NCBI GenBank assembly: GCA_918797485.1
Contig: CAKKNE010000002.1
Span: 3,004,501 to 3,068,500, forward strand
DNA length: 64,000 nt
Reading direction: 5' to 3'
Source of the DNA: Pelagomonas calceolata
Lineage: Eukaryota > Sar > Pelagophyceae > Pelagomonadales > Pelagomonadaceae
The notes beneath the pieces are model-generated. The model had not been told where the DNA came from. It worked only from the letters and a program-made list of their open reading frames with translations, and did no database searches. Numbering within the stretch: the stretch's first letter is position 1; each line of letters starts with the position of its first letter. The translations under genes were made by a program, and so were the position numbers. Positions 1 through 64,000 of the stretch are shown one piece after another.

Positions 1-141
1 GCGGGCGCCTGGTCCCTTGGAGGGGCATTAATGGGCGCCGTCCGCGCGGACGACACGGCGTGGGTTGTCGACGATGGAGTGGTTTTCATGACGCTCACGA
101 AGCGGGCCGCCAGGACGTGGTGGGCGGGGTTGACACGGTGA
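1..141 (+). CDS. C-terminal end of a CS/NudC-like domain protein (5' end outside window)
   Basis: The frame is open from the first base and ends at TGA 139-141, giving 46 residues. The segment around WVVDDGVVFMTLTK followed by WW resembles the last strands of a CS (p23/NudC) domain, where a W-x-(D/E)DG-x-(V/L) stretch is followed by a beta strand, a lysine and a tryptophan. Family proteins are HSP90/dynein co-chaperones. Only the tail is visible, so the assignment rests on this short motif and the rest of the protein cannot be judged. Confidence 0.45.
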   Translation, partial: AGAWSLGGALMGAVRADDTAWVVDDGVVFMTLTKRAARTWWAGLTR

Positions 142-3163
<3,022 letters not shown>

Positions 3164-3234
3164 GCGCGCGTGGCCCTGGCCCCTGAGTAACTCATTCTAC
3201 TTGAACACTTACATACACTTGCGTTGAACCTCTC

Positions 3235-3993
3235 TCAGCAACCTCGCATCTCTGCTATGCAGTCGAGCTGGTCGCCGTCCTCCATACCGATGTCGGCAGG
3301 CGTCTGGTCGCAGCGGACGCGCGAGCCGTCGAAGAGGAATCTCACGCTCGCCGCACAGACACCCACCTGGGTAGACCAGGCGTCGAAGACTCGCTCCAGG
3401 GGCGTCGTCGGCATGACCTTGAAGTACTCCTCCCTTCCGGACGCGGAACGGACGCGGATGTTCAGACTGCCGCCGGATGTCGACGGCTGCGGCCCCTGCT
3501 CGTCCCGCACGACGGCGTATTTGCGCTTGAAGGAATTTTCCAGAGGATAGGTCCAGATATGCCTGTCGTACTCGTCCTCGAAGCATTCCTTCAGCTTGTG
3601 GAGTGTCCTCTCGCGGCGCACGCGGCGGGCGCCGCAGTCCAGGACCCCGTCCGGATCGTGATCCACGAATTGCTTGAACGCCGCGTCGCAAAACGCGCGG
3701 TACCCTCGGGTATCAAGGATGTGTTCGTGCCAAATTTCGTCGACGAGCGGCGGCGGTGATAACTTCGTCGCATCGAAATCTTTGCAAACGGCCTTCAGTA
3801 CCATAAATTGCTTGTATGCTGCCAGCGCATCAAACACCTCATCTTCGTTGAGATTGAGGTTGCGCGCACAGCGCAGTACGAGCCGGCCACCAGGTTCGAC
3901 CCTTTTTGTCGTATAAGGGTCGAACGGGAGCGCCACGTCGACCGCAAAAATCGCAGCAGCGATGGCGGTCTCGTCGGCTGCGTCTTCACTCAT
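3235..3993 (-). CDS. GRDP-like domain protein with C-terminal SUMO-like domain
   Basis: The protein has 252 residues from ATG 3993 (MSEDAADET). The frame stays open further upstream but without ATG. The middle holds a segment like the glycine-rich-domain-containing-protein (DUF1399/GRDP) family: LVDEIWHEHILDTRGY, a W-H-x-H motif followed by LDT, typical of that family. The last 75 residues or so (LNIRVRSASGREEYFKV to MEDGDQLDCI) fit a SUMO/Rad60-SLD ubiquitin-like fold, including the buried strand RFLFDG and the closing EDGD-x-(L/I) motif. The tail ends MRGC, so the diglycine needed for conjugation is missing and this is a built-in SUMO-like domain, not free SUMO. Function is unknown; a protein-interaction role is inferred. 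Confidence 0.72.
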   Translation of the reverse strand: MSEDAADETAIAAAIFAVDVALPFDPYTTKRVEPGGRLVLRCARNLNLNEDEVFDALAAYKQFMVLKAVCKDFDATKLSPPPLVDEIWHEHILDTRGYRAFCDAAFKQFVDHDPDGVLDCGARRVRRERTLHKLKECFEDEYDRHIWTYPLENSFKRKYAVVRDEQGPQPSTSGGSLNIRVRSASGREEYFKVMPTTPLERVFDAWSTQVGVCAASVRFLFDGSRVRCDQTPADIGMEDGDQLDCIAEMRGC

Positions 3994-4186
3994 CTCGGCT
4001 CGCGCGCGCCGCAGGAGCGGGCTGCAGCCTCCAGGCACTGATGCCTGTTTTTATGGCAGGGCGTCGGGGAGCCACCAAGGCGCCAGCGCTGCGGCGGCCA
4101 AGCTCACTGGAGATTGTGAGGAGGCGCAGGTTATCGTATTGCTGCGTATTCGCCGCAGAACCACGGCAAACGTGATCAGCCGCTAA

Positions 4187-4209
4187 CTAGCGTGCTGTAA
4201 GACACTAGC
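4187..4209. repeat. Intergenic CTAG-flanked TGTAAGACACTAG motif (copy 1)
   Basis: TGTAAGACACTAG lies at 4196-4208 with CTAGCG just to its left, giving a short imperfect palindrome bounded by CTAG. It sits between two genes on the minus strand. The same motif recurs in at least six other intergenic gaps of this window. Confidence 0.7.
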
Positions 4210-4286
4210 AAGCAGATCGATAAGTGTCTTCCCCCCAGGGGCTCCGCCCACTAATCCTAGCACCGTAACAATAAGACCCGAATACA

Positions 4287-5503
4287 TCAACTTAACCCCC
4301 GAAACCCGTCCGTCGCCTCGACGAGCCGCTCCACGATCTCCGGCTCGAAGGCCGAGTGGCCCGTCGTCGTGATGTGGAGCGTCGAGCCGGGCAGCTTCCG
4401 ATGGAGCTCCCACGCCGACGTCGCCGGGCAGACGACGTCGTAGCGCCCCTGGACGATGACGCACGGGATGTCCTTGATCCTACTAATCTGCGCGTCCTCC
4501 AACAGCCAGCCGTCCCTCTCAAAGAAGCCGCGGTTCGTAAAATAGTGGTTCTCGATGCGCGCAAAAGCGAGTGAAAAGTCGTCGCCGGCCCACTGCGCCT
4601 CGAGCGCCTCCGGCGTCGGCGGAAGCAAACGACTGACGGAGCCTTCCCACACGCTCCAGGCCCGCGCCGCCCTCCGCATCTCTTCCTCACCTAACTCGCC
4701 ACGCAAACGCTTGCCATACGCGGCCACGTAGCCGTCCCGTTCGACCTCTTCAGTGGGAATAATTTCAGCGTACTTCTCCCAGGCCTCCGGGAAGACAAAG
4801 GCGGTGCCCGAGCCCTCGTAGAAGAAGTCGAGTTCCTTCTTTCTCAGTAAAAAGATGCCTCGTAAAACTAACGCTGTCACGCGCTCCGGGTGTTTGACCG
4901 CGTACGAGAGACCGAGCGTCGAACCCCAGCTCCCGCCGAAGACGAGCCAGCGCTCGATGCCCAGTTTCTCCCTTATTTTCTCGTAGTCCGCGACGAGGTC
5001 CCACGTCGTGTTGTCCTCCAACCTGCGTAGAATTCTCATGTCAACCCCCACGCCATCGATGCGACGCCTGCTCGACGGCGTGCACCCGACGCTCGGGTTG
5101 ATTTTCACACGGGACGGAACGAAGCGAAGGGTGTCGACTTCCCGCAGCCGCGCTGATCAACTAAAATGATGCGGTAATGATCTGGATCGAAATAACGCGC
5201 GTGGTTTGGGACTGTGCCGCCGCCCGGCCCGCCATGCACGAAGAGCGCTGGGGTACCTTGCGGGTTGCCGTAGATGGAGTATGCGACTTCATGGATGCCG
5301 ACGGTTATGGAGCCGGTCTCGTGGGCGTCGAGCGCCGGGTAGAGCCGCGACGTGCCATCATCAGACTCCGCTCCTTCGGCGGCTCCACCGCGCAACACGA
5401 GTCGTCGCAGCGGCGCCGGCAGTGGTGCTACACGGCTTGCGCGTGAAACGACGAGCGCTGCGGCTGGCTGCAATGTTGCCAGCAGCACGAGCAGGAGACG
5501 CAT
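4287..5503 (-). CDS. pip: Proline iminopeptidase (prolyl aminopeptidase), two exons
   Basis: This alpha/beta hydrolase (peptidase S33) removes N-terminal proline. Exon 1 (5503-5109) has a secretory or transit-type N-terminus (MRLLLVLLATLQPAAAL), the oxyanion motif HGGPGGG and DQRGCGKSTP. Exon 2 (5022-4287) has LEDNTTWDLV, the nucleophile elbow GGSWGS, the acid GRYDVV and the base TTGHSAFEP, so the Ser-Asp-His triad is complete. In the family DQRGCG-x-S and EDNTTWDLV are nearly adjacent, which fixes the 86-base intron at 5108-5023 (GTGAAAATCAACC to CTACGCAG, phase 2). Spliced length is 376 residues. The intron carries sequence shared with other introns here. Targeting to ER or plastid is inferred from the N-terminus. 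Confidence 0.9.
5023..5108 (-). repeat. Introner-like intron in proline iminopeptidase gene
   Basis: This GT-AG intron is 86 bases. Its left end GTGTGAAAATCAA (counting two exon bases) matches the starts of the introns at 33.1 kb and, with one change, 27.8 kb. Inside, CGCATCGATGGCGTGGGG at 5063-5046 is identical to 7361-7378 on the other strand and close to the 33.1-kb intron. Shared ends and core suggest one mobile intron family. Confidence 0.75.
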
Positions 5504-5907
5504 GATGTATGAGAGCTCTCTGTTATTTCGTCGCAGCGATGGCGTAACGCTGCGGAACTCGACTCGAGCTCGACCCAGTGATAAGTGCGCAACTCCTGCT
5601 GAATTGTCCGGTGCACCCAGACCAGCACAGCGCGAGCAGACTGCCACTGAGTGGCAGCCTAGGCCTCGAGGCCCGTGCTAGTGCCTCTCTACGCTAGGAC
5701 ATGCGCGCCATCCCTCCCGAAGCCGTTGCGGCACAAACAAGGCGTGAATACACCGACTCTCTAGACGAGGGGCACCTCCTTCTAGTGTACTTTGCGTGAG
5801 CGCAGCGCCCTGAGAGGCAGGCGCATTGCGGCGCCTGGGGCGCCGAGGGGCAGCCTTCAGCCGCGCGGGCAGCCTTTTTCGGGTCTCTCTCGTCGCGCAG
5901 TGGACAA
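5504..5907. other. Divergent intergenic region
   Basis: This 404-base gap lies between the iminopeptidase (minus) and the next plus-strand gene and presumably holds both promoters. A degenerate CTAGTG...CTACGCTAG near 5682-5699 resembles the recurring palindromic motif. No gene is recognised. Confidence 0.5.
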
Positions 5908-7215
5908 ATGGAAATGCTCGCCGCGCCCGCGCCCGCCGCGCTCTCGCCCACCAAAGTGCTGTTTGCAGACAGCTTCGCGGACGACGAGGGCCCGCCCTTA
6001 TCCCCCGCCGCGCGGCCCTACACGGCATCTCTGCTAGCGGACCGCCCAGGAACAACAGCGTCGAGTTCGAGAGGCCGGAGCCCGGCGCGGACGCCAGTCA
6101 CCTCCCCACTCCGTGTTTCTTTTGACGATCTCGCGGCGCCTGTAGAAGCACCTACGCGAAGGACCACGACGAAATTGCATGTGGACGATGGCATTCCCCA
6201 CTCCCAGAAGTATAGAACTAGAAGAAGCACGGGACCTGTCATGACGCGAGACTTAACGAGAGCCGGACGGCAAGCTTCTGTGAATGACGTGGGCACGCGC
6301 AACTTCACGATACCCAAGGACTTGACCGCTTCTCTCTTCTCGGCGAACGACGAAAGCGAACGCATCCTCCAGTCCTTTGCGGGGAACAATTTTTCATCAA
6401 TCAGTTCCTTGCCGGTCAAGCTGCTCCCAGGCAACGTCATCAAGGAACTCGTGAAGAGACAAGAGAGCCATAGCGAGTTCCACGTCGGGCCTGTGTTCTT
6501 ACCGACCTCGAAAAATGAAAAGCGCCCGACGAAATGGCAAGCTTGGCCGATGAAAGAATACGTAAATGCTCACTGTTCCATAGACTACTCGAGGGAACCG
6601 ACGCCCAAGAAGGTCTACCCCAACTACCTATCGTCGGGTACTGAGGACGATAAAGCGCCTCCTAAATTCAAGCTTGGGAATGACTGGCGCGCCGACGTAA
6701 ACAAACCCAAGCCCTGGTGCAACATGCTCAGTAAGGATCTAGACAAGGAGCCGGAGTACAAGACGTCGCCGTACCCGCGGCGGAAGCGGTTTCCCGAATC
6801 TCGGCCGGAGTGGTTGGATCCTAATTTAAGGAGTGCATGGCCGATGGCGTCGACGTACGAATTTTTGCCTGCTGGCCGTTCTGTGAAACGCATCCGTCCC
6901 CTCAATAAAGCTATTTTAAGGAAGCTGAGAGCGATGATTGAGAAGCGGTGGCCCCGGCTGGCTTTTTCTATTGAACAGGCGCCCGAGGACTGCCTCCGTA
7001 TTGTTGTAGAGAAGGCCTCGTTCGACCCGGCGTCCCATCTGGCCCTGCGGGCATTTTTACGGAACCTGACCTGGGACGACCGGCTGCTCGATAGACGCGT
7101 GGCGTTCAAGCACTCCGAGGAGGACACCGAGGCGACGGTGAGCGCGCTGTACTACGTCCTGCGGACCGGCGTGAAGCCCCACGCCTCGAAGACGAGCTTC
7201 GGGCACATTAAGTAG
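5908..7215 (+). CDS. Unknown protein with TASLLADRPGTTASS motif
   Basis: This is a 435-residue hydrophilic protein of unrecognised family, with no signal peptide or membrane span. The first 110 residues are low-complexity (Ala/Pro/Ser/Arg). The segment PYTASLLADRPGTTASS (about residues 38-54) is almost repeated in the large protein at 40.9 kb (PFTASLLANRPSTTASS). The middle is rich in Lys, Pro and aromatic residues (KRPTKWQAWPMKEYV, KPKPWCNMLSKDLD). The C-terminal 120 residues look like a small globular alpha/beta domain (RLAFSIEQAPEDCLRIVVE). RP-T-A type motifs are common in protist axonemal proteins, so a ciliary role is possible but only inferred. Confidence 0.8.
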   Translation: MEMLAAPAPAALSPTKVLFADSFADDEGPPLSPAARPYTASLLADRPGTTASSSRGRSPARTPVTSPLRVSFDDLAAPVEAPTRRTTTKLHVDDGIPHSQKYRTRRSTGPVMTRDLTRAGRQASVNDVGTRNFTIPKDLTASLFSANDESERILQSFAGNNFSSISSLPVKLLPGNVIKELVKRQESHSEFHVGPVFLPTSKNEKRPTKWQAWPMKEYVNAHCSIDYSREPTPKKVYPNYLSSGTEDDKAPPKFKLGNDWRADVNKPKPWCNMLSKDLDKEPEYKTSPYPRRKRFPESRPEWLDPNLRSAWPMASTYEFLPAGRSVKRIRPLNKAILRKLRAMIEKRWPRLAFSIEQAPEDCLRIVVEKASFDPASHLALRAFLRNLTWDDRLLDRRVAFKHSEEDTEATVSALYYVLRTGVKPHASKTSFGHIK

Positions 7216-7533
7216 TGAGATTAGTCTACGTTTCGCGGCGGTAGCGTAGGAGTTCGATCCGGGCCGCGTCGGCGTCGGCCGCGACCATGCCGCGACCCAC
7301 TGCTTCGAAGACTCGCGGCGGTCCGCGTCGAGAGGACTCCTACGCCACGAGCCCGCGCCTCGCATCGATGGCGTGGGGCCGCGCCGTGACCCCGCACGAC
7401 CATTTTCATTTGGCAGCGCTGCACGGCGTTCGCGGCTCCCGCGGCGCCAGTGCTCGACATAGCCGTTGCGATGCGGTCGACATAAATCGATTAGTCGCCT
7501 CGGCGCGAATAACAGCTGCCCAACAACAGGACG
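7216..7533. other. Intergenic gap with introner-like core
   Basis: This gap lies between two genes on the same strand. It contains CGCATCGATGGCGTGGGG at 7361-7378, identical to the core of the 5.0-kb intron, and a possible acceptor CATTTGGCAG ending at 7415. It may hold a 5' UTR intron of the next gene or a stray element copy. No coding sequence is recognised. Confidence 0.45.
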
Positions 7534-10500
7534 ATGCCCGAGTCCAAGGCCCAGCGCAAGGCCCGCATGAAAGCAGAGAAGAAAGCTAAATTAGAGGCCA
7601 AGCGCGCCGCGGCCAAGGACGAGCGCGCGCTCCGCGAGGACGCCGAGCGCGCCGCGGAAGTCGCGAACGCGGCGATCAAGGTCTACGTGGACCGCGGCAT
7701 CGACGAAGTGACCGGACCGCTCATCACAAATGCAATACAAGGCGCTCTAGATGATGCAATCTGGCTCCAACCTGCAGCGGCGCCCGCGCCCGCGCCCGCG
7801 CCCGCGCACGAACCACCAAAATGGGCTGTAGGAGACGTCGTGGTCTGCGATTTAAGGTTGCCCGTCGCCCGCCAAATATGCGAAGAGAAGCGCGAGGAAT
7901 TGGAGGAAGCTCGAGGTTTGTTAGTGGAGGCCCAGGCGGCGGCCGACGAAAAACCGGGCGATCGCGACGCCATCCAAGCATTGTACAAGGCGCAGAACCG
8001 GTTGCCGGACTTCGAAGAAGCTTTTCAGGAGGCCGAGGACTACGTCCATTCGTTGGTCGTGGCCGGCCTGTCCGCGAAGGATGGAGGTGTCGTCATTGTC
8101 GGTACGGTGCGCGACATTATCATATCAGATGAAGCCCAGGCCCTAGAACAGTACTGGGACGACTACGCGGAAAAGGAGAAAGATCTCGGGGAGATTTTGA
8201 ACGAGCGACCGGACCTGTTGATGCAAGCCCGGGCGCGTTTGGACGACGTCCCCGCCTGGGGCGAGCAACCGAAGCTATCAATCGCGGAAGTGGCGAAGCA
8301 GCTCTTCGCGTCTGGAGACATGTTCGACGTCGCGTTGGTCGAGGAGTGCTGGAAGCACCGGAACCCTCCACAAATACCGGAGGGCGACGCCGAAAGGCCG
8401 AACACGGCCGCGCGCGACGCCGCGGCGGACATCACGCAGAGTGTGTTGGACGATCTTGGTGACGACGACGACGAACAGGACGCCGGCGAGGACGCTGCCG
8501 CCGCTGCCGAAGCCCTAGCGGCGAAGATCGCCGCGGCCGAGGAGGCGGCCGCGGCCGATCAAGTGGTCGAGGAGGAGGCCCCTCCCGCAGAGGAACCAGT
8601 AGACGAGTGGCAGGAGACCGTGAAAGAGCAATTAGCGAAGGTCGAGGACATGCTGAAGGACGATCCCGAGAACGAGCAGTTCAAGGAATTGAGGCAGACG
8701 CTGCTTGACGAGATCGCGAAGGCGCCCGCACCTCCACCGGAACCCTACGCCGTCAAAGGGCAAGTGAGTTGCTATGTCATTGAGCGACATAATGGGCAGA
8801 TGGTGGTCATGCCTTTCGATTGGTGCGAGAAGTACCGACCGGTCGACGTGAGCGAACCCGACGTCTCGAGGTACGACCCCTTCTTACTCGCAGAAGACCA
8901 TCTTGCAGAAACGGTGAACGAGCTCCAGATCGGTCTGGTGAGGGCCCACTCACTAGCCATAAGAGACTTGAGGAAGTGGTACCAGAAAAAAGACACTATC
9001 GAGTCCTCCGATCCGAGGGTCGTGTTTTCGATCAAGGGTCGGCCGGACATCCAGCTAAGATCTACTGTGAGAGAAAAGACCCTGTCCCCGGCCTGGGCCG
9101 AGTCCTTTGAGCTCGAACTCATGTGGGATGAGATCAAGGAGGACCCTACCCTTACCATACGTATAGAAGATTACGACGGTAAACTCTCAAAGTCCGAGTC
9201 GATGGGCATCTGCGAAATTCCATTGAGCGGGAGGGAACATACGCGTTCTAGGGAATGGTATACTTTACAAGTAGACCCATCAAACAAGAAGGGCCTCGTG
9301 ACCGGAGAAGTCGAAATTGTCCTAAGGTGGCGCCACGTCCCTTCTAGGGTCTTCAAGCCCTTCGCTGGCTTGGAAGATAACCTCCAGAAGTGCCCCAACG
9401 AACTTATCATAGGATTGGGACGAGGTCGAAACCTACCGATCATGGACCGGAGTCTCTTCAGTAAGGGTGGCTCTTCTGACCCTCGAGTAGTCGTGTGGAT
9501 CGAAGGTGTCGATGAACCTTTGGTGTCATCCACGAAGAAGAAGTCCCTGAACCCTTGTTGGCGGGAGGTCTTTAAGTTGGAAGTGCCGCCTACCTTAGAG
9601 GACCCCATACTACGTATAAAGTGCGAGGACTGGGATTTAGTAGGGAAGCCCGATTCCATGGGGTTGGTTGATGTCCCGCTCATAGACTATAGGATACAAC
9701 TAGGATTCACGTCGATCGATCATCGCCAGAAGACGCGGCAGTGGCTCGCATTGGGTCCTGATCCCAAGGCAAAAAAACTAAAACCACAAGGTGAGTTGGA
9801 AATAGAGCTCTGGATGCGCTACTCCCTCGAACTCGACTTCGACCCGTTCCTAGATCGAAACTTCTTCAAAATCGAAAGGCCGAACGAGTTGCAAGTCGGG
9901 TTGATACGAGGCCGCGATTTAGCCGCGAAGGACGGCGGCACGTTCACGACGGCTACGTCCGATCCGCAAGTCGTTTTTACCATAAACGGCACGGAACTCG
10001 TCTACAAGTCGACCTACAAGGTGAAAACTCTGGCCCCGCGGTGGAACGAAATATTTTTAATTGAATTCGAAGATGGCATGACCGAGGATGATACGCCTAC
10101 TTTAAGGTGTACTTGTGAGGACTACGACGATTTTTCCGCGAACGACTTCATGGGCTTCGTGGAGTTTGACATTAGGAAGTATACGCATCGGCGGCATCGC
10201 GACTGGTACGACTTGCTCCCAGATCCGAAGAGGCCCAAGGAACAAGTGTCTGGGAAGTTGGAAATTGTGCTGCGGTGGTGGCACAACCCGGAATTGGCCT
10301 GGGAGCCCTTTCTTGACTCGACGGATGTGGATGACGTAGAGCCGAACGAGTTGTTAGTCGCGCTCGTGAGGGGAAGGGAACTCGCACCGCGCGACGCCTG
10401 CGGTCTGTCGTTCAAGCCCGTCACGAGCGACCCGCAAGTGCGGTTTCGGATTATTGATACGGACGAAAGGCAGCAGTCCACACATAAGATAAAAACGTTG

Positions 10501-13500
10501 GCACCGCGGTGGAACGAAGAGTTCGGCCTTTATTGCGTGCCCGGTGAACTGCCCGTCCTCAGAGTCGTATGTGAGGATTATGATAAGTGGTCAGCGAATG
10601 ACAGCATGGGCGTGTTTGAAATCGACTTGCATGAAATAAAAACGTTGCTGGCGCAGCCGCGGTCGCGGCATCGCGCCTGGTTCCAACTTGAGACAGATCC
10701 GGCGTGTCCGAAGGATCCCGTAACTGGTGCGCTGGAATTAGTGCTGAGGTGGCGCCACAACCCGGAACTGCATTTTACGCCCTTTGGCGGTTTTGTCGAA
10801 CCGGAAAAGTACCTGGAGAAGCCGCCTAATGAATTGCGCGTGTGTTTGATACGAGGCAAAGGTTTAATTCCTCGGGAACGCTCAAAAAGGAAGGACGACC
10901 CCGGGTCGGCCTCGCCGCGGTGCGTGTTTACGTACGCCGGGAGCGACCTACGCGTCGCGAGTGAACATAGAGAAGCGACGCTGTCGCCGACCTGGAAGCA
11001 GGAACTTATCTTACCGATCGAGGAGTTCCAGAAGTCCGTGGAGGGTCCTCACTTATCTGTTAAGCTAGAAAGCGTCGCTTCCGGTAGTAGCATGGGTACC
11101 TTCGAAGTACCCCTAAGGCCGGCCATGCATTCTCTGTACAGAACGTGGTGCGCCGTAATGCCCGATGCTGATGGCAAGGAGGTCAAAGGGCGCGTGGAGA
11201 TCGCGCTGTACTGGGGTTACAATCCCGAGTTGGCCTACGAGCCTTACGAGGAGGAGGTCGACGAGTATCCCACAAAAGTTAGAAATGAGTTATTATTAGC
11301 TGTCGTGCGCGCGCGCGATCTAGCGCCGAAGAAGGGCGGTTTATTTTCGACAGGTGGTTTACCTAGTCCTTCCGTGAGACTGCGGGTCCCCGGGACAGAT
11401 GTGGAAGTGACCACAACCAAGAGGAAGAACACGCAGCACCCCGTCTTCAAAGAAGAATTTAAACAGGAGTACGAGGCCTCGGATGAGAGGAAACCGGGCT
11501 TGATGGAGGTTATTGTCGAACACAACAAAAAAGTACTGGGCATAGGTATCCTACCTCTGTCCGGTGTGAGAAGGGAGTTTCGGTTAAGACAATGGCTCAC
11601 GCTGAAAGACCCAGAAACAAGAAATGCGAGCGGCAGTATTTGTTTGATAGGATGCTGGCGGCACAACCCCGCCTTAGTGTTCGACCCCTTCGGGGGCCCT
11701 GTCATCCACAAGGACCGGTTGCAGAACGAACTGCAGATATCTGTGTATCGATGTCGCTGTTTACCGCTGCGCGAGAACGGCAACGAGCCCTCTCCCTCGG
11801 TGTCTGTGGCTCTCGGCATGGCACCCGCTGTCAATACAGATAAGAAGAAGGCCCAAGCCGCGCCCACGTTCAAGAACAACTTTGCGTTCAATGTGGAGGT
11901 CGGTGATCCTGTTGACTGTGATATAACAGTATATGACCATCAAACGATAAGCAAGAAGGTGATCGGGATTGTCAAGCTCCGCGATTTAACAGAGGGCCTC
12001 TCGAATCGATTGCCCTTCCGGAAGTGGTATCCTCTGGAATCGAAGGACGCGCAGTATGTCGAACGGCCGCTCATAGACCCGCCGCGAGCGCCGGGCGAGG
12101 AGGCTCGCAAGGAGGACGCGCCGCTCGGCCAAGTCCAGCTCTTATTTAGATGGCGGCACAACCCGGCCTGCGAGCCGCAACTATTAGGGGATTTGATGGA
12201 CACGCCGGCGAAAGAGGCGAACGAGTTGCTGGTGCTGGTGGGAAGAGCGCGGGACCTGAGACCTTCACGTCTAGAGATACCTGATGAGATAAAAATCAAA
12301 GATAGCATGTTCGGCAATAGTACAGAGGAGGGGAAGATGCGGGCGTTTTTGCAAGCGTCCTACGTGATTGATGAGGAATCTACATCCATAAATACTCGAC
12401 TCCAAAAAGGCACGTACGGGCCGCGCTGGTTCGAACTTTTAAGGGTTGGTTTACATGAACACGCCGTGGACACGGACGAAGTGTCTGACTTGGCAATTGA
12501 AATAAGAGATCGGATAGTGAGAGGTACTGATGGCAACCAGCCGATCCTCGGCAGTATTACATTGGACCTGCGAGACGCACTTAAACAGCGCCGCAAACAC
12601 TCAAATGAGGAACTACCGGCGCCGGACTGGCGCTGGCACTCTTTGATCAAACCCGAGGTCCCCGTCAAGAAGCTAGCTTTTAACGAGGAGCCGCCTCCCC
12701 CCGACCCTCTAGCCACGCTCAAAATCGCGTATCTCTTCCGACACGACCCCGATCGAGCGCCGGAGTACTACACTGGGCCCGATCTGTTCCCCGCCGAAGA
12801 ACCGAACGAGTTGAGGTTAGCTATTGTCGCCGCGAGAAATCTCGGCAAGCGCCCCGACTTACTCATTTACCAGAGACCGAAGACGCCACCTAAGTTAGAA
12901 GAAGGCGCACGTATTGAATTCGAAGGCAAGGGAGGTTTGGTGATCCAAGCGCCGGACACGAAAGGGGGCTGGTGGAAAATACGTTTAGATGGAGAGGCCA
13001 AGCTCAAATCGGTAAGGGCACCGAAGCTCACCGTGCTCGAGGGGGCCAAAAGGGCATCAAAATCCTCGCGGGCCTCGACGGCGGCGGGCCCGGCGCCGGC
13101 GCCGGCGCCCGCGCCGGCCGCGGCGCCGGCGCCCGCCGCGCCCTGGGCCGAGGATTTGTCAATCGCCTCGGCCGTGCCGCCGGACGCCGGCTCGCCCTTC
13201 CCTTCTACGTGGGTCCGCGTCTCGGCCCACATCTCCAAGACGACCATCGAGACGGAGATCGTCCAGAGGACCCGGCGACCCACGTATGGAGAGGAGTTCA
13301 CGTTCGAGGTCGACGAGCTCTTGCTGGATCAGGTCGTCGATGACACTTCTACTGTTAAAATAGAGGTCTTTGATTCGCGGGGCGACGAGGATACGTGTCT
13401 GGGTGTCTGTACGGTGCCCATCCTTCCGATGCTCGACAAGAACGTGAGAAGGCGGTGGATGGCCCTCGACTCGCCTTATGCGAAGCCGTCCTGCAAGGGC

Positions 13501-14670
13501 GCGGCTTATGGGGACGTGCCCGGCTGGTCGCGCTTGAAAGATGTACTCCATGAGAAAGATATTGCGCCCCTCGGTCTACTCGACGTGTGTCTACGGCTGG
13601 AGACGGGCGCGGAAAGAGCTGCCTACATGGCATCACCTATAGGAAGAATTCGACGGGCGTGCCGCAAGTACCGACTCAAAGAAGGGGAGGACGCGATATT
13701 GACTCTGCGACGCGTCAAAGTCTCGCTCAAGAACTGTACCTTGATCACGGCGCTCCTGGACCCGCAAATTGCGAGAGACGCCTTACCGGACGCCGTCGCA
13801 CCTCTCCTGATAAAGGCCGATCTGCGGACCTGCGGTTTAGATGGTGAGAAGCTAGAGAGATTGGCTCAAGCGCTGCCTCAGAATAATATACTGAGGGAGA
13901 TCGACCTCTCCGGAAATAATTTTGATGACGGAAATCGGACCAAGGCCGTCCAGAGGCGCTACGAGGCCGATATCGTGCAGGACACGGGCCACGGCTTCCG
14001 CATGGCCTTCGGGAAGAAGACGATTGCGGAGCACGTCTTATCAGATGAATACACCGTGAAAGACGACGAGGATTCTTTGGCGGCGAATATCGGACTCAAA
14101 GCGTTGGGCGAGGCCCTGAAGACCAATACTGGACTAGTATCAATAAACCTGTCCGAGAGCCGCGTCGAGGCGAACGGCCTCGCGGCTCTATCACAGGGGT
14201 TAAGGAGGAACGCGTCCCTGACCGAACTCAAGCTAGCAAGGAACATGGTCTGCGACGTCAGTCCGCAGGGCTGGGGCGCGCACTCGTCGCGGGGCGTCGA
14301 CGCGCTCGGCGAGGCCCTTGCGTACAACGACACGCTGCAGAAGCTGGATCTGTCGCAGAACCAGTTGTGTGGGGTCACAAGCCCGTGGTGTTCTGGTTCG
14401 AAAGGGACCTTCGCGCCCGGGGCGCTCTTGGCTCTGCGACGGCCGCTGTCTCGGAACGCCGCGCTTCGCGAATTGAATCTGACGGACAACGGGGTCCTGG
14501 AAACGGCCCGGCCGCTGGTCGACGACCTGAGCGGCGCGCGGTTGAGGGGAGGCGGCGACTTCCGGTTGCTGGAGCGCGTCGGCCGGGCGAAGCGGGCCTA
14601 CTGCATTTTGAGAAGGGCGGAGTACTACGCCGAGGTGGCTGCCAATGCGCGGGGCGAGTCGGCCTACTAA
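7534..14670 (+). CDS. Giant multi-C2 protein (nine C2 domains) with C-terminal leucine-rich repeats
   Basis: This 2378-residue single-exon protein begins with a Lys/Ala/Glu coiled coil and acidic Ala-rich linkers (residues 1-440). Nine C2 domains follow, each opening with an NEL-(hydrophobic) strand near residues 461, 622, 784, 937, 1098, 1251, 1398, 1562 and 1758. They are joined by linkers of the type RWRHNPEL-x-F-x-PF. Several keep acidic Ca2+-loop residues and the SDP and DxMG marks (EDYDDFSANDFMG in the third), so Ca2+-dependent lipid binding is likely for some. C-terminal RNI-type leucine-rich repeats (about 2085-2345; LREIDLSGNNF, LQKLDLSQNQL) close the protein. There is no transmembrane segment, unlike ferlins and MCTPs. 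A peripheral membrane or scaffold role is inferred. Confidence 0.9.
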   Translation: MPESKAQRKARMKAEKKAKLEAKRAAAKDERALREDAERAAEVANAAIKVYVDRGIDEVTGPLITNAIQGALDDAIWLQPAAAPAPAPAPAHEPPKWAVGDVVVCDLRLPVARQICEEKREELEEARGLLVEAQAAADEKPGDRDAIQALYKAQNRLPDFEEAFQEAEDYVHSLVVAGLSAKDGGVVIVGTVRDIIISDEAQALEQYWDDYAEKEKDLGEILNERPDLLMQARARLDDVPAWGEQPKLSIAEVAKQLFASGDMFDVALVEECWKHRNPPQIPEGDAERPNTAARDAAADITQSVLDDLGDDDDEQDAGEDAAAAAEALAAKIAAAEEAAAADQVVEEEAPPAEEPVDEWQETVKEQLAKVEDMLKDDPENEQFKELRQTLLDEIAKAPAPPPEPYAVKGQVSCYVIERHNGQMVVMPFDWCEKYRPVDVSEPDVSRYDPFLLAEDHLAETVNELQIGLVRAHSLAIRDLRKWYQKKDTIESSDPRVVFSIKGRPDIQLRSTVREKTLSPAWAESFELELMWDEIKEDPTLTIRIEDYDGKLSKSESMGICEIPLSGREHTRSREWYTLQVDPSNKKGLVTGEVEIVLRWRHVPSRVFKPFAGLEDNLQKCPNELIIGLGRGRNLPIMDRSLFSKGGSSDPRVVVWIEGVDEPLVSSTKKKSLNPCWREVFKLEVPPTLEDPILRIKCEDWDLVGKPDSMGLVDVPLIDYRIQLGFTSIDHRQKTRQWLALGPDPKAKKLKPQGELEIELWMRYSLELDFDPFLDRNFFKIERPNELQVGLIRGRDLAAKDGGTFTTATSDPQVVFTINGTELVYKSTYKVKTLAPRWNEIFLIEFEDGMTEDDTPTLRCTCEDYDDFSANDFMGFVEFDIRKYTHRRHRDWYDLLPDPKRPKEQVSGKLEIVLRWWHNPELAWEPFLDSTDVDDVEPNELLVALVRGRELAPRDACGLSFKPVTSDPQVRFRIIDTDERQQSTHKIKTLAPRWNEEFGLYCVPGELPVLRVVCEDYDKWSANDSMGVFEIDLHEIKTLLAQPRSRHRAWFQLETDPACPKDPVTGALELVLRWRHNPELHFTPFGGFVEPEKYLEKPPNELRVCLIRGKGLIPRERSKRKDDPGSASPRCVFTYAGSDLRVASEHREATLSPTWKQELILPIEEFQKSVEGPHLSVKLESVASGSSMGTFEVPLRPAMHSLYRTWCAVMPDADGKEVKGRVEIALYWGYNPELAYEPYEEEVDEYPTKVRNELLLAVVRARDLAPKKGGLFSTGGLPSPSVRLRVPGTDVEVTTTKRKNTQHPVFKEEFKQEYEASDERKPGLMEVIVEHNKKVLGIGILPLSGVRREFRLRQWLTLKDPETRNASGSICLIGCWRHNPALVFDPFGGPVIHKDRLQNELQISVYRCRCLPLRENGNEPSPSVSVALGMAPAVNTDKKKAQAAPTFKNNFAFNVEVGDPVDCDITVYDHQTISKKVIGIVKLRDLTEGLSNRLPFRKWYPLESKDAQYVERPLIDPPRAPGEEARKEDAPLGQVQLLFRWRHNPACEPQLLGDLMDTPAKEANELLVLVGRARDLRPSRLEIPDEIKIKDSMFGNSTEEGKMRAFLQASYVIDEESTSINTRLQKGTYGPRWFELLRVGLHEHAVDTDEVSDLAIEIRDRIVRGTDGNQPILGSITLDLRDALKQRRKHSNEELPAPDWRWHSLIKPEVPVKKLAFNEEPPPPDPLATLKIAYLFRHDPDRAPEYYTGPDLFPAEEPNELRLAIVAARNLGKRPDLLIYQRPKTPPKLEEGARIEFEGKGGLVIQAPDTKGGWWKIRLDGEAKLKSVRAPKLTVLEGAKRASKSSRASTAAGPAPAPAPAPAAAPAPAAPWAEDLSIASAVPPDAGSPFPSTWVRVSAHISKTTIETEIVQRTRRPTYGEEFTFEVDELLLDQVVDDTSTVKIEVFDSRGDEDTCLGVCTVPILPMLDKNVRRRWMALDSPYAKPSCKGAAYGDVPGWSRLKDVLHEKDIAPLGLLDVCLRLETGAERAAYMASPIGRIRRACRKYRLKEGEDAILTLRRVKVSLKNCTLITALLDPQIARDALPDAVAPLLIKADLRTCGLDGEKLERLAQALPQNNILREIDLSGNNFDDGNRTKAVQRRYEADIVQDTGHGFRMAFGKKTIAEHVLSDEYTVKDDEDSLAANIGLKALGEALKTNTGLVSINLSESRVEANGLAALSQGLRRNASLTELKLARNMVCDVSPQGWGAHSSRGVDALGEALAYNDTLQKLDLSQNQLCGVTSPWCSGSKGTFAPGALLALRRPLSRNAALRELNLTDNGVLETARPLVDDLSGARLRGGGDFRLLERVGRAKRAYCILRRAEYYAEVAANARGESAY

Positions 14671-15162
14671 CATTTGTGTGCGTTTATTGGTGATGATGTC
14701 GTTAGTTATAGACGCCTCGCGCGTAACTGACGTTCCTACGCCGTCGGCTTAAAGCTGTCGCGCTCCCCGCTACACCCGTAGACGCGGCCCTCCTCCGCGC
14801 CATGCGCTACGTAATGCCCGCGCATCTTTTCCGCGCAGCTCGGCTGGTATCGGCCGCTGGGGCAGAGTTTCCGTTCGACATCTTGATACCGCTTCGCGTA
14901 ACACCGTCCGCGACGCGTACCACGTACTCGCCGCCGAGCGGCGGCCCGCGCCGCGGCCGCCGCCGGTCGTCGAGGCGCTCGCGCCCGCGACGGAGCGGCC
15001 GTCCGCGGGGCTCAACGCGCTCGCGCTCGCGACGCAGATGGAGCTATAGGTTTTCCTTGTGTGGATTCTTACTCTCTCTTGCCCGACTACTCTAGTGACT
15101 TAGCTCCGCTGGCATATCATTAACTTGTCAGTTGACGCATTTGACTTCGGAGGGAGAGTACA
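14671..15162. other. Intergenic region, possible small unassigned exon
   Basis: This 492-base gap separates convergent genes. One plus-strand frame from about 14846 to TAG 15047-15049 reads coding-like (NTVRDAYHVLAAERR, then a Pro/Ala-rich tail) and is preceded by a possible acceptor TTTTCCGCGCAG. No matching upstream exon or family was found, so it is left unassigned. Confidence 0.3.
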
Positions 15163-15444
15163 TCATTTGTCTTCCAAAACAATCCCGCAATAAATCTTCC
15201 AACTCTCTCTGTCTCTCTCCCAGCTTTCCCGCGCCGCCTTGCAATCCTCGACGAGGTCTTGGTCGAGCTCCATCGCGGCCCGCGAAGGAGCCTCAGGGCC
15301 TCCGACAAAGGCGATGGTTCCCAACGTGCCGATGATTACGCCAACACACACGGCGACGACTAGGCCGTAACCGCGCCGGACTGGCCCAGGGGCCTGGTTC
15401 TTAGGCCGCTTTGCCTCGGCGTCCTCAGGAATCGTCGCGTACAT
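15163..15444 (-). CDS. Small single-pass membrane protein
   Basis: This is a 93-residue protein from ATG 15444 (MYATIPEDAEAKRPK). A basic/Pro stretch is followed by one transmembrane helix (GYGLVVAVCVGVIIGTLGTI, about residues 26-46) and a soluble C-terminal tail rich in charged residues (DLVEDCKAARESWERDRESW) that may form an amphipathic helix. With no cleavable signal it would be a tail- or signal-anchored protein. The family is not recognised. Confidence 0.6.
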   Translation of the reverse strand: MYATIPEDAEAKRPKNQAPGPVRRGYGLVVAVCVGVIIGTLGTIAFVGGPEAPSRAAMELDQDLVEDCKAARESWERDRESWKIYCGIVLEDK

Positions 15445-15536
15445 CTTCAAATGTTGTGAATTTATGACTTTGAGTGAGGATGGTAATGTGTGATGGACGT
15501 GTAGCGTGGGGGACTAAGCAAAGCCAAACCCGACAA

Positions 15537-15558
15537 TCTACGGCTGTAAGACACTAGC
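15537..15558. repeat. Intergenic TGTAAGACACTAG motif (copy 2)
   Basis: TGTAAGACACTAG lies at 15545-15557, with the left GCTAGC arm not preserved. It lies in the divergent gap between the small membrane protein and the multi-span protein. Confidence 0.65.
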
Positions 15559-15709
15559 GAGCAAGCTCCGCCAGGCGAGGCTGCTCGAGCAGCCAGCCCA
15601 GCGCACCGCATACCTCGTCCAGAGCCGCGCCAAGGTCGCATCTCTTCGCTGCAACCCGCATTTTACCGGACCGCTATCGACGGTGCCGGCTCTGGCGCAG
15701 ACAAATAGT

Positions 15710-16650
15710 ATGGGCCTAACAGGCTACATCTGCTTCATGACTGCACTATCAGTCGCAGCCGCCCTGCTGTATACGCCGTCGCAGCGATTGCTCGAATGCG
15801 TCCACTGCCCAAAGTACTTCGTCGTGCGACGCGTCGACTACCTGCACTACCGAATCGAGCGGGCGCACTACCTGCTGCGCTTTGTTGCCTCAAGCTTTAC
15901 GGTGCGCGTCGTGCGCGGTGCAGAGGCGTTCGCCGGGCTCGTTTCCCTCGTCGGCGCCGCGACGGTGCTGAACCTTTGCATGGAGGTCGGCCTGCGGGTC
16001 ACGGGCCAGCGGCAGATGCGGCTCCGCGCGTACAGCCGCCTGCCAAGTGCACTCGCGGTGCTCGTTCAGGCGTTCTTCGAGGGCGGCATGCGTCAGCGTG
16101 GTTGTGCCTTCGACTCTGCTCCTACCTGCCCCCATGCCATCGCCACGCCTCACGAAACGCGCAAAACGCAGGCGTTTACTTTGGCACGTTCTTCGCCTTT
16201 GCGCTGCATTTGAACGCGGGCGACGCGACATGCGTCCTGGCTTACGCGACAGCGTGGGTCGTCTTTCCGCTCTGGTCCCTGCTACACGGATGGCCGCGAC
16301 CGCGCGCCTACGGCGCGAAGGACCACCTCTCGCGGCGCGAGATCGTGTCGACGGCGCCGAGCCGGCTCCTTCAGGTGGCGGCCGCGGCCGTGTGTTGGCG
16401 CACCGTGGCGCGGCCGCCGGCGCCGTTCCTTCGGGCGGTTGTGGCGACGCAGTTGTGCTTTTTCCCCTGGTATTTCGGGGCGCTCCGCTGGCTCGGCCGC
16501 TCGTTCATCGAGTGTGAGTCCTCCGCGCCGTCCGCGCTCGCCGACGCGCTGTGCACGGCGTACCGCGCGGCCGAGCCCGTGGCCGGGGCGTTTTCCATCG
16601 TCGCGGCGTTCGCGCTGTTTTTTCCCGAATGTTGTGAGAAATATGTATAA
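15710..16650 (+). CDS. Multi-span membrane protein, two exons, unknown family
   Basis: Exon 1 is 15710-16100 and exon 2 is 16172-16650, giving 289 residues. The 71-base intron (GTTGTGCC to AAAACGCAG) has GT-AG ends and phase 1, and joining restores EGGMRQRGVYFGTFFAF. Hydrophobic stretches suggest about five or six membrane helices (MGLTGYICFMTALSVAAALL; AFAGLVSLVGAATVLNLCM; VYFGTFFAFALHLNAG; CVLAYATAWVVFPLWSLLHG; AGAFSIVAAFALFFPEC). Conserved-looking features include HCPKYFVVRRVDY near the first helix. The N-terminus could be a signal anchor. No family was recognised. Its stop lies only 7 bases from the stop of the convergent next gene. Confidence 0.7.
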
Positions 16651-16657
16651 GTTTAAG

Positions 16658-18499
16658 CTACTCCCCGCCGTCGATGGAGTCGTCGGCGGCGCCCTCGTAG
16701 TCGTCGATCGTCTGCTCGGCCTCGGCCTGGTCCCAGGGCCGCGTCGTCACGCACCAGCGCGGCCCGTTACTATAGACGCCGTCGGTCAGTTGTCTCAGAA
16801 AAGCATGGGCCCTATCTAAAAACCCCGAGGACATCGCGTCGAGCGACCCGCGCAGCGCCAGCCGCAGCGGCGCGTTGTAGCGACATAAAGATTTGGTGGA
16901 ACCGCCGTGGGCGTCAAACACTAAACGGGAGGTAGATGCCAACCGCGGCACGCCCCGATCCACGTCCGCGTAGTCGTTGATCGCGTATAGAGCCGGCATC
17001 GTTAACGATGAGGCGGCCTTCGCGCATCGCACCGATCTCGGATCCACCCTTGTCCTTTTTTCTACCGAGTGACATAACACCTCCAAAGCAGTGGCAAGTA
17101 ACGGCTCAAGTAGCCCCGTGAGGATCGGTTCCCGTTCGGCCGCGTGACCCTTCAAAGCCTCTACCACATCTACGGGCGAATCCACCACACAGTCCAGGAT
17201 CAAGCCCGATGGTATCGGTAAATCGTCGCCGAAGAAACTTTGTCGAGTTGCGTCGGTCTTACGGAAGACGTGCAGCTTCTTCGAGGAGACCTTCTTCAAC
17301 AAATCCCTCAATTCTTGGGAAGAGTGCGGGAGGTGCGTCGACGTCCCAATGCCGCAGATGACGTCCCCTACTAACAAACCGCTGGCGGGCATGCACTTTG
17401 ATATTTGTAGGGTCGGCTTCGAGGCGACCCAGACGTAAGTCGTCTGTTCCACTTCCGTGCCCCTCATAAACTCATCCACGTCTTCAATATCAATGGTAAT
17501 TTCTGTGGAAGACGGGTAGGGGTCCTTCTCTCCCACAGCATCCTCGAGGCCCATGTACGCGACGGCGTCCCCAAAATAGGATGTATCCTTCGATGGAGGT
17601 GTCGCGACGGATGCATATAACACGCAGGCCACGGCGCCCGCGCCGCGGCCCCACAGCACAACATCCGTGAAGCCTCTTCTTTTGACAAGCTCTTGCGCGA
17701 GACAAGCGACGTCCCATCGTTCCAGAGATCCGAAGGACACGCGCCGCCCTCCTGACTCGCCGCAGGCCGTCGTATCTAACGCGCAGTAGCCCGCGGCGCC
17801 CGCGTCGAGAGCTACGCCTAGGCACGACAACGCGCCCAGTCTACTCCCACCCACATCATGGACGTACAATACACACGTCTTCTTCGACCTCCATCTATAT
17901 AACTTGGAACCCAATCCCAAATCGTCGCGCCACAAAGAACACTGGAGGTCGTGGCCACGATCACAAACCACCGCAAAGTCGTCCCGCACGATACTCCGTC
18001 CCCGAAACTCGAATTGTACAGGACCGAGCTTCCGTGTACATCGTTCCCGTTTCGGCGCCAGGAGCATTCTCAACAATTGCGCATAATGAGCTCTAGCATA
18101 ATCTCGCAATTTGCCAAAGCCCGGGTCTTTTTGCGACTTGAAAGAAGTCCACGCGTCAGCAAAAGCCACGGCGTTGTCTCCTCCGAAATCGTCGTCGTCG
18201 TCGTCGTCCTCGCGACGGCTGCGGTCCTCGAGCTCGATCTCGACGTCCTTCGTCGGTGATTCTCCATCGGACACGTCCTCCTCGATCGAGGCGCGCCAGG
18301 CCTTCGGGGGCGAGGGCGGCACCACTGGACTCGGCACGGAGGCCGTGGAGCTGCCGCTCGGCGGGCTCGGCGGCGTCTTGGGCAGCTGTGCTTCCTGCCG
18401 CGGCGGCGTCGCGGGCTGTGGTGGAGGCGCCGGGGGCTGCCGAACTTGGGGTTTCTCATCCGGCGCGTCGTCGGCACGCTTGCTGCAGGAGCAGCCCAT
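16658..18499 (-). CDS. Lipid-anchored alpha/beta-hydrolase-like protein with PDZ-like insert, probable pseudoenzyme
   Basis: This 613-residue protein starts MGCSCSK, a classic N-myristoylation plus palmitoylation signal, so membrane attachment is expected. Residues 8-125 are Pro-rich then acidic. A hydrolase-fold core follows: CVLYVHDVGGSRLGALSCLG, then GYCALDTTACGESGG and the elbow DVVLWGRGAGAVACVLYA near residue 280. The position of the catalytic serine in the ABHD/peptidase-S33 elbow (G-x-S-x-G) is glycine here (G-R-G-A-G), so catalysis is unlikely. Around residues 357-420 there is a PDZ-like segment (LQISKCMPASGLLVGDVICGIG) inserted after the elbow region. A scaffolding or regulatory role at a membrane is inferred. 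The family itself is not certain. Confidence 0.75.
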   Translation of the reverse strand: MGCSCSKRADDAPDEKPQVRQPPAPPPQPATPPRQEAQLPKTPPSPPSGSSTASVPSPVVPPSPPKAWRASIEEDVSDGESPTKDVEIELEDRSRREDDDDDDDFGGDNAVAFADAWTSFKSQKDPGFGKLRDYARAHYAQLLRMLLAPKRERCTRKLGPVQFEFRGRSIVRDDFAVVCDRGHDLQCSLWRDDLGLGSKLYRWRSKKTCVLYVHDVGGSRLGALSCLGVALDAGAAGYCALDTTACGESGGRRVSFGSLERWDVACLAQELVKRRGFTDVVLWGRGAGAVACVLYASVATPPSKDTSYFGDAVAYMGLEDAVGEKDPYPSSTEITIDIEDVDEFMRGTEVEQTTYVWVASKPTLQISKCMPASGLLVGDVICGIGTSTHLPHSSQELRDLLKKVSSKKLHVFRKTDATRQSFFGDDLPIPSGLILDCVVDSPVDVVEALKGHAAEREPILTGLLEPLLATALEVLCHSVEKRTRVDPRSVRCAKAASSLTMPALYAINDYADVDRGVPRLASTSRLVFDAHGGSTKSLCRYNAPLRLALRGSLDAMSSGFLDRAHAFLRQLTDGVYSNGPRWCVTTRPWDQAEAEQTIDDYEGAADDSIDGGE

Positions 18500-18910
18500 C
18501 GCGGCTGCGACGACGCCTGCGCGCCGGCGAGGCGGGCAGCACTTGGGTGCCGGGCAGCACCCTGGCCTGATGAATCGATTTTTGAGCTAACTGGCGGGTT
18601 TTACGCGGTCTCTGCCAGAATTACTTTGCTTGTCCCACGGACTCGCCTGTTTCGCGCAAAGTCGTCTCTCGGCCAGGAGGGCTAGTGGCTTGTAAGTCTC
18701 TAGAACAAGCAGCAGACTCGAGGCACATCCAAGCTACGGCGCGGTACGAGCTGCGCCGCTTATGAGGCGTTCGTGATCGTCGTCTCAGGTAGCAAATTGG
18801 TCGCGAACCAACTTTCAAGACGTTCGTCCCGGCGCCGCTGAGTACAGCATAGTGCTCTCCCGACACAGCCTTGGCCACACGTCGCCGCAGGGCGCCGCGC
18901 GGCGTAAACG
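18500..18910. other. Divergent intergenic region
   Basis: This 411-base gap between diverging genes presumably contains both promoters. A degenerate TTGTAAGTCTCTAG at 18689-18702 recalls the recurring intergenic motif. No gene is recognised. Confidence 0.5.
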
Positions 18911-20011
18911 ATGGTCCTGCTCGCGCGAAGGGCCGCGCAGCTATGCACGAAACGCTACGCGTCGCAACCGCACGACCCGCGCACGCTGCGGGCGCGCCGG
19001 CTCCTTAGCACTGAAACTCAAAAGCAAGACCCGCGCACGCTAAGCGGGGCCTGGTCCTTCCTACAGCGCGCGAACCCGTTCACCGTCTGGGGCGAAACTA
19101 TTGGGAGAGAGCCGAGCGACCGCCTCCCGAAGGTGACGGACCTGGTCAAGGCCGTGGTCGGTTTAAGTGGCAAATCGCCGGACGAATTACAAAGGTACGC
19201 GACGGAGAGCAACGCGGCCTTTGAGGCCTATGTAGATGATTTGGGCTTCGAGCGGCGGTCCTTGCTCGAGATCGCGCCGAAGGACGAGGAGCAGTCGCTG
19301 GACGAGTTTTTGGAGGGTGCTAGAGATGCGGTGGCCTTCGTCGCGCCGCTGTTGAAGGACGCGGTCGCGCACGAGGCCGAGTTGTCGAAGGTCGTCTCCG
19401 CGAAATTGCTTGAAAAGGCCAAGGAGGGCTCCATGGCCGTGGCTGAGGATAAAGAGGACGAAGGCGTCAGAAGGGTCACCTTCGGCGTCTTCGGACAACA
19501 ATTGCGCCAGAAGGACCTCGCGCCGCGGTCGACGGGCGCCATGGCGCTCTTCGAGCAAGCTTTGCAGAAGTGGGGATACGACGCCGAGGCGCGGGACGAC
19601 GCTATATTGCTGAGGGAGTCCAATGGATTGTTTGTGGCCAAATTCTCACTCGCGGACGAGCTCGCGGATTTACTAAAAGCAGCCAAGGACACGGACGCGG
19701 GCCGGGCCGTCGAAGCCTTACTCTACGCGGTGAGCCGCGCCGAGGGCCGCGCGCTGACCTGGCCGCTGCCGAGCGACGCCCATTCGAGACTCGCGGGTGA
19801 CGCGGAGGCTTGCGCTCTCACGATGCGCGGCTGGCTCCTCGTCGACGTGGCGGTCTCAAAATGTTTGTACACGTTCGCGCGCGAGGTTGATAGGAGATCG
19901 GCCTACCGCTGGGGCCACGACTGGCGCATCGTCGATGTGGGCGGCGCCGTCTTCGACAACGACGACGGCGCGCTCCTCGACGGGCTAGTTGCCGAGGATA
20001 ATACACCATAA
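18911..20011 (+). CDS. Unknown protein with probable mitochondrial presequence
   Basis: This is a 366-residue protein. The N-terminus (MVLLARRAAQLCTKRYASQ, then RTLRARRLLSTETQ) is rich in Arg/Ser/Ala without acids, typical of a mitochondrial targeting peptide with an R-x-(L/S)-type cleavage region. The rest is mostly alpha-helical and acidic (KVTDLVKAVVGLSGKSPDEL, LEGARDAVAFVAPLLKDAV), ending with WGHDWRIVDVGGAVFDNDD. No transmembrane helix and no known motif was recognised. It ends 4 bases before the stop of the convergent gene. Confidence 0.75.
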   Translation: MVLLARRAAQLCTKRYASQPHDPRTLRARRLLSTETQKQDPRTLSGAWSFLQRANPFTVWGETIGREPSDRLPKVTDLVKAVVGLSGKSPDELQRYATESNAAFEAYVDDLGFERRSLLEIAPKDEEQSLDEFLEGARDAVAFVAPLLKDAVAHEAELSKVVSAKLLEKAKEGSMAVAEDKEDEGVRRVTFGVFGQQLRQKDLAPRSTGAMALFEQALQKWGYDAEARDDAILLRESNGLFVAKFSLADELADLLKAAKDTDAGRAVEALLYAVSRAEGRALTWPLPSDAHSRLAGDAEACALTMRGWLLVDVAVSKCLYTFAREVDRRSAYRWGHDWRIVDVGGAVFDNDDGALLDGLVAEDNTP

Positions 20012-20015
20012 AAAA

Positions 20016-20462
20016 TTAAGTGGGCACGACCTGCTTCGGCCGGCAGCAGCCCTGGGCGTACCAGAGAATAATGAAAAGCATCGGCACGAAGACGATCAGC
20101 AGGATGATGCCGGGCGCGTCCAGTCCATCCGTCATCTTTTCGCCCTGGAGGCGCCGCCGCCGTCTCTCGGCAGCCGCCGCGTCGCGGCGCGGCTCCTCGC
20201 CGGGCGCGTGCTCGCGCGCGAGGGCGGACGCGAGGCCCGCGAAGTACCTTGTTGGAATATCCTCGAGGCGCGGGAGGCGGCGCGTCCAGGCCTCCTCGTA
20301 GGTCGTCAGCTCGCGCGCGTCCGTCTGGGCAGGCAGCGGGGGCAGCTCGTAGAGCGCCTCGACCGCGTCGGCGACGAGGAGCTCGCGGGGCGACGAGCTC
20401 CTCGCGCCGGGCGTTGCTCGGGCCGCGCCGGCGGCGAGGAGCGTCACGGGCCATCGTCGCAT
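20016..20462 (-). CDS. Small secretory-pathway membrane protein
   Basis: This is a 148-residue protein from ATG 20462. The N-terminus MRRWPVTLLAAGAARATPG looks like a signal peptide. A charged luminal part (ELTTYEEAWTRRLPRLEDIP, Arg-rich EPRRDAAAAERRRRRLQ) is followed by one strong membrane helix near the C-terminus (APGIILLIVFVPMLFIILWY) and a short tail CCRPKQVVPT whose two cysteines could be palmitoylated. The frame stays open upstream to 20753, but those residues are low-complexity and would hide the signal peptide. The family is unknown. Confidence 0.6.
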   Translation of the reverse strand: MRRWPVTLLAAGAARATPGARSSSPRELLVADAVEALYELPPLPAQTDARELTTYEEAWTRRLPRLEDIPTRYFAGLASALAREHAPGEEPRRDAAAAERRRRRLQGEKMTDGLDAPGIILLIVFVPMLFIILWYAQGCCRPKQVVPT

Positions 20463-20816
20463 GGTGACGGGTCGCGTGGGCGGCGGCGTCCTGGCTGCCC
20501 TGCTATGGAACAAATCCAATCCACGGGCAGCGCGCCGCGCAAGCGTTTCCCGTTGGCACGGGTCGAAGGGCTGCCTCGACCGAGACAACGGTGCTTTCGC
20601 CGCTCTTGGGCGGCTTTTCGAGCGGATCAAAGCGCCCAGCGGCAGGATGCCAAGGCGCTGGAAGCTCCCCCCGAAGTTTGAAGTCCCGCCGACGCGTGCG
20701 CGCCTTGTGACAGGTCGAACGCGCCCCGAGACGGATCTTCGCGACGACGGCAAAAACCCGCAGCCTCTCGTTTTGTAGCGCCGGAGAGCAGCCGCAAAAG
20801 GCTGCCCAAAGCAGCC
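20463..20816. other. Divergent intergenic region
   Basis: This 354-base gap between diverging genes presumably contains both promoters. Nothing else is recognised. Confidence 0.5.
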
Positions 20817-23435
20817 ATGGTGGCCTCGCCCGACCGCACAACGCTAAACGCAGGCATGACCACGGGCACCATGTCCCTCGCCTACCCCGAACGCATCCCC
20901 AAGGCCCGGCTGGAAGCCACCTTACTCAATCGCGAGCTCGACGACACCCTATTCGACGCGCGCACGCGGCAAACGAAGTCGACCGACAGCTGGCTCACCG
21001 CGGCTCAAGACCGCACGGTCGACGAGCTGCTGCGCCCGGAACCGCGGCCCGAGGTGAGTCAAGTGCCACTGGAACTTCCGGCTATAGATCAACTGCCCCC
21101 GGGCGGCCACGGCGCCTGCTACACGATCACGCTCGATTCTGGTGAGAAGGCGATGGACGAGTGTCTTGGTGGGTTGTTGAGTCAGACGCGGGCCAAGGCG
21201 TCGCGGCTGCGGCAAGCGTTACGAAGGGCGCTGGCCCGCGAGGACTCTCTGACCATAGAGAACGAGAAGCTGCGCGACGCGAATATGCGAGCCACGCTAT
21301 CCACTGAAAAGGGCGAGCCCGCGCTGATTGCGAGACGCAAGCTCAAGGCCGCGCGCGACGTGCTGAGGGATTTGCCCGAGGCGTCGCACGCGCTGAAGCA
21401 TTTGGCAGGTTTGAGAAAGGACGTCGACGAGCTGGCGAGGGAACGGGACGCTGCGTTAAAAGCCCAGCGGGCGGCGGAGGCGCGCGCTCTTGATAATGAA
21501 AAGCGCGCGACGGACGCGCTCGCCGAGGTCCACCTCGTGGGCGGGCGGTTAGATCGTGCTAAACGAGAGCTCGCGGCGCGGGCGCGCGCGGGCGCCGCCG
21601 GGCCGGCGATCCTGTCCGCGGCCGTGTCCGCGGCGCTCACGGAGGAGGAGGCCGTGCCGGTGCTCCTCGCGGCGCCGGGCGACGCGGGCGACGCGCTGCG
21701 CGCGCTGCGGGACCGGCTGACGTCGATGCGCGGGCCGCGCGCGCCGCGCTGCGTCGGGCGGCCGCTGGCGCCGGCGCCCGCCGAGGGCTTCGGGGACGCG
21801 CCGCCCGAGCACGCCGTGCACCTGGCTGGAGAGGGAGGCGACGCCGCGGCCGACGCGGTCGTCGCGGCGCACGATCTAGTAAGGGCCCTGGGCGCCGCGG
21901 AGGCCATATCCGTCGATTGGGCAGCCAAGGCCCCCGGGGACTCGGGCGACGCTTTTTTAGACGCTGCTGAAAGGTTGGTGCGAGCGGGCGTGCTGAAGGA
22001 TCCCGGCCTTGACGAAGCCCGGGCGTTGCCGGCGGGCCGCGAGAGGTGGCACGCGATCCTGCAAGGCGTGCACCCGGCAGCGGGCGCGCTGGCCGCGGTT
22101 GAGTTTGATGATGCGTCGCCGGCGGCCCAGCGTTTACATAGGGCATGTTTGCTGGGCTGTCTGCTCCTCGCCGCGACGCCCGACGCCTGCCGCGCGCTCG
22201 AGGATCGGGCGGCGAGCAAGCGCGCGCCGCCGCCGGCTATTGCAAAGCAGCCGGTCACGACCGTGGGCGGCTACATTAGTGAACTCCACGTCGACCTCGA
22301 AGAGATGGAGCCGCTCGACGACGTGACGGCTGACATCGCGGCAATTGTTGACGCGGCCGTCGCCGGAACGATCAAAGGGCGCTCGCTCGCGCACGTGGCG
22401 CGGAAATTCTTATGTAGACGCCACGCCTCGCGGGCCAAGGCCGATGAAGAGCTTTGTAGCTTGGCGCTGGGCGTCGACGCTTTAGCAAGCGAGAGCGCTT
22501 TGCCTCGTCTGTTCGCGCGCCTTGCCGGCGTGCCTCGCGGATTATTGGAGAAGCGCCACGCGTTCGATGATAGAGCCGTCAAGAACGCGCTCGTGGCGTC
22601 GGCGGCCCACGATCCCTTGGCCGCGGACGGGGCGTATGCCTTTTTACTCGAGGCGGTCGGCACGATCGTGCCGCCGGGCAAAACTAAAGCGTGGCTCGGC
22701 GCCGCCGAGCCGCGCCTCGTCGAGCTGGCGGCCGTGCTGGCCGCGGCGCCGGCGCTCTACGAGCGCGAGGTTATTGCTCGCTCAAAACTTTATCCGTCCG
22801 CCGAGAACGCTGCAACCCCCGAGCTGCCCTTCTTCCTCCAATTAAGCAGCGTGTTACAAGAGCGAGCGTCAACGGTCGAGGCGGACCCCGTGTCCGCGGC
22901 GCTGCGCGTCTCGGTCGTGGACGCCCTCGAGGCGCTCGTGGCCCAGTGGCCCGTGTGCGTCGCATGGGTCGCGCACCAGACGCGGCGGCGGGCCGCGCGG
23001 GATCTGCAGCGCGTGCACCGCGGCGGGATGGGTCGGACGCGCGTCGCCGACCTCAAGCGGCAGCGCGCCCACGACGACTTCGAGCGAAGGGTCCGGACGG
23101 AGTTCCGCAAGCTCGACACGAAGAAGGACGGCCTCTTTTCACCGGATATTTTCGCCCACATGGTCAAGGCGACGACGGGCGGCGACGCCGACGCCGCGCT
23201 GGACGCCTACGACCGGGCCGTGGACGCGTCGCGGCGCGCGAGGGCCGCAGACGCGCAGCGGCGGCGCGACGACGGCGGGGACGTCGAGAGTGACGACGAG
23301 GACGAGGACGCTCTGGTGGTGGGCGAGGTCGTCGCCGTGCTCGCGCAGACGGACTCCGGGGCGAGCGTGCCTCAAGCTTACGCGCAGTTGCCCATTGTGA
23401 CGGAGCGGCAGCACCGGATCTGGGGGAGTGGCTAA
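20817..23435 (+). CDS. Large alpha-helical coiled-coil protein with EF-hand-like segment
   Basis: This is an 872-residue protein of unrecognised family. Residues 110-260 form a Lys/Glu/Arg coiled coil (SRLRQALRRALAREDSL; KDVDELARERDAALKAQ). The middle 450 residues are Ala/Leu-rich helices resembling an ARM/HEAT-like or vesicle-tethering solenoid, but no repeat could be aligned by eye. Near 760 an EF-hand-like helix-loop-helix (FRKLDTKKDGLFSPDIF) is followed by an acidic, Asp-rich linker. It ends RQHRIWGSG. Its stop lies 6 bases from that of the convergent methyltransferase gene. A cytoskeletal role is possible but only inferred. Confidence 0.8.
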   Translation: MVASPDRTTLNAGMTTGTMSLAYPERIPKARLEATLLNRELDDTLFDARTRQTKSTDSWLTAAQDRTVDELLRPEPRPEVSQVPLELPAIDQLPPGGHGACYTITLDSGEKAMDECLGGLLSQTRAKASRLRQALRRALAREDSLTIENEKLRDANMRATLSTEKGEPALIARRKLKAARDVLRDLPEASHALKHLAGLRKDVDELARERDAALKAQRAAEARALDNEKRATDALAEVHLVGGRLDRAKRELAARARAGAAGPAILSAAVSAALTEEEAVPVLLAAPGDAGDALRALRDRLTSMRGPRAPRCVGRPLAPAPAEGFGDAPPEHAVHLAGEGGDAAADAVVAAHDLVRALGAAEAISVDWAAKAPGDSGDAFLDAAERLVRAGVLKDPGLDEARALPAGRERWHAILQGVHPAAGALAAVEFDDASPAAQRLHRACLLGCLLLAATPDACRALEDRAASKRAPPPAIAKQPVTTVGGYISELHVDLEEMEPLDDVTADIAAIVDAAVAGTIKGRSLAHVARKFLCRRHASRAKADEELCSLALGVDALASESALPRLFARLAGVPRGLLEKRHAFDDRAVKNALVASAAHDPLAADGAYAFLLEAVGTIVPPGKTKAWLGAAEPRLVELAAVLAAAPALYEREVIARSKLYPSAENAATPELPFFLQLSSVLQERASTVEADPVSAALRVSVVDALEALVAQWPVCVAWVAHQTRRRAARDLQRVHRGGMGRTRVADLKRQRAHDDFERRVRTEFRKLDTKKDGLFSPDIFAHMVKATTGGDADAALDAYDRAVDASRRARAADAQRRRDDGGDVESDDEDEDALVVGEVVAVLAQTDSGASVPQAYAQLPIVTERQHRIWGSG

Positions 23436-23441
23436 GTTGCT

Positions 23442-24374
23442 TTACCCAACGCCTCCCCGCACCACCTCGAAGACCCGTATGTGGTCCGGCCGGAAGTCGG
23501 GCGCGAGGTCGCCCCGCGGGACTTCGGAGCACGCGAGGCCGCGGCGTGCCAGCGCCTCGAACAGGGCGTCGTCGACGGCGGTACTCCGCGTCTGGTGCGC
23601 CAGGAGGAGCCGCCCGCCGTCCGCGAGCAGCGCCGCGGCGCACGCCACGAACGGCTCGACGAGATCCGCCAACCAAACGACGTCCGCGGCGAGCACGACG
23701 TCCGCGGCGAGGCCCCCGACGCCGCCGCGCCAGTCCAGGGCGGCGACCGTCACGTTGGGCACTGCAACGCTGTCGACGCGGCGCCGTACGACGGGCATCG
23801 CTTCGTCGACGTCCGTGAGCACTACAGATGCGCCGAGAAGCGCGGCCGCGAGGCCCGGCAGCGCCGCGGCGCCGCAGCCCAGCTCGACGACGCTTTTACC
23901 ACGGAACAGCTCCGGCCGCGTCGCCGCGTAAGCCGCAAGGACGACGCCGCCGTCCCACGGCGTCGCCGCCGTCGCCGCCGCGTGGTTGCCGTCGACGACG
24001 GCGTCGCGCGCGGGGAGGGGCAGGGAGGCGCCTTTGACGTCGAGCGCGGCGAGCGTCGCGAAGGCGCGGCCCGGCAGCGCCTTCGGGTCTCGTCGTCGCG
24101 AGACGGCCGCCGTCGCGACGTCGGCGCGGCGCCACCGCACGTCGACCAATGAGTCGTCCTCGACGCGCAACGCGCGCCGCGCGGCATCGGCGACGGCCGC
24201 GTCGCGGTCCGCGCTGGAGGCGTCCGCCGGGGGCGTCGCGGTGCAGCGTATTCGCGTCGTCGTAGCTTCGTCTACGTCGTGCTCGACGAGGACAGTGACT
24301 CGTCTCGCCTCGCGTGGTGGTGCGGCAGCAGCCATGGATGCCATCACAGCGCCGCAGGCGATGGTTAAGCGCAT
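23442..24374 (-). CDS. METTL21-type protein lysine methyltransferase
   Basis: This 310-residue protein is a class I SAM-dependent methyltransferase of family 16. Motif I is VVELGCGAAALPGLAAAL (about residues 160-177), followed by VVLTDVDEAMPVVRRRVD for ribose binding. The post-core strand LAADVVLAADVVW carries the D-V-V-W variant of the D/E-x-x-(Y/F/W) substrate motif typical of METTL21/METTL18 enzymes. The preceding GVVLAAYAATRPELFRGKSV fits the family's W-x-(A/S)-x-x-L-A entry helix. The N-terminal 140 residues are Ala/Arg-rich and poorly conserved. ATG 24374 is used; ATG 24344 (MASMAAAAPP) is an alternative. The substrate is unknown. Confidence 0.82.
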   Translation of the reverse strand: MRLTIACGAVMASMAAAAPPREARRVTVLVEHDVDEATTTRIRCTATPPADASSADRDAAVADAARRALRVEDDSLVDVRWRRADVATAAVSRRRDPKALPGRAFATLAALDVKGASLPLPARDAVVDGNHAAATAATPWDGGVVLAAYAATRPELFRGKSVVELGCGAAALPGLAAALLGASVVLTDVDEAMPVVRRRVDSVAVPNVTVAALDWRGGVGGLAADVVLAADVVWLADLVEPFVACAAALLADGGRLLLAHQTRSTAVDDALFEALARRGLACSEVPRGDLAPDFRPDHIRVFEVVRGGVG

Positions 24375-24518
24375 TTATGCGGCATGCTCTCCAGAGCGGT
24401 TTTGGCTCTCACACCATACAGATGGAATAGAGCGGCGTAAACGTGCTGTCACGTCTTGATGACGACCGCTGACGTTCGTATTCAAGGCTGCGGCTTGCGT
24501 AACGCGCCTCGGACGCTT

Positions 24519-24540
24519 GCTAGCGTCGTACAGGCACTAG
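24519..24540. repeat. Diverged copy of the GCTAGC/CACTAG intergenic motif
   Basis: GCTAGCG at the left and GTACAGGCACTAG at the right reproduce the spacing of the recurring motif with several changes. It lies directly left of the G-run element. Confidence 0.45.
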
Positions 24541-24549
24541 CCCGATCCA

Positions 24550-26190
24550 GACCTGGCCAGGGTTGGGTTTTTTGGCCTTGGGGGGGGGCCGTGGGGTAGT
24601 TTTAGGGGGGGGTGGGGGGGGTTCACCCATCATTACTCGCCGGCTCGAGGGTGGGGGGTGGGGGGGGTCGACGGCGCCGGAGGTGACTACCGTCGCGCGC
24701 GCCGGGCGCGGATTCCGCGAGGAACTCCTAGACGCGACATGAAGTTGTTTGAGCATCGTTCCGTTGGCTGATGGGCCAGAGAGATCAATGGGACACTTAC
24801 TGGGGGGCGAAAAAAATAATTTTTTAAATTCGCGATATTGACGGTCCTACCATGACGGACGCGCCGGTGGAATCCTGTCGGTTCGTGGCGCGGAGGTGTC
24901 CCTGGGGTCGCCTAGGGTCGGTACTAGACACGCGCAAGCGCCTACACCGCATGCGCCGGCGCTTCAAGCATTTTTGGCCGATTTCTCTCAGCAGACCACT
25001 CGGTTTAGCCATCTTTTAGCCATGGTTTGCTTCCAGAGCCCTCCGAGACCACTAGGCTGCTGCATCAATGGCGTATGCGGTACATGCGCTTACCCACTAC
25101 CAGACCTACCCCGAGAGACCTCCAGGAGCCGATCTGCCCCCGAAAAAAGTGTGCAATTTGGACCCGATGGCACCTCGTTCCCGGCAAAAACGCCAATTAC
25201 CTGAGGGCCCCCAGTAGTCGCCGTAGCGGTCTCGTTGGACCCCATACTACCCCAACGATAGTCAATTACGAGTATATGCCATCTACATTATACGAAGGGT
25301 ACTTTTTGCTGCCCACACTCGGGACGTGAACATCTTTATCTGGAGCTCGCTTAAGTCGGTCGATCATGAAACAAATGATCGCGTCATGGTCTATGGTAAT
25401 GGTACACGGGCTGATGGTGCTAGGTCCAGTCAGATGCACGTATTTGGCGAGATACCGTGGTCCCGAGACGGCCGAGCCGCCAAGAGTGTACGGAACCGTT
25501 AATCAAATGTAGTACACGTTTAGGCCGGTTATCTGGCCCGTCCCATAACCGAAGCGCCTGAAACGCGAATTTATTTTATAACTCACCGGTCTGGGGCCTT
25601 TCTGTGGCTCCGTCAACGCACCGTCGTCCGCGGAGAACTGGCAAGTCGGTCGATTGTGAATAGAACAACGGCGTTATGGTCCATCTGGGTGGTGGCGTCG
25701 CTGATACTCGCGGGTTCAGGTTCTGAGCGCGGTTTCAACATAAACGCGGGGCGCGAATTCGTCGTTTCGCGCGGCTCCAACGGGTCATCCAAAATACCTC
25801 AGTAGTCGCTGATTCGGGCTAGATGGAGTCTACCACTACCAAACGGAAGGAAACGAACATAAACGCGAGAGTTGTCTAGTAGAATTCTTTTCCCGCCCTC
25901 CGAGCGCGGGCCGTCGGCTCCGGTTCCGTCGAATGTGTATGAAAACTGGGCTGGAGTTGATATGATGTACCATTTGGATAGTTGATGGCGGCGTCAAACG
26001 CTGGTGTATTTTGGCGAGCCGCAAGACCTGGTGAGCTAGCGTATGGACATACTAGGATCCGTATTTTGAGAGGGTGTTGGGGGGGGTCGTCTCATTTCTC
26101 CGACCGGTCCCAGGGAGGGGGGTAGGGGGGGTGGCACGAGGTCTCTAAAAGGGGGGGACGGCCCCCCTGGCTGGCAAAAAAACCCAACCC
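24550..26190. mobile_element. Gene-free ~1.65-kb element bounded by G-run repeats and imperfect inverted ends
   Basis: The left end (24553-24580) reads CCAGGGTTGGGTTTTTTGG followed by a run of nine G. The right end, read in reverse from 26190, gives GCTGGGTTGGGTTTTTTTG followed by GGGGGGCCGT. A second, direct similarity of about 60 bases joins 24605-24668 and 26070-26132, each with G7-8 runs around an ACTCGCCGGCTC / TCTCCGACCGGTCC centre. Inside, AAGTCGGTCGAT at 25353 and 25643 starts two diverged copies of a unit of about 80 bases; CAGTAGTCGC at 25210 and 25801 and AACATAAACGCG at 25738 and 25857 also repeat. Base composition is visibly less GC-rich than around it. No conserved protein is encoded. 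It looks like a decayed or non-autonomous element; no target duplication was found. Confidence 0.5.
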
Positions 26191-26295
26191 AGCGCAGACT
26201 TTTAACGAGCTGCCAGCCCATTGATACATTCTATAGCCCGAGAAAAATCAAACCAAAAGAAGTCTCGTTGCATGCGAAACTTGGCACAAGCTAAG

Positions 26296-27372
26296 ATGGC
26301 TGCAAAACCGACCACCATGGACCGCTGGGTCCTGACGCAGAGACCGCAAGGCAAGTTCGACGCGTCGCGGGACGTCGCGAAGCGGACGGAGCCCATCCCG
26401 GAACTCAAAAAAGACGACGTTCTCGTCGAAGTAGAAATGCTGTCGGTCGACGCGTTCGTGCGGACGATGCTCGACGAGCAGGCGTACCACGGCCGCGTCG
26501 AGATTGGCGGCGCGTTGCCAGCGCTGGGCTACGGAACCGTCGTCGGAGCGGGCGCCGACGCTCAATCACACATCGGCAAGCGCGTCCTCGGCATGGTCAC
26601 CGCGTCGTCGCACGCCGTGGGACCGATGAGCATGAGCGAAGGCGGGTTCACGCAAGTGTTGAGCATCCCGGGCGTGCCCCAGCGCCTGAGCCTGAGTCTG
26701 CTCTCGTTCGCGACGGGGCTGGCCGCCTACGTCGGTTGCTTCAAGGTCCTCAAGCCTCCTCGCGCTGGTGAGACGGCGGTGGTCTCGGCGGCGGCCGGCG
26801 GCGTCGGTTCGATCGCCGTTCAGCTCCTGAAGACGACGGGCTGCCGCGTCGTCGGCGTCGCCGGCGGCCCCGTCAAGTGCGAGTTTCTCAAAAAGCTGGG
26901 CTGCGATGCGGCCGTCGACTACAAGGCGGGCTCGTTCCTCGGGGACCTCGACGTCGCCTGCCCCGACGGCGTCAATTTCTTCTTCGATAATGCGGGCGGT
27001 AGCACCCTGGACGCGGTACTCGATAGTTTGGCGCTCCACAGCCGCGTGGTCATCTGCGGCGCGGCGTCCCAGTACTCCGGGAACCTGAACGCGGGTCGCG
27101 ACGCGAAGGGCCGCGGCGGCGACGTCCAGGGCCCGAAGACGTATTTAAAATTAGCGGAGCGCTCGTCGACGATGGCAGGCTTCAACGTGATGCACTACAT
27201 GACATCTCTGCCCGGCGCCATCGCCAATTTGTGCTGGATGCACTGGCGGGGAAAAGTAGTCGTCCACGAGCAGGTCGAGGCCGGTCTGGACAGCTTTCCG
27301 GCAGCGCTCGAGAAGATGTTCTCCGGCGGGCACTGCGGCAAGATGCTCGTCGACCTGTCTAAGAAGTCCTAA
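26296..27372 (+). CDS. Medium-chain dehydrogenase/reductase, prostaglandin/alkenal reductase-like
   Basis: The protein has 358 residues from ATG 26296 (AAGATGG context, MAAKPTTMDRWVL). An in-frame ATG at 26272 would add eight residues. The fold is MDR: GroES-like N-domain (residues 1-140) with GYGTVVGAG, then a Rossmann domain with VSAAAGGVGSIAVQLLKTTG (about 160-180) and DYKAGSFLGDL, and FFFDNAGGSTLDAVLDSLALHSRVVICGAAS typical of the LTD/prostaglandin reductase branch. Zinc-ligand motifs of alcohol dehydrogenases are absent. Expected activity is NADPH-dependent reduction of alpha,beta-unsaturated aldehydes and ketones in the cytosol. The C-terminal EKMFSGGHCGKMLVDLS matches the family end. 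Confidence 0.88.
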   Translation: MAAKPTTMDRWVLTQRPQGKFDASRDVAKRTEPIPELKKDDVLVEVEMLSVDAFVRTMLDEQAYHGRVEIGGALPALGYGTVVGAGADAQSHIGKRVLGMVTASSHAVGPMSMSEGGFTQVLSIPGVPQRLSLSLLSFATGLAAYVGCFKVLKPPRAGETAVVSAAAGGVGSIAVQLLKTTGCRVVGVAGGPVKCEFLKKLGCDAAVDYKAGSFLGDLDVACPDGVNFFFDNAGGSTLDAVLDSLALHSRVVICGAASQYSGNLNAGRDAKGRGGDVQGPKTYLKLAERSSTMAGFNVMHYMTSLPGAIANLCWMHWRGKVVVHEQVEAGLDSFPAALEKMFSGGHCGKMLVDLSKKS

Positions 27373-27394
27373 TTGTATGCACACACACATTGCC

Positions 27395-28640
27395 TTACGC
27401 AGCCGATGACCGCGCGATGAGCACGATCGCCGCGCCGTACAGACACAACATTGCCCCAATGTAAGCGAGGGCCCGCGGCGACGCGTGCTCGGCCTCGCCC
27501 CAGTAAAACAGCCCCCATAATGCCGCGACCGTCGGCGAACAACGAGCGACGGACACGGCAACCGTCACGCCGATATCTTCGCCCGCGATGAACACCAGCA
27601 CGGCCCCGCAGAACCAGGCCGCGCCCGCGACGAACCCGTAGCCCCAGGCGGCGCTGCAGATACCGACGCTCGGCGGCTGTTTCGAGCCCGACCGTCGGAG
27701 GTAGGCGGCTCGGACGGGCAGGAGGACGAGGCAGAATAGCAAATGCGACAGGCCCAGGACGACCATGAAGGCCGGGACCTGAGTGGAAATCAAATTCACG
27801 GCGCCCCGCGACGTTGTCCTGTAATTGCGTCAACCTAATTCACTGGTTGATTTCCACACAGGCCGGGACCGTCGCTCCCGCGTCCACGGCCAGCGCCTCG
27901 CCCGCGGGCCAGAAGCTCAGCAGCACGCCCGCCGCCACAGCGCGGCGGACGCCTCTCCGTGCGCCCTGCGGCTTGTCGTCCCACTGATTCTTCGTCTTCG
28001 TCGGCGAGAGCGCGTCGACCAGGCGCTCGATCGGGACGCACGCGTCGTCGCTATGGTCGCTGTCGAAGACGTAGTCGAGCTCGTCATCATCTCCTTCCGG
28101 GAGGAACTCGACCTTGCCCAGCGACCGGCCGCGCTTCAACGCTGAGGCTCCGAGCAGGCCGTCCTCCTCCGGCGGCGCCCCCCGGGGCTCGTTGTCCGCG
28201 AGCCGGAGCTGCGCCAGGGCGTCGAGGGCCACGGCTCCGAGCACGCACAGCAGCGCCCCGAGCAGCGGCCCCACGTTTAGGGCGTCCCGGTCCAGCAGGT
28301 AGAGCAGGAACGTCCCCAAGGTCATTTCGATACCCATCACCACAGGATAGCTCAACGTCACGCCGACCATCTCGATGGAGGACAGGAAGCACATGCTGCC
28401 CCCGCACCCGCACAAGCCGCCAAAGATGCCGTAGAACGCCGCGCCGCGGTGCCCGCCGATCGCTCGTACCTCCGGTGCCGCCGCGACGGCGAGCACCATT
28501 GCGCTCGCGCCGACGCCGACGCTATAAGCTTTAAAGAATAAGGACCACTGCACGGCGCTGGCCTTGGCTAGGGTCCCGATGCTGCCCCACAGGCAGAGTG
28601 CCGTGAGGCAGAGGAGCCAGCCTGCTATTGATGAGTTCAT
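27395..28640 (-). CDS. Drug/metabolite-type (ureide-permease/EamA-like) transporter, two exons
   Basis: Exon 1 is 28640-27870 and exon 2 is 27778-27395, about 384 residues. About ten membrane helices are seen: the N-half has AGWLLCLTALCLWGSIGTLAKA, VGASAMVLAVAAAPE, AAFYGIFGGLCGCGGSMCFLSS, LSYPVVMGIEMTLGTFLLYLL and LLGALLCVLGAVALDAL. A long acidic cytosolic loop holding DDDELDYVFDSD follows, then the second half. A long central loop between two five-helix halves is a feature of ureide permease/UPS-like members of the DMT superfamily. Substrate is unknown. The intron is an 80-base insert with inverted ends and target duplication (separate entry). The 3' end is 22 bases from the reductase gene's stop. 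Confidence 0.8.
27769..27870 (-). mobile_element. Introner element with inverted ends and 11-bp target duplication, acting as intron
   Basis: GGTCCCGGCCT (coding strand) occurs at 27870-27860 and again at 27779-27769. Between them is an 80-base insert whose ends are inverted copies: GTGTGGAAATCAACC at the 5' end and TTGATTTCCACTCA at the 3' end (11 bases, GTGGAAATCAA, exact). A donor GT lies in the first duplication (27869) and the acceptor AG is made from the insert's last A plus the first G of the second duplication (27780-27779). Removing these 91 bases leaves GCG ACG GTC CCG GCC TTC, exactly the uninterrupted frame. This is the architecture described for introner transposons in Aureococcus and Micromonas. 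Confidence 0.88.
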
Positions 28641-29000
28641 CACGAGTTACGAACAGCTTGTGGGCTGCCCATGGCATGGCATCTCTTGCCTCGGGTATTC
28701 GCAGAGCATTCCAGCCACCGCCGGAAAAGCGGTGTTCAAAGGTCGCCGGCGACGCATCCAAGCCGCCTCCGGACGGTTCCGTGCGCGTTTGGAAGGCTGC
28801 GTTTTGGGCCGGCTGAAAAAGTCTGCTTTTTACCCAGTCCAAAAAACAGGCTGCGTTTGAGCCTATAATACACCCCAGGACGCGCAGGACGCTGCGCAAT
28901 GGCGTCTCGGATACGGCGCTGTATACGCTGAAACGCGAGGGCGACTAAAACGGGTTAGCAGAGCCGATAGACAACACCAGAAGGCCTGGTTCTCTCCGCC
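28641..29000. other. Divergent intergenic region
   Basis: This 360-base gap between the transporter (minus) and the Mpv17-like gene (plus) presumably holds both promoters. No other feature is recognised. Confidence 0.5.
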
Positions 29001-29735
29001 ATGTTAGCCGCGACGAGGATACCCCGCGCCCTCGCCGCGCTGGCCGAGGGCCCCACAGCTTTGTATACGCGCGGCGACGCCGTCGCGACGGCCCATCCCG
29101 TGCTCTTTGGCATGGTTTGCGCGGGCTTGAAAACGGTGGCCGCCGACCTGACCGTCCAGACCGTGGTAGAAAAAAAACAACTGCATGAAGTAGACAAACG
29201 AAGAACTATTACTTTTGGGCTCTTCGGCGTGGGTTACTTGGGAGGTATACAGTACGCGGTTTTTAACAAAGTCCTGCCGGCCATGTGGCCGCGCGCGTCG
29301 AACTTCGCCATGCGGAGCTCCCACGACAAAATAAACAACACGAAGGCTCTACGGAGCCTAGTTGGTTTAGTTGCTACCGAACAACTCATTCATACACCGT
29401 TTGTTTTTTTACCGTGCTTCTACATGACCAAGGAGGTCGTCGAGGGCGACGGTAATGTTGATGTTGCTTTGACGAAGTGGCGCAGAAATATAATCCCGGA
29501 CATGTGCGCGGACATGGTCATCTGGGTGCCCTCGAACCTTGTTAATTTTGCGTTCGTCCCCCAACACTTCCGCGTGCCGTTCGTCGCGCTGACGTCGTTC
29601 GCCTACACGATGGTGCTGTCGTTCATGCGCGGCGGCCAGAAGCGCGATGTTGTCGTCGAGGAGCCTGTCGTGCTCGAAGAAGCGCCGGTTATTGAGCCGC
29701 TCGCGGCCGTCGCGTGCGTCGCCGCGACGCCGTAG
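29001..29735 (+). CDS. Mpv17/PMP22 family membrane protein
   Basis: This is a 244-residue protein. It has the family pattern of four membrane helices, including AHPVLFGMVCAGLKTVAADLTVQ near the N-terminus (the family has a D-x-x-x-Q here), FGLFGVGYLGGIQYAVFNKVLP, QLIHTPFVFLPCFYM, and the signature WRRNIIPDMCADMVIWVPSNLVNFAFVPQHFRV, equivalent to W-x-x-W-P-x-x-N-F-x-x-V-P-x-x-x-R. The last 30 residues (Val/Glu-rich, VVVEEPVVLEEAPVIEP) are an extra tail. Family members sit in the mitochondrial inner membrane or peroxisome and affect membrane permeability and redox balance. The location cannot be decided from the sequence. Confidence 0.9.
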   Translation: MLAATRIPRALAALAEGPTALYTRGDAVATAHPVLFGMVCAGLKTVAADLTVQTVVEKKQLHEVDKRRTITFGLFGVGYLGGIQYAVFNKVLPAMWPRASNFAMRSSHDKINNTKALRSLVGLVATEQLIHTPFVFLPCFYMTKEVVEGDGNVDVALTKWRRNIIPDMCADMVIWVPSNLVNFAFVPQHFRVPFVALTSFAYTMVLSFMRGGQKRDVVVEEPVVLEEAPVIEPLAAVACVAATP

Positions 29736-30344
29736 AATTTGCAGAAGAAGACCCCCCCGCCCGTGTGCATTGCTGTAGCATGCTGTTGCCGCTCGTTCGT
29801 ACTAAGAAACATGTAGATAGTCGTCTTCTTCGGCGCGGCGATGGCGTGGAGGCTTGACCTCCGTCCGGCGCGACGCGCCGACTCCCCGGGCCCCTGTACA
29901 TAAAAGTATGCGCCTCGAGGTATTGTTACGGTGCTAGGACTAGTGGTATGCGCCTCGACGAAACGCTCAGGCTCAGGCTAGTTACGTCGCAGGGTAAACG
30001 CCGGCTAGTGTCTTACACGCCGCTAGCTCCGGGACAGCGTTCATTACCTCGACGTGTTTCGACCGTGCCGTCGATATTTGTCGCTGGAGAAGCTGCGCAA
30101 ATTGTTGTTCAATCCCAGCGCTCGCTGAGCTCGATACTGCTTTGCTGCGCTGCTCGCTGAGCTCGACACTGCTTGCAAGTGCTGCGCAGCGAGTGCAGCA
30201 CATACATGGCAGTGCGCACGCGCAGCGGCCGCCGCAGCGGCGCAACACCCCTCAACGGAAGTGCAGCGGCGCCATACGAGTGGAAGCTCGACGCCCTCCT
30301 CACCGTCGTCTACCTCGCGGTGCTCTACTACTGGCGCTAGAACG
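29736..30344. other. Repeat-rich intergenic region
   Basis: This 609-base gap has no recognisable gene. It contains a 22-base stretch at 29970-29991 that is identical to 54502-54523, the palindromic motif copy at 30004-30027, and two copies of GCTCGCTGAGCTCGA-(T/C)-ACTG beginning at 30120 and 30152 (32-base spacing). Confidence 0.6.
30004..30027. repeat. Intergenic palindromic motif (copy 3)
   Basis: CTAGTGTCTTACA (reverse of TGTAAGACACTAG) at 30005-30017 is followed by GCTAGC at 30022-30027, so both arms are intact. Confidence 0.75.
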
Positions 30345-31142
30345 ATGAGAAGAGCACTCGTCCTCGCCACAACAACCGCGCGGGCCGTGCGCTTCGGCCG
30401 CGTGCTGGCGCCCGTGGGTTTGTTGGGAGGCGCGAGCCTGCTGTCCAGTGCGCGCGCACCCGTGCACGAATCAAATGTCGCTCGCCCACAGCTGACGCGA
30501 CGCTCTCATCGTTGATTTGCACACAGGCGAGCGCGGAAAAAGATCGACTACGAATCATTGACGGGCCTGCCCGAGAGCTGGGCCGCCGAAGCCGCCAAAC
30601 ACGCATTAGCTGGCAACACACCCACAAGGTCCGACGGCGGGTACGAGATAGCGACCTTCGCCGGCGGCTGCTTCTGGGGCGTCGAGCTGCGCTTCCAGCG
30701 CGTGCCCGGCGTCATCGCGACGGCGAGCGGCTACGTCCAAGGGCATAAATCTGAGCCGACCTACAAGGAGGTCTCGGCGCGGTCCACGGGCCACACGGAA
30801 GCGGTCCAGCTCATTTTCGATCCGGGCGTTGTGAGTTATGCGGACTTGCTGGAGATCTACTGGGACCGACTGGGCGACGACGCCACGCGCGCCAACGCCG
30901 TTGGCAACGACCGCGGGCCGCAGTACCGCTCCGGCGTCTACGCGCTTTCCGAGAGACAGCTCGCCGCCGCGGAGGCGTCGCTATCAAAGCGCCAGGAGCG
31001 CTTCGCGAAGCCGATCGCGACGGAGGTCGAAATGCAAAGAGGCGTCTTCTGGCCCGCGGAGGAGTACCACCAGCAGTACCTCGAGAAGGGCGGCCAGTCC
31101 GCCAGGAAAAAGGAGACGGAGCCGATCCGGTGTTATGGGTAA
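30345..31142 (+). CDS. msrA: Peptide methionine sulfoxide reductase A, two exons
   Basis: The second exon (30527-31142) encodes a complete MsrA: active-site ATFAGGCFWGVELRF, GYVQGHKSEPTYKEVS, TGHTEAVQLIFDP, LLEIYWDRLGDDATRANAVGNDRGPQYRS and EEYHQQYLEKGGQS, ending with a Cys near the C-terminus (EPIRCYG) that could resolve the disulfide. It reduces methionine-S-sulfoxide in proteins. The likely first exon from ATG 30345 encodes an Arg/Ala-rich N-terminus (MRRALVLATTTARAVRFGRV) suited to organelle targeting. Between them lies an introner-like insert (30462-30526). The acceptor CACACAG at 30526 is clear, but the visible GT donors (30456, 30462) do not give the right phase, so the exact 5' splice site is unresolved. 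Confidence 0.85.
30462..30526 (+). repeat. Introner-like insert between MsrA exons
   Basis: The left end GTGCACGAATCAA (30462-30474) and right end TTGATTTGCACACAG (30512-30526) are imperfect inverted repeats (10 of 13 bases) and match the ends of the 27.8-kb introner. Length is 65 bases. A clear target duplication is not visible. Confidence 0.6.
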
Positions 31143-31147
31143 GAGCC

Positions 31148-31933
31148 TTATGTTACACTACCAAACATCTTGCCGAACAGCGTCGGCCGCCGCCGCTGGT
31201 ACAGGAACACGTCGGTCCCGCCGCCGGCCGCGTTCCACGACATCGCCGCGCGGCGCTTGCCTACCCGATCAAAGGACTCGCTCGGGAAGTCGCTCAGCGT
31301 CGCAATACTCGCGACGGTACTCGCGTCGAGCGCGCGGCCGAGCTTCGCCAGCATGCAGTCGTCGAAGAGGAGCGAGGCGACGTACGCGTGCGACACCTCC
31401 AGCTCCGGCAGTGCGGCGAGGATGTCGCCGTGCACGAACTCGGGCGCGGCCGCTGTTGACAAAGCGGCGGGTGCGTCGTCGTCGACGAGCAGGCGCGCGA
31501 GGCCCTCGACCGCGCAGTCGTGCCGCGTGCGCGAGAGCTCGACGCCCACCGACGACTGCACATGACATTCGAGCCAGCACTGCGCGACCATCCGCCCGGC
31601 ACCCGAGCCGAGGTCGGCGAATGACGCATCCTCAGGCGCGTCGTGGAGCAGCCCGAGCATGTCGAAGACGGTGCGCGCGCCGCCCGCGACGACCTCTCCA
31701 TAAGTATTGCCGAACTCGCCCGCGATTTCATCGATCGCGGCCTCCTCGTCCGGCGTCGCGCGGTGGCCGTCCAGGCCGCGCCAGGCGCGCTCGACGGCGC
31801 CATCAATGGCCTCGCGGCGCAGCATCTCGGCCGGCGTCCGCGGCGCCGGCGGCGCCACCGGGGCCTGCGGCACGAGCCCGGACGCCGCCAGCGAGGCGAC
31901 GGCGACCGCCGTCGTAAAGGGGTCGACGCGCAT
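31148..31933 (-). CDS. DOT1-like class I SAM-dependent methyltransferase
   Basis: This 261-residue protein has a hydrophobic N-terminus (FTTAVAVASLAASGLVPQAP) that could be a signal or transit peptide. The core resembles the DOT1/class I fold: YGEVVAGGARTVFDMLGLL, then FADLGSGAGRMVAQCWLE (motif I, D-L-G-S-G-x-G, about residues 107-120), VGVELSRTRHDCA (acidic loop binding the SAM ribose) and FVHGDILAAL. DOT1-family members share D-L-G-S-G-x-G plus G-(I/V)-E-(L/I)-x-x-x-R. The predicted organelle or secretory N-terminus argues against histone H3K79 as substrate; the real substrate is unknown. It ends 5 bases from the MsrA stop (convergent). Confidence 0.72.
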   Translation of the reverse strand: MRVDPFTTAVAVASLAASGLVPQAPVAPPAPRTPAEMLRREAIDGAVERAWRGLDGHRATPDEEAAIDEIAGEFGNTYGEVVAGGARTVFDMLGLLHDAPEDASFADLGSGAGRMVAQCWLECHVQSSVGVELSRTRHDCAVEGLARLLVDDDAPAALSTAAAPEFVHGDILAALPELEVSHAYVASLLFDDCMLAKLGRALDASTVASIATLSDFPSESFDRVGKRRAAMSWNAAGGGTDVFLYQRRRPTLFGKMFGSVT

Positions 31934-32281
31934 ATTCTTTTTTCAATTATCGAAGCTTCGTAACTTGTTTTTTGGGGTCCGCGCGTACTCCGCTTCCAGC
32001 TCCTTGATCTTGTCCTCAGTGGTTTATATCTGTGGCGCAGCGATGTACTCTGAGCTGCCTGCAGCTCACTGATGCGTGCGATTGCTGCCACAGCGATAGC
32101 TACGAGCTATGCCTAGTGCCAGTAACACGCTCACCAGTAACACGCTCACCAGCACCGGCAAAACGCGAGCTAGCGTTGTAAGACACTAGGAATCAGGTAC
32201 GCGAGACACTTAGCCAAGCGAGAGACCGAGTTGGTCTGTCATGCGGGTTGCCCCGGCGGGCGGGGGGAGACGGGCGCGGCT
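31934..32281. other. Intergenic region with short tandem repeat
   Basis: This 348-base gap separates two minus-strand genes. CAGTAACACGCTCAC is repeated head to tail at 32120-32134 and 32135-32149. A full motif copy lies at 32170-32190. No gene is recognised. Confidence 0.6.
32170..32190. repeat. Intergenic palindromic motif (copy 4)
   Basis: GCTAGCG at 32170-32176 is followed by TTGTAAGACACTAG to 32190, so both arms are intact. Confidence 0.75.
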
Positions 32282-33387
32282 CTACCACTGGTCCTGGCGA
32301 TCCGGCCGGCGGACGCCAGCCTCATCGCGGATCTTCTCGCGGAAGACGAAGCCCGGCCGCCCGCCGTCGTCCGCGTGCTCGTAGGGGTGCTCCTGGCGGA
32401 ACTCGACCGCGCGCACCGTGAGGTCGAGGCCGTTCGCCTCGATCGCCGCGACGGACCGCGGTGGCAAGAGCCATGCGCGCGCGATCGTCACCGTGTCCAA
32501 GTAGGGCGTGAGTACCTGTGTAAGCGACCACGTCAAGCATATAAAGTGCGATGGTGCGCTGGTGCGAGCCCAGATCCGGTTCCCGGTGCCGTCGGAGAAG
32601 ACGTCGACGCGGATGCGGTGAGCTTCGAGGAGGCCTTCCGCGGGGAACATGTGCTCCGGGCCATAGAGCACGACCCGAAACGCCATGCCGAACCAGAGCG
32701 ACAACCAGTGGACCTCCTCCCACTTCGACCTCTCCTTCAGCTTCGCCAGGAGCGCGATGACGGCCAGCAGTAGCGACAGCATGTGCGCGTGGTGCCAGCC
32801 CACCGGTATAGTAATGTTTTCGAAGTAAGAGTCGTCCCACTCGCCGACGCCCTCGTTTGCCAGTTTATAACCAATACAACCGAACAAGTAGTGCGCCGTC
32901 CCGTAGAGCTTACCGAGGTCGTCGTTACCAACACCGATCGGTCTCTCTTCGAAGGGGCCTACGTGCGTCATCTCCAACATGCCCTCAAAGGCCTCGCCTA
33001 GCAGTAGTAACGGGCTCAGCGTCCGCTTGGCCGTGTTGTCCATGAACCTGTGTCGAGACCATGCCATCGACGCGACGACGACTCGTCGACCCCACGCCAT
33101 CGACCCGACGGTACACCGACCGCAACGCAGTCGTCGACGTGACGCGGAGTACTCGAACTCTTTGATTTTCACACGGTCGCGTGCTGCACTGCCATTTTCA
33201 CGCCACCGCCCTCCGCGTATTTTTGCACGAAGCGCGTGGCACCCGCGCAGAACTCCTCCACGTTCTTATCAAATTTTAATTTGTGCTCGGCCGTGGCGCG
33301 GCTATACATGTCCCTGTCTCTTATCATCTGATCGCGCCAGAGGCCTGACAGCAAAAAGTCGACGGCGTACCACCCTCGCGCGGAGTC
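32282..33387 (-). CDS. Unknown membrane protein, at least two exons, 5' end unresolved
   Basis: Exon B (33047-32282) encodes about 255 residues: FMDNTAKRTLSPLLLLGEAFEG, hydrophobic segments LYGTAHYLFGCIGYKL, GWHHAHMLSLLLAVIALLAKL and VHWLSLWFGMAFRVVLYGPEH, and a polar tail ending RRPDRQDQW. Exon A (33387-33173) encodes DSARGWYAVDFLLSGLWRDQMIRDRDMYSR and an amphipathic helix VEEFCAGATRFVQKYAEG. They join across a 125-base intron (33172-33048) that starts GTGAAAATCAA and ends CGACACAG, phase 2. Upstream of exon A, CAACGCAG looks like another acceptor, and a coding-like stretch near 33580-33490 (GSVVIVLAPAAATAAW) may be an earlier exon. No start codon could be fixed. The family is not recognised. 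Confidence 0.55.
33048..33172 (-). repeat. Introner-like intron with two GTCGATGGC cores
   Basis: This 125-base intron shares its start (GTGTGAAAATCAA, counting two exon bases) with the 5.0-kb intron. It contains GTCGATGGCGTGGGGTCGAC and, 30 bases on, GCGTCGATGGCATGG. The two cores are a partial internal duplication. Confidence 0.7.
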
Positions 33388-34436
33388 CTGCGTTGGCGGA
33401 TAAACCCCTGACCCCTCCTGAAGTGTATGCTGGTATGGAAGTGTTTTGACCCTTCGTTCTTCCTTCCATGTTGCCGATTTTTACATGTTTTGCCACCAAC
33501 ACGCGATCTCGAACTTGGCGCGGATCGCGCCCCACGCAGCAGTCGCCGCGGCCGGGGCGAGGACGATTACAACAGATCCGGCTCCGCGGCCCACTCCTCT
33601 TCTTCAAAGCGCTTCGAGCGCGGCGAAGGGCAGCTTGTACAACAGGCACGGCTCTGCGGCCATGAACACGCAGACGCTCCGCGTCCGCCGCACGAACTCG
33701 TGCGTCCCAATAATGGTGGACAGTCAGGCGGCCGCTCGCGACTATATACAGCGCATCATCATGCCCCCGTCGGCTCGTCGGCTGCTCCAAGCGGTAGCAA
33801 TGCCTCGCCCGATTTCAACCTCCTTGCCTCGGCACATTCACTCAGGCCGGGCTCCGCCAGCAATGCATCTATCTCTGCATCAGCTGCGAAGCCTGATAGG
33901 TGGTCATGGCGTCGACGCGCATCGTCACCTGCGGGGGGTTCGCTCGTGCCAGCGGTGTGCGAAACGTCTCGGAGACACGAGTCCCGAGCGCGCGTCCTCA
34001 GTTCTCCAAGGTGTGGTTGTGAGTTTCTTCCACATGGCGTTTCCGCTCAGAGTCTCAGGTCTCATTAAGTGATCGTCATCGGACGTGTGCGCGTGAAAAA
34101 TGCGTGGTTACTGCTCGGTGCTGAGCTTGGCAATTTGCCTGAATCCCAGCAGCGGTGCCGCGCCGCTGCAGGCAGCCGCTGCTGTCACTTTTAGAGCCTT
34201 TGCGATAATAATTCGCTCGCGCACTGCCTGTTTGCACAGCTGTGTGGCTTTTGTCCAGGCCTCTCTCTCTCGCTGCTTACCCAAACTCTGAGGCTGGCGC
34301 CGCTAGCGCGCTGTAAGACACTAGCATCTAGCTCTGCAACCAAGCAATGTGCCTTAAAATACCCGTTTCGCACCTCTACCGGCCGCATGATACTTGTACG
34401 AGTGGTTTTCACTGCCGAGACATCGATTTTCCAGCA
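33388..34436. other. Region with possible unassigned 5' exons; intergenic
   Basis: On the minus strand, coding-like sequence (TIIGTHEFVRRTRSVCVFMAAEPC near 33720-33640 and GSVVIVLAPAAATAAWGAIRAKFEIAC near 33580-33500) may be upstream exons of the membrane-protein gene, but an in-frame stop separates them and no splice sites were settled. From 33800 to 34300 nothing is recognised apart from the motif copy at 34302-34325. Confidence 0.35.
34302..34325. repeat. Intergenic palindromic motif (copy 5)
   Basis: GCTAGCG at 34302 is followed by CTGTAAGACACTAGC to 34325. It lies about 110 bases before the GST start codon. Confidence 0.75.
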
Positions 34437-35357
34437 ATGCTTGCAGCACTCATCTCCTGTGTGGCAGCAGCCTCAGCAATAGCACCACCGCAAGTCACGA
34501 GCGCCCGCACAGTAGCGCAGCACTTGTGGACGACGAGGCAACTCTTCGATACAGACATCCATGCCATTGTGCAATGCGGCTCCGGCCCGAGCGAGTACAG
34601 GCTCGCGTACATGCCATGCCGCAATCGGGGGGAGATCATCAGATTAATGCTCGAAGAATCCAAGTGCTCTTACGAGCTCGAGGTCGTCGGTTTTCGTGCG
34701 TGGGCTCGGGATGTCAAAATGACGACGCCGGACGGCAAATTGCCGTGTTTGCGGAACTACGATGGTCGGGGTACTGACCTCTGTCAAGAGCAGGCCATTA
34801 CGCGTTTTCTCGCCGACAAGCTCGGCCTCGCGGGTTCTGACGCCGCGGAGCGCGCCGCCGTCGACGCCATGTACTGCTTCTGGTTCTCGACGCTGCGAAA
34901 TAATGGCGTCAGTCACGACGGCGAGCACTATTCGGTTGCTGCATTGAAAGAGGCCGACGAGGGCCTGAGCGCAACAAGTGTGCCGCCGTACGAAGCCGTG
35001 TTCCGCCTGGACCCGCTCTCCCGCGCCGAGCGCTCGCTCGTCGCGCTGAAACGCTTCGAGGAGGTGCTCGGCGCGAGCAAATCGGGCTACCTCGTGGGGG
35101 AAGGCGTGACGTACCCAGACTTAGGTCTCTTCTACATACTGTACGAGTTGGCCGAGGACGACAACGTACCCGACTTCGCCGCGCGGTTCGCGCTGCCCCA
35201 CTGCGGCGCGTTCCTAGACCGGATGAGCTCGCGTTCGCAGCTCGCCGACTTCCTCACGTCGCCGCGGCGCATGCCCCGGTACGCGCGGGACCCGTCCGGC
35301 AGCAGCACGTACCTGTACGTCGCCGGGCGCGCGTCGCCCGAGATCTTGGAGGCGTAA
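34437..35357 (+). CDS. Glutathione S-transferase-like protein with signal peptide
   Basis: The protein has 306 residues from ATG 34437, which places a signal-type sequence MLAALISCVAAASAIAPP at the N-terminus. An upstream in-frame ATG at 34347 would bury it. The thioredoxin-like N-domain shows YRLAYMPCRNRGEIIRLMLEES (compare the GST start Y-F-x-x-R-G-R-A-E-x-I-R), KLPCLRNYDG with the cis-proline of the glutathione site, and CQEQAITRFLADKLGL in place of (E/Q)-S-x-A-I-x-R-Y-L. The helical C-domain includes YLVGEGVTYPDLGLFYILYEL. It is closest in style to sigma/prostaglandin-D-synthase-like GSTs. Conjugation or isomerase activity in the secretory pathway or plastid is inferred. Confidence 0.85.
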   Translation: MLAALISCVAAASAIAPPQVTSARTVAQHLWTTRQLFDTDIHAIVQCGSGPSEYRLAYMPCRNRGEIIRLMLEESKCSYELEVVGFRAWARDVKMTTPDGKLPCLRNYDGRGTDLCQEQAITRFLADKLGLAGSDAAERAAVDAMYCFWFSTLRNNGVSHDGEHYSVAALKEADEGLSATSVPPYEAVFRLDPLSRAERSLVALKRFEEVLGASKSGYLVGEGVTYPDLGLFYILYELAEDDNVPDFAARFALPHCGAFLDRMSSRSQLADFLTSPRRMPRYARDPSGSSTYLYVAGRASPEILEA

Positions 35358-35526
35358 ATTAACACTGAAAAAAACGGGTTTTCCAGAAATAGCGTCGGCG
35401 CATACTGCGTAAGTCAGAACGCCAGGGAGAGCCGGCGGTTGAACACAAACACCAAAAGCTAACGCCGACACATTGATAGGAGGCGCCTGGACATATCTCT
35501 GGAGCTTACAAGTGCAGACTCAGACA
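35358..35526. other. Short intergenic gap
   Basis: These 169 bases lie between two plus-strand genes. Nothing is recognised. Confidence 0.5.
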
Positions 35527-36380
35527 ATGATGCTGCTTGTCCTCGTCCTCGCGTGCTTCGCGCGGGCGGCGCCGACCTCTCTGCGTTGTTACTCCGAGTC
35601 CGAGCTAGACGGCTATTGCCGACGCCGCCACGACGACGATTGCGAGTTGGGTCACCGTGGTGGTCTTCTTGGGGGCGGGCAAGCGACGACGCCCGGGGAG
35701 ATGAACGACGCCACGATCCGCGAAGCAGTGCAGCTATGGTTCTCGGATCGTACCGCTGCCGAGGCGACGTACGGCCATATCTCTACGTGGGCGACCGGCG
35801 GTGTGACGGACATGGCGTTCTTGTTTTGTGTGCGACCTGATTTCACGGAAGAATTTGCGCTCATGCCGGAAGACACCTATGACTTCGCCGTTCCCTTCGC
35901 CCCCACTCTGTCGTACTTCAGGGAGCTCTGCGTCTTATCATCATCGTCCTTCAACGAGAACATCAAGGACGACGCGAGCACGCGCACGCCGAGGCCTACG
36001 CGTTCATCGAGCCCGTCAAGGACAGCCTATTTCCAGAAACGTTCGAGTACGTGCACAAGGGCCTCGACGGCGTCGCAACGACGACGACTCAGGTCCTCTT
36101 CGGTGACCTCATCGCGGCCGTGGAGGACGAGTCTGCTCGTACCAAGGACTTCAAGCCTGGGACCAACGCGCAGCGGCATCGTTTCTACCACATCCATCAG
36201 CACGGCCGGGACAGTTCGAGGCTCACGGACTTGATCCGCTCGAGCTTCAGGCGCGTGAACGTGAGCGGCGTCGACGACAAAGAGCCGGCTGCCTCGGAGC
36301 CGCTCGCCACCGCGCAGCCCGCGGCCCGTCGGCAGTTGACGTGGCGGGCCAGCGCGCCGGGCGACTACGGGACCATCTGA
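35527..36380 (+). pseudogene. BspA/DUF285-like secreted protein joined to an unrelated frame, probably damaged
   Basis: From ATG 35527 a signal peptide (MMLLVLVLACFARA) leads into TIREAVQLWFSDRTAAEATYGHISTWATGGVTDMAFLFC, the start of a BspA-type/DUF285 surface-protein repeat (W-x-T-x-x-V-T-D-M-x-x-(L/M)-F). It reaches SSSSFNENIKDD, another repeat mark, near 35970. There the frame degenerates to Arg/Ser/Thr. A different frame continues to TGA 36380 with coding-like sequence (EAYAFIEPVKDSLFPETFEYVHKG and DAQ-type charged text, ending GDYGTI). No good splice pair connects them. Either an indel broke the gene or two sequences were fused. BspA-like repeats are a large, fast-changing family in several protists. 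Confidence 0.5.
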
Positions 36381-36419
36381 GGGACGCGAGTAATTATGTA
36401 TGTAACACAACATGTAGCT

Positions 36420-39400
36420 TTAGAGTCCCCCCTGCTCGGCCTCGAGCTCGCGCGGCGCCGCGGGCGGCGTCCAGCCCCTTAAATCAGGAGACGCCGGGGT
36501 CCCCGCTCTTGAATATTCGGAGGCAGTGGGCGTGTTCATGGGCGAGTAGTCGACGCCCTCCTTCCGAGATAGGACCGTGGTGTTGGAATGGTGCGACTCG
36601 ATGGACTTCTGCGACAGGCCCGTCCGCGGGCGGTTCGGCGAGGAAGGCGCCCAGGAAATGCCCGTCGTCGGTCTAGTGGGAGACAGGCCCGCGAAGGACA
36701 CGCCCGTCATGGGCCTTGCATGACCTTGGTAGTAGTCGTCGTACTCGAGGCCGTGCTCCTGCGACTGCTGCTGGGCCCGTTGGAGAGCCGTGAGCTGCTC
36801 ATGCTCCCGGACGGCCTGCGGCTTGTCATACGTACCCTCACCCGAGACCGGATTGTAGTAGTAGGACTTCTGATACTCGTCATCATCATATCGCTCCCAC
36901 AGCCCGATCTTCTCGGCTGGATCTCTATGAGGCGCTATCCTCAACAAAATACCAGCAATGTCATCTTGAATAATTTCGGAAGGCCACATGCTCCCCAGGT
37001 CGAAGTCGCCGTCGCCGTAATCCACGCGCTTACCAAACGCATCGTACAGCGCTCTGAATGGGTGTTTGGCTCTCTTGCCACCAAAATGAACGGTTTGATG
37101 ACATTCGGCGCAGAAGAACTCCTGACATACGCTACATTCCAAGGATGCTTCGAAGTACTCGCAATTGCCGCAGAGCGGCCGGGGCATGAGCTCCAATAAA
37201 TCTTGCGGTCTCCGCCACCTAATCTCTCCGGTAATTTGGTTGTAGAAGAAGGGCCTTCTCGAGTCTTCGTCGAACATCTCCTTCCACCTTGCCCGCTTTT
37301 CATCCCTGACTGCAACGGCTCTGATACGTCCACAATGTCCTCTATACAGTGCTTGTATGGTCGACGAGGCCCATCTTGTCACTTCAGCCATGCGCGCGTC
37401 GTACTCGTCCTTCTCCGCCTTCAACTGTCGGAAGATCACCAAGGCCGCCCAAGTTCTTGAATGCGCTTGTATGGTGATCGTCGCGTCGAGTCGAGCTGCG
37501 AGGTACTCCATATAAGCTTGCTTCCGCTTCGCGTATTCATCGCGAGCCGCCCGGCAGCGGTACATTCTTTGTATGCAACAAACAGCGTTCACTTCCTTCC
37601 TATGTCTCCCTTCGGCCGCGGCGACATACACGACGATCTGGGACTTCCGCAGTCTGCAAGCGCATTGACAGAACAACGCAATGCGCATCCTAGCGTCGTA
37701 CTTTCGCCGCATAATTCTATAAACTCTACGCGTACAAAAAGTACGAATCTTCGCCTGGATATGTATAGCAGTAGCCCGCTCCAACGCCTGCCTCCTCTCG
37801 AAATGCTCCCTTAGCAAGTCGGTACGCCACTTCGCCAACAAACATCTACGCCACATCTGGATCTTCTGACACGCCCGGAACCGCCGCATCAGCTTTCTCT
37901 GCCTTTCAGCTTCGAAGAACCGGAAGCGCTGCCTGCCCCTTAACCCACGATAGATGCGCTGGATCTCGATCGAGGCTCCGAGTCGCTTCTCCCTCAGTAT
38001 TTGAGCCTCCTTCAGCCTTAACGTAGCGTAGCGCCGCGCGACCAACGATCGATACGCGGCCTGGACCAGAATGGCCGCTCGACACGCTCTCCGCCACTGG
38101 TCCACCTTTCTTAACCGTCTCGCTTTCCCCCTTGCAAATGAACCGCGAACACCGGATTCAATGACGGTCGCCGCGTGCGTCTCCCTGATAAACTTCGCCC
38201 GGAAGTAGCGGTACCGCGCTCGACCCTTGGACCCGCGCCACCGCTTCTGCAATACCAGAGTAGCCTTCTCGAGGGCCTTCCACGCTCTTAAACCTTTCGT
38301 GTAGCGTCTTCCACAATACCCTCTATATGATGCCTGGGTCTTGACGATGCCTCTTCGATCCCTACCAAACGCCTGGATCTGCAGTCGATGCTCCCACCGC
38401 GGTTTCGGCCAGAACCCGAAGAAGCCTGGATCGCGCTTCATCTCCGAGTGGGGGAAGTAGTCCCGCGACGACTTTAACGCTGCACTGGTACAGGAGCACT
38501 TCGTGAGATTAAGGGTGACAATATCATTGCTACCAGAACCCTCCACCAGCCAGGCCAGACCAATATCGCCCACGCCGCGGCAGTGCGCTAGTAACAAGTG
38601 CCTCAAGCCGGGCGGCTTCCACCGCACCGTCGAGAATTCGTTGACCGCCTCGTCCGTGAGGCCCGCACAGCCCGTCAGATCTAACCTTGTGAGTCGCAAA
38701 CAATTGGTAGCAAGGGCCTTGCAGCCCCGCTGGCCGAAGCGCTCGCAGTCCCTCAAACTCAATTGCTTCAAGCGGGGCGCCCCGCGCGCCATGTTCACCA
38801 CCAGATCATCAGAAACGCAGTCGCCGCAGCACGCGAGCGAGATCTTCTCGAGCGAGTCTTTTGACGCTTTGCACAAATCACCAAACTCCTTGGCATGGAG
38901 TCGCGGGCAGCCCGCGAGGCCGATTTCCTGCAAGGTCGTGAGGCCCTTGGCTAGAGCAGCTAGAGACCGTTTCGAGACCTGGAAGCAGCCGTCCAGCCGC
39001 AACACGCGTAGAGCCCGCGCGTCGCGCGCTAGAGCTAGTATGCCTTCAAAGCCGAAGCCCCGGTCGACGCCGTCCGTCAACAGGTGCATCTGGCCGATGT
39101 CCAAGTGTTGTAGTTGTTCCCCAAGAGCCGCACCTAGAACCCTGATACCCACATCGGTACAACGACGAGCCCCCCGGATATCGACCTTCTGCAGGACGTG
39201 GCAGTGGTCCGCCAAGGCCCTACATCCCGCGTTCGTTATTCTATCGCAATTCCTCAGTAGAATTTTCTCAAGGGTAGCCCCCGCCTGGTGCGCCAACCAG
39301 GACACGCCGACGTCCGTCACTAATTCGCAACCATTCAGATCCAACTCTTTCAGCGTCTTGCCGCAGCCTTCCGCTATACTCAAGATGGCGACATCGGTTA

Positions 39401-40445
39401 ATTTGTTCGGGAACTCCGTCCTTGCTAACTTGAGCACTTCCAATCGTGAGCAGTGGTTCGACACCTCCACGACGCCCTGGTCCCCTATTTGTTTGCAGTG
39501 CGAGACATCTAAGTAAGTCAAAGAAGTACAATCCTTCCCTACCGTCATAAGGTCGTGGTCGCTCAACAGCTGGCAGTGGGACATATCTAGATACTCGATA
39601 GCTTCGCCCGAGCCCTTCGATAGGGCAGCTAGAGCCCAGCCGTTGACTGCTCTACTACACCCTCTTAGGGACACGTGTTTGAGCTGGTTGCATCTTTCCC
39701 CAATTGCAGCTAATCCCGGTCCCGTTAATGAAGAACATCCAGATAAATCCAAGTAGCGGAGGTGGACGCAATGCAAGGCGACTTCCCTGAGACCGACATC
39801 GTGAATATCGATAGCACCCGAAATATCTAAGACTTCCAGCCGCGGCGCACATTTCGCGATCCGCGAAAGACCGATATCTCCTAACTTAGAAGCACCACCC
39901 ATCCTGACCGCCTTCAAGCCTACTTCGGAATGCGATCTTTCCAGAGCACCCGCCCTCGCGTCGGCCTCGACCTTGGCTCGCTGTAAGGCATAGGCTTCCT
40001 GCCTTGCCAACCATCTCGCATCCGTCGTAGCAGCCATAGATGCAGAAACGCCTCGTTTATCATCTGAAGCCTTCTTGGCCTTCTTCCTAGGTAGGTCTGC
40101 CTGCCTTTGTTCTTCAGCTAGTTGCGCCATGGCGTCTTCGACGAACTTCGATTCGCGTTCCGTGACATAGTTCTCTATCGTAGCGCAAGTTTTGTTCGAC
40201 ACCAACAAAGACCAGACCCTCAAATCCAACCGGTCGGGACATAGCAACTCGGGAGGCACGTCGTCAAAGGGAATCTCGTGACGATTGTCCTCGTCAGCCT
40301 TCGCGATCGCATGTAACACGGAAGCGACGTGGGAGTTCTTCGTCCGGTTTGTTGTGGTCGATTTCGACGGCGAACTCGACCGGTAGCTCTGGGGGCTGTC
40401 CGCCGCGGGGACCACCTGGGCGCTGGCGGCGGAGCCCTTGCCCAT
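36420..40445 (-). CDS. Large LRR - IQ - WW - B-box - WW scaffold protein
   Basis: The protein has 1341 residues from ATG 40445 (MGKGSAASAQ); the frame is open upstream but low-complexity. Domains in order: an N-terminal helical part; AMN1/F-box-type cysteine-containing leucine-rich repeats (about 170-690; LEVLDISGAIDIHDVGL, LRYLDLSGCSSLTGPGL); many IQ motifs (about 700-1060; IVKTQASYRGYCGRRY, SIEIQRIYRGLRGRQR, TIQALYRGHCGR), each a potential calmodulin site; a WW domain (PFFYNQITGEIRW, near 1073); a B-box-like zinc finger (CGNCEYFEASLECSVCQEFFC plus CHQTVHF); a second WW-like unit (SYYYNPVSGEGTY); and RP-(M/T/R)-TG repeats at the end. Ca2+/calmodulin-regulated scaffolding is inferred, perhaps ciliary. 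Confidence 0.9.
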   Translation of the reverse strand: MGKGSAASAQVVPAADSPQSYRSSSPSKSTTTNRTKNSHVASVLHAIAKADEDNRHEIPFDDVPPELLCPDRLDLRVWSLLVSNKTCATIENYVTERESKFVEDAMAQLAEEQRQADLPRKKAKKASDDKRGVSASMAATTDARWLARQEAYALQRAKVEADARAGALERSHSEVGLKAVRMGGASKLGDIGLSRIAKCAPRLEVLDISGAIDIHDVGLREVALHCVHLRYLDLSGCSSLTGPGLAAIGERCNQLKHVSLRGCSRAVNGWALAALSKGSGEAIEYLDMSHCQLLSDHDLMTVGKDCTSLTYLDVSHCKQIGDQGVVEVSNHCSRLEVLKLARTEFPNKLTDVAILSIAEGCGKTLKELDLNGCELVTDVGVSWLAHQAGATLEKILLRNCDRITNAGCRALADHCHVLQKVDIRGARRCTDVGIRVLGAALGEQLQHLDIGQMHLLTDGVDRGFGFEGILALARDARALRVLRLDGCFQVSKRSLAALAKGLTTLQEIGLAGCPRLHAKEFGDLCKASKDSLEKISLACCGDCVSDDLVVNMARGAPRLKQLSLRDCERFGQRGCKALATNCLRLTRLDLTGCAGLTDEAVNEFSTVRWKPPGLRHLLLAHCRGVGDIGLAWLVEGSGSNDIVTLNLTKCSCTSAALKSSRDYFPHSEMKRDPGFFGFWPKPRWEHRLQIQAFGRDRRGIVKTQASYRGYCGRRYTKGLRAWKALEKATLVLQKRWRGSKGRARYRYFRAKFIRETHAATVIESGVRGSFARGKARRLRKVDQWRRACRAAILVQAAYRSLVARRYATLRLKEAQILREKRLGASIEIQRIYRGLRGRQRFRFFEAERQRKLMRRFRACQKIQMWRRCLLAKWRTDLLREHFERRQALERATAIHIQAKIRTFCTRRVYRIMRRKYDARMRIALFCQCACRLRKSQIVVYVAAAEGRHRKEVNAVCCIQRMYRCRAARDEYAKRKQAYMEYLAARLDATITIQAHSRTWAALVIFRQLKAEKDEYDARMAEVTRWASSTIQALYRGHCGRIRAVAVRDEKRARWKEMFDEDSRRPFFYNQITGEIRWRRPQDLLELMPRPLCGNCEYFEASLECSVCQEFFCAECHQTVHFGGKRAKHPFRALYDAFGKRVDYGDGDFDLGSMWPSEIIQDDIAGILLRIAPHRDPAEKIGLWERYDDDEYQKSYYYNPVSGEGTYDKPQAVREHEQLTALQRAQQQSQEHGLEYDDYYQGHARPMTGVSFAGLSPTRPTTGISWAPSSPNRPRTGLSQKSIESHHSNTTVLSRKEGVDYSPMNTPTASEYSRAGTPASPDLRGWTPPAAPRELEAEQGGL

Positions 40446-40894
40446 GTCTCTGGTCCTTGTTATTGGTATACCAAGGTAACACTGCGATGAGCGCGTCGAC
40501 CGCTTCTGGAGGCCCGCAGCGCGCCGCGGGGGCTGCGTTGGAAGCGCGCCCCGGGCGGGGCAGCAATGCCGTCGCGCGGCGTTGGCGTGCTGCCCTCTCG
40601 ACGCTTGCTCGGGGTTGATTCTGGGCCGGGGACGTCCTCGCAGGGCTCGGCGAGGGGTCGGACGGTTCCCCTTGCTTTTCCGTTGAGGTCCGGGGCGGGG
40701 TAGGGGGTCGCTGGCTTTTGCAACCGCTTCGTCCCGAGCGGCGCTGAGTGCCGTCGTGCCACCGGGCAGCGAAGGGGAAGCGGCCGCTGCATCGCCACGG
40801 CGTGCTTGCACGCGACAGGCAGCCCGGAGCCGAGCGCGCCCTGAAGCGCCGCGACCGGTGGTCAGCCCAGCCCAGCCCAGCTCGACAGACAACC
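40446..40894. promoter_or_regulatory. Shared divergent promoter region of two scaffold genes
   Basis: This 449-base gap separates two head-to-head large genes, so their transcription may be co-regulated. It is GC-rich. CCCAG is tandemly repeated at 40866-40880. No TATA box or specific site was recognised. Confidence 0.45.
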
Positions 40895-43800
40895 ATGGTC
40901 GCCGGCATCGTGGTCATGGTCGGCGGCGGCCAGCAGCCCGCGGCCCAGCAGAACATGATGTTCGGCGGCGCCCAGCTCAAGCCGTTGAAAGCGTCGTCGT
41001 CCGCGCCGCTCGGGAAGGTGGGCAACCTGCCCGGCGGCATGAGCGCTTCATTAAAGTCGTTGATGGATTCGACACAAGTGCCTCGGAAAAGAGTCCGGCC
41101 GAAGCGACGGCGGAAGATCTTGCCTTTGATCCAGTATAGAGCGCCGCCGCCCCAACCTCCCAGGCCGGCCGGCGGACCGCGACGAGGACCGCGACGGCAA
41201 CGACCAGTTCAGGAGAGCGACGACCAGTCGACGGCGGACCCGTTTGCGTTCAGACAGTCGGAACCGCTCTCGAAACCGAAGCACGCCACGCATTGGTCGG
41301 CCATGTTACGAGGAGAACAAAAGTCCATGGCCGAGCAGGTCACGCGCTTTCCTGAGCGAGACGAACCGGCCATGTGGGCCGCGAAGGACGAGCAGCACGC
41401 GATTGAGTGTCGGCAAAAAGCCTACGCCGAAGCGGCCGAAGCTAGAAGAGCTGATGACGCCGTCAACGCGTACAAGCGCGACTTGGAACTGAGGCGGAGG
41501 CAGCGCGAACAGCAGCAGAAGAAGGAGGCCGAGGAGGAGAAGGCGAAGAAAGAAGCTGACGCTCGCGCGGCGGCCGCAAGAAAACGGGCCCTGCCGAAGA
41601 AAAGGCGGTTAAGACCGGAACTATCACCGCTCAAGGCGGGCCAAGCAAAGACCGTGTCGATCCAGGAGCCTCCTAAACAAGAAAAGAAAGTCGTGGACGT
41701 GAACGCGGAAGACGAGGGGGACCTTTGGGACGCCATTCTTAATGATGACGCGCCGTCCGCACCACCAGTTGTCGTGGAGCAGAAGAAGGCCACGCACTAC
41801 GGCCACATCTCGCCCGAGAAGTCGCAGCAGATGCAGCGGCCGATGCGCGACGTGGTCGCGGAACAAAAAGCGCGCTGGAAGAAGAAGCGGGAGCAGGAGA
41901 AGCGCTTCCTGAAGCAGCAGGTCGCGAAGGCTCGTAGGGACCTCGATAAGCGGGCCCACGTGCGGGTCGACGCGCGGCCATTGCGCGGGAACAGCAATCT
42001 CGTGAAGGCTCATCAAGGTTCATTAATGCCCGGCTTCGACGCTTCGGGGAGTTTCATCGATAAGGAAGGCGCGTTGCCCCTTCGGGAAGATGGTGTCAGG
42101 CCGATGACGGGCAAGAAGATTAGTCGAAGATATGGGGAAGACTGGCTCGCGGAGCACTTCAAGTCCTTGGTGGGTGGTGGTGGGGTCGTCGCTTTCACGC
42201 CCGGCGAGGACCAGGCTGACGAAGAGATGGAGCCCCACGAATCGCCTTCTAGGCCGTTCACGGCCTCGTTGTTGGCTAATAGACCCTCAACGACGGCCTC
42301 ATCAAGACGCGGCGCGGCGAGCCCCGCCTCTGTCGAGGAGGAGGAGGCCTCGCCGCGCGCCCGGGCCCTCGAGGAGAGCGCGCGCAAGAACGCCGAGGCC
42401 GTCGCGGCGCTCCGCGAGGACACGGCGCGCCTCGCGAAGAAGAACGCCGAGGAGGATACGAGAAGAGCGCGCTTCGAGGAGTTCAAGGCGACGGGGAGTC
42501 GGGACGCGCTGCGCGTCGAGACGGCTCCGGAGCCCGACGCGCTGGTGGTATCCCAAGAGCCGGCCGAGGAGGCGGAGTCGAGCGCGAGCGGTGGCGCGCC
42601 GGTGGGCGACAAGACGCGAGCCGCGCTCGAAGCGCGCCTGCGAGAGATCTTCGACCGCGTCGACACGTCTGGCGACGGCGAGATCTCCGTCGTGGAAGCG
42701 GTAAAAGCGCTAAGAAAAGACGACGGCTTCGCCGAGGTGCTCGGATTTGATGAAGCTACAAGAGTGAGGCAGGAGGACGGCACCAAAGACCAACTAATCC
42801 TGGCGCTCGGCGCGCTGGATAGTGATGGAGACAAGAACATAAGCTGGGCGGAATTTAGGAGGGTGGCGCTCGACGATGAAACGCCGGCGACGCCCCAGAA
42901 GCAGATCACAAACTTCGCCGTCGGTACGAGGATCGAGGCGCGCTACGAGGCCGGCGACGAGTGGTACGCCGGTGTGATCGAAGTGGCGCACGAGGACGGG
43001 TCCTACGACGTGTTATACGACGACGGGGACCGCGAGGCGAATGTTTCTGCCGACTTGGTGAAGCGCGAGGGCCCGGACTCGAAGCGGAAGACGCCGCCCG
43101 TCGCGGCGACGCCCGTCGTCGCGGCGCAGACGCCCGCGACGGCGGCCTCGGACGACTACGGCGACTCCTTCGACGACTTCGAGGAGCCGCCTAGCACCGC
43201 GAAGAAGTCGCCGATGCCCGTCGTCGCCGAGGGTGGTGACGACGCGCGCCAGCTCGACTTCGAGCCCGAGTCCGCGCCGGAGCTCGCGCCGGAGCCCGAG
43301 GCCGACGAGCCGGCGCCGGTCGACCCGCTCTCGCCCGGCGCCGCGGCCTTCGAGAAGGAGAAGGAGAAGCTCGCCCAGCAAAAGGCCGAGAAGGCGGCCT
43401 TGTCGCCCTACAAGTCGCCGCCGCCCGAGAAGAAGGCGGAAATGTTAGCGAAGGCCAAGGCCGAACGAGCCGCGAAGCAAGAGGCCGCGCGGATCGAGTA
43501 CGAGGCTCAACAAGAACGGGACCGCATTGAGAGGGAACGGCGGGAAGAGGAGGAGCGCATCGAACGGGAACGGCTCGCCGCCATCAAGGCTGAGGAAGAT
43601 AGAATAGCCGCCGAGCGGGCCGAGGCCGAGCGTCTTGAACGGGAGCGGCTAGCAGCTATACGGGAGGAGGAGTTGCGGATCGAGAAGGAGCGACGGGAGG
43701 CGGAGCGGATAGCGCGGGAGAAGGCCGCCGCCGAGGAGGCCGAGCGGGAACGACGGAAGCGCGAGATGGAGGCGCAGCTGGCCCGGGAGCGCGCGGAGAT

Positions 43801-44188
43801 GGAGGAGCGCAATCGAATACAAGCGGAACAGATGGATAAAGCATTAGCGGCGCTCGCCGCGGCCGCGCCGGCGCCAGCATCGCCGCCTCCTTCTGCCAAA
43901 CTGGAGCCGCCGACGCCCGGCACCGACTACGGCGACGACGAATTCGAGAACAGCGCGGCGACGCCGAAGTACGAGGAGTCCTTCGAGGCCGACGCGCCGG
44001 CGACGCCCGCTGTTGATGCAATTCCGGAGGATAGTGTGGCGGCGCCGGCGCCTTTATTGGCGCCGACGCCCGAGCACAGGCCGCCGCCACCATCAAAGAT
44101 GGAGACGCCCTTCTCGCACGCTTCTACCGAAGGTTATGGGGAGGACGACGACTTTGAAGATGAGGACTTTGCGGACTTTGAGGACTAA
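40895..44188 (+). CDS. Coiled-coil protein with EF-hand pair and Tudor-like domain
   Basis: The protein has 1097 residues from ATG 40895 (ACCATGG context). Features in order: Arg/Pro-rich start (KRVRPKRRRKILPLIQYRAPPP); a first Lys/Glu coiled coil (about 190-265); the motif PFTASLLANRPSTTASS (about 453-469), nearly identical to one in the 5.9-kb gene; an EF-hand pair (LREIFDRVDTSGDGEISVVEA and ALGALDSDGDKNISWAEF, about 580-655) with canonical D-x-(S/D)-G-D loops; a Tudor-like domain (GTRIEARYEAGDEWYAGVIEV to YDVLYDDGD, about 675-720); a long Arg/Glu coiled coil (812-985); and acidic DYGDSFDDFE-type repeats. A Ca2+-responsive cytoskeletal or ciliary scaffold is inferred. Confidence 0.88.
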   Translation: MVAGIVVMVGGGQQPAAQQNMMFGGAQLKPLKASSSAPLGKVGNLPGGMSASLKSLMDSTQVPRKRVRPKRRRKILPLIQYRAPPPQPPRPAGGPRRGPRRQRPVQESDDQSTADPFAFRQSEPLSKPKHATHWSAMLRGEQKSMAEQVTRFPERDEPAMWAAKDEQHAIECRQKAYAEAAEARRADDAVNAYKRDLELRRRQREQQQKKEAEEEKAKKEADARAAAARKRALPKKRRLRPELSPLKAGQAKTVSIQEPPKQEKKVVDVNAEDEGDLWDAILNDDAPSAPPVVVEQKKATHYGHISPEKSQQMQRPMRDVVAEQKARWKKKREQEKRFLKQQVAKARRDLDKRAHVRVDARPLRGNSNLVKAHQGSLMPGFDASGSFIDKEGALPLREDGVRPMTGKKISRRYGEDWLAEHFKSLVGGGGVVAFTPGEDQADEEMEPHESPSRPFTASLLANRPSTTASSRRGAASPASVEEEEASPRARALEESARKNAEAVAALREDTARLAKKNAEEDTRRARFEEFKATGSRDALRVETAPEPDALVVSQEPAEEAESSASGGAPVGDKTRAALEARLREIFDRVDTSGDGEISVVEAVKALRKDDGFAEVLGFDEATRVRQEDGTKDQLILALGALDSDGDKNISWAEFRRVALDDETPATPQKQITNFAVGTRIEARYEAGDEWYAGVIEVAHEDGSYDVLYDDGDREANVSADLVKREGPDSKRKTPPVAATPVVAAQTPATAASDDYGDSFDDFEEPPSTAKKSPMPVVAEGGDDARQLDFEPESAPELAPEPEADEPAPVDPLSPGAAAFEKEKEKLAQQKAEKAALSPYKSPPPEKKAEMLAKAKAERAAKQEAARIEYEAQQERDRIERERREEEERIERERLAAIKAEEDRIAAERAEAERLERERLAAIREEELRIEKERREAERIAREKAAAEEAERERRKREMEAQLARERAEMEERNRIQAEQMDKALAALAAAAPAPASPPPSAKLEPPTPGTDYGDDEFENSAATPKYEESFEADAPATPAVDAIPEDSVAAPAPLLAPTPEHRPPPPSKMETPFSHASTEGYGEDDDFEDEDFADFED

Positions 44189-44391
44189 TTTTTTGGGGGG
44201 CTTGTATTTTTCTAGGCTGTTCCGCGCGCTCGTTTTCGTCCGCAAACGAGCGCCGGGGGTCTCGCGTACCCACTGCAGCCTCGTCGGCTTCTCGACCCCG
44301 TGAGATTGATGATACGGGCACCGCGCGGCTCCGAGGTCGCATAGGGGGGTCTTTGGGGTAGTGTAGACTCAAGGGACAAAAAAATAAGCGT
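44189..44391. other. Gap between scaffold gene and tRNA
   Basis: Contains a T-run and G-run just after the stop and A6 at 44378-44384, which on the minus strand is a T-run after the tRNA and could serve as its RNA polymerase III terminator. Confidence 0.5.
44378..44384 (-). terminator. Pol III terminator candidate for tRNA-Pro
   Basis: A run of T on the minus strand starts about eight bases after the tRNA 3' end, the usual place for a Pol III terminator. Confidence 0.65.
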
Positions 44392-44516
44392 GGGCCGAAC
44401 CGGGGATCGAACCCGGGACCTCCTGTATGCTTGCGAGCGCGGCGCGCGGCGCGCGGACCCAAAACAGGAATCATACCTCTATGCTGGAACCCTTTGACGG
44501 GTCTGACCATTCGGCC
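44392..44516 (-). tRNA. trnP-UGG: tRNA-Pro(UGG) with two introns, one in the D-loop
   Basis: The acceptor stem GGCCGAA (44516-44510) pairs perfectly with TTCGGCC (44399-44393), with discriminator C at 44392 and no encoded CCA. The T-arm is CCGGG-TTCGATC-CCCGG. The D-stem GTC/GAT and D-loop TAGAGGTAT match eukaryotic tRNA-Pro, but 23 bases (44504-44482) separate C12 from the loop. The anticodon stem CCTGT/ACAGG has the loop TTTGGG plus T, split by 30 bases (44457-44428) at the canonical 37/38 site; the anticodon is TGG. Removing both inserts leaves a normal 72-nt tRNA body. The first insert has its own short hairpin (ACCC/GGGT). Exact D-loop intron borders could shift by a base or two. Confidence 0.9.
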
Positions 44517-44756
44517 GATGCATCCAACGCTAAAAAGTATCGGTGGCGGGCGCACAACTGCAGCCCAGCACACCTCTTTTTCTTTCTTCTGAGCCTTCAT
44601 GAAGCATACTACGAAACGGCCCGTTTTCGAAATAATAGTTAAAAACGCTGTGTGTTTTTGTCGCGCACGGCTGCCAAGGAGGGCTAACAACAGTGCAACG
44701 CCACGCAAGGGCCCAGCTTCGAGCGTGCCACCGCCAGCAAGCCAGCCTTTGGAGCC
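44517..44756. other. Divergent gap between tRNA-Pro and PIG-L gene
   Basis: These 240 bases contain no recognised feature beyond the upstream regions of both genes. Confidence 0.5.
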
Positions 44757-45645
44757 ATGCACCGCCTCACCGAGAGCATCATAGACAATGCCACCATCAT
44801 CCTGATCATAGCCCACCCCGACGACGAGGCCATGTTCTTCTACCCCACGATATCGCGCGCGAAACGACTGCACATCATCTGCCTTTCCAATGGCGGCTAC
44901 GACGGCCTCGGCGAACAGCGCGAAAAAGAGCTGCAGCGCGCGGCGCGTCGCTTGGGCGCCTCAGCGACGTGCGTCAACAACGCGGCGCTCCAAGACGGGC
45001 CGCACGCCTGGGATCCAAGCGTCGTGGCGGCGAACGTGGGGCCGTGGCTGCACGCCGGCGCGGTCGTCGTGACGTTCGATCGCTACGGCGCGTCCGGCCA
45101 CGCGAACCACGTGGCAGTCTACCACGGCGCGGCCCCGGCGTCCTTCGCGCGGCGCGGCGACGGCGTGACGCGCGACGCACGCAGGCGTCCGGCGGCTCGC
45201 CCAGACGAGACGAGACTGCCGGTTCTACGCGCTCGAGACGGCGCCTCATTATAGACGGTACATCGGCGCGTTTGATGTACTATGCGCCGCCGTGCGCGCG
45301 CGGTTTGATCCGCGCCCGTGCCTTGTTCAGTGTCCTTGAAGCTCCGCGTCGATGGCGTGCTCTGTGTGTGTTTTTCCGCCTCCGCCTCCACGCCATCGAC
45401 GCGGCCGCTCTGTGCGTTTGTCTCTCGACGCCATCGACGCGATGCGGGGTGCCGAGAGAGTACGTGATACCGTTGCGGCGGGAAAGACACGCTACGCATA
45501 TAGGTCCGTGCTCGTCGCGAGCCTCGACGTGCGCGGCTGCTACGCGGCGCTCGCGGCGCACGCGTCGCAGCTGGTCTGGTTCCGGCGGCTCTTCGTCGTC
45601 TTCTCCGCGTACACGTACGCGAACCGGCTCGTCGTGATCGATTAG
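44757..45645 (+). CDS. PIGL: PIG-L: N-acetylglucosaminyl-phosphatidylinositol de-N-acetylase, spliced
   Basis: This enzyme performs step two of GPI-anchor synthesis at the ER. The start holds the zinc-site motif IIAHPDDEAMFFYP (A-H-P-D-D-E), LHIICLSNGGYDGLGEQREKEL, and VVVTFDRYGASGHANHVAVYHG with the H-x-N-H ligand pair. A second coding part (RFYALETAPHYRRYIGAFDVL) is in another frame, so the frame changes between about 45150 and 45215; either a tiny intron (GTGACG to CGCAG, 20 bases) or an indel. A 174-base intron at 45330-45503 (GTGTCC to CATATAG, phase 2) leads to the last exon (45504-45645), which has CYAALAAHASQLVWFRRLFVVFSAYTYAN, the typical C-terminal H-x-S-Q-x-x-W-F-R. It lacks an obvious N-terminal membrane anchor. 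Confidence 0.88.
45330..45503 (+). repeat. PIG-L intron with inverted GCGTCGATGGCGT copies
   Basis: This GT-AG intron is 174 bases. GCGTCGATGGCGTG at 45347-45360 is followed by inverted copies CACGCCATCGACGCG (45393-45407) and GACGCCATCGACGCG (45429-45443). The same core is found in the introns at 5.0, 33.1 and 56.3 kb. Confidence 0.7.
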
Positions 45646-45698
45646 CGGCGGCGACGGCGTGTTTTTGGGTAATCCTGTTGTGCTAACAAACAGACATC

Positions 45699-46970
45699 TT
45701 ACTCGGATTCGATCCGCCTTATTAATTCGCGCGGAGGCACCGAACCATTAGTAGAGACGGTCAGCGCCCGCAATTTCGGGACCAAAGCCGCGATCTCATC
45801 AACAGAGCGACTCAAAAGCTCTTGTTTTGGCAGGACGTCCACATCACCGGACGCAGAAACGTGGATGAACGCGTTCGAGTCCCAGACCGTCGTCGGCGTC
45901 TTCTTCGCCCGACACCGACACGCGAGGAACTCCAAACACCCGTCGAAGCCCTTGTTGCCCGGCGCCGGCGCTTTTCGAGAACAGCACCGCGTATTCAACA
46001 CCTCCAGGGGCGCGAAGGGCCGCACCGCGTGCATGACCACTTCATTATGGCCGCACGGTTTTCCGTGTCTACCGCCCCAGTCGCCCTCGGCCTCCGGGTT
46101 CGGCCGCCAGCCCGGCGCTAGGGCTTGGTCGGCCTCGATGGCGTCTCTCACTCTCCTCGATATATCATCGGCCACGGCGCCGCTACGGACTTCCCCGGCC
46201 CACGGCGCGCCCAAGTCCTCGCCACTCAACCCATCCATGTACTTCGTCCGCGCTAAGGTCCTCGTTTCGCCTCTTGCATTCGTGAGCATCGCCTCTTCAT
46301 CAACGATCATGCCTAGCAACTGCAGCTTCTTTTTGGACGTCGCGTCGGCACTACCAGCCAGTCTAGCGACGTCGGCCCTCTTCTTATCCTTGAGGGAGGA
46401 GGACGCTTTTCGCGCCAGGGCGCATCGTTTCTTAACATCGTCGAGGTCGCTCCATAATTCAGAAGGCCATGGCAGAGCCTCGAAGCCCGACGGTGGCGCT
46501 AAATTATCAAAACGGGCCTTCGAAGCCTTGGCCCGCTGTAGACACTGCTTGAGCCGATCTCGCGCGTCGTTCGTCACAGCTAAGACACCGCCCTTGCGTA
46601 GCGACGCGGCCTCCTTCGCGGCTTGCGACGAGAGCGCCGCGTGGAGCGCTAACGAAGGCGCGCCCAGGGCCTTGCAGGCCATCCTTAGTTCCTTGGCGCT
46701 CCGCGCGTCGCGGCACGTCGCCACGACCAAAATATCAGGATCCCGGCGCCACGACGCGTAGCAGCGCTCGAGCACATCTAACTCCTTGGGCGCGCGGCCT
46801 TCGCTCGAAGCCCGCGCGTCGAGCGCGCGCTGCTGCTGCAGCCGCGCCGCGGCGGCGGCGACGGCCAGCGAGCCCGTCGCGCGCGGCTTTTGGTGTGTGG
46901 GTTGCTGACCCTTTTTGGCTTTCCCGCGCTTCGGCGGCGCGCCGGTGTGGCGGCGGCGGCCCTGGCCCAT
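45699..46970 (-). CDS. Unknown basic protein with Cys/His cluster
   Basis: The protein has 423 residues from ATG 46970 (MGQGRRRHTGAPPKRGKAKKG). The first 30 residues are highly basic (possible nuclear or nucleolar signal). A Rossmann-like or helical middle (ILVVATCRDARSAKELRMACKALG; GGVLAVTNDARDRL) precedes a Cys/His cluster near residues 300-350 (GRHGKPCGHNEVVMHAV, TRCCSRKAP, CLEFLACRCRAKK) that could bind zinc. The C-terminus is alpha/beta (TVWDSNAFIHVSASGDVDVL). No family was recognised. Nucleic-acid binding is a guess from composition. Confidence 0.72.
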   Translation of the reverse strand: MGQGRRRHTGAPPKRGKAKKGQQPTHQKPRATGSLAVAAAAARLQQQRALDARASSEGRAPKELDVLERCYASWRRDPDILVVATCRDARSAKELRMACKALGAPSLALHAALSSQAAKEAASLRKGGVLAVTNDARDRLKQCLQRAKASKARFDNLAPPSGFEALPWPSELWSDLDDVKKRCALARKASSSLKDKKRADVARLAGSADATSKKKLQLLGMIVDEEAMLTNARGETRTLARTKYMDGLSGEDLGAPWAGEVRSGAVADDISRRVRDAIEADQALAPGWRPNPEAEGDWGGRHGKPCGHNEVVMHAVRPFAPLEVLNTRCCSRKAPAPGNKGFDGCLEFLACRCRAKKTPTTVWDSNAFIHVSASGDVDVLPKQELLSRSVDEIAALVPKLRALTVSTNGSVPPRELIRRIESE

Positions 46971-47459
46971 GGTTACTTTGCGCAGCGGCGTTGCCGCGCT
47001 TCGCACCAGCGATACGTACCTCACGAGTTACGCCCGCCACTCCTTGCTGCAAATGCTGGCCAGGCTGCAGGCTGTCGTATTGTTGCTCACGCGCCCTTCA
47101 CTGCGCGAGCGCGCGCAGCCGTTATGCACGGGAGACAGGCGTCGCTTCACGCAGCGTTTCACCACAGATCGCGATAGATGCACAACTAGGCTGCAATTGC
47201 CAATGACATTGGCCAAAATAGCAAGGGAGAGCAAAAACACCAAAATCAATCAAGAGATGAGAGGAGAGCCCTCCCGAGAACCTCCTGACGCCTCACAAGC
47301 CGTTTTCGCAAGCCCTCCTCGCCTGGCCGGCAGCTCTCAGCGCCAAGACGAGTTGGGCTCTCAGGCAGCCAAATATAGCGCCGCGAGGCAGCCTTGCACC
47401 CGCCAAGCGCCACGGGGACACCACTCCAAGCGCAAGGGCAGCCCTCGCAAACAACGACG
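46971..47459. other. Divergent intergenic region
   Basis: This 489-base gap lies between the basic protein gene (minus) and the EF-hand gene (plus). It is less GC-rich in 47160-47270. No motif copy or gene is recognised. Confidence 0.5.
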
Positions 47460-48254
47460 ATGTCGGCGCCCCGGACGGCGCGCACCGTCACGGGCCGCAC
47501 CAACACCGCCCGGAGCGAGGGCTCCGCAACGGGCCGCCGGAAGGCGCTCAACCGCGCCTCGGCGGGCGCGACGCCCCGCGCGCCGTCGCAGCCGGCGGGC
47601 GCGCCGAGCTCGGAGCGGGGCGCCTTCGGGCGCACCCAACTCTCGCGGACGTCGCCTCTTAGAAGTGTATTGCTAGATCCGGAGGTGAATAATTTGCCTC
47701 CAGCTAGGACGCAAACTGAGTACGCAGAATTCGTAAGAACGAGAAACAAAGCTCACAGTTCCTACGACTTGGATGAAGACGGCCAAGTCACAGTTCAGGA
47801 CTACAAGCTCGCGGCGTCCTTAGATGTCGACGGCGACGGTAGATTAGACACGGACCGGCACAAAGAGGGCGGCCTGATCCTCGCGGAGAGATTTTTTGAG
47901 CGCCAGATCGTCCCCGCAAAATTTCACGGCGACTGCTGGACGGCTCGAGAAGGAAGAGAGGGTTTCCAGGAAAACGCGCGGCGCCTCGCGAATTCTCAAC
48001 ATTTCGGCGCGGGCTTGAGGATGCTCGAAATGCGCGAGAAGCGGCTGTTGGGGCGGGCGTCCCTCAACATGACCGCGTGCATGCAGGCCCCAAAGGGCCC
48101 CGACGAGGGCCCGCGGTCGCACCTGCTGGCCCATCGGAAGCGCACGGAGCGATTATTCGGCCAGGCCCAGTTAGATAAGTGGGACGCCAAGCTCGAGAAG
48201 TGGTCGACGAAGCGCGTCTCGCCCATCTCGAACTTGGCGTTCGAGAACGGCTAG
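47460..48254 (+). CDS. EF-hand protein
   Basis: The protein has 264 residues from ATG 47460 (MSAPRTARTVTGRTNTARS). The first 80 residues are low-complexity Ser/Thr/Arg/Ala. At about 120-145 a paired EF-hand-like unit, YDLDEDGQVTVQDYKLAASLD followed by DVDGDGRLD, has Ca2+-loop spacing D-x-D-x-D-G. The C-terminal half is Arg/Lys-rich helix (RMLEMREKRLLGRASLNM; HRKRTERLFGQAQLDKWDAKLEKW). The TARTVTGRTNTARS start resembles Arg-Thr-Ala repeats of protist flagellar proteins. A Ca2+-sensing cytoskeletal role is inferred. Confidence 0.78.
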   Translation: MSAPRTARTVTGRTNTARSEGSATGRRKALNRASAGATPRAPSQPAGAPSSERGAFGRTQLSRTSPLRSVLLDPEVNNLPPARTQTEYAEFVRTRNKAHSSYDLDEDGQVTVQDYKLAASLDVDGDGRLDTDRHKEGGLILAERFFERQIVPAKFHGDCWTAREGREGFQENARRLANSQHFGAGLRMLEMREKRLLGRASLNMTACMQAPKGPDEGPRSHLLAHRKRTERLFGQAQLDKWDAKLEKWSTKRVSPISNLAFENG

Positions 48255-48578
48255 GCGACCTAGCACCCCTTATCAGTAAATCAAGCAGTTCTCCCGCCAA
48301 GCCCCCGTGTGTACGGCGGTCCCGACGTCGACATCGGTACTAGCACGAATCAAGCAGGCACCCGTTATGCGAGATAGCGGGGAGGGAGGAGGGCGGGGCA
48401 CCGATCTCGGTAAGATGGGTGCGGACGGGGGTGTGTACAATCATGGGCTGGCCCTGGGAGAGCGATGGCGACTTGGACTGTCCGCGGACACGGGCGTGCC
48501 CCGGGAAGTGGAATGAGCGCTGCCAGTCTGTGACGGCAGGCCGGGCGTATGGACATTGGCGGGAGAGACACGAGTGCC
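48255..48578. other. 3' intergenic region between convergent genes
   Basis: This 324-base gap contains AATCAAGCAG at 48280 and 48349 but no gene or strong structure. Confidence 0.5.
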
Positions 48579-49952
48579 TCAGACCCGCTCGGCGGCCTTG
48601 CGCACGTCGGCGGCCGCGAGCTCGATGCCGTAGGCCGAGCCGCCGTGCTTCGAGTCGTCCAGGCCCTCGATCTCGATGTTCTCGGGCACGCGGAACCAGC
48701 CGGCCTTCTTCAGGAGGATGAAGAAGGGCGTCATGAGCGCGCCGACCCAAATCGTAATAGCTATGAGGGCGACGAAGTTGCAGGCCAGCATGTTGCCCTG
48801 GCCCGTGTAGAAGAGGCCCCCGACGTCGGCGTTGCCGTAGGCCTCGCGCATGTGCTCCTTTCTAGCGAACAACGCCGGCGCTAGTAGTCCCCAGCAGCCC
48901 GCGAAGTAGTGCACCGGCGTCGCGTTGACGGCGTCGTCGATTTCTAACTTAACTAAAAGCTTGGCACCGAGCGTGTAGAAGACGGCCCCGATCGGGCCAA
49001 TGACGACAGCAGCCCAGGGCTCGACCACGGGGCACGCCGACGTGATCGACACGAGCCCCGCGAGGATACCGTTGCACATCTCGGCCACGTCATAAGTCTG
49101 GGAGAGTTTGTAGTGGATGAATAGGTTCGCGACGCCGCCCGACGCGGCTGCTAGAGTTGTCGTTACGGCAACTCGAGACGCGACCGTCGACACGCCACCA
49201 ATGTATAAGGTGCTACCAGGATTGAAGCCGTACCAGCCGACCCAGAGGAAGAAGGTGCCCAGCACAACCAACGGCATGGAGTGGCCCTTGATGGGCCCCG
49301 GGTTCTCGCCCGCGAAGCGCCCGATGCGCGGCCCGAGCACCGCCGCCCCGATGCCCGCCGCCGCGCCGCCGACCATGTGCACGACGCCGCAGCCCGCGAA
49401 GTCCACCACACCGACGTTCAGCCACGCCGCCCGGTTGCCCGTCGCCTTCCAGGCGCTCAGCCAGCCCGTGCCGCTCCAGACCCAGTGCACCACCACCGGG
49501 TACACGAAGCCCGTCAGGAAGGCGCTGTACGCCGCATACGCCGTCATGGAGCACCGCTCCGCGACCGCACCGCTCACGATCGTCGCCGCGGTAGCAGCAA
49601 AGGCGAACTGGAAGAACCAGTTGTGGTAGCCGTCGCCGCCCTCGTAGCCCTTCGACAAGAAGAAGTAGTTGTTCCCGATGAACCAGTTCTTGTCGCTCCC
49701 CGACTGCCCGTAGGCGAACGCGTAGCCCGTGGCCCAGAACCATATCGCGCCCACGCAAGCATCCAACAAATTCTTCAGCAGGATGTTCTGGGCGTTCTTC
49801 GCCCGGATCGAGCCCGCACACAACATGGCGAAGCCCGTCTGCATGAGGAAGACGAGCGTGCCGCAGTACAAGATCCAGTGCACGTCGATGTCGGCGCTGC
49901 CGCCGAGCACGGCGGCCTTGATGGCGGCCTCCTCGTCGTCCGTCAGCACCAT
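48579..49952 (-). CDS. AMT1: Ammonium transporter (AMT/Mep/Rh family)
   Basis: The protein has 457 residues from ATG 49952 (MVLTDDEEAAI). It has about 11 membrane helices. Family marks are FLMQTGFAMLCAGSIRAKNAQNILLKNLLDACVG, FFQFAFAATAATIVSGAVAER, DFAGCGVVHMVGGAAAG with the first pore histidine (about residue 192), LGTFFLWVGWYGFNPGS, MCNGILAGLVSIT and NATPVHYFAGCWGLLA with the second pore histidine (about 346). Both twin histidines are intact, so ammonium conduction is expected at the plasma membrane. The acidic/Leu-rich C-terminal tail (EIEGLDDSKHGGSAYG) matches the AMT regulatory tail (D-x-x-x-H-G-x-x-A-Y). The upstream open frame is rejected as low-complexity. Confidence 0.96.
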   Translation of the reverse strand: MVLTDDEEAAIKAAVLGGSADIDVHWILYCGTLVFLMQTGFAMLCAGSIRAKNAQNILLKNLLDACVGAIWFWATGYAFAYGQSGSDKNWFIGNNYFFLSKGYEGGDGYHNWFFQFAFAATAATIVSGAVAERCSMTAYAAYSAFLTGFVYPVVVHWVWSGTGWLSAWKATGNRAAWLNVGVVDFAGCGVVHMVGGAAAGIGAAVLGPRIGRFAGENPGPIKGHSMPLVVLGTFFLWVGWYGFNPGSTLYIGGVSTVASRVAVTTTLAAASGGVANLFIHYKLSQTYDVAEMCNGILAGLVSITSACPVVEPWAAVVIGPIGAVFYTLGAKLLVKLEIDDAVNATPVHYFAGCWGLLAPALFARKEHMREAYGNADVGGLFYTGQGNMLACNFVALIAITIWVGALMTPFFILLKKAGWFRVPENIEIEGLDDSKHGGSAYGIELAAADVRKAAERV

Positions 49953-50523
49953 GGTGGATGGTCTCGGTTGAGTCGAAACTGTGAGATGGTCCGCGAAGTT
50001 GCACCTCGAGATTGCCGCTCCGCCGCTGCTGTTGCACTTTGCTGGGGGCAGCCCGCGACGCTGCGGGGGGCGCGGCGGTGGGTTTAATGGATGGCGGGGG
50101 TCGAGGAAAGGGGCCGCGCGTGGGGTTTGAGGCAGCTTACGGTGTCGGCGGGTCGCTGTCACTTTGACACTGCGAGTAGCACGGCGTGCTAGCGATTCTG
50201 AGTAAGATCGGCGGCCTTGGATCCCTGCTGCGATCGCTCGTGGGGGCTCGGCCGGGGCGGCCGCCGCCTGGGACCCGTTGCGTTCTGTTTTTTTCATCCT
50301 AGTGTCTTACGGGCTAGCTCGTGGCGGCTGAGTTTGGTCGAGACGACTGCGCTTGCTATAGCTGTTGCAGCTCGGCGGCCTGCATTTTTCTGTGCATTTG
50401 TGTCCAGTACCGTGGACGAGCGCGTACCGTTGTCTAGATAGGCAACAAGAGCAGCAGTGTGCACAAGTGCTGCTGCTGAACTGAACAACAGTAGTGCACA
50501 AGTTTTGCTCAAAAACCAGAGAG
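49953..50523. promoter_or_regulatory. Divergent promoter region of AMT and VWA8 genes
   Basis: This 571-base gap between head-to-head genes contains the palindromic motif copy at 50299-50318. No defined nitrogen-response site was recognised. Confidence 0.5.
50299..50318. repeat. Intergenic palindromic motif (copy 6)
   Basis: CTAGTGTCTTAC at 50299-50310 is followed by GCTAGC at 50313-50318. It lies between the two divergent genes. Confidence 0.75.
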
Positions 50524-53500
50524 ATGCGCCGCACTGCACCAATGCTGCTCCGGCACCTGTCCTCCGACAGCGTCGACAGCGTGCGCGTCGGGCGCGCCGT
50601 GACACGACTAAGAAATGGAGGCGACTTTAAGCCCGTCGGCGCGCTCGCGACGCTGCCGCCGCGGCTCGGCGCGACGCTCGAGTGGCTCTGCCAGAAGGAC
50701 GCGCTGGGCCAGGACGCGCTGCTGATCTGCGCGCCGGCGGAGCGGGCGCGGGCGCGCCGGGCCGCCTTCGCCTTCGCCGAGCTCGTGAACGCCGAGGCCT
50801 ACTACGTGGGCGTGTCGCCGGACACGGCCGAGGCGGACCTGCGCCAGCGGCGCGAGCTGACTGGTGGGGGGAGCGCGGCCTGGTCCGACGCCGCGCCCGT
50901 CCGCGCGGCGTTGGCAGGGGGCGTCCTGATTCTCGACGGGCTGGAACGGGCGGAGCGCAACGTGCTGCCCACGCTGAACAACCTGCTCGAGAACCGCGAG
51001 CTGGCGTTAGATGATGGTCGGAGACTCGTGCCGGAGTGGCGCCTCGCGCAACTGCGGGAGGAGGTCGACGTGCCCCTGCTCCCCGTTCCACAAACGTTCC
51101 GGGTGATCGCGCTCGCGTCGCCGGCGCCGCCTTTTACTGGAAGAGCCCTCGACCCGCCCCTGCGCTCGCGGCTCCAGGCCCACGTCGTGCCGAGCTTCGA
51201 CGTCGACGAGCTGCCGCCGCACGAGGACCTCGCCGCGGCTTGTGCCGCGTTGCTCGAGATCGAGCGAAACAACGCCGTCGCCGCGGCCGCGTCGCGGTCT
51301 TCAGATACGACGTTCGCCTTCTCCGGCACGGCGATCAAACGCGTGGCGCGGCATGCCTCGGACGCGCGGGCCGTGCTAGAGCGGTGCTACCCGCCGCTCG
51401 CCGGGCGTTATCTATTGGGCAAGGCCGTCTCAAAGGACGCGGTCGAGGCCGTGGACCGCGTGCTCGGGGCCCCGGCGGCGGACGAGGGCGCGGGCCGCGC
51501 GGACGGCGCCCTCTGGCTCTCCGCGACGCAGAGCCGCGCGCTCGCGGCCGCACAATCAGACCTAAAGAACGGCGAGCACGTGGCGCTCGTGGGCCCGGCC
51601 GGCGGCGGCAAGTCAATCATGGCGGCGCGCGTCGCGCCGGCCGCCGCGCGGCTCCAGACCTGCCACAAGGACCTCACGGCGCGCGATTTATTACAGAGCC
51701 GCGCGACGGATCCCGCGACGGGCGCGTCGACGTGGCGCGACGGGCCTATCATCGAAGCGATGCGCGCCGGGTCCTCCGTCATTCTGGACGGCGCGCACCG
51801 TTTACAACGAGGAGTCCTCGCGGCGGCGCTCTCGCGCGCGCTCCACGACGGTATCGTGGACCTGCCCGACGGCTCGCGGCTCGAGGCGGCCGAAGGCTTC
51901 CGCGTCGTCGCCGTCGCCGAGCCGGGAGCGTGGCTCGGCGACGGCGACGTGGCGGCCTGCTTTTCGTCGCACGCCGTGCCCGAGTGGGCCGATGATGATA
52001 TAGAGGCGGCGCTGGCGCACCTCGTGCCGGGCTGCGACGCACGCGCGCTCGCGGCGGTCGCGCGCCGCTCGCGCGAGGACGGCGACGCCGCGACGCGGCT
52101 GAGCATAAGGTCGCTCCTGCGCGTCGCGCGGCGGCTCGCGGCCGGCGAGGCCGACGTCAAGCCGCTGGTCGAGGAGGCGCTCATGGCGGCGTTCCTGCCG
52201 CGGCGGCTGCGGGACAAGGTGGACGACTGGTTCGCCTCGTCCAGTGACGAAGAAGTCGAGGCGACGGCCGCCTGGACCGTCGCTGGAGAAGATGTAAGCG
52301 TCGTGGCGCGCCGCGACGGCGCCACCGCGGCCACGGTTGCGATGCGCGGGCGCGGCCGCGCGCCGGAGCTCGTGCCCTCGTTACCGAACTACGTGCCGAC
52401 GCGCGCGGCCGAGGCGGCCGTCGCGGCGCTCGTGCAGCTCGAGGCCGCGGGCGAGCGCGCCGTGTTGGTGTTAGGCAACCAGGGCGTCGGCAAGAACGTC
52501 GCCGTGGACCGCTATTTATCCCTTTGCGGTGCTGAACGCGAATATTCGCAACTGCACCGCGACTCGACCGTCTCTTCATTAACGGCCACCCCGACGCTGG
52601 AAGATGGAATTCTGAGACACGAGGACGCTCCGTTAGTAAGAGCGGCGCTCCACGGCCGCGTTTGCGTGTTAGATGAGGCGGACAAGGCGCCGACGGAGGT
52701 GACGGTCCTGCTCAAGGCCTTGGTCGCGGACGGCGTGTTGCCGTTGCCGGACGGTCGCATACTGAGAGTGGGGGACAACGTGCACGCCGATTTTAGGTTG
52801 GTCGTGCTGGCGAACCGGCCGGGCTACCCCTTCCACGGCAACGCGCTGTTCCGCGAGTGCGGCGACGCCTTCGCTGGTCTGGTGGTGGACAATCCCGACG
52901 TCGACAGCGAGGTCGCCTTGCTCGAGGACGTGGCGCCGTCGCGGCCCCACGATGAGCGAAGACGCCTCGCGTGCGCGTTCGCCGAGCTGCGCGCGCGGCA
53001 CGAGACCGGTTCGTTAGCCTACCCCTTCTCGATGCGCGAGTGCGCCGCCGTCGCGCGCCACCTTGAATTGTATGGGTCCGAGGACGAGGGCGTGGGCGAC
53101 GCTTTGGCGAATGTCCTCGCGCACGACGCCTACGCGCCGCAGCGGGCCATGGTCGCGGCGGTCTTCGAGGCTCACGGCTTTGAGGGCGTTGCGGATAAGT
53201 TACAAAGGAAGCTCGACGGGATTGTTCCATCAATGGCGTACGACGTGGAGTATACGTCTATCAAAGGGAGCGGCGGCGCGTCCGTGCCGCGGACGGGATT
53301 AAGTGCCCCAAAATTCGGCAAGGTCGACCCGTCCGGCAATCCGCACGTCGGCGGCAACACGTGGGCTGGAGGAAGTGGCGGCTCGGACACCGCGGGACTC
53401 GGCGGGCGGGGCGGGCCCTATCGTTTGTGGGACGGCAAGCACGTGCCGCACCAAGTTTCCGACGAAGCCAAGGCCGAAGTCAGTGAGGCGGCTAGAGCAG

Positions 53501-54423
53501 AAGGTAGGAGGCAGGCCCAGATCGCCCACAAAAAAAGACTGGAGGAGATCGAGGGCATGACCGAAAACGAGTGGGACACCTATAAAGGTATGCTCGATCG
53601 AATCGCGCCGCACGTCGCGTCACTAAGGGAGCAGCTCGGCGCGGCGAAGGATCGCAAGTCCGAGAGGACGTGGTTGCGACGAAGGTCGGACGGCGAACTG
53701 GATGATGATCGCTTGGTCGACGGCGCGGCCGGGGAACGGTTAGTTTTCAAGCGGCGTGGGAAACCGGATCCCCTGGATAGAAAGCCGACGGAAGAGGACG
53801 AGTTCCGGAAGCGGACACTGTTGTTCCTTGTTGATGTCTCAGGAAGTATGTACCGCTTTCAGATGATGGACGGGAGACTGGCACGGATGCTCGAGGCGAC
53901 GATGCTCGTCATGGAGGCGTTGGAAGGGCTCGAGGGCAAGTACGAGTATGCCATACGAGGTCATAGTGGAGAGAGCGATGGGGTCGAGTTTGTCGAGTTT
54001 GGGCAGCCGCCTTCTAACAGAGGAGAACGACTCAAAGTCCTACAAAGGATGGTCGCGCACTCGCAGTTTTGTGATACTGGAGATAGAACTATAGAGGCGA
54101 CGCGGCGGGCCATTTCGGACGTGTCCGCGCGCGGCTTTGTAGATGACGAGGAGGAAAGGAAGCATCTAGTCGTGGCGCTGTCGGACGCGAATTTTAGTCG
54201 CTACGGTTTGGACCCGCGCTGGTGGGCCGAGGCGCTCTCCGATTCCGACGCGGTCGACGCGCATGCGGTCATGGTCGGGTCGATCGCCGACGAGGCGTCG
54301 CTCGTGGCCGGGGCGCTGCCGCGGGGGCGCGGCCACGTGTGCTTCGACGCGGACGAGCTGCCCGTCGTCTTCAAGCGGATCCTGCAGCACGCGCGGATTA
54401 TTGATGATGGGGAGGAGATGTAG
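50524..54423 (+). CDS. VWA8: VWA8-like AAA+ ATPase with C-terminal von Willebrand A domain
   Basis: The protein has 1299 residues from ATG 50524. The N-terminus MRRTAPMLLRHLSSDSVDSVR is a probable mitochondrial presequence. Three dynein-like AAA modules are seen: the first has a degenerate P-loop (LLICAPAERARARR), the second has LVGPAGGGKSIMAAR (about 356), and the third has LVLGNQGVGKNVAVDRYL (about 650) followed by VCVLDEADKAPTEV. After a Gly-rich linker, an acidic/Lys helical part leads to the VWA domain with MIDAS motif LFLVDVSGSMYRF (about 1103). The length is much shorter than animal VWA8 (about 1900), mainly by condensed AAA linkers. Family members are mitochondrial matrix-facing ATPases of unclear substrate. 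Confidence 0.93.
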   Translation: MRRTAPMLLRHLSSDSVDSVRVGRAVTRLRNGGDFKPVGALATLPPRLGATLEWLCQKDALGQDALLICAPAERARARRAAFAFAELVNAEAYYVGVSPDTAEADLRQRRELTGGGSAAWSDAAPVRAALAGGVLILDGLERAERNVLPTLNNLLENRELALDDGRRLVPEWRLAQLREEVDVPLLPVPQTFRVIALASPAPPFTGRALDPPLRSRLQAHVVPSFDVDELPPHEDLAAACAALLEIERNNAVAAAASRSSDTTFAFSGTAIKRVARHASDARAVLERCYPPLAGRYLLGKAVSKDAVEAVDRVLGAPAADEGAGRADGALWLSATQSRALAAAQSDLKNGEHVALVGPAGGGKSIMAARVAPAAARLQTCHKDLTARDLLQSRATDPATGASTWRDGPIIEAMRAGSSVILDGAHRLQRGVLAAALSRALHDGIVDLPDGSRLEAAEGFRVVAVAEPGAWLGDGDVAACFSSHAVPEWADDDIEAALAHLVPGCDARALAAVARRSREDGDAATRLSIRSLLRVARRLAAGEADVKPLVEEALMAAFLPRRLRDKVDDWFASSSDEEVEATAAWTVAGEDVSVVARRDGATAATVAMRGRGRAPELVPSLPNYVPTRAAEAAVAALVQLEAAGERAVLVLGNQGVGKNVAVDRYLSLCGAEREYSQLHRDSTVSSLTATPTLEDGILRHEDAPLVRAALHGRVCVLDEADKAPTEVTVLLKALVADGVLPLPDGRILRVGDNVHADFRLVVLANRPGYPFHGNALFRECGDAFAGLVVDNPDVDSEVALLEDVAPSRPHDERRRLACAFAELRARHETGSLAYPFSMRECAAVARHLELYGSEDEGVGDALANVLAHDAYAPQRAMVAAVFEAHGFEGVADKLQRKLDGIVPSMAYDVEYTSIKGSGGASVPRTGLSAPKFGKVDPSGNPHVGGNTWAGGSGGSDTAGLGGRGGPYRLWDGKHVPHQVSDEAKAEVSEAARAEGRRQAQIAHKKRLEEIEGMTENEWDTYKGMLDRIAPHVASLREQLGAAKDRKSERTWLRRRSDGELDDDRLVDGAAGERLVFKRRGKPDPLDRKPTEEDEFRKRTLLFLVDVSGSMYRFQMMDGRLARMLEATMLVMEALEGLEGKYEYAIRGHSGESDGVEFVEFGQPPSNRGERLKVLQRMVAHSQFCDTGDRTIEATRRAISDVSARGFVDDEEERKHLVVALSDANFSRYGLDPRWWAEALSDSDAVDAHAVMVGSIADEASLVAGALPRGRGHVCFDADELPVVFKRILQHARIIDDGEEM

Positions 54424-54754
54424 TTATATCGTGTAAGAGTACTGTGTCTATTTCAAGTTCCCTTCCTACCGTGCGTCTCCTGGCAAGGCCGTCGATCACC
54501 TGGCTCAGGCTAGTTACGTCGCATGGTTCCCCTACCCCTCCCGCTCCCCCGGCCCACCCGTGGCTGGCTCAGGCTGCGTCTAGTGGGCCTACCTAGCATT
54601 CGGTTGTGCTCTCGCAAATAATCTGCGTGGCCGCGAGGATCTGGGTTCCAGAGAGACCGGGCTTTTGGCACGCGTACTTAAAAAGACCGCCGCGCGGATC
54701 GATTCATAAACTCGCAGAGTCCTGAGTCATACAAACACAACACCAAAAATCACA
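54424..54754. other. Intergenic region with shared 22-base repeat
   Basis: This 331-base gap holds a 22-base stretch at 54502-54523 identical to 29970-29991 and a degenerate CTAGTGGGCCTACCTAGC at 54583-54600. No gene is recognised. Confidence 0.55.
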
Positions 54755-55231
54755 ATGCCTATTTTAATTTACGGCCTCCTCGTTTGGTTTGGCCAGCAAT
54801 TGATTGGGACGTCCGTTATTAACGGCGCGTCCGCGCCCGCGCTCGCTTCGCGGCCGCTGCTGCGAGGGAACGCCGCGCGCCCGCCCGCGAGCGACGAGCG
54901 GCGTAGAAGAATTTTACAGGCGGCGCCGGCGCCAACCGCGACGCCCGCGCCGACGAGCACTAAATCGACCAACGCGACAGCGCGGCCGACGCCCCGGCCG
55001 ACGCCGCCGCCCTGGGAAATACGCAACCACGACCGCGGCTACCGCACCAAGTCGCGCAGCCCCGCGACGTCCTTCGTGCTCGTGCTCGTCCTACTTATTA
55101 TCATCGTGTGCGCCGTGCGGTTCCTCATGTTCGGCCTCGTCCTGTTCGGCGGCTGTTGTACGTGTTGTTGCGAGCGGGGCGCGCGGAAGGACCTGAACAG
55201 GGGCTCCGTGGTCATCCCCGTCACTCAGTAA
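54755..55231 (+). CDS. Small Cys-rich single-pass membrane protein
   Basis: The protein has 158 residues from ATG 54755. A hydrophobic N-terminus (MPILIYGLLVWFGQQLIG) may be a signal anchor or signal peptide. A Pro/Thr/Ala-rich middle (APAPTATPAPTSTKSTNATA, likely O-glycosylated) is followed by one membrane helix (TSFVLVLVLLIIIVCAVRFL) running into LVLFGGCCTCCCERG, a Cys cluster of the kind that is palmitoylated, and a short tail RKDLNRGSVVIPVTQ. The family is unknown; a surface membrane protein is inferred. Confidence 0.7.
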   Translation: MPILIYGLLVWFGQQLIGTSVINGASAPALASRPLLRGNAARPPASDERRRRILQAAPAPTATPAPTSTKSTNATARPTPRPTPPPWEIRNHDRGYRTKSRSPATSFVLVLVLLIIIVCAVRFLMFGLVLFGGCCTCCCERGARKDLNRGSVVIPVTQ

Positions 55232-55284
55232 AATCATTCAGTAGTAGATTCTTAGACGATTGATTGGGGGGAGGAAGGAAGGGA

Positions 55285-57121
55285 CTAGAGCGGGCCGGCC
55301 GTCGTGCCGGGGAGCCGCGGCGTCGCCAGCGCCGACGCCATGCGAGCCTGCTCTTCGAGAGAGGGCGGCGGATCCAAACCGCGGTCCTCGGCGACCTGCG
55401 CGCCGCCCGGGATAGGGAGGTCCCTTCCCCGCTTCTTCGGTAAGGGCCCGAGCTCGGCGTCGAGCTCCTTCAACAACGCCTCGAGCGCGTCCCTCGATTC
55501 CCACTCGATCATGTACTTCATGGAATTCGGGCACTGGCACGAGTAGGCGACGTGGCGCAAGCACACTATATCTTTTTTGGAGCACTCACAACCAACAGCA
55601 CTCAAAAAGCACGTGTGCTGGCAGGCAATGCAAATACGCTTATCATCATACGTCGTCGCCGCTATATTAATAACGTCCGTCTTGTTCGCCGGCGGCGTGC
55701 ATAATTTACTAATGTCGCGCACGCCGCTCGCGTAGGCCGCGTCCCTTAGTTTGAGGTCTTCTACTACCAATCGTCGGAGTTCTTCTCTTAGTATTGTTCT
55801 AGCCTGGCCATCGATCGTATCTCTACCTTCGTTCGCTCGTAATGTAAACATGAGCCGATCATGAGAAATGACCGCCAATCGACCGGACCTCCGATATCTC
55901 TCATTGGCAACTCTAGCGTGCTGGACCCAGTCCGGCGTCGCGAAGTTCACGGCCTCCCCACAATTGAATCCATACGAAAAGCCGCCGTGAAAGGCCTGCG
56001 GAAACGTGACCACAAATTCTCCGGGGTTCTGGCAGATGCGGTGGATCGGCACCTCCAGAGCAGCTAATTTCGCGGGCGAGATCTGGAGGTTGATCCTATG
56101 TAACAAGTCAGGAACTTCTAGTAGTCTTTGCTTGTGGAAGCGGCGGACGACGTCTTCGAAGCGCGCCGCCTCCGAACCGGGGATGCCGTACCACTGCTTC
56201 GGCGCGCCGGTGTGGTGGTAGTTGATGGACTCGAAGTAGTTGTCCTCGTTGTGCCTGCGTGCAACGCTCTCACGTGGCCGCGTCGACGTCTTCATGAAGA
56301 CCACGTCTGTTCTCTAACGAGACGCGTGGACTCTCTGACGGCCGCGTCGACGCCATCGCGGCGACGTGGGCTCATGAAGACGCCATCGACGCGACCGCGT
56401 CACGTTCAAGGTCATTTCTGCGCCGAGCCGCGGACCACGGGAACGTCGCGAAGAGCATGCCCATGTACAGCCACGGCTGCGTCACGCCCGGCAGCGGCGC
56501 GTCGTGGCGTCTCAACAAAAAACCGGGCCAGCGCGCCGTGTTGTTCAGGTTCCAGCCCGACTGTTTTACGTAGGACGGATCCTCGACACTTTGCGGCAGA
56601 TTTTTATCTGAGAGTTGATCGATGTCGACGCCTCGCGGGAAGCCACTCCAAAATTCGTTCACGTCGATGTCGTTGCCATATTCTACATCTAGCTTCTCCC
56701 TTACTTGGTCGACGATGGCCCAGTAGTCCTCCTCGAGGCGTTTCAGTAACGCGTCTCCTTTGAGGTCGGGGTACTTCGCTATTCTTCTAGCATAGAACGC
56801 GTCGGCCATGCGCCGGTACTCTTCCAGGGTGTACTCGCGGCCGTCGCCGAAGGGCTGGCCCTCGCCCAATTCATGGAGCCGCTGCCGCTTCGTCGCAAAT
56901 TTTTTTGTGGAATTCCAGTCCACAGCAGACTCAACCTTCCAGCCGCGCGGCGGGACGATCTTGCAGATGCCGAAGGGCTCGGCTTCTCTCCTGATCGAGG
57001 CCACGTAGCGCAGCGGGTCGCGGAACTGCGCCGCGGTCGGTCTAAACACGGGCGCATCCGGGATGGGCCGGTCGCTCAGCGTGGCGAGCTTCGTCTCGAG
57101 CTTCGAGTTCTCCAGAGCCAT
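55285..57121 (-). CDS. JmjN-JmjC histone lysine demethylase, two exons
   Basis: This is a Fe(II)/2-oxoglutarate-dependent demethylase. Exon 1 (57121-56436) has JmjN (APVFRPTAAQFRDPLRYVASI, about 23-62) and the start of JmjC ending LYMGMLFATFPW. Exon 2 (56254-55285) begins HNEDNYFESINYHHTGAPKQWYGIPG. The join through a 181-base GT-AG intron (56435-56255, phase 2) restores the conserved M-L-F-x-T-F-x-W-H-x-E. Iron ligands are H230, E232 and H318 (in FPQAFHGGFSYG). A C5HC2-like zinc finger follows (CIACQHTCFLSAVGCECSKKD). The order JmjN-JmjC-C5HC2 without ARID or PHD resembles plant-type KDM4/KDM5 relatives acting on H3K4 or H3K9/K36. Exact specificity is open. Spliced length is 551. Confidence 0.92.
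56255..56435 (-). repeat. Introner-like intron in JmjC gene
   Basis: This intron is 181 bases. It contains GCGTCGATGGCGTC and, about 35 bases on, GCGATGGCGTCGACGCGGCC. CTTCATGA and GACGTGGTCTTCATGAAGAC show a second repeated unit. The core is shared with introns at 5.0, 33.1 and 45.4 kb. Confidence 0.7.
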
Positions 57122-58206
57122 CTGGTAGAGCTCCTGCTCGCGCGCGGACCACTGCGTTTGGGGGAGGGCGCGTGATTTTTTGGTGGTGATATGGCGCGCG
57201 ATGGCGTGGGTGCGGCGAGCAGGCCTCGCGGCGCGCCCGGGCGAAAACTCGTGAAAGGCGCTCTCTCTGGCGCGCGGCGAGAGGCGTTTTCGTGCAGAAC
57301 GGGTGTTTTTTGGCGGTCACGCGCGCGGAGCGGGCGCGGGGAAGGGCTGCGCAGGCCTCGTGCGGCGCCGCGGGCCGGCCCGGGTCGTTGTCAAGCGAAG
57401 GCGCCGCGTCCGGGCTGCGCGAGGGGTGTTTTCCACGCGGCGGCGCGCGTCCGGCTCATCGGTGTACCTGCGGGATGCGCGGGGGGCGCGGCGTGAGCTT
57501 CGAGCGGCCGAAGGCGCCGCGGGCGCGTCTCGGGGGCCGCGCGCTGGCCCCGGGCCGATTCCCTTCTCGCGGCGACTCGGTGCGGTCGCGCGAGCGAGTG
57601 GCTAGGACTGCCCCCTTGAGGCGTGATCTCTGTCGCGCGGGCGGGGCTGGACACTGGCAAGCGCTTTTCCGTTGGTTGCCGTGTCCTGCGGGGCTTTTTG
57701 GCGGATGTAAGCTCGGCCATTGGTGCGACACGATCGCGCAAGAGCGCTGAGCCGGGGGCGAATTTTGGGTTTATCCCCACTCGCGGGCCGGTCAGTGGTT
57801 GCGCCGGGGTTGCCTAAGGGCGTGAAAGGGATGGCGCTCGCGTTGGCGCAGCCCTTAATTTGCGGACGACCCGAGTCTCTCTTCTCCTGCGACGAGCACT
57901 GAATTTCGAGTAGCAGATCGCTGCAGGGACAGGTCTAGGGGTCCACACAGCCGTCCCCGCCGTCCCGCGACGGCAAACAGGAGAATCGTCCGACACCCGA
58001 AAAACCCGAACTTTGCTCTTGTCCTCCCTTGGCAGCTCCACTCAGACGGAAGTATGCTACTACGAAAGACGGCGCGCGGCCCGCGACTCAGCGAAGCACG
58101 GTGGCCCGAAACCTGGCCTGGGCGCCGCGCCACACTACGATTCTACACTACGAGTCCAGACCCATGCCACCAACAAGATAGGAGCAACCGCAATTATACA
58201 AAGAGG
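57122..58206. other. Long intergenic region, no gene recognised
   Basis: This 1085-base gap lies between two minus-strand genes. 57200-57620 is GC-rich with purine-rich stretches. GCGCGATGGCGTGGG at 57196-57210 weakly resembles the introner core. Long open frames here (for example 57292-57750 plus) are Arg/Gly-rich and look accidental. Confidence 0.5.
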
Positions 58207-59106
58207 CTAGCCCCGCGGCGAGATCATGCCCCCGACCTTCTTCAGCGTCTTGTCGACGACGCCGCCAGGGGCTCGTCGAGCGGCCTTCTTCCCCATGCCC
58301 TGCAATCGAGCTTGCGGGTCCCGCGCGAGCATCGTCCTTCGCGCCGCGACGCAGGAGTTTCTCAAGGTAGAAGTAATTGCGTGATCTCCTCCCAAATACC
58401 GCTCGGCGACTTCCACACCCTTCCTATAGGATTGTAACGACTGGTTGTGCTTCTTGAGGAACTCCTGTTCCACGCCCACGTTGTGGTAGGCGATAGCCAA
58501 TACAGCTACTCTATCTGCTTTGGGGGGCCCCGCGTTATCACTACCGAGTACCGAGGATAACTCCTCCTGCAACAAGATCAAAGCCTGCTGGGCGTGTTCG
58601 AGAGCGGATTGATGTCTTCCTAGTTGCGAGAGAACCGCACACGCGTTCAGATACGTGTCCGCCGGGTTGTCCACGCTTTCCAACCGACCTTCTATTTTGA
58701 GCGCCTTCTGGAGGTACTGGAGCGCAGCATGGAGCTTCCCCTGCCGTCGGTAGTAACACGCTAGATTATTGAACGTGACCGCGCGACCGGCCGGGTCCCG
58801 CTCCGTGAGAATTTCGGCCTTTTTGAGCAGCTCCAGGACCATCGCAAAGTCCTCCTGTTGGAGATACGTCATGGCCAATAAATTGCACATCTCGCCCACG
58901 GTCTTGCAGGCCCGCCAGACCTCGTCGGAGCCGGCGCCGAAGAAGTGCTGCCTTAGTACAAGTCCGCGTTCCATGCACTCGAGGGCCTCCAAGTACTGGC
59001 CGTTCTGCTGGAAGTTCGTGCAGGTCTCGTCTATTCTTTGTAAGGCTAATAACTCGGCGTTGTCCTCCTCGCCGTCGTTCTGGAGGGCGGCCATGGTCTC
59101 CTCCAT
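58207..59106 (-). CDS. Tetratricopeptide-repeat protein (kinesin-light-chain-like TPRs)
   Basis: This 299-residue protein has about five TPR units: ALQRIDETCTNFQQNGQYLEALECMERGL, VGEMCNLLAMTYLQQEDFAMVLELLKKA, VTFNNLACYYRRQGKLHAALQYLQKAL, TYLNACAVLSQLGRHQSALEHAQQAL, and AIAYHNVGVEQEFLKKHNQSLQSYRKG followed by GDHAITSTL. The 40-or-so-residue repeat spacing and the last G-x-x-H-x-x-(T/V) resemble kinesin light chain and NPHP3/TTC-type TPRs. The C-terminus is basic (MGKKAARRAPGGVVDKTLKKVGG). A protein-protein adaptor is expected. No signal peptide or membrane span is seen. Confidence 0.88.
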   Translation of the reverse strand: MEETMAALQNDGEEDNAELLALQRIDETCTNFQQNGQYLEALECMERGLVLRQHFFGAGSDEVWRACKTVGEMCNLLAMTYLQQEDFAMVLELLKKAEILTERDPAGRAVTFNNLACYYRRQGKLHAALQYLQKALKIEGRLESVDNPADTYLNACAVLSQLGRHQSALEHAQQALILLQEELSSVLGSDNAGPPKADRVAVLAIAYHNVGVEQEFLKKHNQSLQSYRKGVEVAERYLGGDHAITSTLRNSCVAARRTMLARDPQARLQGMGKKAARRAPGGVVDKTLKKVGGMISPRG

Positions 59107-59672
59107 TTTGCTGGGGCTGCCCTTGGCAGTGGTGTCGTTGTGGGGTGGCCTCGGCGGCGTCCGTGGGGCGTCCGGCCGGCTGACGCGCGTCGTGGGGCTG
59201 CCTCGGTGTGGCGTTCTCCGCGGGCGGCGCGTCGGCGGCGTCTATAGGCCGTCTTTGCCGAGCGCGTTGCAAGGCCAAGGCAGCGCTGGGCCTTCGACTT
59301 CCGGGCCTCTCCAGGCGTGAGGCGCGTGTGTCGAGGGCTCGCGCGAGAGGTGAGAGCAGTCTTGCGGGCCCTGAAAAAAACCCGGCAGCCAGAGCGCGAT
59401 TAATCCTCTTGGCGCTAAATCGCGCCATTCATCGACGCATCCAGCGTTGACCAGCTCAAACGTCTCACTGCACTGCCGTTCCGTACTGCGAACTGCGAAA
59501 ACGCCGGTCCGCCCGTCCAGAGACGGCACAGACTCGCAGAGCCCAAAAGCGCATTTGAAATCACGCGGACGCGAGGCGCAGCAATCAAGTAGCGGTCGCG
59601 GTGTGAAGCGCAACAGCACAAACACAACGCTCACACAAAAAAACAGCAACCACAACGCTCTCACAAAAAAAC
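59107..59672. other. Divergent intergenic region
   Basis: This 566-base gap lies between the TPR gene (minus) and the F-box-like gene (plus). Just before the plus-strand start, CACAACGCTC-(A or T)-CACAAAAAAAC occurs twice (from 59633 and 59651), an A-rich leader. No gene is recognised. Confidence 0.5.
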
Positions 59673-61208
59673 ATGGACAAATTCGTCCCGAAACGCAAGG
59701 CCGGCGACCCGCCCGCTCCAGCGAAGAAACGGCCGGCGCGGCGCGGCGTGGCCGCGAAGAAGCTGCCGACCGACCCCGTCGCGGTCGCGAAGCAGGCGGT
59801 CGCGCGCACGGACCGCCTGGTACTCGAAGAAGCCATCGTCGCGCTCGTCAGCGACGGCGCGGTGAGCGTCGAGCGCCTGGCCGAGCTGGGCATCGCGCCG
59901 GCGGCCGTGAAAACGCTGAAGGAGAAGGTCACCGCGACGGCGCAGCTGCGGTCGACGGGCACGATGGGGTCGTGGGAGCGGCTCGACCAGGAACTCATCG
60001 TGGCCATCATCGAGCACGCGTCGTCGCTGGAAAAGTTCCAGCTCTCAGAGACGTGCAAGGGCCTCTGCGCGCTGCGCCGCGAGCCGCGGTGCTGGACGTC
60101 GCTCGACGTCGGCAAGCTCGACGGCCTCACGGCGTCGGGCCTGCGGCGCCTGCCGTCGTCGATCCCGACGACGCGCATCGAGTGCCTGCGCCTCGACGAG
60201 GGGCGGGGCAGCAGCTTCGGGGCGGCGGACTGGGTCGCCTTCCTGAAGCAGCTCGAGTGCAAGGACACGCTGAAGCGCCTGAACCTGGCCACGAAGAAGT
60301 TTGGCGCCGGGGCCAAGGCGCTCAAGGCCGTCGAGCCGCTCGTGGGCGGCGTCGAGGCGCTGCGGGTCGTGGGCATCAAGAACCCGCAGGGCGTCATGGA
60401 CATCGTCAAGAAGGCGCCGCGGCTCGTGGACCTCGAGGTCATCAGTTCCGACGACGTGGGCTGGGAGTTCTTCCTGACGCGCCTGGCGCAGGTCGCGGCG
60501 GGCCAGCGCGGCGCCGGCGCCAAGAGCCTCCTCAAGCGCTTCGCGGCCAGCGGCTGGTGCTTCCGGATCGTCACGGCGTTCCCCTTCGTCGCCTCGACGC
60601 TCCGGGGCCTCTTCCCCGAGTTGCAGAGCCTCGAGTTCAAGGGCCTGTCGTGCAACTGCGTGCCGATCCCCGCGCCCGCCGGCGGCGCCGCGTCCCGGCT
60701 CCGCGTCCTCAAGCTCAAGCAGGTCGAGTTCGTGCCGGGCGCGCGGCAGGTGTCGGGCAGCAGCTACTGGGGCCCGCAGACCGAGGCCATGTCGTCCGAG
60801 GCGGTCGCGACCTACGTGTCCAACTGCGAGGCCGCCTTCCCCGCGCTCGAGGTCTGGTGGACGTCCCGCGAGTGCGAGTCGATCTCGACGAAGGAGCGCC
60901 GGGCCGGGGCGCAATTCCAGCCGCCGCCGGTCCTGGACTCGCGGTCGCTCGCGGTGCGCTTCCCGCACCTGCGCGAGTTCACGCTCGTGAACGTCGACGT
61001 CGACAAGCACTCGTTCGTCAACTGGGACGCGCCGAGCCTCGAGAAGGTGCACCTGGACCCCGTCGGCACCGACACCTACCCCGCCTCGACCTTCGCCCAG
61101 CGCTTCCCGTCGGAAGTTTCGCGCAAGCCCATCGTCCAGCCGCTGCTCGACGGGGCCGAGGGCGACGTCGCGGTGGGCTGGTCGAAGATCAACAAATACC
61201 GCGACTAG
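59673..61208 (+). CDS. F-box/LRR-like protein
   Basis: This 511-residue protein starts at ATG 59673. It begins with a basic N-terminus (MDKFVPKRKAGDPPAPAKKRP, possible nuclear signal), then an Ala/Val helical part. About residues 100-145 there is an F-box-like helix set (LDQELIVAIIEHASSLEKFQLSETCKGLCAL, with W-x-S-L-D after it). Irregular leucine-rich repeats follow (TLKRLNLATKKFGAGAKAL, LVDLEVISSDDVGWEFF, LQSLEFKGLSCNCV, LREFTLVNVDVDKHSF). Family proteins recruit substrates to SCF ubiquitin ligases through SKP1. The F-box match is by eye and not certain. Confidence 0.75.
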   Translation: MDKFVPKRKAGDPPAPAKKRPARRGVAAKKLPTDPVAVAKQAVARTDRLVLEEAIVALVSDGAVSVERLAELGIAPAAVKTLKEKVTATAQLRSTGTMGSWERLDQELIVAIIEHASSLEKFQLSETCKGLCALRREPRCWTSLDVGKLDGLTASGLRRLPSSIPTTRIECLRLDEGRGSSFGAADWVAFLKQLECKDTLKRLNLATKKFGAGAKALKAVEPLVGGVEALRVVGIKNPQGVMDIVKKAPRLVDLEVISSDDVGWEFFLTRLAQVAAGQRGAGAKSLLKRFAASGWCFRIVTAFPFVASTLRGLFPELQSLEFKGLSCNCVPIPAPAGGAASRLRVLKLKQVEFVPGARQVSGSSYWGPQTEAMSSEAVATYVSNCEAAFPALEVWWTSRECESISTKERRAGAQFQPPPVLDSRSLAVRFPHLREFTLVNVDVDKHSFVNWDAPSLEKVHLDPVGTDTYPASTFAQRFPSEVSRKPIVQPLLDGAEGDVAVGWSKINKYRD

Positions 61209-61292
61209 TAGGCCGTGGCAAGCGCTTCGACGAGTAGTGTTGTAAGACTCGAACCGAACTTAAAAGGGGAGGGGGGGGGGAGGACGGTCAAT
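61209..61292. other. Short gap between convergent genes
   Basis: It contains TTGTAAGACTCGAA (partial resemblance to the recurring motif) and a run of nine G at 61272-61280. Confidence 0.5.
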
Positions 61293-62837
61293 TCACGAGT
61301 AGCGGCCGGTCGCGTCGCCGCCCGAAGACCGGAAGGAGCCGCCGCCGCGCGCGTTGCGGATGCCGGCGTTGATGGCCGAGCGCAAATCCAAGCACTCGCG
61401 CGCGCCGCGCGACGCGAACTTGGCGATCACTTTTTCCTTGCCCTCCGCGCCCGTTTCGGAGAGTGTAAAATGGTGCAAGGGCCCGAAGGTCTTGTACTCC
61501 TTGGCCTTGACCTCGTCCGTCACGTGGACGGCGCTCAGCATGACGTGCAGCTTGATGAGCGGCGTCACGGCCTTCATCGCCTGGACGATGTCGCCGCCGC
61601 GGTGGACGCTCGCCGTGCGGTACTGCGCCCAGTCCGACGAGTTGCGAAACACCAAAAGTTCGCGGTGGCCCTTGATGATGACCACGCTCGGCTTCCACAC
61701 TTTCGTTTTTAGGGTGCGTAGGGAACACCGCGCCAAACATTCGATCTGCACGACGCCGTGTGTCGAATGAGCCGGCGCCTCGCTGTGCTTCTGGGAGCGG
61801 TAGGCGTCGGCGCCGCTCGCGCGCGGCGCGCGCGGCGGCGGCACGGCCGCCGTCGCCGAGTCGGCGTGCGGGTCGCCGCCGCGCTGCATCAGGATCTCGC
61901 GCTGCATGGCCTCGGGCAGCTGCGCCCAGACGGCGGGGTCCACGCCGGAGGGCGCGGGCCAGTCGTTGCTCTTCTGCCTTGACGGAGGCGCGGGCGCGGG
62001 CGCCGCGGGGCCGGCGCTCAGGTCGAGGCCGTCGAGGCCCCAGCTCTCCTCCTGCGGCGGCGGCGCCGGCGCTACCGGAGGTGCGGGCGGCGGCGCGGCG
62101 ACGGGCAAGCCGAAGAGGTCGACGGCGCCCGTCGGCTGCGGCGCGGGCGCGGGCGGCGCGAGCGGCGTCGGCTGGAGCAGGCCGGGCACGGCCGGCGCCG
62201 CGGGTGCCGGCGGCGCCACGTTCAGCGCGCCGGGCATCTGGGGCTTCGGCGGGAGCGGCTGCGACGGCGTGTACTGGGGGATCGGCGGCGGGCCGGCCGG
62301 CTTCGGCGGCGACGGCCGCGGCGGCGGCGCGCCCATGGCGCCGGGCATCGCGCCGGGCATGGCGCCGGGCATTGCGCCGGGCATGGCGCCGGGCATGGCT
62401 CCCGGCATGGCTCCCGGCATGGCTCCGGGCATGGCCGGCGGCATCCCGGGCATCATCTGCGGCGGCGCCATGGGCATCTGCATGCCCATCGGCGGCATGC
62501 CCATCTGCCCAGGCATCATGGGCCGGGGCGGCATCATCCCAGGCATCATTCCCGGCATCGCGCCGGGCATCTGCCCCGGCATACCGTAGCCGGGCATGGC
62601 GCCGGGCATGCCGTAGCCGGGCATGCCGCCGGCCGGCGGCGCCGGCCGCGCGAGCGCGTCGAGCGCCGAGATCGACGACCGGCGGCTCGCCGCGTCCGTC
62701 GGCGGCCGGTGCTGGTTCGCTTGCTGATTGATCTGACCGGGCATCTGCATCGGCATCTGGCCGGGCATCTGACCGGGCATCATCGGCATCTGGCCGGGCA
62801 TCTGGCCCGGCATCTGCCCCGGGTAGCCGCCCTGCAT
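61293..62837 (-). CDS. MPGQ/MPGA-repeat protein with C-terminal PH-like domain, endocytic-adaptor-like
   Basis: This 514-residue protein has an N-terminal half dominated by Met-Pro-Gly-(Gln/Ala) tetrapeptides, including eight consecutive MPGA units. A Pro-rich linker carries DLFGLP and WGLDGLDLS, similar to adaptor-binding DLF and clathrin-box-like peptides. At about 320 there is LPEAMQREILMQR, a ubiquitin-binding-like helix. The last 150 residues form an alpha/beta module (VVQIECLARCSLRTLKTKVWKPSVVIIKGHRELLVFRNSSDWAQY to the C-terminus) fitting a PH/PTB-like fold. An endocytic or trafficking adaptor is inferred from these short motifs; the family is not recognised. Confidence 0.7.
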   Translation of the reverse strand: MQGGYPGQMPGQMPGQMPMMPGQMPGQMPMQMPGQINQQANQHRPPTDAASRRSSISALDALARPAPPAGGMPGYGMPGAMPGYGMPGQMPGAMPGMMPGMMPPRPMMPGQMGMPPMGMQMPMAPPQMMPGMPPAMPGAMPGAMPGAMPGAMPGAMPGAMPGAMPGAMGAPPPRPSPPKPAGPPPIPQYTPSQPLPPKPQMPGALNVAPPAPAAPAVPGLLQPTPLAPPAPAPQPTGAVDLFGLPVAAPPPAPPVAPAPPPQEESWGLDGLDLSAGPAAPAPAPPSRQKSNDWPAPSGVDPAVWAQLPEAMQREILMQRGGDPHADSATAAVPPPRAPRASGADAYRSQKHSEAPAHSTHGVVQIECLARCSLRTLKTKVWKPSVVIIKGHRELLVFRNSSDWAQYRTASVHRGGDIVQAMKAVTPLIKLHVMLSAVHVTDEVKAKEYKTFGPLHHFTLSETGAEGKEKVIAKFASRGARECLDLRSAINAGIRNARGGGSFRSSGGDATGRYS

Positions 62838-63279
62838 GGCTCCGCGAAACTGGGTCTCCTTTTTTTGGTGGAGGGCTGGCTCCCGGCCGAAGGCGTTTCC
62901 TCGCAGCGGTGGTGAGCGCTGTTACGGATTATAACAATGCGGCGTAACGCACAATTATCCTCGTGGTCTCGCGCTCCTCCAGCCAGGCCTTTGGTCGGCT
63001 TCCTCTGGCTTCTAGTGGTCTTACGCCGCTAGCTGCGTTTTTCGGCCGACGAGTTAATCCGTCCAATGCACGGTCCGGAAGGCTACATCAGGGCGACCCG
63101 CGGGTCCAGCAACCAGCACGTGAGGAGCCGAAGACGCCAGGAGACTTGGAATTGGAGAGGGAGCCGCCGCTGCGCCGCGTTTGTGGCCCGGCGCACCATC
63201 TCATTCCGCCGAGGGCTGCCTCCCCCTCAAATTGGAACCAGTGCGTTGCCAGTAAACGGAGACACGCACCCAAACTCCA
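62838..63279. promoter_or_regulatory. Divergent promoter region of two low-complexity genes
   Basis: This 442-base gap contains the palindromic motif copy at 63012-63033. No other site is recognised. Confidence 0.45.
63012..63033. repeat. Intergenic palindromic motif (copy 7)
   Basis: CTAGTGGTCTTAC at 63012-63024 is followed by GCTAGC at 63028-63033, with one inserted G against the consensus. Confidence 0.7.
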
Positions 63280-64000
63280 ATGGATGCATTCGCTACGCTG
63301 GGGCCCGCCGAGGACCGGCCGCTCCCGCCGCCGCCGGTTGCGGGCGGGATGACGATGCAGCCGGCGGTGCCCGACCCGATGTCCGGGGCGAGCTTGTTCC
63401 CGCCGGCGACGGCGATGCCGGCGCCGACCGCACCCGAGCCACCGATGCCGGCGATGCCGGCGATGCCGGCCGCACCACAGTCCGGCGCGAGCCTCTTCCC
63501 CGCGGCGCCGCCCATGCCGACGTCGGCGCCGGTGCCGCCCGTGCCGCCGATCCCCGCGGCGGCGGCGGCCGGCACCGGAGGGGCCGCGCCGGCGCTGCTC
63601 AGCCCCACGGGCACGGCCATTTTCGGCGCCGTCGCCGAGCCGACGGCGCCCCAGTCGAACACGCCCGAGTTCAACAACGTCCAGCTCTGGAAGGACGGCT
63701 TTCACCAGGGCATGGCTCCGGACACGGCGCTGCCGCCGGGCGCGCGCGCGATGCCGGGCATGGCCGCGATGCCGCCCGCGACGCCCGCGGCGAATCCGTC
63801 GCCGAAGCTCATGGTCACGCCGACGCCGCTCAAGGTGGCGAACATGCTCGCGGCGCCGCTGGACCTCGCGCAACCGCCGGCGCCCGCGCCCGCGCAGCCC
63901 CAGGCGCCGAACTCGTTCTCGGCCCCCTTGGTGCCCCAAGGGCCGCCGGCGCCGGGAATCGACTCGTTCGCGGCGCCGGCGGCCGCGTTCGCGGCGCCGC
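63280..64000 (+). CDS. Pro/Ala/Met-rich protein, 3' end outside window
   Basis: The frame is open from ATG 63280 (MDAFATLGPAEDRPLPPPP) to the window end, 240 residues visible. It is low-complexity (Pro, Ala, Met, Gly). SGASLFP occurs twice (about residues 35 and 66). One less repetitive part reads NTPEFNNVQLWKDGFHQGMAPD (about 127-148), and SPKLMVTPTPLKVANMLAAPLDLA follows. Composition resembles the divergent MPG-repeat gene next to it. Repeated Ser-Gly-x-Ser-Leu-Phe and Asp-x-Phe peptides could be trafficking-adaptor motifs, but the family cannot be named without the rest. Confidence 0.7.
   Translation, partial: MDAFATLGPAEDRPLPPPPVAGGMTMQPAVPDPMSGASLFPPATAMPAPTAPEPPMPAMPAMPAAPQSGASLFPAAPPMPTSAPVPPVPPIPAAAAAGTGGAAPALLSPTGTAIFGAVAEPTAPQSNTPEFNNVQLWKDGFHQGMAPDTALPPGARAMPGMAAMPPATPAANPSPKLMVTPTPLKVANMLAAPLDLAQPPAPAPAQPQAPNSFSAPLVPQGPPAPGIDSFAAPAAAFAAP

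Follow-up and report, generated by a model that had tools for sequence, protein, structure and literature searches.

We found that a 125-nt segment on the minus strand (44516-44392) of the window, by which we mean the whole 64 kb stretch of DNA analyzed, is very probably a functional nuclear gene for tRNA-Pro(UGG) with two protein-spliced introns, as judged from its sequence and from predicted RNA folds. The mature form has 72 nt without an encoded CCA, and it is obtained only if two inserts are removed: the D arm contains one of 23 nt (44504-44482), and the other, of 30 nt, follows position 37 (44457-44428). An earlier note on this DNA had claimed that the arms pair only when these 23 and 30 bases are taken out; the cloverleaf obtained after excision, and the call that the tRNA finder ARAGORN then makes, bear this out. 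The same note had put the first insert into the D loop. It indeed lies in the D arm, but not inside the D loop proper: the actual site, 12/13, is where the D stem has its edge.

All parts of the gene read on the minus strand. Exon 1 (12 nt, positions 1-12; 44505-44516), delimited with ARAGORN after removal of the D-arm insert, contains the 5′ strand of the acceptor stem, U8, G9, and G10 U11 C12. The D-arm insert at 12/13 (44482-44504), which we propose to be an ectopic intron, starts with AGACCC and ends with CAGCA. Exon 2 (24 nt, from ARAGORN; 44458-44481) comprises the D loop TAGAGGTAT, the 3′ side of the D stem, the 5′ side of the anticodon stem, the anticodon UGG and G37, and is followed by the GC-rich 30-nt intron at the canonical site 37/38 (44428-44457), which ARAGORN located with a fixed intron position. 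Exon 3 (36 nt, from ARAGORN and the predicted fold; 44392-44427) supplies the 3′ side of the anticodon stem, the variable loop, the T arm, the 3′ side of the acceptor stem and the discriminator base C. The exon order on the minus strand is 1, 2, 3, so that the halves are in their normal arrangement; a permuted tRNA gene, which needs the 3′ half upstream of the 5′ half, was rejected for this reason.

After both excisions all 17 pairs of the acceptor stem (7/7), the anticodon stem (5/5) and the T stem (5/5) are standard, and the D stem has three standard pairs, one of them G-U; the D arm agrees with the tRNA-Pro consensus in this doubly excised form alone. The spliced sequence is identical to human tRNA-Pro at 54 and to Arabidopsis tRNA-Pro at 56 of 72 positions. 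Against the same two reference sequences, 7 of the 17 stem pairs are changed on both sides yet still paired, which is unlike the appearance of a decaying copy. These observations bear on the possibility that the locus is a pseudogene, that is, a normal gene with a 37/38 intron that gained a 23-nt D-arm insertion which is not removed, with other copies supplying tRNA-Pro(UGG). Such a history has a precedent, because short insertions in the D or T arm of eukaryotic tRNA genes are described as mostly hitting one of many synonymous genes, which are supposed to be pseudogenes (PMC4090602). We regard it as unlikely here, since not one acceptor, anticodon or T-stem pair is broken, the paired changes have kept their pairing, and a run of seven T is present behind the gene; above all, the D-arm insert has a predicted splice fold in the useful frame, to which we return below.

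Standard gene finders miss the doubly interrupted gene. ARAGORN at its usual threshold reported no tRNA in the raw window, and on the raw gene it found nothing, whether or not it was allowed an intron of 0-200 nt; Rfam gave no match in the window at gathering score and none in 44300-44620 up to E=1. A permissive ARAGORN run returned 284 candidates in the window, among them the gene's place as Ser(aga), and was discarded as noise. With the 23-nt insert removed and the intron fixed at 37/38, ARAGORN called tRNA-Pro(tgg) with 72 bases and an intron of 30 nt. Without an intron option it reported nothing on this sequence, and with free intron placement it named the gene Ala(tgc), which reflects the program's ambiguity over where the intron is cut. 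With both inserts removed the call was Pro(tgg) under all three settings, and with only the 30-nt intron removed there was no call under any of the three.

The silence of the general finders at usual thresholds would fit a chance resemblance, with no tRNA gene at the locus at all. We consider this extremely improbable, given that ARAGORN accepts the gene with the insert out and that a disruption-tolerant cloverleaf scan, devised after the gene had been seen, found a single locus when both strands of the window were searched, whereas 20 Markov-1 sequences, each of 64 kb, yielded none. The scan requires a 5-bp T arm with a TTCRANN loop, a 7-bp acceptor stem, T-R-G-Y at positions 8-11 and a 5-bp anticodon arm, and leaves insert lengths free. 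Likewise, the window has a single occurrence of the split D-arm pattern GGTC-N10..40-TAGNGGTATGATTC, which none of 100 shuffles contains.

The D-arm insert is predicted to form a relaxed bulge-helix-bulge (BHB) fold of the hBH type. In this fold U8-G9-G10 (UGG) pairs with CCA of the insert, giving a central helix of 3 bp whose fourth pair would be the mismatch A7·G; a 3-nt bulge, U11 C12 ^A, leads into a 5-bp flanking helix GACCC/GGGUU, and the opposite bulge is CA^U13. The endonuclease cut comes after the second base of the bulge. The full BHB fold, in which tRNA introns cut by the endonuclease are found, is described as a 4-bp central helix with bulges of 3 nt and with flanking helices that exceed two pairs. 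A strict BHB is not required to count the insert among introns of this kind, because nuclear genes generally show relaxed versions (PMC3978253).

We examined all 182 excision frames given by 14 starts and 13 lengths, for the D-arm insert only. Start 12 with length 23 was the sole frame with three central and three, four or five flanking pairs, and this single frame is the one that yields the tRNA-Pro consensus; a strict 4-bp central helix with three flanking pairs was found in none of the 182. Three central and five flanking pairs were reached by 31 and 38 of 200000 shuffled inserts in two runs, and by 156 of 127954 genomic 23-mers of the window placed at the insert site. Under the looser rule of three and three pairs the counts were 595 of 200000 for shuffles and 961 of 127956 for genomic 23-mers; these are the fairer figures because the thresholds of the main test were taken from the observed values. 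The splice fold is imperfect, a point in favor of an unremoved insertion in a pseudogene. On the other side, it is found in one useful frame only, and shuffled inserts attain it in about 0.02% of cases at the strength observed here and in 0.3% under the looser rule; these structural predictions make the fold the main point against a pseudogene. The earlier proposal of two introns is likewise supported by this relaxed splice fold, which occurs in the very frame that had been proposed.

The second intron had been described as a canonical 37/38 intron, and we agree: it pairs with the anticodon loop, as is usual for such introns. U32-U33-U34-G35 pairs with CAAG of the intron (4 bp including one G-U), with predicted cuts at GG^U and CA^U. 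The intron begins one nucleotide 3′ of the anticodon, falls within the range of 6-133 nt for canonical nuclear tRNA introns and shows the 3-nt bulge CAU. Of the shuffles, 4.5% form the UUUG/CAAG helix taken alone; beside the bulge the inner helix has a single pair. G37 makes a lone pair in the minimum-energy fold, so that the 5′ bulge is not clean, and a longer helix within the intron begins two bases deeper. Other classes of intron were rejected: at 23 and 30 nt both inserts are far too short for group I or group II introns, and the D-arm insert begins with AG and ends with CA, which speaks against a spliceosomal intron.

The unconstrained minimum-energy fold of the unspliced 125 nt (-52.8 kcal/mol) contains the acceptor, anticodon and T arms together with the helices of both introns; the anticodon arm carries the UUUG/CAAG helix and the CAU bulge, and there is also a small CAUA/UAUG hairpin. 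Forcing the three arms and both motifs on the 125 nt left the energy unchanged. The overall energy of the precursor fold is special only mildly by this prediction (z = -2.11; 3 of 200 shuffles fold as low). In the D arm the central helix had pair probabilities of 0.64-0.81 and the flanking helix of 0.92-0.98. The CAUA/UAUG hairpin, with a pair probability of 0.68-0.71, can hide the site CA^UA at which the D-arm intron would be cut on its 3′ side. The spliced 72 nt have a minimum-energy fold that is not a cloverleaf (-26.7 kcal/mol, with the cloverleaf at -25.0, 1.7 above). The two reference tRNA-Pro sequences show a like gap (-30.2 vs -28.1 and -25.3 vs -23.6 kcal/mol, the cloverleaf lying 2.1 and 1.7 above the minimum), so this property does not single the gene out.

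The folds also address the idea that the insert is retained, either in a tRNA that works with a 32-nt D loop or in an RNA with another role. This is highly improbable in our judgment: with the insert kept, the predicted fold spends U8-G9-G10 on the insert helix and has no D stem, and a long D loop would be expected on general grounds to disturb the contacts between D loop and T loop.

The T arm contains a match, GGTTCGATCCC, to GGTTCRANNCC (44403-44413, minus strand), which we take to be the consensus of the internal B-box promoter of RNA polymerase III. With 2 such matches in the window against 1.25 expected, it is weak evidence alone. The run of seven T (44378-44384, minus strand) is a candidate RNA polymerase III terminator and lies 7 nt past the discriminator base; runs of at least seven A or T number 14 in the 64 kb window. 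The usual A-box region is presumably split by the D-arm insert, and an upstream promoter may therefore be used. Upstream promoters are mentioned for algae with permuted tRNA genes (PMC3978253).

From these elements we infer how a gene with two protein-spliced introns might be expressed. Transcription by RNA polymerase III would start upstream of 44516 and end at the T7 run. The pre-tRNA would then form the acceptor, anticodon and T arms, and each intron would present a BHB-like motif. A Sen-type tRNA-splicing endonuclease would cut the D arm at UC^A and CA^U, and after position 37 at GG^U and CA^U, and a tRNA ligase would join the exons. Of the Sen proteins, Sen15 is reported not to have been detected in Cyanidioschyzon merolae (PMC3978253). 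With the 23-nt insert gone, G10-U11-C12 would be free to form the D stem. The D-arm intron may leave first, a guess by analogy with Cyanidioschyzon merolae, in which the D- and T-arm introns are reported to be removed before the anticodon intron (PMC9602550, PMC3978253).

Searches of viral, phage and prokaryotic DNA collections found no relative with the D-arm insert, a result that, given the makeup of these collections, says little about related eukaryotes. The pattern GGTC-N10..40-TAGNGGTATGATTC matched 30 stretches in viral contigs and at least 115 in genome contigs. Among the matches listed, none of 151 (145 loci) has a full GGTTCRANNCC T arm within the next 130 nt, and we therefore took these matches as chance; at this distance the test would overlook genes whose anticodon intron is very long. 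Neither the exact 3′ end of the gene nor the exact insert with its neighboring bases occurs in the viral contigs. A word from the D and anticodon arms had one match, which lies within a protein-coding stretch of a phage-like contig and was rejected.

A scan for uninterrupted tRNA-Pro genes picked out two viral contigs, each with an intact 72-base tRNA-Pro(tgg) that has the D arm TGGTCTAGTGGTATGATTC and no insert. The order of the arms is the same as in the spliced gene; the likeness in the D arm exists by construction of the search pattern and demonstrates no kinship to the locus. The two contigs have an identical tRNA-Pro(tgg) sequence, with a tRNA-Leu(caa) next to it (L147:7424-7640, minus strand; L148:6348-6564, plus strand), and L147 carries seven predicted tRNA genes. 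A distant DNA search of phages gave short matches; among the best 5 of 54 records, three fall in tRNA genes of other isotypes.

The setting of the gene had been called stramenopile-like and nuclear. A nuclear eukaryotic origin is indicated by an uninterrupted CDC48 gene and a JmjC/C5HC2 gene, and the stramenopile-like part is plausible. The window has a mean GC content of 0.63 (0.54-0.74 per 2 kb) and several long uninterrupted frames. Nucleomorphs are AT-rich, unlike the window. For Pelagomonas calceolata, 63% GC and 0.45 intron per gene have been described (PMC9481584); the GC content and long frames of the window resemble this pelagophyte, but would suit other GC-rich algae as well.

A complete CDC48/p97 is encoded at 602-3163 (plus strand) by a single frame without interruption, which points to an intron-poor eukaryote. 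Among solved structures this protein is matched best by a chain with the name Cell division control protein 48 homolog A (1365 bits), presumably a plant name. Given this match and the eukaryotic neighbors, which include an ammonium transporter gene, we rejected an archaeal contaminant. The JmjC and C5HC2 zinc-finger gene is KDM5-like (55285-57121, minus strand) and, by eye, seemingly continues in a second frame (56372-57121).

Closer to the tRNA gene, a frame with a PIG-L (GlcNAc-PI de-N-acetylase) domain (44757-45245, plus strand) lies upstream of it and is divergent; this frame meets a stop codon at 45252, perhaps beyond an intron border. Between a frame ending at 44188 and the tRNA gene there is a 13-nt inverted repeat with a 2-nt gap and 92% complementarity (44226-44253). 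Elsewhere in the window we noted a frame of 2378 aa with nine matched C2-domain stretches (7534-14670, plus strand), and a protein of 1309 aa (50494-54423, plus strand) that has three AAA_5 stretches and, in its C-terminal part, weakly matches von Willebrand A-like sequence (E 0.0057). Solved structures gave no match to the EF-hand protein at 47394-48254. When plastid cleavage motifs of the ochrophyte type were sought, one weak candidate came up. The glutathione S-transferase-like protein encoded at 34347-35357 (plus strand) contains ASAIAP in its N-terminal stretch and did not pass the cleavage-motif filter; ASAIAP appears reminiscent of ASAFAP, which we take to be the ochrophyte plastid cleavage motif.

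Among the closest known parallels is the nuclear tRNA-Ile(UAU) gene of C. merolae, with introns at 12/13, 37/38 and 53/54 (PMC9602550). Both are algal nuclear genes that combine a 37/38 intron with a D-arm intron at exactly 12/13. The C. merolae gene differs in having three introns and in coming from a thermoacidophilic red alga, whereas the present gene is for tRNA-Pro(UGG) and has no T-arm intron; this comparison is of intron positions. In the Guillardia theta nucleomorph, nine tRNA genes (one a pseudogene) are reported to have ectopic inserts of 3-24 nt, which resemble our case in sitting in the D and T arms as well as at other sites, with two or three in several genes (PMC4090602). Many of these ectopic introns are described as having no defined BHB motif (PMC3978253). 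Unlike that reduced endosymbiont nucleus, the window is GC-rich with ordinary nuclear genes. The red algal and nucleomorph precedents that the earlier note had named are confirmed in published accounts (PMC4090602, PMC3978253, PMC9602550).

The same isoacceptor is interrupted in the crenarchaeon Pyrobaculum islandicum, whose tRNA-Pro(UGG) has an intron at 37/38 and further introns with BHB sites (PMC4090602). That gene belongs to an archaeal genome, and its ectopic sites, as described, are 25/26 and 56/57. The prasinophytes Ostreococcus and Micromonas, also small algae, have nuclear tRNA genes of unusual layout that are permuted and contain introns (PMC3978253); in our gene, unlike those, the halves are in normal order. 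For green algae the same source describes almost no atypical tRNA introns, except one at 27/28 in O. lucimarinus (PMC3978253). In a table from 2014, C. merolae is the only nuclear eukaryote entered for multiple introns (PMC4033280). Among the matches listed from the open-licence literature, none describes ectopic tRNA introns in stramenopile or haptophyte nuclear genomes, which we do not take as a claim of absence from print. This kind of ectopic intron is already known from a red alga and a nucleomorph; its occurrence in the present lineage would probably be new.

Nuclear tRNA introns have been described as exclusively at 37/38, a restriction tied to how the eukaryotic endonuclease recognizes its precursor (PMC3978253). 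Another nuclear case, outside C. merolae, would indicate that relaxed site choice is not peculiar to one extreme red alga, and would let the site choice of the endonuclease be tested in another lineage. Present tools may overlook such genes: according to its description, tRNAscan-SE 2.0 limits eukaryotic tRNA genes to one intron and seeks other intron sites in candidates from the archaeal search model (PMC8450103), and in the green alga Auxenochlorella the first tRNAscan-SE set of tRNAs is reported to have been incomplete until permuted genes were sought (PMC12633428). For algae of this kind, tRNA annotation should include programs that can recognize disrupted genes. We put forward, as a tentative idea that is somewhat less likely to hold than to fail, that in an alga whose plastid is secondary and of red type (an ochrophyte, for example a pelagophyte) the nucleus contains a set of tRNA genes that have BHB-type introns at sites other than the anticodon loop. 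If this is true, many such tRNA genes would be missing from present annotation, and the tRNA-splicing endonuclease would have an archaea-like freedom in its choice of sites, either retained from red algae or convergent with them.
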